From Isoetes taiwanensis (lineage: Eukaryota > Streptophyta > Lycopodiopsida > Isoetales > Isoetaceae): DNA of 64,000 nt. The notes beneath the pieces are model-generated. The model did not search any database. It worked only from the letters and a program-made list of their open reading frames with translations, and was not told where the DNA came from. The translations under genes were made by a program, and so were the position numbers. The stretch spans positions 4,697,962 through 4,761,961 of the forward strand of contig JAJEKV010000054.1 in assembly GCA_021234155.1 (NCBI GenBank). The letters run 5' to 3'. Below are positions 1-64,000 of this stretch, piece after piece. Each line of letters begins with the position of its first letter. Position 1 is the first letter of the stretch.

Positions 1-1020
1 GAGGGAGGTCCCTGCTGAGCGCGGCTACTGGGGACCCATAGCGGTCTAGGCTCATAGTCGGTCACTTCGCGTGGGCCGGGTATGGATCCGACACTTCCTG
101 GGTCAATGGTGTCGTCCTGACTCTCAAGAGCTGCAGGTGTCGGCCTGGCTCTTGTTTTGGGGAGTTCAGTTAGGTACGGACGTGTGTCGCCACGATCCTC
201 TAGCCGCCCATGGAACCACTGCACTCCGGGAAGGGGAGACGTAACCCTTCCTACCTCATCGGACCGGGGAGATGCAACCCGGAGTAGTCTCGTTGGGTGA
301 TACCATGAGATTACGTCTCCGACAGGTTACAGTCACGCTAGAGCCTGATTTAGCCTATCTGCAAAGTATGCACAAGAGGGGCGGATGGAGTGGTCAACCC
401 TAGCCATTGTCTATTGCCAGCCCAAGTCATTGCCATAACTCGGTCTGTTCTATCTGGAGGCTCCCAGCCGTCAGTCGACTACCCCTTGAGTCTGAGCCCT
501 GGGTAGGAACCTCTATTTGATGTATTTGATGCATTCATTGTATTGTTGTATTTGATGATATGGATAGATGGATTATCATTACCCTTCGAGGTAGTTTGTT
601 GTTATTGTTGCTAATGCTTATTTGTATATTTTGCTTCCGTTGAGATAGGGACCCTTAGAGGATCGGACGGAATGATACCTATGTGTCCTCTACTCGATAG
701 TCTGGACCCCAGACGCGAGTTAGACAGAGGGCCCATACGACGGGTTCCGTTGGATGGGGAAGGTCCTTCGATGTATACGGCGGGCTGTCGTATATAGCGC
801 AAGGAGTGTCACACTGGGGATGCCCAATAGGACAAGGGACCAGAAATATAGTTTGGACAACCTGGGCGGCATCGGCAGTAGAAGAGATCCTGGCGGACCG
901 CAAATGCAAATACAAAGAGACTAATTTGGCCAATCGGAGGACCAATGACATCCTCCATGAGGGAGTCATAAGGACGGATCTTACCGGGTAAACAAAGGAG
1001 ATGGAGGCAGTTTTTTCCAT
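1..1020. other. Leading region with no recognisable gene
   Basis: The first 500 bases are comparatively GC-rich, and 500-640 is AT-rich. Reading frames here are short and show no domain I recognise. It may be part of a retroelement (LTR or untranslated leader), but I see no primer-binding site, polypurine tract or repeated end to prove it. Confidence 0.3.
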
Positions 1021-1197
1021 TGTGAGGAGTGGGTTTTTTTCACCACTTCGTCAAATCTGAGACTGTTTATCAGTCGCACGCAAAAATAATTAAATATAGA
1101 AACCCGGGCACTCCAAACTTGCTTCAATAGATTTAAGCACAATTTCATTATAATGGGAAAATTTTTAGTAAACTGGAATTTTTTTATTTTGGGGGTT

Positions 1198-1440
1198 GTA
1201 TAGACCTTATGCAGGGGTTGAGTACCCTGTATCATAGACCTTATGCAGGGGTTGTATACACCACCATGAAATATTTAGAAAACATATTTACTCGGTATCA
1301 TACACCTTCTGCATGTGTTAGGTACACAGGTATGACACCCATGTATCATACATATATTTTAAAGATACATGAATAGATTTATAGACCTTCTGCAGGTGTA
1401 TGATACACGTGAGTAGTACACATGTATCATACATATGTTT
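1198..1440. repeat. Short degenerate repeat cluster, unit TAGACCTTATGCAGGGGTTG-like
   Basis: The motif ATAGACCTTATGCAGGGGTT occurs at about 1200 and 1234. Diverged forms (ACACCTTCTGCATGTGTT, ATAGACCTTCTGCAGGTGT) occur near 1304 and 1381. They are separated by ATGATACACGTG-like stretches. This is a local degenerate tandem array in AT-rich DNA with no coding potential. Confidence 0.55.
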
Positions 1441-1599
1441 ATAGCATACAAGCCTCAACCAGTCTTACATCCTTCTTTGGCAACTGAATAAATGCACCTA
1501 CTGCTTCACCAATGTTATCTGCACCCCAGCATATGATTGGAAGTTCAATAGGCACCACAGATTTTCGTGATCTCTTTGCTACATTCAATGGATCAACAT

Positions 1600-1839
1600 C
1601 CTTGCCATGAAGGGTGGCTCTCTTTACCCCAAATGGCATGTATAATTGCCCTCGTTGGGCTCCCCAAATGGCTCCATGGGGGTGCCCCGGCATATACTGC
1701 CCCCCCCCTCCTCCCCAAACCCCCATTTGGGTATATATACTCCCCTAGCAACTAACCAAAATGGGGGTATACCAGCCCCCCACCACCCCCACACCACCAC
1801 CCCCAAATGAAGCCATTTGTGGGTATACCTACCCAAAAA

Positions 1840-1894
<55 letters not shown>

Positions 1895-2250
1895 GGCGGA
1901 TGCAAATGGCGCCATGGCGCCATTTATGCGCCATTGCATCCTCAAGGTGCCATGTGGGGGTATATCTGCCCCCATGGCACCCCCAAATGGCACCATTTTG
2001 GGGTATACACCCCCCCTCGGCACCCCAAATGGCGCCATGGAGCCATTTGAGGGGCTCCAAATGGCACCCCAAATTGCTCCATAAGCGCCATTTGGGGGTA
2101 TACCTACCCCTCCGGCACCCTCCAAATGGCGCCATTTGGGTGGTATACCTGCCCTGGCACCCCAAATGGCGCCATGAAGCCATTTGAGGGGCTCAAATGG
2201 CGCCCAAATGGCTCCATTTGGATGTATACATGTGATGAATGGCTCTAACA
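1600..2250. repeat. Palindrome-rich repeat cluster (ATGGCGCCAT / GGGGGTATACC)
   Basis: More than a dozen copies of the self-complementary core ATGGCGCCAT and its arms AAATGGCGCCATTT alternate with GGGGGTATACCTACCCC-like blocks. A run of about 45 A residues lies at about 1845-1890. Reading frames here are only translations of the repeat. The structure resembles a fold-back or satellite-like element; a related cluster lies at 3.1-3.6 kb. Confidence 0.65.
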
Positions 2251-3090
2251 AAAAGACGATGCATATTGAAAAACTTACACGGATATGGTGGTCACCATTT
2301 TGGTGAAAAAACTATCTATTTGGAGTATATGGATCTTGTAAGAATATTGCGGCCTCAAAAAGAAGCGCAAAAAAACCGTGTGCAAGCGACTAATGTTACA
2401 CGAAAATAAATGATACGCAAGAAGCCGCCTAGAAGTGCCGTCGGTATGGAACCATCGAAGACCACTGATCCGCCTATAGAAGGATCTATACAGCGCCTAA
2501 AGAAATGATATGTCGGCGGCAACAACAAATTTGGGATTTCAAATTTTGAATTTCAAATTTAGGCGGAGGGCTTTCAAATTTGGGTGAGGAGGGGTTTCAA
2601 ATTTAGGCGGGCATTTTTAAATTACGCTTCGCCTTCCACGAGCCGCCATACCCACCCGCAAGCGCCACCTACATTCCTTTTGCTTCCCCGCTGCGACTAA
2701 TAAAGCCGACTTCGCTGCCAGCGGCGCCTGCTACTAGATGGCCTATTGGACCTAGCGCCAGCGCCTGCTGCTAGATGGCCTAGCGCCGCCTACATCCCGC
2801 CTGCTTAGCGCCGCCTACATCCCCCCTTCCCGCTTCGCGCCGCCGGTATACGACTTCATTTGCCATACTTTGCTAGATGGCCCATTGGAGCTAAGCGTAG
2901 CGCCGGCCTGCTGGCCTAGATGGCCCAAGCGCCTAGTGCCCGGTACCCGCCAGCGCTTAAGCGCCTTTGTTTTCATCACTCTAGACACTAAAGATATCAA
3001 GAATCATGAAGGCAAGTCTCCAAGGCAAAGGTAGGTCTTCTTTTACTTGATTTTTTAGTTTTCCTAGTCAAATAGCACCAGTTTCTTGAA
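2250..3090. other. Intergenic, GC-rich in its second half
   Basis: No gene is recognised. From about 2630 to 2990 the sequence is GC-rich, with repeated AGCGCCGCCTAC and GCTAGATGGCC motifs. At 2530-2620 several copies of TTTCAAATTTAGGCGG occur. It separates two clusters of the same palindromic family and may be internal sequence of a composite repeat. Confidence 0.35.
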
Positions 3091-3590
3091 TATATGTTTG
3101 CTTGATGCATATTGAGGATGCAAATGGCATGCATCCTTAGCATGATCTGCTTTATTAAATGCATGTTGAGGAATGCAAAGGCGCCATGGGCCATTTGCAT
3201 TCATCACCATGCATTTGGTCGAATGTTATATCAAATGCATCTTTGTGGATGCCTCATCATGTTTGGAAATGGCACCTTGAGGATGCAAATGGCCCCGCCA
3301 ACAACAAAAAAAAAAATTTCAAAAAAAAAAAAAAAAAAAAAAAAATTTTTTTTTTTTTTTGGTGGCGCCATTTGCACCCCAACACCCCTTTTTTTTGGGG
3401 GGAAAATTTTTTGGGTGCTGGGGGTGTAAATGGCACCATGTTGCATCCTCAAGGTGCCATTTCCAAGCATCTTGAGATGCAAATGGCGCCATGGCGCCAT
3501 TTGCATTCACTAGCAAAAAAAAAAATATGTTGAGGATGCATTCACCAGCATGCATTTGGTCTGCTATAGCAAATGCACGTTCAGGTATGC
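3090..3590. repeat. Fold-back repeat with A-run/T-run centre
   Basis: A perfect 26-bp inverted repeat lies at 3263-3288 and 3441-3466 (cores GGCACCTTGAGGATGCAA and TTGCATCCTCAAGGTGCC). Between the arms an A-run (about 3320-3345) meets a T-run (about 3346-3360), itself self-complementary. ATGGCGCCAT palindromes lie around it, as at 1.6-2.25 kb, so the two clusters belong to one family. No open frame is meaningful. Confidence 0.7.
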
Positions 3591-3599
3591 CAGGAGATT

Positions 3600-4150
3600 T
3601 GTTGTGGAGTCACCTTCGTCCAGCTTGGTACCACTGAAGATTTTAGTCACGATGAGTTCAAAATGCGGCTTACAACTTTGACGAAGAGGCATTTAGTGGG
3701 GCAGGATTTGACATTCTTATGAATGTTGGCAAAGAAAAGCATGATCCTACTAATGGCAGTGATTCAATTCAGCAACAAATTTCGTATTTTAGCTTCATAA
3801 ACAAATTTTCTTGATGTGTAAATTTGTCAATTTCAGAAGTTAATGATGCCCTTCTTCCTGTAAAATAGGTAAAACTTGCTAACTTAAGTTGCAGTTTTTT
3901 TTTTTTTTGTTGTTTTTCCCCCCCTCTCTAATATTAATGGCGCCAATAAATGGCACTTTAGATGCATTTTTTTTGCTAAATTGCGCCATAATTGCTCAAA
4001 AAATCGTCATAAAATGGATTAAAAAGGATTTTCATCCCTAATTGGAATCACGAAATTTCTCATTTTAATGAAATTGTGCTTATTTCGCCTTTTTTTCCAT
4101 CCTAAAATCCCTTTCCCTTCTTTTTTCCTTTTCTTTTGTTCTTTTTTTTT
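3600..4150. other. Intergenic, nothing recognised
   Basis: This AT-rich stretch has several T-runs (3895-3910, 4140-4153). I see no gene, RNA or repeat unit. Confidence 0.35.
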
Positions 4151-5070
4151 TTTCGTGTGAAGACACATGAATTTGGGTCCTTCAATGTGGAACTCATAAT
4201 AGACATACAAGATAAGTTTATAATATAAAACTATAGGTTACATGATGCCATAAAATTGTTGACGTGGATGGAATAGGCAGGTTTTCAAAGGTTTCAGAAC
4301 ATATAGGGTTAGAAACTTACTATGTTTTTTGGGTTTTGATTTATGGACAGAGGGATAACTTAAGATTTTTATTACTTTTTGTATTGGTCGGTATTCTGGT
4401 AATAGAGTTTTTTTTTTTTTAAGTTTGTTGTTTATTGATCTTCTTTACATGGTTGGCCCTCTCGTGTCACTATTTTCGGATCACTTGGGCTGGTTATTTG
4501 AGTTGCATGTGGACTCCATAGCAGTGAGTCCTGCAAATTAGGAAGTAGAATCAGTTGCTTTTGTAAATAGCTTTCTTATTTGTAGTGTAACAAAGCTTGA
4601 ATGATTCTTTGCTTGGAATGGAGTGGGGATCACAATTTTGATCATCTGCATTTTGTAATGACGTATGCATTTCATGTCGACACATGAATTTGGGTCGTTT
4701 GATGCGGAACCAATAGACATAGGTTACACGATGCCATAAATTTGGTGATGTGGATGGGACAGGCAAGTTTTTAAGGTTTCAGAACATACTAGTAACAGTG
4801 CCCAGCGTTGCTGGGCATAAGCTGTGGGCCTGTAAATGATAAGGCAGCAGTGATACTAAGGTGCTGGCTCATCGCTCATACATTATCCTTTCATTCAATG
4901 TCTAGCTTGCTTTCCAATTCATCGCTCTCTTAGAAGCTTCTGCATTTGTGTCCTTGGGCCTAGAATAGCTTGATGCATTGAGAAGGTTTCTTAATGTATT
5001 CTATGTTTGTTAGTCGAAGTATTAGAGGTCAGCACAAATTCATAATGCATTGGAGGTGCCCTTAGATTGA
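4150..5070. repeat. Dispersed repeat family A, copy 1
   Basis: The segment from GACACATGAATTTGGGTC (4162) through the body ending near 4670 is repeated at 6.71-7.2 kb and 16.98-17.6 kb. In this copy the head occurs twice in direct orientation, at 4162-4302 and 4679-4787, flanking a body of about 380 bp. The first head follows a T-run, so the unit could be a retroposon on the minus strand with a poly-A tail, or a very small element with terminal direct repeats. The tail after 4788 (ACTAGTAACAGTG, then AGAGGTCAGCACAAAT) also occurs at 16.54-16.75 kb. No coding capacity. Confidence 0.65.
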
Positions 5071-5416
5071 GTTTACACTTTCTTTCATGGATTTCTTGAC
5101 CGTAAGGTTGATATTTTGATTAGAAGGGAAAAAGGACATAAATCTAGGCTGTTGACAAAGACTCATGAATTTGGATCCGTCGATCACTATAGCATTAAGA
5201 TTCTTGCAATTTGGACCTAAATTCCAATGTCATTGCTATGTTAAGAATTTGTTGAATGAGATATATGTAACAACTATTCCATATTGAGGCTTGAAAGCAG
5301 TTTTACATGGCATATATACAACATTGATCTAAACAAACATCTCTTAGAATACGATCTTCATGAAATTTCATAATACATCTGCTAGAGCATGTACCCCAAT
5401 GCCCATAAACCCAAAA
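5070..5416. other. Intergenic, nothing recognised
   Basis: AT-rich sequence with no frame, repeat or RNA signal that I can support. Confidence 0.3.
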
Positions 5417-6697
5417 TCAAGCTAAAGAAAATTTTTTTACCAGCCGAGATGTGGGGTAGAGAGGGTCAGGGGCAGAGAGAACATACCGTATAGATCTTCT
5501 GGGTGTACTGGGGTTGCTGCTAGCCTCCTCTGTTCTAAAGATTGCACCTGGATCAATTTTTGCAGTTAGTTCAGGATGAGACATAAATTTCATTTGTAAT
5601 TTTGGGATATGCAGAACCGTTACTTGCAAACACAACTGTGTTGCATCCAATTCTGCAACTTCGGATTCTTGATGGTTATCTGTTCCATTTTTATTGCCAT
5701 CGACATCAGAATTCTTGAGTCGCTTTCGACCCGGATCAATATCGATCATTGGAAAATCTTGTCCCAATTAACAAAATCCTCCAAACGCCGGGACAATTTC
5801 CTAGAATATATTACTTTGTTCAACCCTAATAATCACAAAGCTTTCTTGGAAAGTAATAGGAAATGTACCTCTTAGATTCGGCGCTGAGTCTAACGCATAT
5901 GCTTTCGGCACAAGGTGTTTTACGTCTTTGTAATGCATTGCATAGGCTGCAGCTTCACCTCCACACCAGACCTCCATTTTAAGACAAAAGGAATCACTGC
6001 CGATTTATTGACATGTTTCTTTTGTTTAACAGCACCAGCAGCAGCTGCTGGGATGATCCAATGCCGCCAGACTTTCATCTGCGTTTCTACGCAAAACTTG
6101 GTATCCAAAACTAAAGCAGGTCCAAAACTCAGATGAGTCAGACATTGGCTATGGAAGCAGAAAGTATAATCCTTCATCAGGCACAAAAATCCGCCATAGA
6201 ACAGAATCCACCATGCCCTAAATCTGTAGTTGTAGAGGTACTTCTGTCTGTAAGCAGGGAAGGTGGGATTTTGATGGAAGGCTCTGGCAAATTTTGGACG
6301 AATATGTTTTTGCCAGACCTATTTTTCATGGCCAAACCCCATTGCCGGATCTAAAGATCGAATCCGCCATGAGCTTTACATGGACGGATGCACAAAGCTT
6401 TTTATATGTTCAAATACTGTCCTAGATGTTTCAAACGAACTGCAAGAGGCCGGACATAGCAGATACAGACGGAAGCTGCATAAACAACACCCATAGACCT
6501 CCTTTGGCACCCATATTTTCCACAGATGCTCCATCGCCTCTATTGCTATCTGCGTTCGTGTCAACAACAACAGGTAGATTAGGGTTAGTCGTAATCTGAA
6601 AACAAAAAACAAATCTTAGCCGTCCAATGTTAGGGTCCAAAATTTTAAGTGAAATCTGGGCCGTCGAAAGTTTTAGGGTTTTATGCACGACATACAC
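5417..6697 (-). other. Unrecognised minus-strand open frames
   Basis: Three minus-strand frames with less biased composition than their surroundings lie at 5417-5767 (116 codons), 5920-6186 (88) and 6431-6697 (88). The first contains a basic and acidic stretch (GRKRLKNSDVDGNKN). The second has an alanine run (AAAAG) followed by lysines. They could be exons of one broken or lineage-specific gene, but I recognise no family and cannot place splice sites. Chance frames are equally possible. Confidence 0.15.
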
Positions 6698-6710
6698 TAA
6701 AACTTTATAA

Positions 6711-7215
6711 TAAAGGATAGGGTTGGAAACTTACTACGTTTCGGTTTTGATTTATGGACAAAGGGATACTTTAAGGTTCTTGCTTTTTATATGGTCAGTA
6801 TTTTGGTATTAGAGTTGTTTTTTTAATTTTTTTTTTTTTCATTTTCCTTTCATGGTTGGCCCTGTCGTGTCACTATTTTCAGATTACTTGGGTTCGATGC
6901 TTATTTGAGTTGCACGTAGACTTCATAGCAGTGAGTCCTGCAAATTAGGAAGTAGAATCAGTTGCTTTTGTAAACAACTTTCTTGTTTGTAGTGTAACAA
7001 AGCTTGGATGATTCTTTGCTTGGATGGAGAGGGGATCACAATTTTTGATAATCTGCATTTTGTAATGTGTATGCATAATAGTTGCACCGAATGTTATAAG
7101 ATGGTGAAGGAGTCTCTTGGGTGGAGTCTCTTGGATGGCCAAAACTACATGGTGAGAGTATGACACCAACACCTTTATATAGTTTTTGACATTTTTGGAC
7201 AATGAATGGAACATG
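6711..7215. repeat. Dispersed repeat family A, copy 2 (body only)
   Basis: The body of family A (from GGAAACTTACTACGTTTCGG through GGAAGTAGAATCAGTTGC and the AACAAAGCTTGGATGATTC block) is present without the head. It continues with ACCGAATGTTATAAGATGG and TATGACACCAACACC, which also follow the body at 17.47-17.62 kb. Similarity to the 17.1-17.6 kb copy is high by eye. Confidence 0.7.
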
Positions 7216-7227
7216 TGATTTTTCTTT

Positions 7228-7300
7228 TTGCCGATATGTGTTTATAATGCAAGTATGACGTTCGTGGTTTGGAGCTTGATGTTGGTGTCTTGGAGTCCCG
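7228..7300 (+). repeat. Fragment of SINE-like repeat
   Basis: The stretch TTTATAATGCAAGTATG through TTGGTGTCTTGGAGTCC matches 23436-23499, the upstream and A-box-like part of the SINE-like unit described there. The B-box half is missing here. Confidence 0.5.
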
Positions 7301-8000
7301 GGGACTTCACCATGTTGAACCAGTATGGACCAACATCGTGACTGGTAGGGGGGTTTTTTATTGCCTAGGGGTCCGTGAGGCGTAAAGGGTTGGTCAGACG
7401 GAAAATCAAGAATCTGGAGTACTCCAAACGGAAGGGGTGGTGGGCGGGGAAATGGCGCTCCCGCATGGATCCGGGTAGGGGTATAGGGCATCCTAATTCG
7501 ATCTACAGGGTGATATATCTCTGCTAATGCGTAATCTATTGCTTAATGCAGATGAAATTTGTGCTTCTTCTTGCAATCTATTGGACAAATTGAGCACCCA
7601 TTGAGCACCGTGAAAGGAGTTTCTGTGGAAGCATTTGCAGCTCTTTCTGGTTCAAAATCTTACATTCCTCTTTGTTCATATGCACCCATTTTTTATTTGT
7701 AATTTGACTCTTGTTTTTGCGTGCTTGTGTGATTTTTAATTTGCAGGTTAAAGCACATCATCGTTTGCTTCACAAAAAGCAAGCAAAAAACAAAGCCTGG
7801 TCGTTTAAGGTTGTCTTACATTTAGTTTTTGTCACCTACTTCCCAGCTTTTATTTTTTCTCAACCAATTCTTACCTTATACCTGTGATGGCAGCTTCTTT
7901 GTGGAGTGATGTCGGATTGGAGCGGGAAATAGTGGTTTGTGTTGATCTTTGGAAATAGTGATGTTCTTGAGATTGGCTTTATCATAGTGAAGAATAACAT
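7300..8000. other. Intergenic, nothing recognised
   Basis: No gene or repeat is recognised. A GC-rich patch lies at 7340-7490. The 3' part may be leader or untranslated sequence of the transposon that starts near 8.0 kb. Confidence 0.3.
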
Positions 8001-8005
8001 ATTAT

Positions 8006-11000
8006 ATGCTTGATTTGAGGCGTGAGTTGGAGCTCGATGGGTTGGAGGAGCTAGAGGGAAAGACTTTTGTTTTTCTTGGTGAAAAGAAATTGCCATTGTC
8101 CAAGAGGCAAGAAGATAGACATAAATTTGTAGCAGACCAGGTTCTGATAAGAATAGTAGGTTGTGAAGATCAAGATGGGCACCCCAAGGTTGGCGATCAT
8201 CCCAAGAAAAGAAGAAGACTAGTACTTTCCTCGAGGTTGAGGAAGAGATCAATGTAGACGACTATACTGGTTGAGGTTGAAGGGGTAGGGGTAGATGGCA
8301 TTGGTAAAGCTGGTGAAGACTTTAATGTAGCTTGTGAGGCACCCGAATTTGCTAGGTTGCTTTCCAAGAAAGCCTCAACAGCTCAAACAAACAGGTGGAA
8401 ACATGCCTATAGGAAGTACAAAATGAAAATGAAGAGTAATGGCAAAACAGACCGATTTGAGATTATGTCCATGGATGTAAATGGAGTGGCAGTTTTCAGT
8501 TTGTGGTGTGTAGAATGTGAAATGAAATATGGCAAAGGGGAGAAGATATGATGTATAATTTCACCCTTCGGCACTTGGAAACCAAGGAGCACAAATTGAA
8601 CTTCTTAAAACATAGACAAGGTCTTGAAAATAATGCAGATAGTGAATCAACTCTTAAAAGTCATGAAGAAGTTGTGGCTGAGAATAGGGCAGCAGTGGAG
8701 CTTTGCATGTCAACAAAAGTCACCCCATTTGTTGAGCAATATCAAGTAAAGTTTGAGTTGTTTGAGGACACTATAGGAGGCTATGCGAAGAGTGAAGAGA
8801 TTTGCATTAAGTGTATGACCTGCAATAGGGCCCTTCTTCTATTTCCAAATAGAGGGGACCTAATTGACAACATGAAGGAACATATTAAAAGTAATAGACA
8901 TGTTACTGCTAAGGAAAGGAAAGAGAACAAGGAGAACAAGTGCAATGAACCAAAAAAGGTATGCACACAAAAAGGAAGTCAATGGCCCTGGGCAAAAGAG
9001 CATGCTTACTTATTTCACCAAAGGTAGTGCTTAAATGTTATTGACAACAAAATCTTAATGGCTAACATTTTTGTTATTTCATGCAGCTCCTTCAAGCATT
9101 GTAAATGTTGAGTCACAAGCTAGTTCTTCAAGTAAGTTTTTCGCACCTCTTCAATATCTCTTTTATCCATAAATGCTGGAGGTATGATGCTTTTCTTCCT
9201 ATTTGTTTCATTTTCGTCATAAAAAAAACAGGAAGTGAGTATTTGGCTTCCCTTTGTTGGGGTTTTTGGCAATTAGAGTATAGGTATGGTAATAAGAAGA
9301 GGGATTTGAGGCCTTATCTAGATGATTCAAAGGCTGGTTATTGTTGGTACTCTGAACCAAAGCTCAAAGCAAAGTTTCAGATTGGTGATGAGGTAGTTGA
9401 GGTTGATGGAGCATTTAGGCATGTGAGCTGTTGTAGAGTCAATATAGATGGTAAAAGGTTTCCAAATTTCCAATGTTCATATTGTGCATCAATTCCCAAA
9501 GAGAGGGACTTTCGTATGAGAGTATACAGACAAAATGGAAATACATTAGAGAGAGGTCAGCGTGATACAAAGACAAAGACAAGGGTAGACTTTCTTACAT
9601 ATACAGAGCTGGTTAACATGGCTAAGGACAAAGAGGCTTGAAAATAGATTCTTGAAGAAGGAGTTGACTTTCTCAAAGAAAAGAAATGTGGCTTTGTCTG
9701 TGAAGGTTAGAACCTTAAGAGAAAGTTTGAGTGAGTCGATGAATAGAAAAGATGTGAGGAAGTTTTGCAATGACATAAGGGAGGCTCACTCACAAGGAAA
9801 GTTTGATGGTAAAGCAGCCTTATGGAACTTCCTTATTGACATTGCTCAGAACATTTTGAGGCCGGGACATAAGAAACGTTATAATCAGACCACTAAAGAA
9901 TTGTTTGAGACCATTAGAATTTGGGGTGGAAAGAGGATGCATAATTTCTTAACCATGAACTTCTGTGGTCCTAGTTTATCAACCACAATGCGGTCCTAAA
10001 AAAAAATTTTACTTACAGGGTTGGTGTAGTGGAAGCAACATTTATTCATTTAGCAAATGTATATGCCAAGCATATGGCAGATCTTGGCTTAAAAGCTGGA
10101 TGTATTCCCACTCTTGTTGCAGAAGATGAAACAGTCATAAAGAGGTCTGTATATTGGAATGCAAAGGACGACTGTTTGGTAGGTTTTTGTGGCATTTTGG
10201 AGAACCATGCATGTGATCCAAGTTTCATTGTGCAGGTTGGAACTGGTGAGGCAGGTTATAAGAAGATAGTTGATGCTTTTGAAAAGAATGTTATAGCACA
10301 CTATGCTCGTGTTTTCATTATCAATCCATTGCATGCACGTCTTCCTAAGCTTGTCTTGGCCATACAACTAACATGCAACAAGTTTGATAGTAGAGCAGTG
10401 AGAGCTCAGTGGGAAACAATACAAGTTTTTTGGGACTTGCATTTGAGGCAAGTTTTGGGGCCATTAGTTGGCCATAGCTCGGATGGAGATGCACGTAGAC
10501 GGTGTTGCATGCTGGAAGATTATACAAGTGTGAAGGATGCAGGAACAAGATACGGAATTCCGTGGGAAGGTTGGGTGTTTACTGCAGCAAAGAGGAAAGA
10601 TTGCAGCATTCAAGGCTTGCATGATCAGGATTTCATACACAATGGGAAGAAGTTAATCAACCCACTTGATAACGCAGCTAAGAGACTCTATTTAGGTGAA
10701 GATCTAGCCACACTGAATGACATTTGGCACGTCTTCCATGCTTTCCAAGGAGAACATGGTCTTCAAATTGGAGATGTAGAAAGGAAGGATAGACAAAATT
10801 GGAGGGCAGCCCAACGGATTGCTTCACGGAAGGTTCAAGCTTGTCTACATAAACTACAAGATCCATCTAATTCTCCTCCAATGCGGACTCTTGGAACTGA
10901 AACCTATTGTTCAATTGTGGCCTTATATATTGACATATTCCTATCACCCCATATGGGCCTATGGTCTCGTGTCAAGGCAAAGATCTCTGCCTCATCATTC

Positions 11001-12400
11001 TTCTCGTGTAATTGCTCATTGTGGTCATGTTGCTTATTGTGGTCTCATTGGCTTATTGCTAAGATTTTTGTTTGGTTTGTTGCAATCTAAAAGGTTTTGG
11101 AGGCTGTGGATAATTAGGCATCCAACACACACTTTGAAGATGAACTTTATAAGCCGTGAGACTTTTCTGGACATACAGTTATCATGTCATTTTGCTGTGA
11201 TGTTGATAAGATATTTTAGTGAAAAATGCAATGATATTTCTCTTCCCTTGAGTTGCACGGCCCGATGGATACTGTGAAAATTTTTTTTAGTAAAGTGGGC
11301 GGCATGGTCCAAAATGAAAGGTCATATATCAAAAGTGCAGACTTGCTTGAAAACAACAAGTGCTTTGAATAGAGTGGCGAGTTCCGTGTTGTTGGGAAAT
11401 TGTTGTTCCTCGCTACCCATTTGAAGCGGGGAAAACATATGGCGTGTTTTAGAAAAGAAGGTTGGACTTGATGGTAAGGAAATGGGTTGTGATCTAGGAG
11501 ATTACAAAGATGGTAGACAATGTAGATAAAATTGTGCATGCTTTAAAGGAAGGCATGAAAGAAGCATGGGGGATGTGTTTGAGAGTTGGCATTTGTTGTG
11601 AAGAGACAGAACTCGACACATGGTGGAATTGTCCTTGGAAGCACGAAGACTATTTTAACAAGAACTACCTCCAAAGAATTAGATACAACCGAAGTTTGAA
11701 GATGAGTCCGATCGAGTTGAAGTGGAGATTGAAAATGAGGGTTTCAAGGCTTGGCTGCAAAAAACATTGAGGAGATAGCAGCAGTGATGGAGTTAAGACA
11801 TACACTTGATGCCATGGTGGATGAGGCGAGCACCCAAACCAAGTGAAAGTTGAAAGACTTGTGAAGGTAGACAATAAAGAAGTCTACAAGGCCACTTTAG
11901 TCATCAACTTAATGGGAATCCTTGGCTCTCGAAGGATAGACTTACCAAAGTTAAGACTCATATTGTATTGGATGAAAAGAACAAGCGGATCAATGCAACC
12001 ACTTCTCTTGGCATTGGCTCACGATTGTCAAAGTGTTCTTTGAGGTAGAAACCGAAAAAACGTAAGGGTGTCAGGTTAGTGCAAAGCGTAAATTCTTAAA
12101 GAGAACTTGGTATTTGGGAAGGATTCGAAAGTATTCAAGGAAAGTTGGTAAGGGCTGGAAGGAAAGTAGGGAAGCAATTGATCTAAGTTCCGCACCATCC
12201 TATTTGGTAGAACTGAACTTGGCATGGTATAACGAAAGCATAAGTCTAAAAAAAAAATGTTGGTACACATTTGACTTGTCGACAAACATAGCAATATCAT
12301 TAGATTCTGTTATAGCTTTGGCTTGTCTAACTTACAAGCCGAGAATCCGGAATATATCTACTTCATGAGCATGATAGATTGCAATTTGAGAAATTTGTTG
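8006..12400 (+). pseudogene. Large transposon protein with zinc fingers, SDGD and GLHDQD motifs, broken
   Basis: Consecutive + strand fragments in shifting frames (8357-8551, 8548-9027, about 9226-9641, 9652-9999, 10029-11090, about 11090-11277, 11282-11460, 11510-11770, about 11843-12370) read as one large protein of more than 1,000 residues. The N-terminal part holds three cysteine/histidine clusters (CVEC with HLETKEH, CIKCMTC with HIKSNRH, and CSYC). The middle holds EDETVIKR, an SDGDARRR box, GLHDQDFIHNGKKLINPL and DVERKDRQNW. The C-terminal part contains RLWIIRHPTHTLK and, one frame away, FFSKVGGMVQNER. I recall this architecture from uncharacterised DDE-like transposons of mosses and invertebrates but cannot name the superfamily. 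Frameshifts at about 8548, 9645, 11000-11090, 11270 and 11390, plus stops, show it is dead. A few apparent breaks (9027-9226) may be introns. Confidence 0.7.
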
Positions 12401-13690
12401 CCGAAAGCAATCTAAAGGTTATCAGAACTTGTATCTTAAATCGCTCACAATTGCGGGTTGTTTTGCAATGATTATGAGTCCGATATATTTAGTGGTCTTT
12501 GATTTTTCGTGTGTTGGGAAAGGGAAGCGTAAGATGTATTGAAGATGTATGGTTAGAGGTCATTGAAGGTCGTATGGTCTCCCTAATTCTTTTGGATTGC
12601 ACAAGCTTTTAAAGATATAGATGTAGAAAGAATGTTTTGAATGTCTATTATGTAATACTTAATATAAATGTGTCTCACTTGGTTTAGGTAGAGTTTGGAA
12701 GTTTTAAGTCGCCACCAACGGACTGCAATAGTTTCATTTGGCCCGATTCTCTTTGAGGAGGCAAGTGCAAGATGTGCTTCAAATTTTGGACTTTTTCTAC
12801 AAAATAACTTGTGCATGCGTAAACTTGTGCATGCGTAAACTTGTGCATGTAGAAACTTGCACGTTTTGTCACCGGTTTTTACGAGAAAAATACAAAACAG
12901 ATTACATACATTACATAAAGCGACTTAGGTATCGTTTGGAAGTTCTTAGGTAGCGTTTGGAAGTTCATATTTTGGAAGTTTGTGCTTCATATTTTCAGTT
13001 CAAGTTTCAAATTTGAAGTAAACCGAACCAAGGTTTCAGTTCCTTTGTTTCGATTATGGGCTTAATCGGACAAATGCAAATACAGCTTTTACGAAAAAGA
13101 TAATATATTATATTATATTGAAGATTTGGTTTACAAAAATCTCGCGTGCATGCGTAAGCCTTGCACGCGTTTCTACCCCCCGTAATAATTCAAGATACCA
13201 TATTAGAGTACATTGAAGACCTTTTTTTTACAACAAAAACCGGGAAAAACTCATGCATGCACCGGTTTTTACGTAAACATGAAAACGTAACGTAGTGTTA
13301 GATTGTGTACCGACTATCCTTGCATCCCATGCGTGGTATAGCCCGGAGGGGCATCTGAAGGTGCACTCTAAGGTAAATGCCGATTGCCTCAATGTCCATC
13401 TCAGAAGACGCGGCCTCATGCGACAAACCCGATCAAGCCGCTCGCACCGGGGCGCACACATTTGCTCCTTGCTCCTTCAATCGGTTCACCTCCAAGGTGT
13501 AAATGTGGCCACGAACATCATCTCCATGCCCGGATGGTCTGGAAGAGGATGATTCTCGCAGGGCCGCAGGGCGATCACCTTGATCCGAGCCATTCCAAAT
13601 CGAGGGGAAGGAAGGAGGGAACTTTGGGAAGGAAAGGAATAGGATCCGGGAAAATGGATGGGTGATGGTGCTCTTGTGAAACGACAGACC
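12400..13690. other. Intergenic after the transposon, short repeats only
   Basis: A local tandem repeat lies at 12806-12853: three 16-bp units of AACTTGTGCATGCGTA, the last diverged. A related TGCATGCGTAAGCC occurs near 13150, and CACCGGTTTTTACG occurs near 12870 and 13260. The short frames at 13295-13711 resemble no known protein. Confidence 0.45.
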
Positions 13691-14130
13691 ACTACTTATA
13701 TATAAAGCCAAACCGGAATATGCAAATTTGATGCCAATATGCCATAGATTATGATGCCAATAGATTAGGGTATCATGTATGCCAATAGATTATCATGTTC
13801 TAAAGTTATGATTTTATTTTAAAGGTTATAGATTATCATGTTAAAGGTTATGATTGTCATAATAAAGGTTATGATGGCAACGACCCATTTGAGGTGACAT
13901 AGGTTTTGATGTTAATGTTAACCTTTTGAGGTGACAAAGGTTATGATGTTTGGCCATAGGTGTTGCCCTAAGGGTTAGGACCATAGCTACCATAGGGGTT
14001 AGGACAACATTTGCACATCCCATATGCCAACATTATAAACCATTGGCCAACCGTGGCGAACATTTAAAAATTATAAACCATTGGCCAACATTGGCTAATG
14101 GTTTATAAACATTGGCCAACATTCCAGTAT
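13690..14130. repeat. AT-rich degenerate repeats with an imperfect palindrome
   Basis: ATAGATTATCATGTT, AAAGGTTATGAT and GATGCCAATA motifs recur irregularly from 13690 to 13960. At 14071-14109 an imperfect palindrome has arms ATAAACCATTGGCCA and TGGCTAATGGTTTAT (one mismatch in 15). A direct copy of one arm sits at about 14032. No coding capacity. Confidence 0.5.
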
Positions 14131-14289
14131 ATGTACGGGAAAGGGTATATGGATTGCTAGTTGGGACTGGCGTACATGTACGGATAAGGGGCCAAAAATT
14201 AAAATTCATATTTACGTATGGTTGGGGGGTTTCGCCCGCAAAAAGCCGTATACAGGGGGGTTTCTGTCGACCCCTTGCACGCACATGCC

Positions 14290-14420
14290 ATATGCTCTAT
14301 ATAAAGGGGTGAAGCCCCCGGGCTTGGAGTCTAGCATGTGTTACCAGCTATTTAGGTTCGATTTTTAAGGGGCACTTGACCTTCATGTATTCTTGTTATT
14401 GCGTTTTAGTGTTTGATGTA
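14290..14420 (+). repeat. SINE-like repeat, diverged copy
   Basis: CTTGGAGTCTAGCATGTGTT through GGTTCGATTTT and CACTTGACCTTCATGTATT corresponds to 23489-23590. The B-box-like GGTTCGATTTT at 14355-14365 is degraded compared with GGTTCGATTCC in the better copy. A TATATAAAGG element sits just upstream (about 14299), so a pol II promoter of another element is an alternative reading. Confidence 0.5.
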
Positions 14421-14459
14421 CTTTGCAAGATTCATATTCTATAGATGGCCGAGATTTGA

Positions 14460-14760
14460 TGATGAAGTGGATTAAATTGAATTGATTTTTTTCGGATAGA
14501 GGGGGGTAATAAGATATTCTTCGAAAAATCACCAGTTTATAATGTGCATTAACACAGGTTCATAGCCTCACAATAGATAGCTTGATGTGGCATCAACTAT
14601 GCACAGGAAGTTAGGCTAAGCCATGGCACGTAGGTTAGACAATGGTGCATAACCCACCAAGCGGATAATACTCATATTTTAACTCCAAATTCTCCTTATT
14701 TTTACTTCAGTCAGGCAACCGGCGCCCTTTGTATCTCCTTGCTTGGGTCAGCAAGGAGAC
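14460..14760. repeat. Repeat family B, copy 1
   Basis: About 300 bp starting AGTGGATTAAATTGAATTG and ending GGCAACCGGCGCCCTTTGT matches the segment 28987-29285 just upstream of the ATL gene, in the same orientation, with few differences. The other copy carries a small internal duplication of GATAATACCCATATTT that this one lacks. Either a mobile repeat landed upstream of ATL, or the ATL upstream region was copied here. Confidence 0.7.
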
Positions 14761-15047
14761 ACGAAACCTCCTGACTTCAACCTTCATACTTCAAGAAACC
14801 TATCAAAACCTTCTTGACTTATAGTGTTTTATTGGAAGTTGCAGCTACAAGCGTGGGATCTTAAGAAAAATTAATATCAAAAGGAGCTTTCTAAAAATGA
14901 ACCAGGTAAACATTCTCTTGAAATGACGCGCGCCAACAATCTAGCCTCCTCCAAGAACAGGTAATGGCATAAAATTCGATGTGAAAGCACATGCAGAGAA
15001 CGATAACCATGACACACATTTGTTATTTTAATCAAAACTCAACGGCT

Positions 15048-15176
15048 AAGATATGGTGCACTCTACAAATACTATTCAGTACGTATGTGCACACGAATAC
15101 AACAAAGAAATCATACAAAAACCATATTACAAAGCATATAAGAAGTATAAAAGAAACCCCTTGTTATTATGCTAGA
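15048..15176. repeat. Short element family C, copy 1
   Basis: GTGCACTCTACAAATAC..., CGAATACAACAAAGAAATCA, AAAGCATATAAGAAG, then AAACCCCTTGTTATTATGC and TAGATG occur in the same order as at 20217-20405 and 28612-28756. The right inverted half seen in copy 2 is not clear here. Likely a non-autonomous element. Confidence 0.55.
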
Positions 15177-15179
15177 TGT

Positions 15180-16530
15180 TCGAAACGAGAGTCGTCCAGA
15201 GACCCCAACCGATGATCTGCGCCTTAGGGTCAACGTATTCGACAACTGAGGTTGTCCTGGGGCGCATCTCGTTTAGAACATTAGAGAACAAGAATGAGAA
15301 AATCTCTTCTAACATTTGCTAGAAGTCTCATATCCGCCTAGAGCTTTGAATACAGTGATAGAATTATTGGCTTTAAAATGCCTTTCGGGTCTTGGTTAAA
15401 AGTGAGTAAGATAAGGAACGAAAGCTTTAAATGCATCTTGATACACTAGGACCGTCTCCCGCACTGCTGCAAGAGTCTTCCTTAAAAGGACCTCCAATCT
15501 CCATCTCTACGCCCCCCGTTTCTTCAAGAGGGATCCGGGAGACCACCACCGGCAAATTACCTGCAACCATAGGTTTAAGCCGGTTGCAGTGAATATTTTG
15601 GCATATGCCCAAAATATGCCCATCCACCAAGAGGAGCGAGAGCTTGCCCTTTAGGGAAACCCAAATATATTTCTCCTTTCTATTTCCATTTATCATTTCT
15701 TTAGGAATAGTTAGACAAAAAGTGTTATATCTTTACAAATTGGTATTAAAAAAATGGCACCTTTGGTAGTTTATGTTTATCTTATGTATACATGAGTCAT
15801 GTCTTAGTAGTTGAAAATTTCAATGTCAAGAAGCTGCCGTAGAAGCCTATCATCATATACATGCCTTCCACGTGCGAATACTAGTTTGCAAGACTTGTCA
15901 TTCAATATATCCACTAGGGGGTTTAGGGTGTCATGGACAATTAGAAACTACTATTTTATGAAGTAAGGCCGGTTAAGTAGCACCTGTAGGAAATCTAATA
16001 TGTTACTATAACTTATTGAATTTTGGTTGGGTTTTATAAGTTGGCAACTCTCTTGAATTTAGACTATGAATCATACATACAATATAGATATCTGATTGTT
16101 ATACTCTTATATACAAAAAAAAATACCATAGACCAACGTAGTGCCAATGAGTGGTATCCCATTTCCAGCAAAGAAAAAAATAAAGTTATATATTATTTGA
16201 TTTAGGTATAGTCTAATGTGTGTTTTGGAGAGAAGCAATAATTGTTTCCGGAAGTTGACCCCATCTATATAAATAGTGGCATGGCCTCTTATTTTTCTTC
16301 TCCTCGTGAGGATATGCAAAATAAAGTGAATGGAGGCAAAACCTAACAATGCGATGTTGGCATGTGTGTGTGTGCATGCACGCGCTTGATGATGGACTTT
16401 AAATATGCCACGAACGCACACCATAATGAACTTTAAATATGCTTTTCTTTTTACTTTAATTTATTTGTCAAAATAATAATATTAATACTCATGGTACAGA
16501 CTATTAAAGTATCATCTTGTTGTATTAAAT
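15180..16530. other. Intergenic, nothing firmly recognised
   Basis: A minus-strand frame at 15427-15696 contains HCNRLKPMVAG, faintly like the end of a retrotransposon integrase, but nothing else supports that. The rest is AT-rich, with a TGTGTGTG stretch near 16360. Confidence 0.25.
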
Positions 16531-16541
16531 ATTATAGAATT

Positions 16542-16942
16542 ACTAGTAACGGTGTCCAACAGTTGCTCATCTATAGCCTATTTGAAATTAGAACATGTCA
16601 GCATGCATGTAAATGAGACATGCCACGAAGGAGCACAGGGAAAACGAAGAAATCATACTTGATACTGCTCCCAGTTTAAGAAGCTCAGTTAACTGGCAAT
16701 CGAAACAGGCATTGATAGCATTAGAGGTTAGCACAAATCCATCGAGGTGCCGATGAATTGGGCGCTTCAACCTTGTTTTAATAGATTTAATTTTTTTTTC
16801 CCTCCTAAATTCCCTTTTTCTTCTTCTTCTTCTTCTTCTTCTTCTTCTTCTTCTTCTTCTTCTTCTTCTTCTTCTTCTTCTTCTTCTTCTTCTTCTTCTT
16901 CTTCTTCTTCTTCTTCTTCTTCTTCTTTCTTCTTCTTCTTCT

Positions 16943-16985
<43 letters not shown>

Positions 16986-17620
16986 CCGTGTCGACACATG
17001 AATTTGGGTCGTTCGATGCGGAACCAACAAACAGAGGTTACACGATGCCATAAATTTGGTGATGTGGATGGGGCAGGCAAGTTTTTAAGGTTTCAGAACA
17101 TATAGGGTTAGAAACTTACTATGTTTCGGTTTTGATTTATGGACAAAGGGATAATTTAAGGTTCTTGCTTTTTGTATGGTCAGTATTTTGGTATTAGAGT
17201 TGTTTTTTAAATCTCTTTTTTTTTTTTTTTTTTTTTTCATTTTCCTTCCATGGTTGGCCCTGTCGTGTCACTATTTTTGGATTATTTGGGCTTGATGCTT
17301 ATTTGAGTTGCATGTGGACTTCATAGCAGTGAGTCCTACAAATCAGGAAGTAGAATCAATTGCTTTTGTAAATAGCTTTCTTATTTGTAGTGTAACAAAG
17401 CTTGGATGATTCTTTGATTGGACGGAGAGGGAATCACATTTTTTGATAATCTGCATTTTGCAATGTGTATTCATAATAATTGCATCGAATGTTATAAGAT
17501 AGTGAAGGAGTCTCTTAGATGGAGTAAGTAGTTACAATCAAAACTACACGTTGAGATTATGACACCAACACCGTTATATAGTTTTGACATTTTGAACAAT
17601 GAATGGAAGATGTTTTTGCC
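16542..17620. repeat. Dispersed repeat family A, copy 3
   Basis: The order here is ACTAGTAACGGTGTCC and AGAGGTTAGCACAAAT (16542-16760), a TTC/T tract, the head (GACACATGAATTTGGGTC at 16991), the body to about 17480, and the extension ACATCGAATGTTATAAG-like to about 17620. In copy 1 the ACTAGTAAC segment follows the second head instead of preceding the first, so the two copies are permuted relative to each other. Confidence 0.65.
16816..16985. repeat. (TTC)n microsatellite followed by a T-run
   Basis: About 125 bp of almost pure TTC repeats run directly into about 41 T residues, a polypyrimidine strand of some 170 bases. It sits immediately before the family A head. Frames of polySer, polyLys or polyGlu here are artefacts of the repeat. 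Confidence 0.95.
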
Positions 17621-17639
17621 CATGTGTGTATATGTAGCA

Positions 17640-18030
17640 TAATGACAGGGGGTTTTTTTTGTGTTTTTGCTGTCGGATAGGCATATTTGCCCTTTATTCC
17701 AAGATCTGGACCGTACATAGCGATCCTCGTTTGTGGGGTATGCATGTACAAGTTTTTGTATACTGTATATCAAAGTTTGCAAAATACTATAAGATTTGAG
17801 AGAATGTACTTAATGGTGTTAATTTTGTACATGTATTGTAAATATATTTTTAAGGCTCTCGCTGCCCTACGTAACCCCCCGTGTGAATATGCACCCAAAC
17901 CAAAGGGGGTTTAAGGGGGATTTTAATTTAAATGTATTAAATGCAATGGTTTGTGTTAATAATGTTAATGGTAGTTGTGTGTTTATTGTTATATAAAAAA
18001 AATTTTGGGCCCTTCGGGCCCTAACCAAAG
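17640..18030. repeat. Inverted-repeat element family D, copy 1 (right half)
   Basis: The internal part (ATGCCCTTTATTCC-like, CGTTTGTGGGG, CAAAATACTATAAGATTTGAG, GCTCTCGCTGCCCTACGT) and the right arm (CCCCGTGTGAATATGCACCC, AAAGGGGGTTTAAGGGGG, TTTTAATTTAAATG) match copies at 23.0-23.4 and 23.6-24.0 kb. The left arm is missing; family C-like sequence (in reverse) lies in its place at 17620-17660. The palindrome TTGGGCCCTTCGGGCCCTA follows at about 18005. Confidence 0.65.
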
Positions 18031-18171
18031 CAAACATAGGTAAAGTTTATGGGCCTAAATATTAATTACTAAAAAACACAATAACATGAAGACAAACAAA
18101 TTGAGTACATTTTATGTAATCATGAGTACATTTTATGTAATCATTATGTTCATTATCTGTATCTGAATATT

Positions 18172-18420
18172 GCAAATACAAGAATCGTGTAAACTATTGT
18201 GAACTGCACACAAGACTTTTGCGGACAACACACTTTGACATCCAAGACCTTCATGGTTGAGGTATTCATGAATATTGCAATACAAGAAACGTGTAAACTA
18301 TTGTGAACTGCACACAAGACTTTTGCGGACAACACACTTTGACATCCAAGACCTACACAGAAGACTTTTGCGGACAACACACTTTGACATCCAAGCCCTT
18401 CATGGTTGAGGTGTTCATGA
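18172..18420. repeat. 104-bp tandem repeat
   Basis: GTGTAAACTATTGTGAACTG starts at 18187 and again at 18291, giving a period of 104 bp. A shorter third unit (AGACTTTTGCGGACAACACA through ACATCCAAG) follows from about 18361. The copies are nearly identical, so the duplication is recent. No coding function is evident. Confidence 0.85.
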
Positions 18421-20210
18421 ACAACCACTACGTTCTCCATAATCCACAATAGAGGGCAGCCAATCTCTATATGTAACAAGAACTTCAAAGCCATTCCAGG
18501 TTCTTCTAGCAAGGAATATGAAGAATAGATGCAGATAATAAGAATTTAAAACTTCAAATACATACAACGGACTAATTGGATAAATTACATTCATGGAGTT
18601 ATATTGGTGGCAAAATTCAGCAACAAATGTAGCCTTGGATGCCCATTTATATACAACAGCAATTTAGTTCATGGAAGAAGTCGGATATACTCACAAATAA
18701 AGTCGGATATACTCACAAATATGGTTACATAGATTAGCAAGCCAGCCTGCACACAATGTCAAACATACAAGCTGGTGTGCACATATAACTTAACCGCAAA
18801 TCTGCCTCGAATTTTAAAGAGAAGCCTATAATGAACTCTTGCAGCAATGCAACAGCTCAAGCTACACAGAATGCATCACGTTACCTCTCGCCAATAACTG
18901 GAGCATCGAATGTTGACACAGCTATAGCAATGAACAGGAAGGGTGTTACAGTAAAATTCTTTACATGAAATAATTTCCAAGCAAAAAGAGGATCTTGTCT
19001 GCATTGAAGCAAGCAGCAAAATGGAGGAGAACAGAGATTTTGAACAGAAAATAATACCAATGATCAATTCAACCGATTAATTTGCTGGAGAAATGATAAG
19101 AGCCACTAGACATGCTTATGAACAAAATAAATATCCCTTCTCATAAGAATGAATCTCATAAGAATGAACTGTAAGGCTACCTTGTACATGATGAGTAGAT
19201 CTTCCCCGCTTAGAGGCAACCTCGCTTTCGATGTTCGGGGATGTCATCTTGGGAGTCTCTCCTGCAAGCACAATGGAGTTTGTTGCATTCAAAGCTTCAT
19301 CCTCTCATGATAAGTCAAATATACAGAGAAGGATACTTGAGGGGAAGGTTTCACATTGAAAGGCCCTGTATACTGTATCTCCCAAACTAAATCTTGCATT
19401 ATGTAAAGCATGTAATGTAAATGGCCCAAACATTCACCTTTATAACTGTTGACAGGAGCGAATTGCAGATAATTCTGTTGTGTCAGAGGTAGATCGTGCT
19501 GAGAAGCTATCTGTATGTTGCTTTTCCATTCTTAAGCTTTTGTCTATCTGAACCAAACATTAAGGAACAAGCATCTGAAACCCATTCTACAATAGGGTTT
19601 CTGCATCCTTCTCCAGCTCAGCCATGGACGTAGCTCCATCTGTTCATTTACAAGATCCGACTACTGTGGACGATGAGGAAATTAGCAAGAACTGTAAGGA
19701 TCTAAGATGTTCTCGATTTACGGTTTGAATGATGAATAGGTCTGCTACTGGGGATGACGAGGAAATTAGCAAGAACCGTAAGAATTGACGAAATCCTGGA
19801 CTTAACTGCTTTTGAATGTTTAATAATAATAGGGTTTTGCAGCTATGTACACATGCGATAGGATTTAACACGTCGGACATAGCCATCTCTGCTTTGTTCT
19901 AAATCGTGAAGGGGAAAATGGGCATTCCTTTTTTCATAAGCTTGTCCCGGAACACACACAGTTTGGTAGATATTCCCTGTGCCAAAACTAGTACCAAGCT
20001 TGCAAAACCGGTCAAGACCCATGCCCAGAACCCATGGCACGAGGAGGCTGCCCTTGGGCTCCTGCCCTACCTCCAAAGAAAACATAGAAGCAAAATCATG
20101 GACAATCGAAACCCTAAAATACCATGTTCGATGCTTGCATGTTCGATTTAGGATAGTTTGTGAAATTATAGAGGTGTAACCATTGGAAAACGCCACTAAA
20201 ACTATGCTGA
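18420..20210. other. Intergenic, nothing recognised
   Basis: A small direct repeat (AAGTCGGATATACTCACAAAT twice, about 18680-18720) and two similar 35-bp stretches with GACGAGGAAATTAGCAAGAAC (19670 and 19755) are the only structure. No gene or RNA is supported. Confidence 0.35.
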
Positions 20211-20216
20211 TAGTAT

Positions 20217-20405
20217 GCGCACTCTAGATGTACCAATTAGTACGTCTCATGGAATACCATCATCAAATCATATAAAAACCTTAGGGAAACAAGTACAAAA
20301 ATACAAAAGGAAACCCCCTGTTATTTTGCTACATATTCACAAAGGTTTTCCTAAGATTTCATGGCGTATTCGAATCGATGTACTAATGCGTACATCTAGA
20401 GTGCA
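20217..20405. mobile_element. Short inverted-repeat element family C, copy 2 (complete)
   Basis: The element is about 187 bp, with ends GCACTCTAGATGTAC (20219) and GTACATCTAGAGTGC (to about 20404). The inverted repeat extends about 37 bp with mismatches. The interior (ATCATATAAAAACC, AAATACAAAAGGAAACCCCC, GTTATTTTGCTACATATT) is shared with 15.05 and 28.6 kb. Size and structure fit a MITE. Confidence 0.65.
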
Positions 20406-21160
20406 CCATTTCTTAGTCGTTGATTTAGCTTTTTTTTTTCAATGGTCCAACATCCAAGGGCTCACAACAAAAGCCCTCTTTTTATTTTAGGGGCTTGAAC
20501 ATGCAAGCATCGAAAAAACCATTTTATGGTTTTATTCCTTCTTCGATTCTATTTTCTTTTTGCAGGGATCGGCAGGTGAAGGCAAAGGATGAACTCCTTA
20601 ATCAGACGAGAGGTTGGGTCTGGTGGGTGTATGAAATCAAAGCCAGTTTCAACAGCCAGTTTGTGCAGGTAGTAGCAGAAAGAGATTTCGGGATGTTTGT
20701 TTTAGATGCTCGTGCTCTTGGTAAAGGTCGGGCCTGTATATAAGGGCAGTTGAGGACATGCGACCGGACCCCGACCTACGCTTAAATAACCAACGCTTAC
20801 AATAACTTGTGGACGCCAGCTTACATGATTTTCAACCTTGTTCGATCCAAGGGGTAGAAGCAGTTCGATCCAAGGGTAGGTCGGTTCCCCTTTTTATTTT
20901 CAATTTCGTGTGTATTTCTGGCGATAAGAGCCGGTCGTTGGGGTTAACTTTCGACCGCCTTCTCCGTCTCTTCCGAATGTATTAATTAGCTTCTTCTTAA
21001 AAATTTGTTGAAAAAAATATAAGCAAGGAAATGGAGCAATCCCGCCTCGGGCTTCCAAAATCATAGTCACGCATTGTAAAGTATGCCGCAGATGCAACGG
21101 CGAGTAACAAAGAACGCGAACGCAATGTAACAAAGAACGCAAGTGTTCGATCTTGAATTG
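20405..21160. other. Intergenic upstream of the NCL remnant
   Basis: No exon is recognised. A frame at 20495-20743 does not resemble the missing N-terminal NCL region. Confidence 0.3.
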
Positions 21161-21188
21161 AATGGCATGGCATGGCATGGCATGGCAT
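21161..21188. repeat. (ATGGC)n microsatellite
   Basis: About five tandem ATGGC units lie immediately before the preserved NCL sequence. Confidence 0.85.
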
Positions 21189-21201
21189 GCGAGATCCGGG
21201 A

Positions 21202-22514
21202 TGGCGGAGAGTGCAGGTAGGAAGCTCTACTTCTTCGGATCAACTGTTATGTTGCTTACTCTTCTCTGGGGTAGCTCTCTGCTTGTTGGCCGTTGTGACC
21301 TTCAAGATGGCAAAGCAAAGGATTGCACATTGACAAGGAAATTTGACATTTTCAGTAAGAATTTCCTCTGAGCTAATTTTGCAGGCAGGCACTAACGTAA
21401 CCAACTATCCAGGTACTGGAGTTTTGACAGATCCGCAAACAAGAGTGGCAGCTTGGATTATGATTGTCACTGTTATACCCTACTTATTCGCTCAGATTCC
21501 ACACACATTGGGTAAAAGCATGTTAAGGTGTACCACTTTTGGAACCAGCAAAAGTACATACACTAGGTACTTCAGAACTGGGTACTTTCTCATTTTTCTT
21601 TTCATTAAAACTAGTACAAAAGTTCAAAATAAAAGTCAAGGACGTGTTTCTATTCAAAGTTAAGACAAATATAATGCTATTGAAGACCAAAATATATGTA
21701 GAAGTTATAAAATGTACCTTTTATTGACATATTACACAAGTACCCAGTACCCAGACCTGGGTACCTTTTTAGGTACTTTTTTGGTCACTAAATAATACTT
21801 TTTAAGGGACACCCTAACATGCTTTTACCCCATTTCATAACAGTCAATTGGGACACATATTTGATATTATAAGCTGTGCTTTGGCATTCATTGGACTCTT
21901 GGTTTACTGCTCTTACCAGGTGCTTCATCAACCTTGATTTTCATTTCTTCAAGTAGCCGCTTCTCTCTTACCTTATTCATCTTCGTAGTGTCATTATGCT
22001 ACATATTGTTTTGCATGAAGTCGCTGAGAATTACACTTTCGTAGAGTCTGGATTATAGGCACTGTCTTTTCAGCTATAAATCGGCCAAAGTTGTGGTCTT
22101 GCATAGTTGTTTGATCATCTTCTATGTCGTATTCTCACCTTGGATTCAAGAAAGGATGATAGAAGAACTCCTAATACGTACGCTTTTTTTCAAAGTAAGT
22201 GCTTGTTTATCGCACCAATGCAAAGATAAGAAAACGGATCATTCTTGTTGTCTCAAGTCTAGACTTCTCATGCATCCCTTGCTTCATACAGAATCTTTGA
22301 AGCCTTTGACATAGACAAAAACGGGACCCTTTCCAAAAGTGAGCTGAAATCGCTTGTGCTGAGTCTGGGAATATGTACCCACACAAATATACTTGAAGAA
22401 GATGAACTCCAAGTCTGGTTAAGAGACTTTGATATTTCGAATGATGGATTGATTCAAAAAAAAACAGAATTCATTAACAAAGATGTCAAAATGGGTGAAG
22501 GCAACTGGGTTTGA
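21202..22514 (+). pseudogene. NCL-type Na+/Ca2+ exchanger-like protein, truncated pseudogene
   Basis: NCL proteins place two cation-exchanger halves around a central pair of EF hands and move Na+ and Ca2+ across membranes. Preserved here: a membrane stretch with FGSTVMLLTLLWGSSLLVG and the following GRCDL; a second segment with PQTRVAAWIMIVTVIPY (21389-21511); a third with QLGHIFDIISCALAFIG (21844-21919); VFSPWIQERM (about 22130); and an EF-hand exon (22290-22514) with a canonical first loop DIDKNGTLSKSE. The second loop, DISNDGLIQKKT, lacks the usual glutamate at position 12, next to an A-run. The N-terminal exchanger helices and the whole second exchanger half are absent. One candidate intron (21355-21388) is only 34 bp, the 21511/21844 junction is out of frame, and no acceptor precedes VFSPW. 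The family call is firm; it is almost certainly dead. Confidence 0.8.
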
Positions 22515-22860
22515 TCTATTAGGAAACTTTGCAGATTATGCCTATTATCTTATGTAGCACTATATTCAACTCATATCATGATGGATTTTAAACAAAGATC
22601 CGGCTATAAGCCATCGCTCCATCCAGGAATTTCATGCACATGAATTACGTGCTGAACTATTTTAAAGATTGCAGTTGCTCTTCATAACATTGTGATGAAG
22701 AGACAAATTATGCTTTTATGCCATTCATATACAGGATACAATGCTGTGGTGAAGAATCTAATTATATATCTATACCATTTTAACGCTTAAATGTCGTGGT
22801 GAAGCGTATGTAATTAAATTACGGTATGCTATAACATTATAGTTTCTCGTGTTTCATATT
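22515..22860. other. Intergenic, short internal repeat
   Basis: The sequence between 22690 and 22810 repeats CTTTTATGCCATTC / TATACCATTTTAACG and GTGGTGAAG motifs. Nothing else is seen. Confidence 0.35.
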
Positions 22861-23440
22861 ATGGTTTTTTAAGGTCCCAAGGGCCAAAAAATTTTTAGTA
22901 TCACAACCAACACATAACAACCATTAACATTAATTAATATTCTTACGTCTGCTTGTTTTTTTTAGGGCCCGAAGGGCCCAAAATTTTTTTTAGTATAATA
23001 ACCAACACATAACTACCATTGAAACCATTGAATCCAACACATTTAAATTAAAATCCCCCTTAAACCCCCTTTGGTTTGGGTGCATATTCACACGGGGTGA
23101 CGAGGGCGTAGAGCCCTCAGATTTTGTATTTTGCACGTACGAAATCAACACCATATAGTATTCCGCTTGAAATCTTATAGTATTTTGTGAATCTTGTTAT
23201 ACAGTATAGCAAATTTTGTACTTGCATACCCCACAAACGAGGAACTTTACGTACGGTGTAGATTAAGGAATAAGGGGTGAATATGCCTATCCAACAGCTC
23301 TCGTTGCCCGGAGTCACCCCCCGTGTGAATATGCACCCAAACCAAAGGGGGTTTAAGGGGGATTTTAATTTAAATGTGTTGGATTCAATGGTTTCAATGG
23401 TAGTTATGTGTTGGTTTCAATGGTAGTTATGTGTTGGTGT
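22860..23440. mobile_element. Inverted-repeat element family D, copy 2 (complete)
   Basis: Left arm 23001-23101 and right arm 23313-23415 are reverse complements over about 100 bp. The only difference is two extra C residues in the right arm (ACCCCCCGTG against ACCCCGTG). The interior of about 210 bp matches the interiors at 17.65 and 23.65 kb in reverse orientation. AGGGCCCGAAGGGCCCAAA flanks the left arm. It has no coding capacity and looks like a MITE or fold-back element that amplified recently. Confidence 0.8.
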
Positions 23441-23600
23441 TTATAATGCAAGTATGGAGTTCGCGGTTTGGAGTTTGATGTTGGTGTCTTGGAGTCCAGC
23501 ATCTGTTACCAGCTACCTAGGTTCGATTCCTAAGGGCCACTTGACCTTCATGTATTTTTGTTATTGTGTTTTAGGGTTTGATGTATTTTGCACAAACTAT
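23436..23600 (+). repeat. SINE-like unit with pol III-type A and B boxes
   Basis: A B-box GGTTCGATTCC at 23520-23530 matches the tRNA-type consensus exactly. An A-box-like TGGTGTCTTGG lies 38 bp upstream at 23482-23492 and differs from TRGYNNANNGG only at the central A. The unit continues with CACTTGACCTTCATGTATTT and is shared with 14.3 kb; its upstream part is shared with 7.23 kb. It sits between two family D elements. Confidence 0.6.
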
Positions 23601-23976
23601 TACATTCCACACTTAAAAATAAAATCCCCCCTTAGTTGGTTTAGGTGTATATTACACGGGGGTGACTCCGGGAATCAAGAGATGTCGGATAAGCATATAT
23701 GCCCTTTATTCCTCGATCAAGAACGTACATAGAGGTCCTCGTTTGTGGGTATGTCTATACACGTTTTGTAATATGGTATAAGACAGTTTGCAAAATACTA
23801 TAAGATTTGAGACAATGTACTATATGATGTTGATTTTGTACATGTATAATATGATTTTAGGAGCTCTCGCTGCCCTATATCACCCCCCATGTGAATATGC
23901 ACCCAAACAAACGGGAGTTTAAGGGGGAATTTTATTTTTAAGTGTGGAATGTAATGGTTTGTGTTATACCTAATGT
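23596..23976. mobile_element. Inverted-repeat element family D, copy 3 (complete)
   Basis: The ends, with CTATTACATTCCACACTTAA and TTAAGTGTGGAATGTAATGG, are inverted repeats that continue inward through AAAATCCCCC/GGGGGAATTTT and end at CACGGGGGTGA / TCACCCCCCATG. Arms are about 75-80 bp and less perfect than copy 2. The interior carries TGCCCTTTATTCC, CGTTTGTGGG and TACTATAAGATTTGAG as in the other copies. GGCCCCTTTGGGGCC follows on the right. Confidence 0.75.
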
Positions 23977-25765
23977 ATTTTTGGCCCCTTTGGGGCCTTC
24001 AGCACAAATCATCGATATTATGCTAGATATTGATTGTGTAATTAATAATATGTAGCATAGAAAAAAAAAAACTATTATGTAGCATAAACTATCAGAACAT
24101 ATATAAATCATTTTGTAATTATTCTTTTTCTTTTTTTCTTGTTCTGCGCCGCAATCCAAGCTCGCGTTTCAATGCCACGTTTTTGTGGATGAATCTCGTT
24201 CGTTAACAGCAGCTATGCTACGATCAAGCAAGCTGAACTGACAATGGGGGCCATGGCAGAGCGGTGGCTTTGCCCTAAAATTAGAGCTCAAAGACTTACG
24301 CCCTGTTCTTGCATCGCCAGATTCGGTGGAGGAATCTGCTATAGGATTTGGATTCGGAGCAGATTCTGCCCTGTTCTTCTTGGATCGCCGGATTTGATAG
24401 GCTAAATAGGGCATCCGATGTCAACAGTGAACAGAAAACAGGAAGCGTAGATTTGTATGCCGCCATGAAACTGAATTTTTTTGAACTGTGGGCTTAGTTT
24501 GGACAGGTCAGCACATGGGAAAATCAAGCCTTGAATGGTTCTCCTTGAGCGGCTTCAGCAAAATCTGGCCCTTCTTACTGCAATTTCGAGTTGTTTGAAG
24601 TCACAGGGACCAGCTCGCAGCCTTCACTGCTGAATAATATCCTGTGTTTCCTCAAAGGGCGTGGCACTGGGAATGTAATTGGATAGGCAACGATCCTCGT
24701 GGCATTAAATGGAAGCACATACAATGCAGAGGGTCATCTATGACCTGACTTCTTTTCCACAGCTTGAGCTTATGAGGCACAGTGACGGACATTCAGAAAA
24801 TAAAGAACTTGGAAATGATTCAGTTTCAAAATAATGTGTTCGTCGGCTCTTACTAGCTCTGCACGATTTGCTAGCAACCATGTCTGGGCCTTTCTCTGGG
24901 CAGTAATGAAAGACCGTGATGCTTCAGAAATGCTGAATCGATTGTAAACAGAGAACACGAAGAGAGAAAATCGTGTGCTTGCAATGTTAGATAGAGCTCT
25001 AAACCCGATCCATAGCATCGATGAGAAGCTCAGGGACCAAAATCCTTGGTTTGATCGCTTGCCCTGTTTCGACCTGCTTTCTTTGTACTAGCCACTTGAG
25101 GCAGATCTGGCCGCAGTCAAATGTAGCAAATGCAGCAAAGCCGAATTCTTTCGGCCTTGTTTGGATTGTCCTGCACATGGAGAACAAGAAAAAAGAAATA
25201 GTTGTTAAATGAGATTGCTTTGTGTACTCTATGGAAAATTTATAACAGAGTATTCTTTGGTCAAAGATCTAATACCATGGTGAGGGTTAAACACAGGTGA
25301 CTGCTTAGTGGTGGTCACTAAAAAAAGAGAGGGAGGACTCAAAAATTAGTACGAATATAGTACAAATATGAGTATAGTACATAAAATGGCTTCTTTGAAT
25401 CATCTCATTACTTTTTCAACAATGTGAATGATACTAACGCATACTTCTCTAGTGCTTAAGTCCTTTCAAACAAGGAAATGCAAATGCTTTTGGTACTCTT
25501 ATGCAGCTAACTAAGCATATATTGATTGTCGCCCCTAAATGTATTTGAGAGAGGAGATTAAATTGTTGACCCAAATTTGTTTTGCTTCACTTTTTCCTTA
25601 ACTTGCAATGGTGTTAATCTACACAATGCCTTTATACTAAATATGAGGCTAACTATAATATTATTTGTTTGTCATATCTTATGTTCATAAAATAGGTCAA
25701 AACTCAGGTCCAAAACAGCATTATACAGACAAATAAATAGCAGGTCCAATTATGCAGGTTTGGAA
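23976..25765. other. Intergenic, nothing recognised
   Basis: Several short frames (24169-24414, 24770-25212) show no recognisable domain. GCATCGCCAGATTCGG / GGATCGCCGGATTTG motifs recur at 24310-24400. No gene is supported. Confidence 0.3.
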
Positions 25766-25768
25766 CCA

Positions 25769-25811
25769 AAGAAATGTTCGCGGCGGCCTTGGCCGCCGCG
25801 ATAAATTTCTT
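25769..25811. repeat. 43-bp GC-rich hairpin element, copy 1
   Basis: Outer AAGAAAT and ATTTCTT enclose perfect 10-bp arms CGCGGCGGCC (25779-25788) and GGCCGCCGCG (25791-25800) with a 2-base loop TT. Its reverse complement recurs at 46585-46627 and 53308-53350, and a deleted form occurs at 58877-58899. The surrounding DNA is AT-rich, so the hairpin stands out sharply. Confidence 0.85.
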
Positions 25812-27285
25812 GTAAACAATAAAGCATTATAATTCACACAAAATAATGGAATGCATTTCTTTTAACCAAATTGGATCATATGCATAATACCTATGTAGCA
25901 TATGTGATCATGTTATATATGTTTTAAAAACATTTTATTCAATAATTTATTTATTAATTGGAAATAAATAAAAGTAGTGTGTCAAATTGTATGGCTCAAT
26001 AAGGATAGCGACTTAAGATGCGATACACATCTTCATTGATCTGCCTATCAAATAGCCTGCAGAGGGCGGTTAGCCTATTTATTTGCGCAAGTAAGTGTCT
26101 CTGCTGGTCTATGTTCAAACATATGTGTGCATCAATAATGAAGTTTTCAATTGAATTTAATGCATTACAATCTGTTGCATAGATGAGCGTATGTCATTGA
26201 TGTATCCAACTAACCACAATGACATGATGATTGATTTCGTCTTCTTCAATTGCTACGACATTTTCCTGTGCAGGATGGAATTTCATTTGTGATGCCTTCT
26301 GCCTGCACCACTCCTATTTGCGATGATGACCCTAGGGCTCGTCTGTTTCGTGCAATTCTTCTCATTATTCTCTGTGCAAAATATTTGAAACGAGGCAATT
26401 GTGAGTGTTTTTTTTTATGTTTATAATATCTAGCATGCGTGTGCAACATTTTGTTAATAATATGGTTGTTGTAGAGGGGTGTGATCAACTAGGGGCTCAA
26501 AGAAAGCAGAAGGTAGTCGAAGCTAGGTTTTACAGTGTGCAGAGGGATCGGGCAGAGGTTTTACTATAGGGCTGGGCAGAGGTGAAGACCACAGATCGGG
26601 GGTCGCGATGTGCTGGAAACTCGAGGCCGAGGCTTAACAGAAGTAAGCAGAGGTAGAGGAAGGTAGAGATTTCAAAGGGTTTTTTTAGTTTTTCTCAGTA
26701 AAGCAGTTGGAGTTCGATGTGGCTAGAGGTGGAGAAGATGACAATTCGAGATATGTTGAAGCTTTTCGATCTTTTACCATGGCTTCATAGAGTCGAAACA
26801 ACCAAGATTGTATTTTAGGCCTTTGAGCTTTAACAACAGAAACTGTATTATGGTACATGCCAAACAACCCCTCTATTTCAAACTGTTTTATGCTATATAT
26901 TGATGATTTCAGTCCGGTTCAATATCTAGCAAACAAAAAGTTCCAGAAAACAAAAGTTCCAGATGGATGGATATGGATACAAGAGCCAGTATTTGCTCTG
27001 TTTTACCAACAAGATATATCTAGCAACAGATGCATGGAAACATTGAACAGAAAAGGAGACAGAAAAACAGAATGAAGAATGATTTTCGGTTTGAAGGGAA
27101 TAAAAACTGTGGTAAGTTTGAAGGGAAACAAAACTGTGGTAAATGAGAACACGAGAATGGAGAACAGAAACAAAAGAAAAGCTAATAACAAAAAGAAAAA
27201 GAAAAATTAATAACAAAAGGCAATAAAAACTAATATATTGCATAAACCTCGTACCAAATGACGAAGGAAATGTTGGCTCTGGAAT
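25812..27285. other. Intergenic, nothing recognised
   Basis: AT-rich sequence with short frames only. GTTTGAAGGGAA is repeated near 27093 and 27116. Confidence 0.3.
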
Positions 27286-28375
27286 TGGACTTGGATTCCA
27301 TAAAACCGTAAGCCGAATACCTTCGTGTGGTATTCGGCCTGCATGTTCTTTTTTTTCGATAAAAAATCCAAGGGGGTATTCGACCCGCCAAGTTAACCCT
27401 CAAATCTATGAACCAACACGCCTGCTTTTGAGCTGAAACCCGTGTCGAATACGCCAATGTGTGGGACCGCAAATCGACACGCCCTATTCCAAAATTTGGA
27501 AGCCAAATACCTTTTGCATGCGATCATCGGGGCCGAATACCCCAAAATCAAGTCAGAACTCCATCGCAAGACGGCCGGGCTTCCCACCAAAGAATAAGGG
27601 CAAGCTCAATAAATAAGTATCGACTTCCCCGCTCGGGCGTAAATAGTAAAAACGGCATCATCCATGTTTTGGCCCCCAAGAAAAAAAAGAACTATGTTCA
27701 AGAAGGAAGGGATGATCTCCTTAGTGCCACAAAAACCAAAATATAGAGCGGAAGGTACAAACGTAATGCAATTTGGCACTTCGACATTATTGCTGGTGGT
27801 GGTTCCACGGAAAGTGAAGAAAACAAGTCAAAACTATGGAGATTTTAATCAAGAAGACCCAGCCAGAGCTATTCTTTGTCTAAACACAACCACTGATCTA
27901 ATATGCCATCACGGATCTGCGGCTGGTCGATCTGGATTGGGACCTAGATGCTAAAAGGGGCTTGCAAAGTTTCAAACCAAGGACTATGGAAAGGGGATTG
28001 CCAGATTAAACAATCCACAAAAGAGAAAGCGGAGGAACTCTGCGACAAACAAGCCCTTGCACCGAAGTCCATATCCGCAGATCCGTGCCCTGGTATTTGA
28101 CTTGTGGTATAAGCAATGGGTATTCGATTTGCACAATACATGCCTTAGTTTAGACGAGCCTAATACCCCCTTAGGTATTCGACTTGTGTAATGCAGGTAA
28201 TACCCCCTTTTTAGGGATAGGAGGACCGGCAAAGGAGAAATGGGAGGTATTTGACTTGCCTAATATCAACACAGAATCGGGAGTATTCGACTTATGGAAT
28301 AAGTGTGCACGCCGAAACCACGAGTCTAATACCCCCTATTCCATGAGTCTAATACCCCTCTGGAATCCAAGTCCA
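27285..28375. repeat. Cluster of GTATTCGACTTG / TAATACCCCC motifs
   Basis: About fifteen variants of GTATTCGACTTGTGTAAT, GCCGAATACCCCC and TAATACCCCCT are scattered on both strands between 27290 and 28370 (for example 27325, 27378, 27530, 28118, 28167 and 28288). They often form local inverted pairs, such as GCCGAATACC with GGTATTCGGC at 27311-27340. Most short frames here are generated by this repetition. Confidence 0.55.
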
Positions 28376-28611
28376 AATCGGGGGCCAATAAATGCACCGA
28401 CCAAACGAAGAAGCAACAACACGAATCCACAACAACAATATCTAGCAAGACCAGATATTCCAGCAATAGCACGAATGAAGAAGATGAACAACATGAATCT
28501 AGAAGAATATCTAGCAACAAAAATTTTGAGGTTTGATGCATATGAATGCAGTTCCCAAAATAGCAACCCTTAGATTGTTTAACCTAACCCAGATCAACGC
28601 TCCAAAAAAGG

Positions 28612-28697
28612 CGCACTCTAGAAATACTTTTTAGTATGCCCCAACGAATACAGCACCAAAATCATAGAAAAACCATGGCAAAAAGCATATAAAATTA

Positions 28698-28738
<41 letters not shown>

Positions 28739-28756
28739 GTTATTATGCTAGATATT
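28612..28756. repeat. Short element family C, copy 3 with expanded A-run
   Basis: GCGCACTCTAGAAATAC, AACGAATACAGCACC, AAAGCATATAAAATTACAAA, an A-run of about 40, then GTTATTATGCTAGATATT occur in the same order as at 15.05 and 20.2 kb. The A-run replaces the short AAAAGAAACCCC block of the other copies. Confidence 0.6.
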
Positions 28757-28986
28757 TGATGTATGGTGGCATGGAATCTGGGGAGCGGATGTAGGAAGTC
28801 CCGCGAACGGCAGGAGCGGGAAGCAGGTCTTGGAATCAACGACCCAGTTCCAGGCTGCCACAACATGGTAACTGGGTCGCGGCCTTCAGATTTACCTTGG
28901 AATTACCTCAGGAGCGAATTGCCTGCCATTTTCCATTCTGGAGGTAGAATGTCTAGAATGAGCGAGCCAATTTCCATGTTGACGAA

Positions 28987-29300
28987 GTGGATTGAATTGA
29001 ATTGATTTTTTTCAGATAAAGGGGGATAATAAGATATTCTCTAGAAAATCACCAGTTTATAATGTGCATTAACACAGGTTGGTAGCCTCAGAATCGATAG
29101 CTTGATGTGGCATCAACTATGCACAGGAAGCTAGGCTAAGCCGTGACACGTAGGTTAGACAATGGTGCATAACCCACCAAGCGGATAATACCCATATTTG
29201 TTTTTTTTGGGATAATACCCATATTTTAACTCCAAATTCTCCTTATTTTTACTTGAGCCAGGCAACCGGCGCCCTTTGTGTCTGCTTTGCTTGGGTCAGC
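28987..29300. repeat. Repeat family B, copy 2, upstream of the ATL gene
   Basis: It matches 14463-14755 closely. It ends about 190 bp before the ATL start codon and so probably contributes promoter or leader sequence. GATAATACCCATATTT is present twice, separated by a T-rich spacer, which is an insertion relative to the other copy. Confidence 0.7.
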
Positions 29301-29490
29301 GCCTTACGCACGAAATTTCCACAAATACTTGCATCGGCCGCCGATCCTCATCCATCTAGAATTGTAAGAAGAATGTGCTTCATTAATCTTACCACAGTTA
29401 GACGACCTTCATTTTGCCTCAGAATTTATATCCCGCCTCACTAGAACCAGCTTCCCAACTCAGATTTGGGTCATCAGAATTTCTCCAAGA

Positions 29491-30642
29491 ATGTCTACTC
29501 CGACTAGCAGCCCGGTTCAGACAGGAAGCGCATATCCAACAGCGCTGAATTACAGGTTCAATGCAAGCATGGCAATAATAGTAGTGGTTTTGGTGACAAC
29601 GTTTTTCTTTCTGGGTCTGTTTGTGCTGTATGTGAGAAGATGCAACAGGGATAGCGATGTGAGGGCAGATGGGTCGCTGCAAAGGGCGTACTGGCGGGAG
29701 AGGGAAGGGGTGGGAGTGGAGCCTGAGATGGTGCAGAAATTACCTCTCATGAGATTTGCGTCTGTAAAAGGGCGGAAGAAGGGCAAGGTCGGATTTGAGT
29801 GCGTTGTCTGCCTGGTTGAATTTGAAGAAGAGGAAAAGCTTAAGCTGCTCCCGACCTGCGGCCACTCTTTCCATCCCCAATGCATCGATATGTGGCTTCA
29901 ATCCCACACCACATGCCCCCTTTGCAGATTTAGCCTTGTCCCCTTAGAATCTGCTCCACCTGATCCCAATTTGCAAGCGGATCCTCAGTCTGTAGAAACA
30001 GGGGAACCCCAAGATCAGACCATCCCTGTTTCTATCATTCGCACCCTTTCTCGTAATTCTGAATCCTTCAAACAGGCAGTTCAGAACCTCGAACACTCCC
30101 CCTTGAGGAAATCTGATATGGGTTCTCCCTCAAACCCCAAATTGCCCCCCAGAAGCCCTCTTTCTGCTGAAGAATCTCTTCGCAGAAACCGTATGATTCT
30201 TCTTCGCAGTGGTTTAAGTCGATCTGTTGGTCATAATAGCATTGCCAATCGACCCAACTGGGCTGAAATATCTGAATTTGCTACTAAAGACCCCAGTTCT
30301 GGTGCCGGATCTGTGATCATTAACATTGATCCTGTAGTAGGTGAAAGAACAAGAAACTGGAGAGAAATTAGCGGCCTTCCAGCTACTCCTGAGCATTTTG
30401 AAGAAGAGGAAGCCGAAAAACATTCCGGATTTTCATTCAAAAGGACATTCTCTTTGCGCAGATCTTCTTCAGATGGCAAGACAATCTTTACTTCCAATGC
30501 AAGGCTGTTCACTGGAGATCAGAGTGCTCCAACTCCTCAATCTCCTGCTTTACAAGATAACAAATTCATTCCAGCTCTTACAAGGAGTCTCAAGAAGCTT
30601 GTTGGCAAAGATTTTCCTCAAACATCTCCTGCCAGACCTTGA
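29491..30642 (+). CDS. ATL-type RING-H2 E3 ubiquitin ligase
   Basis: This is a single-exon frame of 383 codons with layout and length typical of the plant ATL family: a short N-terminus, one membrane helix (about residues 27-48, AIIVVVLVTTFFFLGLFVLYV-like), a basic stretch, then a RING-H2 domain at about 104-145. The zinc ligands are C104, C107, C123, H125, H128, C131, C142 and C145 (CVVC, CGHSFHPQC and CPLC blocks). The long C-terminal tail is rich in Ser, Pro and Arg (SRNSESF, SFKRTFSLRRSSS). By family knowledge it should accept ubiquitin from an E2 and tag membrane-associated targets; the substrate cannot be read from sequence. The start is the first Met of the frame, before a Ser/Thr-rich leader. 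The 3' part of the coding sequence (from 30083) is duplicated at 34.58 kb. Confidence 0.92.
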   Translation: MSTPTSSPVQTGSAYPTALNYRFNASMAIIVVVLVTTFFFLGLFVLYVRRCNRDSDVRADGSLQRAYWREREGVGVEPEMVQKLPLMRFASVKGRKKGKVGFECVVCLVEFEEEEKLKLLPTCGHSFHPQCIDMWLQSHTTCPLCRFSLVPLESAPPDPNLQADPQSVETGEPQDQTIPVSIIRTLSRNSESFKQAVQNLEHSPLRKSDMGSPSNPKLPPRSPLSAEESLRRNRMILLRSGLSRSVGHNSIANRPNWAEISEFATKDPSSGAGSVIINIDPVVGERTRNWREISGLPATPEHFEEEEAEKHSGFSFKRTFSLRRSSSDGKTIFTSNARLFTGDQSAPTPQSPALQDNKFIPALTRSLKKLVGKDFPQTSPARP

Positions 30643-32940
30643 TCAAAAGGAATCTTGGTTTTTGTTTTCATATCAACATTATATTAATTCATTGTACATA
30701 GCTGGATATAATTTGAATCTAGGTTTGCCTCCTGCAGGATGGTGTTTTCCCCAAACCAGCCACAAGAAAAAAATGCCCCTGTTTGGGGATAGGATACTGA
30801 AGGATTTGTGTGTTTTGTATGTCCTAAACAATTCATGGAAAAGATGGGATATGCGTTGCATTTTACTCGTCACTGTTGTATGAAGGCGTATTCAACAATA
30901 TTGTGTGAGGACCATGTTCAAGTGCAAAGAATCCCTGTCAATTGAGTACAATTTGCAAAAGTTTCGTGAATCGGTCTACACTCATCATTGCTTTCAAAGC
31001 CTTGATTCTTGCAAAAGCAAGGGCCGTGTGAACATTGAGCACAGTTCGTCTCTCATTATTTTATGTTATATTCTTTTTATTACGGACAAGAACAAAACAC
31101 AGGATATTGAATGGTCAGAACTATGAAGATTAGGTTGGAATATTTCTCTGATTGGCATGTTTATCTTGGCACTGTTTTGGTCAAGTATCTTGGCACTGTA
31201 TTAAGAAGCATAAGAAGATGCATGAGATTAAATGGTCGGGGAATATGAGGAGGATTAAACAGGAATAAGAGCCAAAATGGCTGGCTGTTAAGTATCTTAG
31301 GATTTATTTATAAGTAACTTTTTATGATAATGAAGGGTAAAAAGTGAGCTTTAAGCAGTTATGGTCATGTAGCAGAGGAGCCATCAGTAACGTTCAGTAC
31401 AGGGAGCCAAAAAGCAGGGGAAGGAACTTAAAGAAACGGCAATATCAAAAAGAAGCATAATAATAATAATGATAAACAAAACAAGCTACTACTTTCTTCA
31501 ACTACCCAAATGGAAGCTTTCACGTCTCATGACTTGACAGATTTGATAACAATGGCCGAGGTCCCATGAAGCACTACATGCACAAGAAGTGCGCTGGAAC
31601 TAGAAGGGAAAAAAAAGGCTGCCATGTAATCTGATTGTAACAGTGTAAAACCTGTGTTTTGAAAAAGAGAAAATGACCAAGCGGAAAACTGCATTTCTGT
31701 GTGGAAGAAATGCTTCAAGATGTGGCATCTTGTACACATAACAGCAAGGCCAAGGTGAAACATTGATGCTGATCATTAGATATGTCACTAGAAAGTTAGG
31801 ATGACATTTGCACCATAGCTCTTGAATGGTCCAAATGAAGCAACTTTTTGTGCCTTTAGATGTCAGCTGTAGAGGACGAAAAGACAAAGGCAAATGCTGT
31901 TCCTATTATCATACATTTTAATGCTCAACTACTACCAACCTCCAAACATGTCCCTACCCTCATTAACTGGTCAAAGGCGCCTTCTCTGCCTTGCTTGCAC
32001 CCACAAAACACAATGAGGAAAACAAAGCACAAATGTACAAACTTGGGCATGACTTTCTACTCTTATATCGCCATAGTCCAAGTCAAAGCTTGACTTCTGC
32101 ACAACCATCAGGAATAAATTGCTTTCATATTCCTCTGTGTGCAATTGGATAATATAGATATATTGAACCATACGCTTCCTTCGATGTTACAACGGCTACA
32201 TGCCTTCCAGAAGTTTTGAATTGTGCACTGCAGTTCACAATAATAACACAAAGCATGCTCAGTATTGACAAGCTAAAGTCCAACACGTGAAGTATATCAA
32301 AGATGACTTCTTTGTCTATCCTAGAAATTTTGGTTTTATGTTGTACCAACATTTCAAAACCATGCACTTGCATTATTGGCAAATGTGAATCAAACTAAAT
32401 CAAGGTGTAACATATTAGGGCTAACCTCCATAAATGCTATTGACGCATATGATTAAAGAGAAAGGGACTTGCAACTTGCAAGAATGGAATTTCTATGCAT
32501 AGAGTATTAATTAAAAAGCAACTCTACTATCTTAGCTATGGCGGGACAGCATCCATGAATCTAAGCACAAACACTTCCAACACAATCAAAATTATTTGTG
32601 TTTCTGATCCATACATGTAGCTAAAGTTTAGAATTTATCATCTATTCATTCATCACTAAACTTGATTAAAGAATATAATCATATCAATAGTATCACTAAA
32701 TTTAGGGGAATCCTTTCCATTAAGAAATATAATCATATCAATAGCATGGTAATGCCAAACAACAAAAGACAACCACTAATATGCCAGGCCATATGCCAAA
32801 ATAGAGAGAGAGCATTATGGCACTATACTATCACATTACATTGTTTTCAAATATGAAGTTCCCGAGCACCAAATGACATGCGTGACTTCGCATTATACAT
32901 ACTCAGGTTCTAGATAAACGTCTGCGCATTAATGTTCCTC
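30643..32940. other. ATL 3' flank, no gene recognised
   Basis: The first few hundred bases are probably ATL 3' untranslated sequence. Short frames on both strands (31600-31893 minus, 31860-32093 plus) resemble no known protein, and most are broken in the second copy, which argues against coding. Confidence 0.4.
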
Positions 32941-32949
32941 GGTAGTCAT

Positions 32950-33118
32950 TATCCCGCTTGTCTAGTATCATCATCATCGCAGCGTTTTTCCTTTGAAAAC
33001 CTTTATACAGCGGGGTTTTAATCCTAGTAAGAATGATTGTGTCAAGCCCATTGTATGTCCCGGGACCTATTATTGGTCTCCGTGGACGTTAAAAAATTCA
33101 TTCTATTCTATTCCTTTT
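32950..33118 (+). mobile_element. LINE 3' terminal fragment with (ATTCT)n-like tail
   Basis: TTTTTCCTTTGAAAACCTTT, GGGGTTTTAATCC, then TTGGTCTCCGTGGACGTTAA and TTCTATTCTATTCC correspond to the end of the LINE at 55.88-56.02 kb, which has GGCCTCCGCGGACGATAAAA and TTCC repeats. Only the terminal 150 bp or so remain. Confidence 0.65.
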
Positions 33119-34578
33119 ATGTAAAAACATCATTAAAAATATTCTTTAGAACTTAAGATTGGAGATTCATGTTGCTTCCCCATTAGCATGAAGAAGCTAA
33201 CCGCAGCAAAAATGACAAACCAAATGGCCAAAAGAAAATTAACAAGCATTAAATTTTTCTTGAAATAACCTGCGTTTCACCAAAATATGACGATTCAATA
33301 AGAGATATATACCTTGTTATGGCAAGAGAAGAACCAATTCCCGGGTTTACACTAAAAAAACTGAGGCCTCTAGGAGTGAAATAGCAAAAACTAAAGCACC
33401 GGAACGGCACCTCTCCTCATTATTTGGAGTTTGGGAATTTTCACTATGAAAAGGTGTTCCAATACCCCAAAAAAATACCCCCAAAAAATGCCCGAAATCC
33501 CCCCTTTCGCCAACAACAACAATGGGGATAAACCGGACTTTTAGAATCGGAGTTTTTGCCAATAATCCCCTTTTTTCTCATTTTAAGATAATATCCCCTT
33601 TATGCAAGTCACAATCCCCCTATTCAAAAATGTAAATTCATACTCTATTATTATTTGTAAGATAATACGCTATTTGCATAATAATACCTATTATCATTTA
33701 GGTTAAACCCCCTCTCAGAATATCACCCCTAAAATAACATACTATGTTTTCATTTAAGATAATAATAATGATAATACCATGTTATGATTCATAAGATAAT
33801 ACCTACTCCTTGTTATCATCATTTGAAAGATTATACCTCATTTCAAAAACAAGTTGATAAGTAGCAAATTGATCGAAGTTAATTAGTAAGAAATTGATAA
33901 GATTTTTTATTACTTCGTAAAACAAACAAGTAATAAATTGATCGTGCTTCAAGAAACAAATTTGATACACAAATACCGCTTGACCATGTCGCTCAAGTCC
34001 ATACAATAACATTTTTAGACGGCAGATTTGATTTCTTTTGAAAGGATTTTGATGGGACCTTGTACGTAAGAAATTTAGACAAATGTTCAATTGGCATCTC
34101 GGCGTAAATTGGTGCAACTGCGAATCGATAACCCATGGACAAACCACAATTATTCCCTATCTTCTATCCATAACCTCTTATGCTATACTAATATTTAAAT
34201 TCTAAAATACAAATAATACTTTATGGAATCAATACCATTGTGTAGGAATTGCGAAAATTAAAATCTAGCTTAGAATGTACCCGAACCTTCATCAAAGCAC
34301 ATCAAACTTGCACCATTACTTATATCATGGGATCCCAACATCTTATTCTCTTTTCTTTAAAAAAGACCCCAATCTGTTTGCAAAATCAATTTTGACCCAA
34401 TCCCCCTTTCTTAAAAAAATACCCCATTGTATTTGCAATCTTCTATTTCCACACTTCATTCCCCATTAGAATACACTTTTGTTAAGAATCTCCCTTTTGT
34501 TTAATCATTCCCCATTGCAAAAGAAATAACCCATTGCTCTCAGTCCCCGTTCCTCAATGGGGGATTTTACGAGGGAAT
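33118..34578. other. AT-rich non-coding end of duplication copy 1
   Basis: Repeated AAGATAATACC / TCATTTGTAAGATAATA motifs fill 33570-33850, and CCCCATT-type runs fill 34370-34570. No gene is seen. Confidence 0.4.
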
Positions 34579-34580
34579 AG

Positions 34581-35135
34581 AACCTCGAACACTCCCCCTT
34601 GAGGAAATCTGATATGGGTTCTCCCTCAAACCCCAAATTGCCCCCAGAAGCCTCTTTCTGCTGAAGAATCTCTTCGCAGAAACCGTATGATTCTTTCTTC
34701 GCAGTGGTTTAAGTCGATCTGTTGGTCATAATAGCATTGCCAATCGACCCAACTGGGCTGAAATATCTAAATTTGCTACTAAAGACCCCAGTTCTGGAAG
34801 CCGGATCTGTGATCATTAACATTGATCCTGTAGTAGGTGAAAGAACAAGAAACTGGAGAGAAAATTAGCGGCCTTCCAGCTACCTCCTGGAGCATTTTGA
34901 AGAAGAGGAAGCCGAAAAACATTCCGATTTTCATTCAAAAGGACATTCTCTTTGCAGATCTTCTTCAGATGGCAAGACAATCTTTACTTCCAATGCAGCA
35001 ATGTTCACTGGAGATCAGGAGTGCCCAACCTCAATCTCCCGTTTACAAGATAACAAATTCATTCCAGCTCTTACAAGGAGTCTCAAGAAGCTTGTTGGCA
35101 AAGATTTTCCTCAAACATCTCCTGCCAGACCTTGA
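34581..35135 (+). pseudogene. Second copy of the ATL 3' coding part, frameshifted
   Basis: It corresponds to ATL codons from about residue 199 to the stop. Relative to the intact copy it has a one-base loss in the C-run after AAATTG, an added T in ATTCTTTCTTCGC, an altered GGTGCC/GGAAGCC, an added A in GAGAAAATTAGC, and others. It has no start, membrane helix or RING. It cannot encode a ligase; it is either a dead duplicate or an error-bearing duplicate of the same locus. Confidence 0.85.
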
Positions 35136-37440
35136 TCAAAAGGGAATCTTTGGTTTTGTTTTCATATCAACATTATATTAATTCATTGTACATAGCTGGA
35201 TATAATTTGAATCTAGGTTTGCCCCCGTAGGATGGTTTTTTCCCCAAACCAGCCACAAGAAAAAATGCCCCTGTTTGGGGATAGGATACTGAAGGATTTT
35301 GTGTGTTTTGTATGTCCCAAAACAATTCATGGAAAAGATGGACATGCGTTGCATTTTTACTCGTCACTGTTGTATGAAGGCGTATTCAACAATATTGTGT
35401 GAGGACCATGTTCAAGTGCAAAGAATCCCTGTCAATTGAGTACAATTTGCAAAAGTTTCGTGAATCGGTCTACACTCATCATTGCTTTCAAAGCTTGATT
35501 CTTGCAGCAAGGCCGTGTGAACATTGAGCACAGTTCGTCTCTCATTATTTTATGTTATATTCTTTTTATTGTACGGACAAGAACAAAAAACACAGGATAT
35601 TGAAATGGTCAGAACTATGAAGATTAGGTTGGAATATTTCGATTGGCATGTTTATCTTGGCACTGTTTTGGTCAAGCATCTTGGCACTGTATTAAGAAGC
35701 AAAGAAGATGTACGAGATTAAAATGGTCGGGAATAAGAGGATTAAACAGGAATAAGAGCCAAAATGGCTGGCTGTTAAGTATCTTAGATTTATTTATAAG
35801 TAACTTTTTATGATAATGAAGGGTAAAAAAAGTGAGCTTTAAGGCAGTTATGGTCATGTGTAGCAGAGGAGCCATCAGTAACGTTTCAGTACAGGGAGCC
35901 AAAAAGCAGGGGAAGGAACTTAAAGAAACGGCAATATCAAAAGAAGCATAATAATAATAATGATACAACAAAACAAGCTACTACTTTCTTCAACTACCCA
36001 AATGGAAGGCTTTCACGTCTCATGCGACTTGACAGATTTGATAACAATGGCCGAGGTCCCAGAAGCACTACATGCACAAGAAGTGCGCTGAACTAGAAGG
36101 GAAAAGGCTGCCATGTAATCTGATTGTAACAGTGTAAACCTGTGTTTTGTGAAAAGAGAAAATGACCAAGTGAAAACTGCATTTCTGTGTGGAAGAAATG
36201 CTTCCAAGATGTGGCATCTTGTACACATAACAGCAAGGCCAAGGTGAAAACATTGATGCTGATCATTAGATATGTCACTAGGGGTAGGATGACATTTGCA
36301 CCATAGCTTTTGAATGGTCCAAATGAAGCAACTTTTGTGCCTTTAGATGTCAGCTGTAGGACGAAAAGACAAAGGCAAATGCTGTTCCTATTATCATACA
36401 TTTTAATGCTCAACTACTACCAACCTCCAAACATGTCCCTACCTCATTAACTGGTCAAAGGCGCCTTCTCCACTGCCTTACTTGCACCCACAAAACACAA
36501 TGAGGAAAACAAAGCACAAATGTACAAACTTGGGCATGACTTTTCCTCTATAATGCCATAGTCCAAGTCAAAGTTTGGACTTCTGCACAACCATCAGGAA
36601 TAAATTGCTTTCTATTCCTCGTGTGCAATTGGATAATATAGATATATTGAACCATACGCTTCCTTCGATGTTACAACGGCTACATGTGCCTTCAGTTTTG
36701 AATTGTACTGCAGTTCACAATAACACAAAGCATGCTCAGTATTGACAAGCTAAAGTCCAACACGTGAAGTATATCAAAGATGACTTCTTTGTCTATCCTA
36801 GAAATTTTGGTTTTATGTTGTACCAACATTTCAAAACCATGCACTTTGCATTATTGGCAAATGTGAATCAAACTAAATCAAGGTGTAACATATTAGGGCC
36901 AACCTCCATAAAATGCTATTGACGCATATGATTAAAGAGAAAGGACTTGCAACTTCTGTAAAAGAATGGAATTTCTATGCATAGAGTATTAAGCTAAAAG
37001 CAACTCTACTATCTTAGCTATGGCGGGACAGCATCCATGAATCTAAGCATTAACACTTCCAACACAATCAAAATTATTTGTGTTTCTGATCCATACATGT
37101 AGCTAAAGTTTAGAATTTATCATCTATTCATTCATCACTAAACTTGATTAAGAATATAATCATATCAATAGCATCACTAAATTTAGGGAATCCTTTCCAT
37201 TAAGAAATATAATCATATCAATAGCATGGTAATGCCAAAACAACAAAAGACAACCACTAATATGCCAGGCCATATGCCAAAATAGAGAGAGCATTCATGT
37301 GGCACTATACTATCACATTATTATTGTTTTTCAATATGAAGTTCTCAGAGCACCATCTGTGCATGACTTGGCATTATACATACTTGAGGTTCTAGATAAA
37401 CGTCTGCAATTACTGAGCCCTCAGTAGTCATTATCTCCGT
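35136..37440. other. Second copy of the ATL 3' flank, no gene
   Basis: This collinear copy of 30643-32940 carries scattered indels. No coding sequence is supported. Confidence 0.45.
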
Positions 37441-37449
37441 TTGTCTAGT

Positions 37450-37605
37450 ATCATCATTACTGCAAAGGTTTTTCCCTTGAAAACCTTTCGGCAGGGGGTT
37501 TTAATCCTAGTAGTAATGATTGTACTAGCCCATTGTATGGGTCCCATGACCTATTGGTCTCCGTGGACGTTAAAAAATCTATTCTATTCTATTCTATTCT
37601 TATGT
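37450..37605 (+). mobile_element. LINE 3' terminal fragment, duplicate
   Basis: It duplicates the fragment at 32950-33118, with GTTTTTCCCTTGAAAACC, ATTGGTCTCCGTGGACGTTA and four ATTCT units. Here the text reads GGGTCCCATGACCTATTGG, closer to the LINE consensus at 55.97 kb than copy 1 is. Confidence 0.65.
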
Positions 37606-39160
37606 AAAACATCATTAAAAATATTCTTTAGAACTTAAGATTGGAGATTCATGTTGCTTCCCCATTAGCATGAAGAAGCTAACCGCAGCAAAATGACACC
37701 AAATGGCCAAAAAAAAATTAACAAGCATTAAATTTTACTGAAATAACCTGCGTTTCACCAAAATATGACGATTCAATAAGAGATATATACCTTGTTATGG
37801 CAAGAGAAGAACCAATTCCTGGTTTACACTCTGAAAAAGACGGGGCCTCTAGGAGTGAGAAATAGCAAAAAACTAAAGCACCCCCGAAGCCACCTCTCAA
37901 AAGATTATTTGAGCGGGAATTTTCACTATGGAAAAGGTGTTCCAATACCCCAAAAAATACCCCAAAAAATGCCTGTAAAATCCCCCCTTTTTTTTCGAAC
38001 AACAATAGGGGATAAACTGGACTTTTAGAATCGGAGTTTTTTTTGCCACAATCCCCCTTTTCTTCATTTTTAAGATAATATCCCCTTATGCAGGTGTCAC
38101 AATCCCCTATTCAAAAAATGTAAATTCATGCTCTATTATTATTTGTAAGATAATACGTTATTTCAGATAATACCCTGTTATCATTTGTAAGCTAAAACCC
38201 TGTCTCAGATAATACCCTAAAATAACATACTATGTTTTCATTTGTAAGATAATAGCCTGTTTCAGATAATACCATGTTATGATTCATAAGATAATACCTA
38301 CTTTGTTATCATTTGAAAGATTATACTCATTTCAAAAACAAGTTGATAAGTAGCAAATTGATCAGAGTTAATTAGTAAGAAATTGATAAGATTTTTTATT
38401 ACTTCAGAAACAACAGTAATAAATTGATCAGACTTCAAGAAACAAATTTGATACACAAAATTCTGCTTGACCATGCTGCTCAAGTCCATACAATAACATT
38501 TTTACCGCTGCAGATTTGATTTCTTTGGAAAGGATTTTGATGGGACCTTGTACGCAAAATTTAGACAAATGTTCAATTGGCATCTCGTGCGTAAGTGGTG
38601 CAACTGCGAACCCGTAACCCATGGACAAACTACAATTATTCCCTATCTTTCTATCCATAACCTCTTATGCTATACTAATATTTAAATTCTAAAATACAGC
38701 TATACTTATGGAATCAATACCATTGTGTAGGAATTGCGAAATTAAAATCTAGCTTAGAATGTACCTGAACTTCATCAAAGCACATCAAACTTGCACCACT
38801 TATATCATGGGATCCCAACATCTTATTCCTCTTTTCTTAAAAAGACCCCAATCCGTTTGCAAAATCAATTTTGACCCAATCCCCTTTCTTAAAAATACCC
38901 CTTTGTGTATTTGCAATCTTCTATTTCCACTAATTCCCCATTAGAATATACCCTTTTGTTCAAGAATCCTCCCCTTTTGTTTAATCATTCCCCATTGCAA
39001 AGAAAATAACCCATTGCTCTCAGTCCCCCGCTCCTCAATGGGGGATTTTCTGGGGAATGTGAGCACTTTTTTCGTTTCTTTTGGGTTGCCATACTTTAAT
39101 GCAACTATGAAATTAGAATATGCCATTTATATTGTAACATGGAAGGTGGAGATTCGTGAC
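37605..39160. other. AT-rich non-coding end of duplication copy 2
   Basis: It mirrors 33118-34578, with AAGATAATACC-type repetition at 38060-38330. After 39059 the duplication ends and unrelated sequence begins. Confidence 0.4.
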
Positions 39161-39162
39161 AT

Positions 39163-39991
39163 TTGTTGAGGTCCAAAATATTCTGTGATCTATTCCATCC
39201 TCTATATCCTCATCTTCACCATCCCTTTGAAATTCTTGGCATGTACCTGTATCAACGTGCCAAAACTTTGCACATTTTCTCCAAGTGCTTTATGCTGGCT
39301 GAAACATCAGAAGTCTCTAAACTTGGACCTTCAATTGAAATTCGTATTAAAGCTTCCACTCTGGTGACTTTAACTGGTTTCATAAACAATGCACTTGCCA
39401 ATCTGTTCAATTGTGCGTACATGGTAGCAAAGGAGGATTTTGCATTTTGAAAATATCAAAGGCTTGTGGCCTTGATATACAAAATGTGGTTGTAAACAAC
39501 CGACGGCCACTATGAGAATATGAAAGCATGTGCTAACTTTGTTGCTAGCATCACCACGGTCATTAAAGCCTCCATTCTGGAAAGGATGAGAAGTAGCCTT
39601 TGGATCAATGGTTGATGAATCCACAGACATCAGCACCACGAAGCATTTGATTATGTTTACCACTTTTTTGGAAGGCCGAAAGTTATAACTAGTTTTTTTT
39701 TTTTTTTTTTTTATTAGAAAGGTGGTTAATGGAGCTGCAGCATCTATCTATGATGCAATTGTAGCGAAAGTGGAAGAATATGAGCTAAACACAAACAAAC
39801 TCGTCGCATTTGGCTCTGATGGGGCTTCGAGTATGATAGAACGCATTACTGATGTCGCTATCCATCTTGGAAATGGCATAAACCCATATATGATAAACAT
39901 ACATGGTGTCGGTTATCGGACCAATTTATGCCTTAAATCAACCTCAAAATTTAGTGGAGATGTGCACTTTTATAAACAAGCTTGTGAATAA
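39163..39991 (+). pseudogene. hAT-type transposase remnant (ZMYM/ZNF862-like)
   Basis: Fragments in several frames read in order: YMVAKEDFAF (39420), ACANFVASITTVIKASILER (about 39530), MVDESTDISTTKHLIMF (39609), then IYDAIVAKVEEYELNTNKLV and FGSDGASSMI (39722-39991), ending in INIHGVGYRTNL. The DESTDIS block and the later FGSDGA block are hallmarks of the hAT catalytic region with its conserved aspartates. A T-run at about 39694-39714 and at least three frameshifts break it, and both the zinc-finger N-terminus and the C-terminal dimerisation region are missing. Confidence 0.75.
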
Positions 39992-39999
39992 GATTGCTA

Positions 40000-40640
40000 A
40001 TATATAACATCTTGTTATTAATAAATTTTCATTTTCTCTTTTGTCCAACCTAAGTGCCTGAATCAATATTAATTACTTTTTACCTGCAATGCTCGCTCTC
40101 AGTCGACAACCTTCCATCCAAGCTTTCCATAGATAAATATCCTTTACATATAGATGCTACCTGTGTATGTTCAATCCATCACAGTCCAGTGTAGGATAAG
40201 GGCCTTGGGCACGCAAAGGTAGGGAATTCACTTTCGGGGACGGCAGTGGATGGAGCTTGAATTTGCGCGATTGTCGGTGTGCCAAAGCGAGAGGCAAATT
40301 TTTGCCTTGAATCTGAAATGAGTGGACTAACTTCTTCTGAGATGTTATGTATATTCGAGGCCCACCGTTTGTTCCATACGCGGGTTGGGGCTCGAGGTTG
40401 CAGAGGCCGACCGCCATATCGTCGTCTATTAATAGCCCCATAGACATGTTTGATGTACTTCAAAGATGGAAGTCACCTAAAGACACCCAGTTCTCGCTCA
40501 GAGGATCTCTCTCTTCAGCTCACCGTATCGGCGTCGAGGAGTTGTGTAAGGTGCGGGAGGCTAGGCTACAACGAAAGTGGGCAGTGTACCGGGGATGCAC
40601 AACTATTATTCGAGATCGCTGGCCCTTTAACCCATGGTTT
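40000..40640. other. Probable LINE-derived sequence, degenerate
   Basis: The frame at 40347-40652 has no clear domain, but the region leads directly into a LINE 3' end, so it is probably the decayed 3' part of the same element. Confidence 0.3.
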
Positions 40641-40770
40641 GGTTACCTTTAGTTCATTGTGCTTACACACTTTATTATTATTTCTATTGTATGTTTGTCA
40701 TATTTCCATCTCATAGGCCAGTTGGCCTCTGTGGACGTTAAAATATACTTCCTTCCTTCCTTCCTTCCTT
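40640..40770 (+). mobile_element. LINE 3' terminal fragment with (TTCC)n tail
   Basis: CTCATAGGCCAGTTGGCCTC, TGTGGACGTTAAAATATAC and about five TTCC units match the end of the LINE at 55.97-56.02 kb. Confidence 0.65.
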
Positions 40771-42405
40771 GATTTGATTCATACACATTTCTCATCTATA
40801 AGTAATCTGACTTTTGCCATAGATGGAATATGACAGCCCCCATGGGCTGCCATAGTGGAACGTCTGCGCTTGACTTATGCGGCGGGGAGATCATCTTATC
40901 AAAGCCAAATGGGCGGAACCAGAAATAAGCTTTCAAAGCTCGCTATGTTTCACATCACCTCAATACACATCTAAATTGTATCATCTCTTGTTGCTGCATG
41001 TGCAAAATAGCAGTGAGAATGTCAAACTTGTTCTTTAAGTCTATTTGAAGCATATTGAAATTGAGAGAAAGACGGGTTGGACGAGGGAACTTGTATAAAT
41101 CTTCTGGAGTCAATGCCTCAACAATCCGCTCCCCTTCATTAGCCAAAGTTGAACCTACAACACATGTTGAATGTATTTCTAGGCAATATGCACTGCCAAC
41201 ACTGGTAGCAGATGCAATCGGCTCCACATCAGCACCATGTGTTGAACCTTAGAGGTTCATCTGAGCCATCTGAACTGCCAGCACCTATGGAACTTTGCAT
41301 TGGACAATGCTTGTCTCGTTGAGAGTAAGATGCAATGCCCTAGCCAATATCTAATGTCTATAATGAGTATCTTTATTGAGAAGTCGAGTGATCTCACCTT
41401 TTTATATGTTAATCTTTGTTCATGGATCTTAAAGACTCCAAGGGGTGATGATCAAACTCTGGCGGCTATGGTTGAGGTGTTAAAGTGATAGCAACGGGTT
41501 AACATGCACTATTGAAGGGCCCCCTTGTTGCTGCAAAGAAATGGAAGGAGCCATCGACATCAGAGGGCCAAAATGAAGCAGATCTACATCAGCAGTTAGT
41601 CCCCCCCTTCCCCCCCCCCCGGGCCCTCAATATGCACAATATTAGAAAGATTAAGCTTTCTAACGCACCAAAGAACACTCCAATTCGAGTTTGGATGCTC
41701 TAGATATGAGCAAAACAATACTATCAGTGCAAGATCCTTGAAAGGGTCGAGTTAATCGGATCCAAAATGGTAATCATCCGCCAAAGAACCCCTGCAATTT
41801 ATACACCATTGGAAAGATCATGGAGCAAGCTTTCCAAGCACCAAAAAGCACTCCGATCTAACTTCGGATAGTTGCACAGAATTGTATTATTTCCAATTTT
41901 AAGATATGTGATTGTTGTTTATCCATTTTTTCCAATAGTGCATTTTAGATATGCTAATGAAGCATGTCATTGGTTATTTTCTATATCATTGCTGCATCAT
42001 TCTCTATGTAACGTAAGAAGATGTCTAGAATTATAATAGAAGGATTACTTGGTGCTTTTCTAAGATTGGTAGAAACTAGAATGCAATATACTTATTTAGA
42101 ACATGAGCAGATCAACATGACTGTAAGAACTAGAATATGATTGGAACATCTTCCAACATTTCAGAACATTGCAACTACTTTCAAAGCCGATACCATGAAC
42201 TAGTGACATTTAGATTGTTCATGTTTGCCCATGTTGTTAGAAATTGATTCCATGCATTACCACATATTACCCTACTTTAGATGATGTGATTTGAGTTGAT
42301 GTGCCTACGATGAGGTTATACAATGGGGCTCACCACCGAAGCTATTACAACAAGCTGTTTGTGGGGCCCCTCCTGTTTGGCAAAATGGGTTCCAGCTTTT
42401 ATTCC
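40770..42405. other. Intergenic, nothing recognised
   Basis: Short frames at 40955-41252 and 41512-41703 have no recognisable domain. A run of C residues lies at 41602-41620. Confidence 0.3.
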
Positions 42406-42410
42406 CCAAT

Positions 42411-42534
42411 ACAACAAGGAAACTGGGGAGTTCATTCATCCTCCAGAATGGAAAGCGGCGGGCTTGATTCTGCTCAGCAGGTCAAGAACAGGTTATTTGA
42501 AGCAAAATTGCATCCTCCCCAGTTTCCTTGTTGT
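42411..42534. repeat. 20-bp perfect inverted repeat
   Basis: ACAACAAGGAAACTGGGGAG at 42411-42430 is exactly reverse-complemented at 42515-42534, enclosing 84 bp. It is followed by CTGGGTCGTAGATTCCAGG, a motif that also appears reversed near 28830 (GGAATCAACGACCCAG). It may be a small fold-back element. Confidence 0.6.
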
Positions 42535-43321
42535 GGCGGCCTCCTAACTGGGTCGTAGATTCCAGGACACGCTCCCGGCTCCCGCCAGTCGCGAGACCCC
42601 CTGGAATCATGATTCATGCCCCAATTGTTTCATGCCCCCTCCTTTTTTTGAGCAATCAATATGTGGCCAAAAAATGTGCCATGTGTGATGGCAAGAACAA
42701 CAAGGCCTTTTCAAATTTAATACTTTGGTGTGTAGTAGGATATTTTTGTCAAAATATTTATAGAGCGCAATTCATGGAGAACTAAATATTTTCAATAGTG
42801 ACTGAGATTCGTGCTTGTGGCGGCCAGATCCGAGTTATACTAAGTACTTCCTAAGTATAATCTGTAGGGCGACAACTAATTTCTTATTTCATTAATCTGC
42901 ACGCTTCCCCAGGAGCTAATTAATCATGTCTTAACTCCGATTTTTTCCTTGCCAACAGCTGTTTGCTCAATATGCATGATGCATCTTCTTCTGGGTGATT
43001 TTTCGACCTCCTCGTGGATTTTAACAAGATTTCTATAGATTTACATCGCTCGAAGTAAGTTTTCATCGATCACTGTCTTTTTCTTGTGTTTTATATCTTG
43101 ATTTGTAGTATGTCGCCAATGCTGGCGTTTGTTTTATTGCATGAAAGTGAAGAATCTAACCGTCGGAGCTCTTGTGTGTGTAATTGCTGGTTCAATAAAA
43201 AATAAACTTTGCTTTTTATCCTTATCGAATTGATGTGCTTGTTGGTATCTGGCAATGTATTAATACCAATGGGTAACTTGTTTTCCAGCGGCTTTTTAGG
43301 ATCTGCTAGGGACGAAAGGTG
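42535..43321. other. Region upstream of SMO2
   Basis: It is non-coding and presumably contains the SMO2 promoter and leader. I cannot place a TATA box or an upstream exon with confidence. Confidence 0.35.
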
Positions 43322-45215
43322 ATGGCTTCAATGCTGGAGTCTGCGTGGCTGGTATGCTCTGCCAAATATTCCAGTTGTTTTAGCAAATTGAGTTTCCTTA
43401 TGCCATCTCTTATTTGGATTTATCATATTGAATTGCTTGTGCTTTGTGAAGTTGCCAATGATGTAGATTTTTGAGGTACATAAGCAGGATGAATCTATTA
43501 CTGAGAATTTCTGATACTATTTAAGGCAGATTCAGATTTTGGTTATAATGAAAGCTTTTACTGTTTGGGATACTGCACATTCATACTTTTAATGTGTAAC
43601 CTTTACACCTTCATTCATTATCACTGAGTTCTCCTCAGATATTGAAATAGAGTACTTAATGCAATGCTAACTACCATGTAAACTGATGATTTTGCAGTAT
43701 TTGACGACCAATTTTAGCGATTTCCAGCTAGCATCACTGGGGAGCTTTTTCATTCATGAGAGTGTCTTTTTTCTGTCTGGGATTCCTTTTCTCTTGTTGG
43801 AAATGTGGGGTTCAACAAAGTATAAGATTCAGGTAGCAGGTCTGCTGCATATGTTCTTTCATTCTTATGTTGCATGCAAATATTGTTGATGATAGTCAAA
43901 TTTTTGTTAGATGCTGTACGGCCTTTTTTAAGCTTAACTATGATGGTAATTGAAGATGCATGCTCATTTAAACCCAGCCCTATCATGCTTTCCTGCAAAA
44001 TTGGAATGGTGGTGTTTAGGAGGAATATACTTCATGCTTAGTGGTATGTTTACTTCAACTTGCAATGCTATGTGCAGGGAAAGCTCAACACTCCTGCTGC
44101 TCAGGAGAAGTGCATATTAAGGTTGATAGCCTACCATACCTGCGTAAATCTGCCCCTAATGGTGGTGTCGTATCCGGCATTCAAGTATATGGGTTTTACA
44201 AGTGCGTTACCATTTCCTTCATGGTAAAGTTGTCTGCTATTCCGATGTAATGATTATTTGTATGATGGAAATCTGCGTAAAGTATGTATTCTTTTCGATA
44301 GAGGTGCAAAACTACTGGAATTAAGATGAGAGGAGATTAGTGAAGAGAGAAGGGTTTCCTTATTCATTTGTGATCTCAGGCAGTGGGGTGAATTTTCATC
44401 TTTTCTGCATGAAAGTCACTACTTTAAAAATGATTTTGTAATCACTAAATTGCCAAACTAGTAATCAAATGTTTTCATTTTTTTCTGCAGGAAGACTATT
44501 ATATTTCAAATAATTTCATACTTCATTCTTGAAGACTTCATATTTTATTGGGGGCATAGACTTCTTCACACGAAATGGCTTTACAAGCATGTTCATAGTG
44601 TCCATCACGAGTATGTTTTCAATGAAGTTCACGCATTGCTTCTTTACGCATCATTCATTGACAAAATGTATCATTCAGATATGCAACACCATTCGGTTTG
44701 ACATCAGAATATGCTCATCCAGCAGAGATCCTTTTTCTTGGTTTTGCAACCATTTTTGGTCCAGCTATTACAGGTCCTCATTTGTTTACATTATGGCTCT
44801 GGATGAGTCTTAGAGTCCTGGAGACTGTGGAGGCACACTCTGGATATGATTTCCCATGGAGCCTCTCCAGATTTTTACCGATATATGGCGGGTATGTATT
44901 TGCCTTTGTCTGTGTATATATGTGGTTTCTTAACAAGAATAATTTTTTTCTGCTTTTAATTGTGTGTAGAGCGGATTTCCATGATTATCACCATAGACTT
45001 TTATATACAAAGTCAGGAAATTATGCTTCGACCTTCACATACATGGACTGGTATACAATATGTCATTTGAGTGGCTTCAGTTATCGTTCATGTGATGTCG
45101 TAACATATTCTCCCCATATTATGCCAGGATCTTTGGAACAGACATAGGTTATCGGAAGCTGAAGGCATTGAAATTTGATTCACAAATAGACACCAAGATG
45201 GAGAAATCTGATTAG
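43322..45215 (+). CDS. SMO2: Sterol 4-alpha-methyl oxidase, SMO2 type, seven exons
   Basis: This is an ER membrane di-iron oxygenase that removes 4-alpha-methyl groups during phytosterol synthesis. Exons: 43322-43351, 43698-43832, 44078-44223, 44491-44610, 44679-44891, 44970-45050 and 45128-45215. Together they total 813 bases in a continuous frame, 270 residues plus stop, the usual SMO2 length. All introns begin GT and end AG. The three histidine boxes of the fatty acid hydroxylase superfamily are intact: HRLLH (126-130), HSVHH (139-143) and HDYHH (219-223). SMO2-typical text includes FSDFQLAS near the start, TSEYAHPAEILFLGFAT and RVLETVEAHSGY. Several hydrophobic segments precede the first box. 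The start Met opens MASMLESAWL, matching the short first exon expected for the family. It appears intact and functional; SMO2 rather than SMO1 is a judgement from overall sequence. Confidence 0.93.
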
Positions 45216-46525
45216 AAGATATCTTCATTTGTGATGGATGCAGCGTCTTTAATTGTTTATGCATTCCATTGGTCACACATGAAATTCTATTCTTGGACTA
45301 CATGATGTATATTAGCATGGTGCAAATTTTGTTTTAGTTTGATGATTATGACCTCTTGGAGCAATAATTTATTTCTGAAACACTCTCTTAGTCTTTCTAA
45401 CTTTCTAACTGCAGATTGCATATATGCTTGGGCAATATTTGCCTGACTAGAGTTAAAAGTGCTTATTTTCATTCTGCAAAATGTTTGGCAGTTGCAAACA
45501 CATCCCTTTAGTTCATCTGCAATGTCTTTCTGGCTCTGGGCTTTTTTCTTCTGGTGCAGATTCAGGGAATACAAACTACTATGCAGTTTGCTTTTCCAGT
45601 GAGAAAGGAAATCGAACAGTCCAAACTTGAAGAACGTTCGAACATGCTTTTATCTCTTTTTTTTTTTTTAACACTGACATGAGTTGGAATTCAACTTATT
45701 AGTGGGCAGACCTAGAAATTGTAAGGCGCAAAAGGCATTGCCAATGGAGCAGCTCAATCACATTATGCCACGTTTCTTTGGTTGCATTTTGGCGCTAGGA
45801 TATGGGACAGTTTGCCATTACAATTTGTTAGTGTCTCTATGTTACTCATGTTGTCCATATGCATTTTACATATATTCTTTGATGCCCTAGCATGACCTTG
45901 TACCTCATACGTTACATATCTTAGAACAATGACAAAAAACTTTTGGCCGAAATTACTGCATTATTATTCAAATAAAATGTGCTTCGGCTTTTGCGGAGAG
46001 GCACCACCATTTCCTCTTGCTTGCCTTGTCCTAGAGAATCCTCTCTACTATGATCTGCCGCCCGTGACCTGCGAGCTATGGTTCTTCAACTTGCAACTTT
46101 CGGGGAGCTATAGAGTAGTGGGCTCCGTTTCTAAAAGCCCTATTCCGGTCCTCAGCTCCATCACCAGCCTATTTCTTTTGTAGTGGCGAGTTCCGATCCC
46201 GTGCTCCATTACCACCATATTTTATTGCAGAGGCAACCAATTTGTTCTAATCGGCCTTCAGCCATCTCTAAGCATGCATTTTGGATTACGACCCTCCAGG
46301 CTGTTGTCTTGCATTTTTTTTTTACTGCCATCATCGGCAACCTCCTTCGAAAAACCTTGAGTTTGAGGCTATGAAAGACCTTTGAAGCGGGAAAAAACTT
46401 CCACCATAGCTTCAGCCTTCAAGCTCCGGCTTAGCATACACCATATACACCTTTGATTCGCCGTAGCCTCCCGTCCTCCGCAATAGCCATGAAAGAATGT
46501 TTTGATGCCACGTGTTGGCTATCAG
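45216..46525. other. SMO2 3' flank and intergenic
   Basis: No further exon or gene is recognised. GCTCCATCACCAGCC / GCTCCATTACCACC motifs occur near 46155 and 46202. A weak motif CGAAATGTTAGGG...GGCCACATTTC at 46528-46554 recurs at 50.97 kb. Confidence 0.35.
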
Positions 46526-46584
46526 TGGACGAAATGTTAGGGTAGGCCACATTTCTTGTTATTATCATCTGTTTTACATCCTAC

Positions 46585-46627
46585 AAGAAATTTATCGCAG
46601 CGGCCAAGGCCGCCGCGAACATTTCTC
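46585..46627. repeat. 43-bp GC-rich hairpin element, copy 2
   Basis: This is the reverse complement of the 25.77-kb copy, with one mismatch inside the stem (GCAGCGG for GCGGCGG) and the last base C rather than T. The flanks differ from copy 1, so the element itself is the repeated unit. Confidence 0.85.
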
Positions 46628-47057
46628 TTTTTCAAAACTGTGCAGTTGGACTCCAGTTAACGTCCAACATTCTCTTCTGCAATGGCCAAGTGATTCTAGA
46701 TTGATGTGAAGCAACTTCGTAAGATCTTACATTCTAACTCTAATTTAGAAATTACAAAATGGGAGAATATTTACCTTGCATGCAATTAGTGAAGCAGAAG
46801 AGAAGCGCTCACAATAGCTCTTAAAGTGCTCTCAATGCGTCGAGACAATAAGAAGGCCTTCTATTTATAAGATGGAGTTTTGTTGGATGATCGACACACA
46901 TGACTAATCTAGGGCTATATTTATGCCAAGTGCCTATATCACAACTCGCATGTAATCATTAATATCATTCGATATATATTTCATATCCATAATTATCCTA
47001 AAATGGATATCATTAAGATTCTATATATATTGGGATTGATATCTTCTAACAAATTTG

Positions 47058-47320
47058 CCAATGGCCGCAATAAATGCAAAGTGCACACATGTCGTGCTTT
47101 GATAATTCGCAATAAATGCAAAGCGTATTAATGGCCGCAATAAATGCAAAGCGTATTAATGGCCGCAATAAATGCAAAGGGTATTAATAGCCGCAATAAA
47201 TGCAAAGTGCACACATGTCGTGCTTTGATAACTCGCAATAAATGCAAAGCGTATTAATGGCCGCAATAAATGCAAAGCGTATTAATGGTCGCAATAAATG
47301 CAAAAGATATTGTGGGTCGC
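47058..47320. repeat. 28-bp tandem repeats, left subterminal array
   Basis: Repeated units of CGCAATAAATGCAAAGCGTA plus TTAATGGC, with two longer variants that include GTGCACACATGTCGTGCTTT. The array continues at 47545-47860 after an unrelated insertion of about 200 bp (47320-47530). Confidence 0.85.
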
Positions 47321-47535
47321 GAAGGTCCTGGAAGCGGGATTTACGCCGTTACACCGTAATGCCTGCGTTTGATTCCTCAGTCAAGCGCTCCTGTGATCCC
47401 AGTCAGTTTGCCACCTGCATCGACGCTTTCACCCGTTCACATAGGTTCTTCCAGGCGGTCCTCTTCCCTAGAGTTAGTTGATGCCATTGGATCCTCTTTC
47501 TAGGAGTCAGTGGGACATCACCACAGGCGGTTATC
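47320..47535. other. Unrecognised GC-richer insertion within the tandem array
   Basis: From TGTGGGTCGCGAAGGTCC to ACATCACCACAGGCGG the sequence is unlike the surrounding AT-rich repeat. It contains a short frame (ending FFQAVLFPRVS at 47481) that I cannot assign. It looks like a separate insertion. Confidence 0.4.
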
Positions 47536-47797
47536 TAAAATGCAAAGTGCACACATGTCGTGCTTTGATAATTCGCAATAAATTCAAAGCGTATTAATTG
47601 CCACAAAAAAAATGCAAAGTGTATTAATGGCCGCAATAAATGCAAAGTGCACAAATCTGCCATAAATGCGATGAATGCAACGTGTCATCCTATGTTAATG
47701 CTCATATCTTCCTCCGCCATAAATGCTCATAAATGCCTCAAATCTGAAATTAATGCCCGCAATAAATGCTTTATAATCAATGAATGCACACAATATT

Positions 47798-47927
47798 CGA
47801 GGTTATTAATGGCTGCAATAAATGCTTTATAATCAATGAATGCATACTGTACACGTGTCATGCTTTAGGAATTTTTAAGGAACAAAATAGGGGAGAACAG
47901 AAATTAGACACTCAATTACATAGGAAG
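47798..47927. repeat. Left inverted subterminal repeat of the recombinase element
   Basis: GGTTATTAATGGCTGCAATA, TAATCAATGAATGCA, ACGTGTCATG, GAATTTTTAAGGAACAAAAT, GGGAGAACAGAAAT and ATAGGAAGGAT follow in this order. The same series is read on the minus strand at 51422-51302. Confidence 0.8.
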
Positions 47928-48207
47928 GATAATTTTCTATGACATTCCTGTGACACTTGGTAGGGCTAGTGCCAGCTGTCCTAGCTAGTGCCATCTGGCA
48001 GTGCTTGTGCCAGCACCAAAATTACATTCACCAAAATTACATTCACCAATACATTCAAAATTACAATTCACCAATACATTCACTTTCGATTCAAAATTCC
48101 AGTTTCCATTCAAAATTTGCAGTGCTTCAAGCAATCTGCAATTGATTACAAGTTTCATTAAAAAAAAAGAAGTTTCAATTGCCATTAAAGGCATTCAACA
48201 AGTTTTA

Positions 48208-50168
48208 TCAGATAAACTTATCAGAATTACAAGATTGCCCATGATATTTGTGGAGTGCATCTTTGATCTGACTGGCATCAGTGCACTGAATGAACAAACA
48301 GTTGCTCACACTTCCTAAGAAGGAAAATCCAGAAACGTGCTGCAGAGAATTACCAGTGACAAGAGTTTTTGACGATGGGATTTTCAAATCCAATAGAGCT
48401 TCATCAGAAATACCCTCATAGAAACTAGCATTTTCTTTGTCATTTCCAAAACCTGGAGCCTTAGAAACACAAATTGCTAGCATAGCAATTTCCTTCCCCT
48501 TAACTGAACTTGACTCCTTCACAAATACTTGCTGACCGTAACTGTCATTTGGATCAACAGCAACCAAAACACGAGATGGAGCAGAAGATGAACCAGCGCA
48601 ATCATTGATTTGTTTCTTCTCAATTTCAGCAGCTAACACTGATTCATAAGTCCTCGGAGCACCAGTTTTAGTAACTGGATTAGAGATAATGGACATAGCA
48701 GCACGCATCTGAATATCTTTCGTCCTGTCATACCTAAGAAACAAAAATTATGAACAAATTATAACATTATACAATCAGAAATTACTTTTCAGAAATTACA
48801 CAATCAATTTACTTTTCATACGCTTCAAGTGATCGATGCCCTGTGATTCTCATACCGACCTCAGCAGGAACACTTGCCATCGCCAATCGTGTAACAGTTG
48901 CAACGCGTCCAGATTTATTCGAGATCTCCCCATGATTAATTAAAGACCCCATTGTCTGAAGCCAAGATTTTATCATCTTCAGTCCAACTTTATTGGTGGA
49001 ATACCAGACCTGAAAAGCAACAATTAGTAATAAAAGTTGAATCTCAACCTAAGCAATAACATAAAAAAATTCAAACTACTTACATTTCCAGCAGGCCTGT
49101 TGATAGAAGTCAGAAACAAACTCCTAGGTTCATCATTATCTTTGGCAGGCATATGCCTAACATATTGCTTAAAAGTCATCACAAAATCTGCCTCATGCGT
49201 GCGAACAGGCTCCCTAAAATGACTGCTATCATATCTTGTTGCAGTTACCTGATAATTCTTACTCTCCCTCTCACTGTATTCTATAAACTCACCACAGTCA
49301 TCACTGCCAAGAGAAAGATCAGTATCTAGCAAATTATAAAGTTCTGTCGCTGCCCTAATCCCAAACCTTGAACAAAGGTAAAAACACAGACGTTTCTGAC
49401 AGCCACGATTAAATGTCATCTGATGATCCACATCTGCTAACAAATCCCTTTCTAAACTGAAACTGATAGAAGGTGCCCTAACAGTCTTAGTCCCAACACC
49501 TTGCACCCTAGATCTCCTGGCAGCTAACACAAAAGCATACGTAGCTCTAGTAAAGATTTCATTTGTAATTATATTAAACCTCACTTCCTGATTGCCTGTC
49601 TCTCCAATCCTTTTCTCTTGATGCTTCCTGATCATTCTTCCAATAGCCCTGTATAAAACACTAAGGCTGCAAACACAAACAGTCAGCATAAAACCAAATT
49701 AAAAAATTGCATAAAAAAGTTACCTGCCAGCGGGATACAGATCTCCATTCTTCTTTTTCACTTGAAGCATGAATTTCACCAGCATATCATATCTTCGATA
49801 GGAACACTAGTATCAAGACCAAATGCCTTCCTCCAATTATCAAAACGTTTTGTGGCCCAAATAGAGACCCCAATAGACCTATCCCGACCACCAGATTCTA
49901 ATTCCTTTATCAGTTCTTCATCCAAAGTTAAAAACTCATCCTTATCCTTATTGTCCACATTATACCAATCACTGTCCTTTACTTCAGCAGCAAACTCATC
50001 AATCTTATCAGAAGGAAAGGCTTCCAAAAACATATCAACGTCTTCAGTAACTTCCTCCTCATCAACACCAGAAAGAATGGCAAAGGAATGCCACGTCTCA
50101 GCAGCCATGTGATCATCTATGGCACTCTGATAATCTATAGCACCTAGCTGATCTATAGAAGCATCCAT
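48208..50168 (-). pseudogene. Crypton/DUF3504-like tyrosine recombinase, four exons, probably inactive
   Basis: Minus-strand exons: 50168-49724, 49666-49084, 49009-48813 and 48733-48208; each intron begins GT and ends AG and keeps frame. Exon 1 carries an acidic region and ATKRFDNWRKAFG, like the N-terminal SAM-like domain. Exon 2 has FGIRAATELYNL (first catalytic Arg) and ESKNYQVT. Exon 3 has VWYSTNKVG and GRVATVTRLA (second Arg). Its end and exon 4 give GHRSLEAYEKY, with His and the Tyr nucleophile at the usual spacing of nine residues. This order matches DUF3504 and Crypton recombinases, which cut and rejoin DNA through a covalent tyrosine link. Two defects: a five-base repeat (ATATG) near 49785 shifts the frame in exon 1, and the HxxR histidine is Lys (NKSGR). 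The start at 50168 is chosen over the Met at 50261, which would add a hydrophobic leader. Confidence 0.75.
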
Positions 50169-50925
50169 CTTTACAGGCCAGACAAAGAACAGAACCTTAT
50201 AAGCGATAATGTTCACAAAGAAAAATAAAAAGGCCATGAAAACAAGGTATTTAGCCATCACAGACCGATCTACACGCGAAATATTAGGGATAACGCAAAA
50301 AGCTCAAGATAGAAGCACAAAGTTTTGCACGGAACATACTAATCTGCATAGCAAATAAGTGGATATACATAAGAAAGGTCGGGATAGGCTTGCAAGAAAG
50401 CACAAAAGCAAGAAAGAAAGGTCGGGATAGCCTTGCATGTTACTCCAACAGACAGAACTGTAAAAAAAGCACACGGATCAGTAATGTTTCTCGTAGAAAC
50501 ATGGAAAAATAACAAGAACTCGTGATTTTACCTGAAGATTTCGCCAAAATAGCAAGATCTTTCGCAAGAAATGATACTCTACAGTTGCATGTACCTCCAG
50601 GCGACAAAATCTGCAAGAAAAACATGTTAGGACGCATGATTTCACAAAAATCATGTCAAAATCGAATGATCATCATCAAAATCGAAAGATAATCATAGTA
50701 AACCTCTGAAAATACTGTCAGAAACTGCTGAATCAACACAAAAGATGCTGGCGCCACTGAAAATGCTCCAAACTCGAGGCACTACCGCCAAAATCAACAC
50801 CAGACGGTCCGCAACACACAAAAATATGATCCAGCAAGCAAAAAAGTCGACGAGGAAGCTAAGCGGCTAACGGACCGCCATAGCCGACCTCGCCATAGCC
50901 AAAAATGTGGAGACTGTCCAAAAAT
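50169..50925. other. Upstream of the recombinase gene, no exon recognised
   Basis: It probably contains the promoter or leader of the recombinase gene. A minus-strand frame at 50440-50637 shows no domain. GAAAGGTCGGGATAG is present twice at about 50374 and 50415. Confidence 0.35.
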
Positions 50926-50929
50926 TTTG

Positions 50930-51130
50930 TCCCTAACATTTCGTCCCAAAATTCGGCCACACGTGCGAAATGTGGCCTACCCCTAACATTTCGAGGGGGA
51001 ATGTTCGGGCATAGGCCATTACGCGGGGTGCGGCCAGTGGCTCGCCCTCCGGGCTCGCCAAGTGGCCTTACCCCGCGTAATGGCCTACGCTCGAACATTA
51101 CCCCTAACGTAATATCGGCCAAACATTCAT
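50930..51130. repeat. Fold-back element inside the recombinase unit
   Basis: Arms 50995-51029 and 51070-51104 are inverted repeats of 35 bp with three mismatches (cores AGGCCATTACGCGGGGT and ACCCCGCGTAATGGCCT). The centre GGCCAGTGGCTCGCC / GGCTCGCCAAGTGGCC is also partly symmetrical. CCCTAACATTTCG repeats flank it at 50932 and 50982. It is GC-rich against an AT-rich background and resembles a MITE. Confidence 0.75.
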
Positions 51131-51192
51131 TACATTCCGTAATGCACGCCTGTCAAGATTCTGGGTATAAGTTTTCTCGGTGGCGCACTCGC

Positions 51193-51237
51193 GGCTCTGC
51201 CACTCGTGCACTGCCTCGTCTGGCAGAGCCACCTTGA
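51193..51237. repeat. Stem-loop GGCTCTGCCA / TGGCAGAGCC
   Basis: Perfect 10-bp arms with a loop of about 19 bases (ACTCGTGCACTGCC core), followed by ACCTTGAAAAATTAT. It could be a terminator-like hairpin or part of the element end; its role is unknown. Confidence 0.6.
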
Positions 51238-51301
51238 AAAATTATATGTCAGAATCTTTTCCAGATGTGTCTTCCATAGTACATAACCAATATAATCCTT
51301 C

Positions 51302-51422
51302 CTATCTAATGCAGTGTCCATTTCTGTTCTCCCTTATTTTGTTCCTTAAAAATTCTTAAAACATGGCACGTGTGCACTCATTGATTATACGGCATTTATT
51401 GCAGCCATTAATAAACTCGAAT
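51302..51422. repeat. Right inverted subterminal repeat of the recombinase element
   Basis: It is the reverse complement of the left repeat, with ATCCTTCCTAT, ATTTCTGTTCTCCC, ATTTTGTTCCTTAAAAATTC, GGCACGTG, TCATTGATTATA and GCATTTATTGCAGCCATTAA in order. I estimate that most positions match; a count needs alignment. Confidence 0.8.
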
Positions 51423-51539
51423 ATTTCGTGAGTCGTGACGTTAGATGTCAGGGCATGTATGGCGGCCATTAATGAACTCGAATATGGCATTTATGGCGGC
51501 CATTAATGAACTCGAATATTTCGTGATGTTGAGTTGTTG

Positions 51540-53305
51540 AGTTCTGGATTTGATGCAGACCCCAAAGAAACAGAGCCCTGCCTCCGGCAGAAAAAGGGTG
51601 GTAGGCTCGTGTAGAATAGCCCTACCTGAAATGGCACTGCCAGATTTGGGCAGTTGGAATTCTTCCTCCGATTCCCTCTGTGCCTATTCAAAACCCAAAA
51701 ATCTCCCTAGATTGGATGCAATTTCTGGATCAAACTATGTCCAAATCATTCTGAAGACTTCAATTCCTTTGTGCTCATTTCTTCTGCATTGCCGGAGCAC
51801 CAGAATGGGCTTCACGTGAAGAGGGCACAGATTTGATCATGGCGTGTAGGTTATGGCAGGATTTTCCTATTGGGCACCCAAGTCCGGCGCTCGCCAGGCT
51901 TTCAGCAACATAACCCACCTCTATCTCGCATCAAAACTGACCCAGAGTCAGGGATGGCTTGCCAAACCATTTAAGTTCTTTTCTAGCTAGAACGATATCA
52001 GCCTTGTGTGCTCAGGTTCACAGGCCAGCCTAACCAAAGTATCAACAAAGGACCATTCCTCCAAATTAAGGTCTTACTATAGTAAGTTCATCCTCTGATT
52101 TGCATTGGCCGCTAGTGAAGATCTCAAAGAATCCAATAGAAGCTGGAGCAATCGATGTATCGCTGCCACCACCGAGCCACTTGATTGCGCAGCAGGGTAA
52201 GTATACTCTATTTTTTTTCTTGAAGTGCCCTGTATTTAGTTCTCTGTTTCAATTCAATCCATTCAATTTCGAACCATAGCAGCCATAGATTGCGGCCAGG
52301 AACAGAATCTCATAGCTAGAAATTTTTCTAGGGTTCAGAACCTATAAATATGCTTGTGTTGTGGCGATGGAGGTTTGATTAGATAGATCCATTCACGCAG
52401 CAATGATTTTCGGGCTTCTGAGTTGTTGTTGGACGAATCATCATTCAAAGAGCCATTGGGAGTTTTCGGCTGTTTTCTTGCAGGTGATCTCATGCCCGTT
52501 TGGGTCTATGAAGATTTATGCAGGCGATTGAGGTTACTTCAGTATTTGATTGCAGAATCTAGAAGGGATGATGTTTGTGTAAATGGGTTGCATAAACATA
52601 TGTACAAAGCTAATAAAAGAGCACCAGAAAGCTGTTTTCTTTGTTGTTAATCAGTCATGGAATTTCTGCATTTATTGCGGTGCAAGGCAATGCCAAATTG
52701 CCAATATCTCTTCTTAGATGTTTAAGACTATAAAGCGGACAGAGCTTCTTCATACATAGGCATGTAGCGAATTTAGATACAGAGGCAAAACCCAAGTCGG
52801 ATTTGAGCGGACTATGACCCAATTTGATGCAAGAATGGATTTACTAGAGATTGCTTCCCTGTGATCTAGATTTCAAAGCAGATGCTCACCCTGCAGCAAA
52901 AAGGGCTCAGAAAGAAAAGTAGGCCTGGGTTTTGAAGTAGAAGGATAGGCTATGGGCTGAAGGGCTGAAGGTTTTCACAACGGCAAGGCAGGAAAAAAAA
53001 ACGACGGGATCATAAGAAGATTTTTTTCCTCAAAAGTCCCTTCTGTACAAACCCCAATCCTTTAATTCGTTGATTCCCTCCATTCCGTTCCAAAAGCATT
53101 TCATCTGGTGGATACGACAACCATCACTAGATTAGGGGAAGGATACGGTTCTCCAGATACGGTTCCTGGATTAGTTTGAAGAAGCAAATAGGGGAAGAGG
53201 GGGAAAAAGGCCCTTTTTTGCATGGAAAAAAAGAAAAAACCCTTGGGACCTATATAATGCATCCAAATGAGGAATCCAAGCAAAATAGTTTTGTAAATTA
53301 AAGTT
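51540..53305. other. Intergenic, nothing recognised
   Basis: Frames at 51550-51819, 52423-52650 and 53101-53358 show no domain and no splice context. No repeat is shared with the rest of the window apart from the hairpin that follows. Confidence 0.3.
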
Positions 53306-53307
53306 AC

Positions 53308-53350
53308 AAGAAATTTATTGCGGCGGCCAAGACCGCCACGAACATTTCTT
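53308..53350. repeat. 43-bp GC-rich hairpin element, copy 3
   Basis: It has the same orientation as the 46.6-kb copy, with arms GCGGCGGCC and GACCGCCACG carrying two changes (A for G, A for G) and TTATTG for TTATCG. The flanks are unrelated to those of the other copies except for a preceding ACAAG. Confidence 0.85.
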
Positions 53351-53454
53351 TTGTCCAACTCTTCTTAAATAAGGTTTGATATTAAGCCAAAATGATCACA
53401 GTTCTGAACCTGCAAAATTGATTGAACTAGATGAATCTAAGCTTGGAAGTTTCC

Positions 53455-53570
53455 ATTTATTTTTTTTTTTGAGGGTACGAAGTTATGATTTTCTATTAAT
53501 AAAAAGTGGTCCAAGACCTTATTACAAAGTGGCCCAAATGGCCTTATAGGAAGAAGTAGCACATGGTCAC
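53455..53570 (-). mobile_element. Possible retroposon 3' end (reverse)
   Basis: A T-run at 53458-53470 is followed by GAGGGTACGAAGTTATGATT and TTCTATTAATAAAAAGTGG. Read on the minus strand this would be the poly-A end of a LINE or SINE. No body could be identified. Confidence 0.3.
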
Positions 53571-54595
53571 CAGATAGAAAGCATCAGTTTCATAAAAAAG
53601 CAGCTATCAGGCTAAGAAAGCACCATATAATAATGTCTGTGTACTCTGATTGAAGCAGCTTCAACCTCTTCCCTATCATTTACAAGAGGATATAAGCCTC
53701 TCCTCTCGTCTCATCCAGTACTAAGGGACTTGGTCCTCTTCCAACCATATCAAGTACTATGGGAAGTCCGCTACATTAGTGGAGCCCTACTAGAAACATG
53801 CATCCAGACTATGAAGCATACTCCCAAAATATATTCCTGGAAGCATAGATTTTTCAGCATGGATAACTTGACTAGAAGTGCACTCTTAAAAGTTCACTCT
53901 CTTCTCCCATCCATAATACTATAGGAGATGTAAACCCTTTCCATCAGTACATCCCTGCTAACTTGAAGCATGCCCCGAAAGATTAAAGCAAAAAAATACA
54001 TTACGTACTAAGGAGAACTCCCTCCATCTTCTCATAAATGAGGTACTACGAGTGGTTCTCAAAGGATGTACATCTCCATATTTTCCAGAATAATGATAAA
54101 CATCTGATAACCTGCCAAATACATCTTTTACATCTGAAGAGTTTGTTTTATACTTATTTCCAATGTCTTATATATGGCATTGTGTGGAAACATTTCACCT
54201 GCACACAGGAGCAAAATATTTTGTGTTCATACTGCATTTTCTAAGTGATGATCCAATTCCTTTATTCTTTCCAAGGAGGTTTCATTACTTGATTGCAGAA
54301 GTCCACCACAAACATTTTTCTTTCCCAATCCCTCTGGTTTCATATCCTCTATCCATGTCTTCGCATCCTTTGTCTACTCATTTACAGCATGAAATTCGTC
54401 TGGTAGTGAACATGTATCAATTTGTCTGAGAACAAACTTGTATAATCTAAGAACACACAGGACTTCAACCTGCACTATTGCCTCGTGCTCCGTGGGTGTT
54501 GTAATCGACAACCATTGGGAGTCCCACTAACTCGATTTTTCCATTGAGAATCTCAACTATGAATCTCCTTTGAGAATAAGATTACATAAGCCCTT
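53570..54595. other. Intergenic, nothing recognised
   Basis: AT-rich with short frames only. Confidence 0.3.
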
Positions 54596-54600
54596 CCCAA

Positions 54601-56025
54601 TTGTTCTTTTATGGTGCGTTATCCTTCATCCGGCAGCTCATCTATGCGGATGATGTGGACCTCTTGTCCCATACACCAGAGGGCATGCAGGCACACCTAG
54701 ATGCCCTGGACACATTCTGCCAGGCGACGGACATGCGTGTCAACCTGGCCAAGACTAAGGTGGTCCTCATATCCTCCTCACGTCATCCAGCACCTCCGCG
54801 CTCACTTATCAAGGACAGATGGTGGAGGTCACACCCAGCTACAAGTACCTGGGGGTGGAATTTCCGTCCTCAATGTATTGGGATGTATCCATTAAGCCTT
54901 GAATTGAACGAGGTTGGAAAGCGCCAGACGCAAATGCAAAACAATAGTCACAAGGCGTAGCCAGTATGACCTGGGGCCACCAATCACATTTGTTCCGCAC
55001 CTTTGGTGGAGCCGGTTCTTACGTGTGGGGGTCGAGGTGTGGGGCCCGATGGTGTCTTTGGCGACTTGGAACGACTTAGAGCGGGCCGGAAGGCATTTTG
55101 GCGGGCACTTGGGGTCAAGCCCTCGGTTCCATATCGGATCTTGTTGCGGGAGAGGCGAGGATTCATGCCCCCGCAACATCGCGCCCCTCGATATACACAT
55201 TGTTTATTTCGAAGGTGGCCCGGCATGGGCGACACTTTCGGCTCCCGCGCAACTTCTGCCAGTAGCGATGAGCCCGCGAACGACTCGGGGCTTGTTGGAA
55301 GGACAAGAGAGCCCGGTGGCTGGCGCTGGAGGCGTGACTCACATAGGTGCGTCCGGTGCACCTGAGGCACCCGGCCCGGGATAAGAGGGGGTACTTGGAC
55401 TCTTGTTTCACAGGGAAGCTCGGGACCATCATGCTGGAACGGTAAAGATGGCACACTACAAGCGACACATAAACCCCACCACGGTTCGAGGCCCACAGCT
55501 CTACTGCGTTCTCGGTTGCCCATGAAGAAGCGAAGGATCATCGCATCCATTCGAGCGAGGGGCCCACCATCTTCGGCAGGAGACGTCGATGGGTTGGAGA
55601 GCCGCGCCCGGGGCGAGCTTTGTCGGTGTTTACTGCCCGGGGTTGTTGAGGATGAAAGACATGCCTTCCAGAGCTGTCCAGCCTATAGTCAGATTCGGGC
55701 TCGCTACATTCTCTTGGTGTGACATGGTCTGCCCCTGCACGAGCTACTCAGTACACTGTCAGTTCGATCCCTTGGCTCCTACCTCCAGGAGGTTTTGGAT
55801 CTGCGGACTCACCTCTGCCCCCGGGCGCCTATCTGAGGTGCCGGGAATTCATGTGTATATGTATATTTGTATAGCTGCCAGCATGCTTGTTGCTGCGACG
55901 GTTTTTCCCTCCTAAAGGGGGTTTAATCCGGGTAGCAACGGGCTTGCTGCACCCGTGTAATTTGGGTCCCATAGGCCGATTGGCCTCCGCGGACGATAAA
56001 AGAACCTTCCTTCCTTCCTTCAATA
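54601..56025 (+). mobile_element. LINE 3' half: reverse transcriptase end to tail, broken
   Basis: The reading frame starts within the reverse transcriptase palm with LIYADDVDLLSHTPEGMQAH, the YADD catalytic box, then MRVNLAKTKVVLIS. Beyond a frameshift come GVEVWGPMVSLATWNDLE (55033) and, in another frame, ALGVKPSVPYRILLRER. Near the end a zinc-knuckle-like CRCLLPGVVEDERHAFQSC lies at about 55620-55675. The 3' end is GGCCTCCGCGGACGATAAAA followed by TTCC units (56000-56020). The endonuclease and the first half of the RT are missing, and frame changes occur near 54830, 54960 and 55200-55400. By its tail it is a non-L1-like, microsatellite-tailed LINE; the clade is not determined. Confidence 0.8.
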
Positions 56026-58340
56026 AGTCTAGAATGCAACCCGCAATAACATTCAATAACTTAATAACAAACTACAAATGAAAATGTCCAAATTGCTAAA
56101 AACTTGTAGGAACTATAACTTGAAGTAACTTCTTTAAAGTTTGTTTGCTATTGACATTTACAAAGTAATATACGCAATGTCATGAAACCCTAAAGTTATT
56201 ATTTTGCTCCACTAGACACTAATTTCAAGGCTTGCTCCTACTTTGCTACCAAATGATCTAAGTTTTCCATGTCTTTCAAAACTTGGTCATGTTATCTTGC
56301 ATAAATAATATGCAAGCATTAATATGTTACATCTAAGTTGAGAATCTTAACTTTGTAATATGTATTTCTAAGGCTATACAAAGTTAGTTACAACTATGGT
56401 ACCACATAGTAAATAAATCAGTTCCCAAGAGTATTACATAAGTATTATAGAGTAGGGCATGCATGTGAATAAATAGTAAATTGAAGAACTAGCAAAAATA
56501 TCTCTTAATTCTAGACTTCATAAAGCTATAGTCTCACATTTCTACATCAAGCATACAAATCCTTGGAAGCACAGATAATAGTGATGATTTTCCAGATCGA
56601 CCTGTAAGCATCGAATGGTTTATTGGTAGTCTTGGATCCACTATATATAAAGACAATCCTTGTTTACTGCAATGTCTTTTGTCCAATGCCTTTTCTCCAA
56701 CTGTAGCTTTTCAACCATGGCAGATAATGTAGAAGGCAATTCAACAAAGGTGAAGACAGTGCTACACTGACTTTGGTCTTTCATGAATTATGTTAGCGAA
56801 GAAGCAGCTATATGTGAAAACCAAGTTCCTCAGCTCTTCCTACATTTACGAGAAAGGCATATTCAATTACTATTTAATATCAATGCTTTACACCAAACAA
56901 TTAACACTTAACACTTAATGGCTTCATATCCATACTTCTAAAATAGACAGTCTTTGGTACTCTTAGATGCAACCTTGATTTGCTCCTTCCTTTTGCACCT
57001 TTATCACTATAAAATGCATCTACAGCAGAATGAATTCAATTTCCAAAGCAGATCGAAAATATCATCTTAACTATTTGAGGTACCAAGAATGCCAAAGAAA
57101 TTCATTGGAAAAGAAAGGGCAAAGAAAAATGAGCTCCTTCTATGCAATCAAATTGAATACCCTATGGGTTCATAAAACTGGATCCTGGACTTGCTCGCAA
57201 AGCTTGCTTGCAAACTGGCAATCTCGGATTCCCCAACATCTATCACACGGTCATGGCAGCTATGACATTGATGCAGAGGAGCGACTTCGAATGCATCTGT
57301 TACCCGCCTCAATCTTCTCTTCAACAGAAAGGCAAAAAATTAGGGCAATGAAGCATATGACATTCACAAAATAAAAGGGCAACTATGGCGTAAGAAGGAA
57401 GCATAAAGCCGTAGATTTATTGCCTCCAGTAGATTCGCAGAAGCAAAATGCCAGTTGCATCTAACTGGTGCCAGTTGTTGGAAGAAACTGGCTCTCACGA
57501 AAGAAGAGCCAGATTAGGCATGGCAAATGCAGAGCAGGCCATAGCAAGCTAGTCTGACCAGCAAATCCACAGAGGCCATTGGAATAGGTCAAATAAATAT
57601 GGCAAATCTGGCAATTATGCCCTGTTCACATGCATAAAAATGAAAAAATGCCGGCTGCAAAGCGGCATGACATCCTAAGCAGTGCTACAGATTTCATAGC
57701 AGTGCTGCAAATTGTTTTGCCGTTTTGCGTACACCCATCAACGAAACTGCAGTAGCTAGAAGAGAAATCAGTTCTGCTGCACCGCTGGTCACGCCCACCT
57801 CCATCACTGCTGCTATTCTAGAAGCTCATGTGAATCTTACATAATTGATTACAAATATTCCATCGAAGAATGGTCGAAATCCAGCATAACCTCAAGCTGC
57901 AAATCCTTATTGATAGACTTATGGCAATGGCAAATCTAGAGCAATAGAATTTTGCAAGTAAGATGTAATTATCAAGCAAAGCCTCTGCAATGTATAAGAC
58001 AGCATGGAAAAGGAAGTGGTTGGAATCACAAATCCAACCAAAAAAGATTGCTCGCTTCTGGCTAAAAAAGCCAGAGTCCAAAACTTTAGCTGATATCTAA
58101 TGTGAACTACATTTTAACAGTGCCATGCTAGAACAAAACAAAATTGGCACCAGTCCGGGTAGGAATCATCCGGCAAACAGCATTCGTCGAGTCTTCATTG
58201 CAGCCACAGTGCTTGGGCTGAGGAGCAGAATACTCCGCTGGATCTGGATCCAACTTCCCCAAATCCGGCAAAACTGGGCAAAAACGGGGGCGCAGGTTTG
58301 TCTTTTATTTTTCGTTTATTTTTCGACTGGTCTCAGGGCT
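56025..58340. other. Intergenic, nothing recognised
   Basis: AT-rich sequence. The frames at 57030-57374 and 57818-58081 resemble no protein I know. No repeat was seen apart from TGCCAGTTG... near 57450-57480. Confidence 0.3.
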
Positions 58341-58341
58341 T

Positions 58342-58510
58342 GATGCCCGCCATAAATGCCATAAATGCACCATGTCATATGCTCATAATTAGATGCCCGC
58401 CATAAATGCCATGAATGTAACGTGTCATGCGATGGTAATTTTTAAGGAAGAAATTCGATGAGAACAAAAATTGGATACTGCATTACAATAGGAAGGATAA
58501 ACACCTATTA
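58342..58510. repeat. Solo copy of the recombinase-element subterminal repeat
   Basis: GCCCGCCATAAATGCCATAA is repeated, then ACGTGTCATG, AATTTTTAAGGAAGAAAT, GAGAACAAAAAT and AATAGGAAGGATAA follow, in the order of the left inverted repeat at 47.8 kb. No recombinase gene is beside it, so it is either a truncated or a non-autonomous relative. Confidence 0.7.
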
Positions 58511-58768
58511 CCCACCCCATGTTTCCCACACTTCTCTTCCCATAGTTCTTGGATTCTCTTGAAGACCCATAACTAAAAATTCAATGGTCCTAAACAGAAA
58601 GTCCTTAGAATTGCTTGCATCAAATATAACTCCTTCTATATGCACTAACATTCAGAACATTCCAACACCAACATCAATGGATTGTTTATTAGAAATTTTT
58701 TCATCTTGAAATGCCCAATGAATTTAGAAAAAAAACACCTTCACTAGGTTCATGCCATGACAAAAACA

Positions 58769-58885
58769 TGTTCAGAATACTGGGGGGTTCTAACCGACAC
58801 CAAGCCAGTAAACAAAAAATGTTCACGACAATTGTTCAGAATACTTGGGGGTTCTAACTGACACCAAGCCAGTAAAGAGAAATGT
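58769..58885. repeat. 64-bp tandem duplication
   Basis: TGTTCAGAATACTGGGGGGT (58769) recurs at 58833, followed in both by TTCTAAC, GACACCAAGCCAGTAAA. Two units with few differences. Confidence 0.8.
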
Positions 58886-58899
58886 GCGATAAATTTCTT
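58877..58899. repeat. Hairpin element, deleted form
   Basis: AGAAATGTGCGATAAATTTC equals the 25.77-kb element with exactly 20 bases removed (the left stem arm, loop and most of the right arm). The outer parts AGAAATGT and ATAAATTTCTTG remain in the same orientation. Confidence 0.65.
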
Positions 58900-59196
58900 G
58901 TATATATAATCTGGACTTATAATGGTACATGTATTTATGCCACTAACATGTAGTTTATGTTGAACATCTGAAATCTGGTTTGAGTTGATGTACAACAATT
59001 CAATCGAGTTGTAAAAGCGCAATTTGATCCCATTTGATGGACTAATAGTCTGAATTTTCATGGAAAAGATGGATGGATGGATAGATGGGTAGGTACATAA
59101 GCATTTTTACTTCCATAGAGACAAAGGAGTGGCAACTAGAAAAAAGTTGGAGGCTAGTGCTGGTATTGATATTTAGAGTTCTTTGAATTGTTGGTT

Positions 59197-59603
59197 GTGG
59201 TTTGTTAATCCTTTCTATTTTATATTTGAAAGGCCGAGGAGGATGAAAACGACTTAACACAGAGTCTAGCATCTAAATAGGTATTTTTATATGACGATTT
59301 TGATAGAGAAAAGGGATCCAACAACCGTTCCTAATTACATTAAGAGTACTGCTAGAATGGATTGAAGTTGTAGAGTCAATATGCGACAATATATAATAAG
59401 TGGTTTGTTAGTTCTAAATTAAATTTAATAAGTTGATGAGAATGAAGATGACTTATTAACACAATAGTCTAGCATCTCAAAAGATATTGTTATAATTGAT
59501 GATTTTGATACATAAAGGGAATCCAACAACTGTTCCTCATTGCATTCAGAGTACCTTTAGAATTGATGGGAGTTATAGAACATGCAACGATATCAAATAA
59601 CTG
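59197..59603. repeat. 203-bp tandem duplication, diverged
   Basis: GTCTAGCATCT occurs at 59264 and 59467. Around it GGTTTGTTA, GATGAAAACGACTTA / GAAGATGACTTA, GATGATTTTGATA and CCAACAACCGTTCCT / CCAACAACTGTTCCT align at a constant offset of 203. The divergence indicates an old duplication. Confidence 0.75.
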
Positions 59604-61830
59604 ATTGACAATATGGAACGAATGTGCAAGGCGTCACATGTACGAGGTGGTTTTAGTGTGGAAACATAAAAATACGAAGAATCTACAAACTGTACATATA
59701 GAATGGATATACGCTAAAATAAAATGGAGGAGAAGGAGGAATTTTCTTTTACGTCATCCCACATTGGCAACATCCATATTTTTAATAAATTAAGCTAGGG
59801 CATATAGCTCAGTGCTTTTAAAAGGAACTCTAAGCAATTTTCATATGATGTTGAACCAAAAGAATTGAAAAGTGGAACATTATTACAAAATTAAGGATAT
59901 ATTTTTCAGTTATTAAAGTTGGTGGTTCGGGAATGGAAACTAGACTTAAACAAATAAAAAAGACATGGGCCGCTAATATAATAATGAGCCCATCTTGTAT
60001 TTAATCAAAGGATGTTTCGTCTGTGTTATGGTAGAAATATGAAACAGATGCATCCTTGACTACATCGGTAGGTGGTTCCATTGATTCCATGGCCCCAGAG
60101 CATATGTTGGGGCCTCTATACGCCTTTCGTTTTGATAATGGTCAATTATGATTTGGGATGCCTATAATTTTGAAGTATATATATATACCCTAGAGACTAT
60201 GGATCAAGATATGATACATGGACTTGAACCTTTACCAGAAATCAAAGAGAATATTTTCACCAATACAACCAATACAACCAAAAATAAATTCTAGGCCTAG
60301 AATTTTTCCACACTACATAAAGCTTTGGGATGAACTTTGTTCTTAGGTCATTTAACTTCTAGCTTAAAATAAGGGGCACAGTTAAAATTTTAACTTGACT
60401 TAACTATTATCGATATGGAAGGGATCTTGTTAAGTTAACCATAGTTGAAATTTAACCAAATCTTAAATTAACTAGCTTAAGTGCCAGTATGAAAGCAAGT
60501 TTCCGTTATTTGCCCTTTGTAAGATAACCTAACTGCTAGTAGGAATTGATACTTAACATGAAATGATTTCACTATGGTACTTTGCACAAACAAATCCATT
60601 CCCCCCTAACACCCATTCCTGTATAATGGAAGATATTTGAGTCAAATGCCCCTATCTCACATAGCAGTTACTTCCATTTCAATCCTATTCTGATTTCTAA
60701 CTCGTTTTACCTGCAAACTTATATCTTGTACTGAAGCAACTCTTTGCATGCCCGTGCTGGAACTGCACTTGTATAAGCTTCGAGCCTTGACCTTAGTTCC
60801 ACGACAATTATAACGACCTATAGTACTAGAGAGCAATGTATAGAGGACATTGCCAATTCCCCATCATTTAAATGTTAACGGAAACTCTATCCAAATTCAG
60901 CATGGTAGTCAAGTAACCATGTCATATGATATAAAGCATGCAAGTCTTTAAAACATCCTTTAGAAACCCTCTAGCCTTCACAAGGATGGGAAGGAGGTAT
61001 GATATATTAATTATACGTATGCGAATCAGCCGTGCACTTATATCAACATACCTGAAACTTCTGCGAGCATGATTGGAGATTGAATCTTCAAAAATAGACA
61101 AATGAAAGAGATGTGATTGCTAAACATTAGGTACTGCAAAACTCTATTGCATGCATCCATTTGATTGAATTGAATTGATTTTTAATATTCTCGGAGACCA
61201 AAGGTCTATGGCACTAAATACAATGGATGCATTAAACGTATTACTAGTTCGGATTAAAAAACCTCGCCCAGAAGGGATTTCGGAAAACCTTGATAGTAAT
61301 GAACCTACTCAGAAATAAGTGCACATCAAACTGCCGTCGTTGGCATTTTATTCAAGCAATTGGATATGTTTCTCTAGCGCCTCTAGCATATATTATGCTA
61401 GTGCAGCTATCTCAGATGTCTGTAGAAGCGCATATAGAGATTGATGTGGGGCCAAGAAAGCTGCATTTTCCTCTGGTAACCTAAATGCTGGATAAATCTA
61501 GAGTTATGTCATTCATTTCACAGGGTCCTTATATCTGACAAAACTTGCAGGTTCTAGATCCCTTGGTTCATCTACCGACCTACCTGTCTCAATTTTGAGT
61601 TACCATGTGCAAATGCAATGCCTCCACATCTTTTCAAAATCAGGCGTGCTAATATATTTGTGGTCCATGAGTCCCTTTAATGAGTTATCTTTACTTGTTT
61701 CATGCTGTTGTGGTCTCATGTAATAGATGTTATCACATGGCCCCACACCTCCACACTATATAGAATCACTGGTTCTATTACTATATAGAATAAATGTGCC
61801 TAATGGAACTAGTAACATGTAGTCGTACTT
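59604..61830. other. Intergenic, nothing recognised
   Basis: AT-rich sequence. A short frame at 59605-59793 and another at 61290-61484 have no domain. CCAATACAACCAATACAACC occurs near 60280. Confidence 0.3.
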
Positions 61831-61836
61831 GTATGT

Positions 61837-62274
61837 TTACACCATCCCCACTAATTGCCCCCCTTGATAGGAGAACTGGGGTGACTTGGGCTGCCATAAG
61901 GAGGAAACCACCAAAACCTTGGTCTTCATCAAGTTGACTCGCATACCAGTGTTTTGACGGAAGCTACTTAGTGGGTCTAGGTGTTGCATACTAGTTGGTG
62001 TATGGAGCAAGAGAATAACAACTGCATGTAATAATTGTCTAATGATATGATGAGCAAGATGCACTACCCCACCCTTATGTTGGACAAACCAATCTTCAAA
62101 CTGGTCAATATACAAACAAAACAATGTAGGGAAGAGTGAAAAACCTTGACGTAGCTCCACATTATTGTTGACAAAATTATCTAATGGGGACATGTGCGCA
62201 GACACATTTTCATGAAGCCTATACACAACATTGAGTGATTTTGTGGAACATCTAATTGTGACAATACATATCAA
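61837..62274 (-). mobile_element. LINE reverse transcriptase fragment, minus strand, degenerate
   Basis: A 145-codon frame reads LRQGFSLFPTLFCLYIDQFE, the RT stretch usually containing RQGCPLSP, then a damaged YADD region (LLHAVVILLLHTPTSM, where the two aspartates are lost), then NTGMRVNLMKTKVLVVSS. It resembles the 54.6-kb LINE (RVNLAKTKVVLIS). Loss of the catalytic aspartates means it is dead. Confidence 0.75.
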
Positions 62275-62299
62275 CCATGTTATCCATCATAGGTATTTC

Positions 62300-62520
62300 A
62301 TTTGTTATACTTGCCCTACTCTATGCAGATGTTGTAGTGTTGTTGTCAAAAACAGAGGAAGGTCTTTAAAATTAGCTCTATACCATTGACAATTTATGTA
62401 AGGTTTCTAGAATGGCAGCAAATAGGATGAGTGCAAACTGGTGGTGATAGGAAAAGATACGCAGGTAGATACGAAATTCGAGGGGAGATCCTATAACAAG
62501 TATTGTCAAACATGAATTAG
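62300..62520 (+). mobile_element. Second LINE RT fragment, plus strand, degenerate
   Basis: LLYADVVVLLSKTEEGL near 62310-62370 is an RT palm with one aspartate of YADD missing. It is followed, with stops and a frame change, by CKLVVIGKDTQ. It lies immediately after the minus-strand RT fragment in the opposite direction, so two LINE remnants are fused head to head. Confidence 0.55.
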
Positions 62521-63290
62521 CTATGGCAACGTTTGTCTGGATGGTAGTTTTTATAATAGTGTTTTTGTTTGTGTTTGTGGTTTTTCTGGATTGTCTGTTG
62601 TAGCAAGTTCACAAAAGCAATAGAAGAATGGATAATAAAATACAAGACCAAGCAAGCAGCAAAATATATTAGCTAAAAGGGGGCAGTACTTATTAGATCA
62701 ATGTCATGGTTTCTTTAGTCTTGTACTTGGCGTCTTTCTCTCAAATCCCCTAGTTATCTGATTTCTTTCTCCTACTAGATCGATTCCCTAGTCACTTCGA
62801 TTCCAAACTCTTTCTTAAATGATTTTTGTTGGTAGTAGGCAGTGCAGCCAGGTTTTTCATTGTTACCAGTCTTACTGGGCAATGCCAAAGATGAAGGCGA
62901 GGACCTGTGGTGATGCAGTTTCCAAACTTCTAGGGCTTCCACCAGATAGTGTTGATGACCATGCAATTCGTGATCCGAAGAAATAGAGTAGAATGATTTC
63001 TTAGGTCACAGAGGTTTTTTTAGCTCGTTGTTGTGCTAAACCATTAATAGAAATAGGGATCCTGGAAACTAGTTTCGAAACAGGGACCAAGTTGGGAACT
63101 TGGTTCTCAAGTAACTATGCAGTGAACAAGTGATAGTCTCAGATGTTGCTCTCAAATAGGCTGATCCCAAATAGGCTGGCATAGTTCCTAATGCAGGACA
63201 AGATAAGGAGATTTTGTAGATAATAATTCCTGAATCCATGGAGCAAGTGCTCTTTACTCTTGAGGTTAATACCAATAAGGATTCAGAGAT
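62520..63290. other. Intergenic, nothing recognised
   Basis: Short frames only (62775-62966, 63069-63275 minus), no domain. Confidence 0.3.
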
Positions 63291-63342
63291 TCCATCTCCG
63301 TGGACGTTAAAAAAACTATTCTATTCTATTCTATTCTATTCC
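63291..63342 (+). mobile_element. LINE 3' end with (ATTCT)n tail
   Basis: CATCTCCGTGGACGTTAAAA followed by four to five ATTCT units matches the tails at 33.1 and 37.6 kb. Only the last part of the element is present. Confidence 0.6.
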
Positions 63343-63466
63343 TTTCTAGGAAAATTTGGACTCTTTTTTCACTCCTATGCCTAGAACTGCAGTTAAGAGT
63401 AGAAACAGAAGGCAACTTTAATTTTTTGAAGATGGTCCTGCTACACACACCCGGATGGAATCCCAA

Positions 63467-64000
63467 TGAAGATAGTTACTTGGAACCTAAGAGGCATTAA
63501 GGGTCCTTTTTAAAAGGAGAAGGGCTATTATTGCTTTTACATGCTGATATCATGCTTTTACAAGAACATAGACTTCCAAGGAGCAAATTCGAGTAACTGA
63601 ATTTTTCCAAGTAGCATCTCGATTTAGTCTGCAGCAAATGGAACTAAGGGAGAAATTGTGACAATCTGGAGAAATCTGTCCTCTTCTGGACATTTTTTCC
63701 ACACATCAGGGAGATAATATTCTGTATTTCTAAATACATAAATGGCATTCTAGGACTCATTTATATTTATTATTTCACAGAGCCTAATGAGAGAGAAGTA
63801 CAATGAAGGAAAATTGGAGTTTGGCAACAGTCTCATACAATGGATAATTGGATAGTAATAGGAGACTTTTACAACATCCCATCTTGGGCACAGAAATTGG
63901 GGAAGAAAAATATGTCACAAGGTGAAAGGGCAGGTTAGGATAAATTTGCCTCCTTATTCATCTATCAAGCACCCTCATCCTCCAATGTTTTTTCTTGGAG
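63467..64000 (+). mobile_element. LINE 5' coding part: AP-type endonuclease, broken, runs off the window
   Basis: MKIVTWNLRGIKGPF at 63467 is the characteristic start of the LINE endonuclease domain. After a one-base frameshift come IIALHADIMLLQEHRLPRSK (about 63525) and, later, WIVIGDFYNIPSW (about 63850), the GDFN-like block. Stops between these segments show it is inactive. It continues beyond 64000. Confidence 0.7.

Follow-up and report, generated by a model that had tools for sequence, protein, structure and literature searches.

Very probably, the locus described here is a degraded Crypton-like DNA transposon, of which many copies exist in the genome of Isoetes taiwanensis. The window, i.e. 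the whole stretch of 64,000 nucleotides that was analyzed, harbors a spliced tyrosine recombinase gene located between ends which are shared by other genomic copies (Table 1). An earlier note on this DNA had proposed that the recombinase and the inverted, tandem-rich repeats surrounding it form one element that could be a new lineage. What stood of this proposal is the DUF3504/Crypton recombinase, which sits in a multi-copy plant element, whereas the inverted repeats turned out not to be the ends of this element. Their arms are the 5' ends of two Helitron-like insertions.

Table 1. Coordinates of the features of the locus (positions within the window; a dot means that no strand is assigned)
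Feature	Positions	Strand	Remarks
Crypton-like element	46530..51108	-	ends common to genomic copies, flanks differ
Recombinase gene, four exons	50168-48208	-	introns of 57, 74 and 79 nt, all GT..AG
Exon 1	49724..50168	-	acidic at its N-terminus; presumably includes the core-binding region; frameshifted near 49800
Exon 2	49084..49666	-	catalytic Arg (FGIRAATE) and invariant Lys (SKN)
Exon 3	48813..49009	-	KxxR box (SNKSGR) and GHRS
Exon 4	48208..48733	-	completes catalytic Tyr (KYDR); C-terminal part without assigned role
5' terminal arm GTTAGGGGTA	51099..51108	-	5' end read in eight copies including the window, one of them (L028) with a variant arm
3' terminal core ATTTCG, following arm TACCCTAAC	46530..46535	-	copy comparison
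Hairpin-forming subterminal segment at the 5' end	50994..51105	.	within-window repeats and copies
Helitron-like non-autonomous insertion, 1,346 bp, nested in the element	46584..47929	-	copies stop at identical points
5' end of second Helitron-like copy, outside the element	51296..51545	+	right arm of inverted repeat

The recombinase gene and its protein family

The four-exon gene on the minus strand was confirmed, including its GT..AG introns, but it contains a frameshift in exon 1 that was absent from the earlier description. In two relatives (L040 and L041), the reading frame is open through the region matching this frameshift. The blocks FGIRAATE, GRVATVTR and GHRSLEAYEKY were found in the order that had been claimed, the codon of the last tyrosine being split by intron 3.

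As previously suggested, and judging from profile matches and from the residues that are retained, the gene encodes a DUF3504/Crypton-type tyrosine recombinase. The sole Pfam match of the joined window protein was DUF3504, with an E value (0.0059) that falls short of the curated cut-off, and a PHROG integrase family matched the adjacent C-terminal part (E 0.002). When six members of the family were compared to the profiles, DUF3504 was matched by five of them (best 1.2e-4), Phage_integrase by two (best 0.014) and the PHROG integrase family by all six (best 6e-4). Single exons of the window did not match DUF3504 in Pfam. GCR1_C and C48 domains were found neither in the exon reads of the window nor in the joined protein or the six members scanned, and an HTH match in one family member was negligible (E 0.3). 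Searches of the PDB sequences with the window protein and the family gave no recombinase among the matches, a search of NCBIfam did not yield any recombinase match, and no relative of the recombinase was confirmed in the viral and bacterial collections. Structure prediction for exon 2 gave models of poor quality (pLDDT 37.7 and 56.6), with which Foldseek returned nothing at E ≤ 0.001.

The catalytic residues were counted in 29 joined rows, window included, leaving out the unreadable rows at each position. While the first catalytic arginine is present in 28 of the 29 rows, the lysine of the SKN motif, to which we presumably may ascribe a catalytic role, occurs in all of them. The position of the box-II histidine is occupied by lysine in 21 and by arginine in four of 28 readable rows; serine, methionine and threonine were each seen once. 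Both the second arginine (23 of 26 readable rows) and the GH histidine downstream of box II (25 of 26) are mostly kept. The catalytic tyrosine was found in each of the 23 rows that can be read there, six of the 29 being unreadable at this position. It is situated nine residues past the GH histidine, a spacing which we take to be the same as in XerD.

Between most close copies, the gene is under purifying selection. Fifteen pairs were analyzed, of which four gave no ratio (three were saturated and one was without synonymous change). In 10 of the 11 pairs with a defined ratio, dN/dS of exon 2 ranged from 0.03 to 0.18; the pair L041/L042 reached 0.89. A second copy of most of the window (5384-64000, about 84-98% identity) exists on contig C941 (G000:C941:22313000-22362900; L009, L018-L021). 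It was left out of the selection tests because of dense patches of differences and many indels relative to the window, which near the gene make it look like an unpolished haplotype or a duplicate.

Copies, ends and insertion sites of the element

A search of the 1.66-Gb source genome with exon 2 as the query, for which 150 of 1,662 first-look candidates were scored, gave at least 151 matches, the weakest among the matches listed having an E value of 4.2e-35. In the exon-2 protein, the identity of four copies to the window amounts to 97-98%, which suggests that the family has moved fairly recently.

The comparison of genomic copies that the earlier note had recommended revealed common ends at 46530 and 51108 and one contiguous empty site. 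With regard to the sense of the gene, 51108 is the 5' end and 46530 the 3' end of the element, whose length is 3,233 bp (3.23 kb) after subtraction of the nested insertion. The 5' arm reads GTTAGGGGTA in seven copies and GTTAGGGGTG in L028, each time next to a different flank. The sequence GTTAGGGGTA occurs once more from 50987 on, immediately inward of the hairpin-forming segment. At the 3' end, the core is ATTTCG in eight of nine readable copies, window included, and ATTTTG in L025, while L033 shows one change in the arm TACCCTAAC; the 3' end of L028 did not match the pattern and was left out of these counts. The termini consist of short inverted arms of only 8-9 bp, as expected for the core site of a recombinase, and do not contain long inverted or direct terminal repeats. 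Pairing of 46530-46555 with 50967-50993 as terminal inverted repeats was rejected, since the 5' end of the copies lies 115 bp farther out, at 51108.

The empty site was detected on contig C906, where a related sequence (88% over 112 bp) is contiguous across the insertion point. It reads ACAAAGTTC-G-TGGCTATATTT in its unfilled form, compared to ACAAAGTTC/GTTAGGGG...CCCTAACATTTCG/TGGCTATATTT in the filled form (slashes mark the junctions). TTCG (4 bp) is the sole sequence which this site has in common with the element ends and, from the comparison of both forms, it represents the shared core. At this one site, the element inserted with no more than 4 bp of shared core. Within the flank, 27 bases farther on, the C906 sequence is itself interrupted. 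In a second related site (C1063), 78 unrelated bases lie between the flanks at the insertion point, and the flanks of L029 led to what is apparently another filled copy. Eight target hexamers were compared with ATTTCG. They match it at 35 of 48 positions, a count that none of 20,000 draws reached (null mean 18.55). The last G is fixed in the hexamers as well as in the draws. None of the eight hexamers is identical to ATTTCG.

Elsewhere in the window, a tandem duplication at 30083-39058 (unit of about 4.5 kb, 92% identical) overlaps a RING-finger reading frame at its end, the RING protein being located at 29368-30639; on C941 there is seemingly a single unit. Several long reading frames of up to 371 aa occupy 8521-11087; in the two of them that were scanned, no Pfam match fell below E 0.08. 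The region 44662-45144 matches Pfam FA_hydroxylase and looks like a plant sterol oxidase. Genes such as this one and the RING protein are in keeping with a land-plant host.

Helitron-like insertions and alternative explanations

The presence of inverted repeats and tandem arrays on both sides of the gene, as stated in the earlier note, was verified. The repeats at 47792-47936 and 51425-51289 share 84.8% identity along 145 bp, with an E value of 4e-33 for the comparison inside the window, and arrays of the CATAAATGC/ATTAATGGCC type occur at 47060-47311, 47574-47649 and 51452-51519. A third copy of the repeat module is located at about 58342-58500. The left arm and the left arrays are part of the nested insertion; the 3' end of the copy to which the right arm belongs was not found within the window.

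The family to which both arms belong resembles Helitrons in possessing a 5' TC, a 3' hairpin and, at the site that was checked, integration between an A and a T without target duplication. However, its 3' end is CTTG instead of the canonical CTRR (PMC7385966). TC was itself part of the pattern used for the 5'-end search; in 13 of 15 loci an A precedes it, and in L012 and L016 a T, after duplicates from C941 and two spurious rows had been dropped. Of 14 ends on the 3' side, 13 read CTTG and one reads ATTG, each of them being followed by TA; C941 duplicates, reverse palindrome readings and two odd 3' rows are not counted here. The hairpin, which has decayed in L007, is a GC-rich palindrome in front of this end. 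All seven recombinase copies read at this point show the unoccupied site ATCCTATAATTT, indicating that the nested insertion did not create a target duplication. Two other copies do not fit this behavior: L008 is flanked by a direct duplication of 27 bp (1477-1503 and 2698-2724), and the flanks of L011 share a 12-bp string, at an offset. Beyond their shared part, the flanks of the three modules gave a null result in a comparison with 300 shuffles, as the best similarity (outer left versus outer right) was reached by five shuffles and that of the other pairs by 13 or more.

Further traces of such insertions are present. On the minus strand, 53307-58497 is probably a third Helitron-like copy, with about 5.2 kb between its 5' and 3' ends, that contains an RVT_1 (reverse transcriptase) fragment at 54580-54957. 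A lone 3' end with an 11-bp hairpin and CTTG was identified at 25758-25812, without a 5' end upstream within the window. In L013 and L017, the Helitron-like ends adjoin one AT-rich palindrome-forming sequence, which is perhaps a preferred target.

The inverted repeats are real and flank the gene, and the earlier note had regarded them, together with the tandem arrays, as the ends of one Crypton-like element. Such an element, terminating in inverted repeats of about 145 bp, is hardly conceivable in view of the genomic copies. In nine of the 17 loci tabulated (L023-L029, L033, L039), a recombinase copy without the left arm joins 46583 straight to about 47929, from which it follows that the unit 46584..47929 is a later insertion. 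The left arm itself, used as a query, has at least 49 matches in the genome, the window's own included. At all seven loci examined besides the window, the left-arm copies stop at 47930-47933 and extend outward, reaching 46570-46582 in five of them, and none of the seven has a match to the recombinase gene. The right arm, for its part, is located some 180 bp beyond the end of the element. Copies of this kind, whose ends differ from the inverted repeats, are what the earlier note had named as refuting its reading.

Two other explanations concern the origin of the gene. Its introns, likely introns in the 5' UTR as well (judged by eye), and the low dN/dS are gene-like features that could point to a domesticated, recombinase-derived host gene among repeats, comparable to the animal genes ZMYM2, QRICH1, KCTD1 and WOC, which contain the same Pfam domain as the present family. 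Against this, there are many copies having shared ends with unrelated flanks, one empty site and a frameshift in the window copy. Moreover, Kojima and Jurka (PMC3212892) report that domesticated DUF3504 genes no longer possess the catalytic tyrosine and the second arginine, whereas the present family, in many copies, mostly keeps both of them along with the first arginine, so that domestication is very improbable. Somewhat less remote, yet still very unlikely, is a non-autonomous relic of a DIRS-type retrotransposon that has lost its reverse transcriptase. DIRS elements likewise use a tyrosine recombinase (PMC3537659), but no other long gene lies between the element ends among the reading frames of the window, neither a reverse transcriptase nor a DDE transposase was found in the frames and exon reads of the window copy, and the ends of the element are not long repeats. 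The Crypton-like transposon is the reading followed below.

Relationship to Cryptons and proposed movement

Records of Crypton-like elements in plants are scarce, and the published statements disagree. Kojima and Jurka name animals, fungi and stramenopiles as the groups from which Cryptons are known (PMC3212892). According to a 2026 review, no Cryptons have been described in plants (PMC13317346); it cites a 2020 Arabidopsis review whose statement refers to A. thaliana alone (PMC7385966). By contrast, a 2015 survey lists Crypton among the superfamilies that occur in every group it studied, including land plants, but the section concerned does not show an element (PMC4438587).

Like the animal (CryptonA and CryptonI), fungal (CryptonF) and stramenopile (CryptonS) elements, the present family comprises recombinase elements of a few kilobases that have a DUF3504-type domain and a short core shared with the target. 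Cryptons are described as being devoid of terminal inverted repeats and as having direct repeats of 4-6 bp (PMC3212892), a range that includes the TTCG shared at the empty site. On the other hand, the present family differs by its land-plant host, the short inverted arms at its very ends, four coding exons and the lack of a GCR1_C or C48 match in the reads scanned. In addition, it mostly has lysine or arginine at the box-II histidine of the published R-H-R-Y tetrad. As far as the sequence features compared allow a judgment, the family would fit the Cryptons apart from its box-II residue and its short terminal arms. We consider it rather likely that a large and overlooked Crypton lineage, active until recently, is present in land plants and is characterized by lysine or arginine in box II and by inverted TTAGGGGTA arms around an ATTTCG core of 6-7 bp. 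Perhaps this lineage has escaped notice because Cryptons are not among the elements sought in plant repeat annotation.

For the movement of the element, a Crypton-style integration of a circle may be inferred. The spliced recombinase would join the two element ends to a circle, an intermediate that has been proposed by analogy for Cryptons (PMC3212892). The circle joint, TACCCTAA-CATTTCG-TTAGGGGTA, would serve as the recombinase site, with inverted arms of 8-9 bp and a spacer of 7 bp, and would recombine with a genomic hexamer resembling ATTTCG. After integration, the 3' end would keep ATTTCG, and the hexamer of the target itself would be found at the 5' end. Later on, a Helitron-like unit inserted near the 3' end of the element; another one is located 0.2 kb past its 5' end, and the two gave rise to the inverted repeats originally reported.

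As the present locus demonstrates, nested insertions can mimic terminal inverted repeats. If its placement holds, the family would provide a concrete multi-copy Crypton of a plant, for which the ends are mapped, one empty site is available and the recombination site is predicted, and the circle-and-core model of Crypton movement would become directly testable in a plant.
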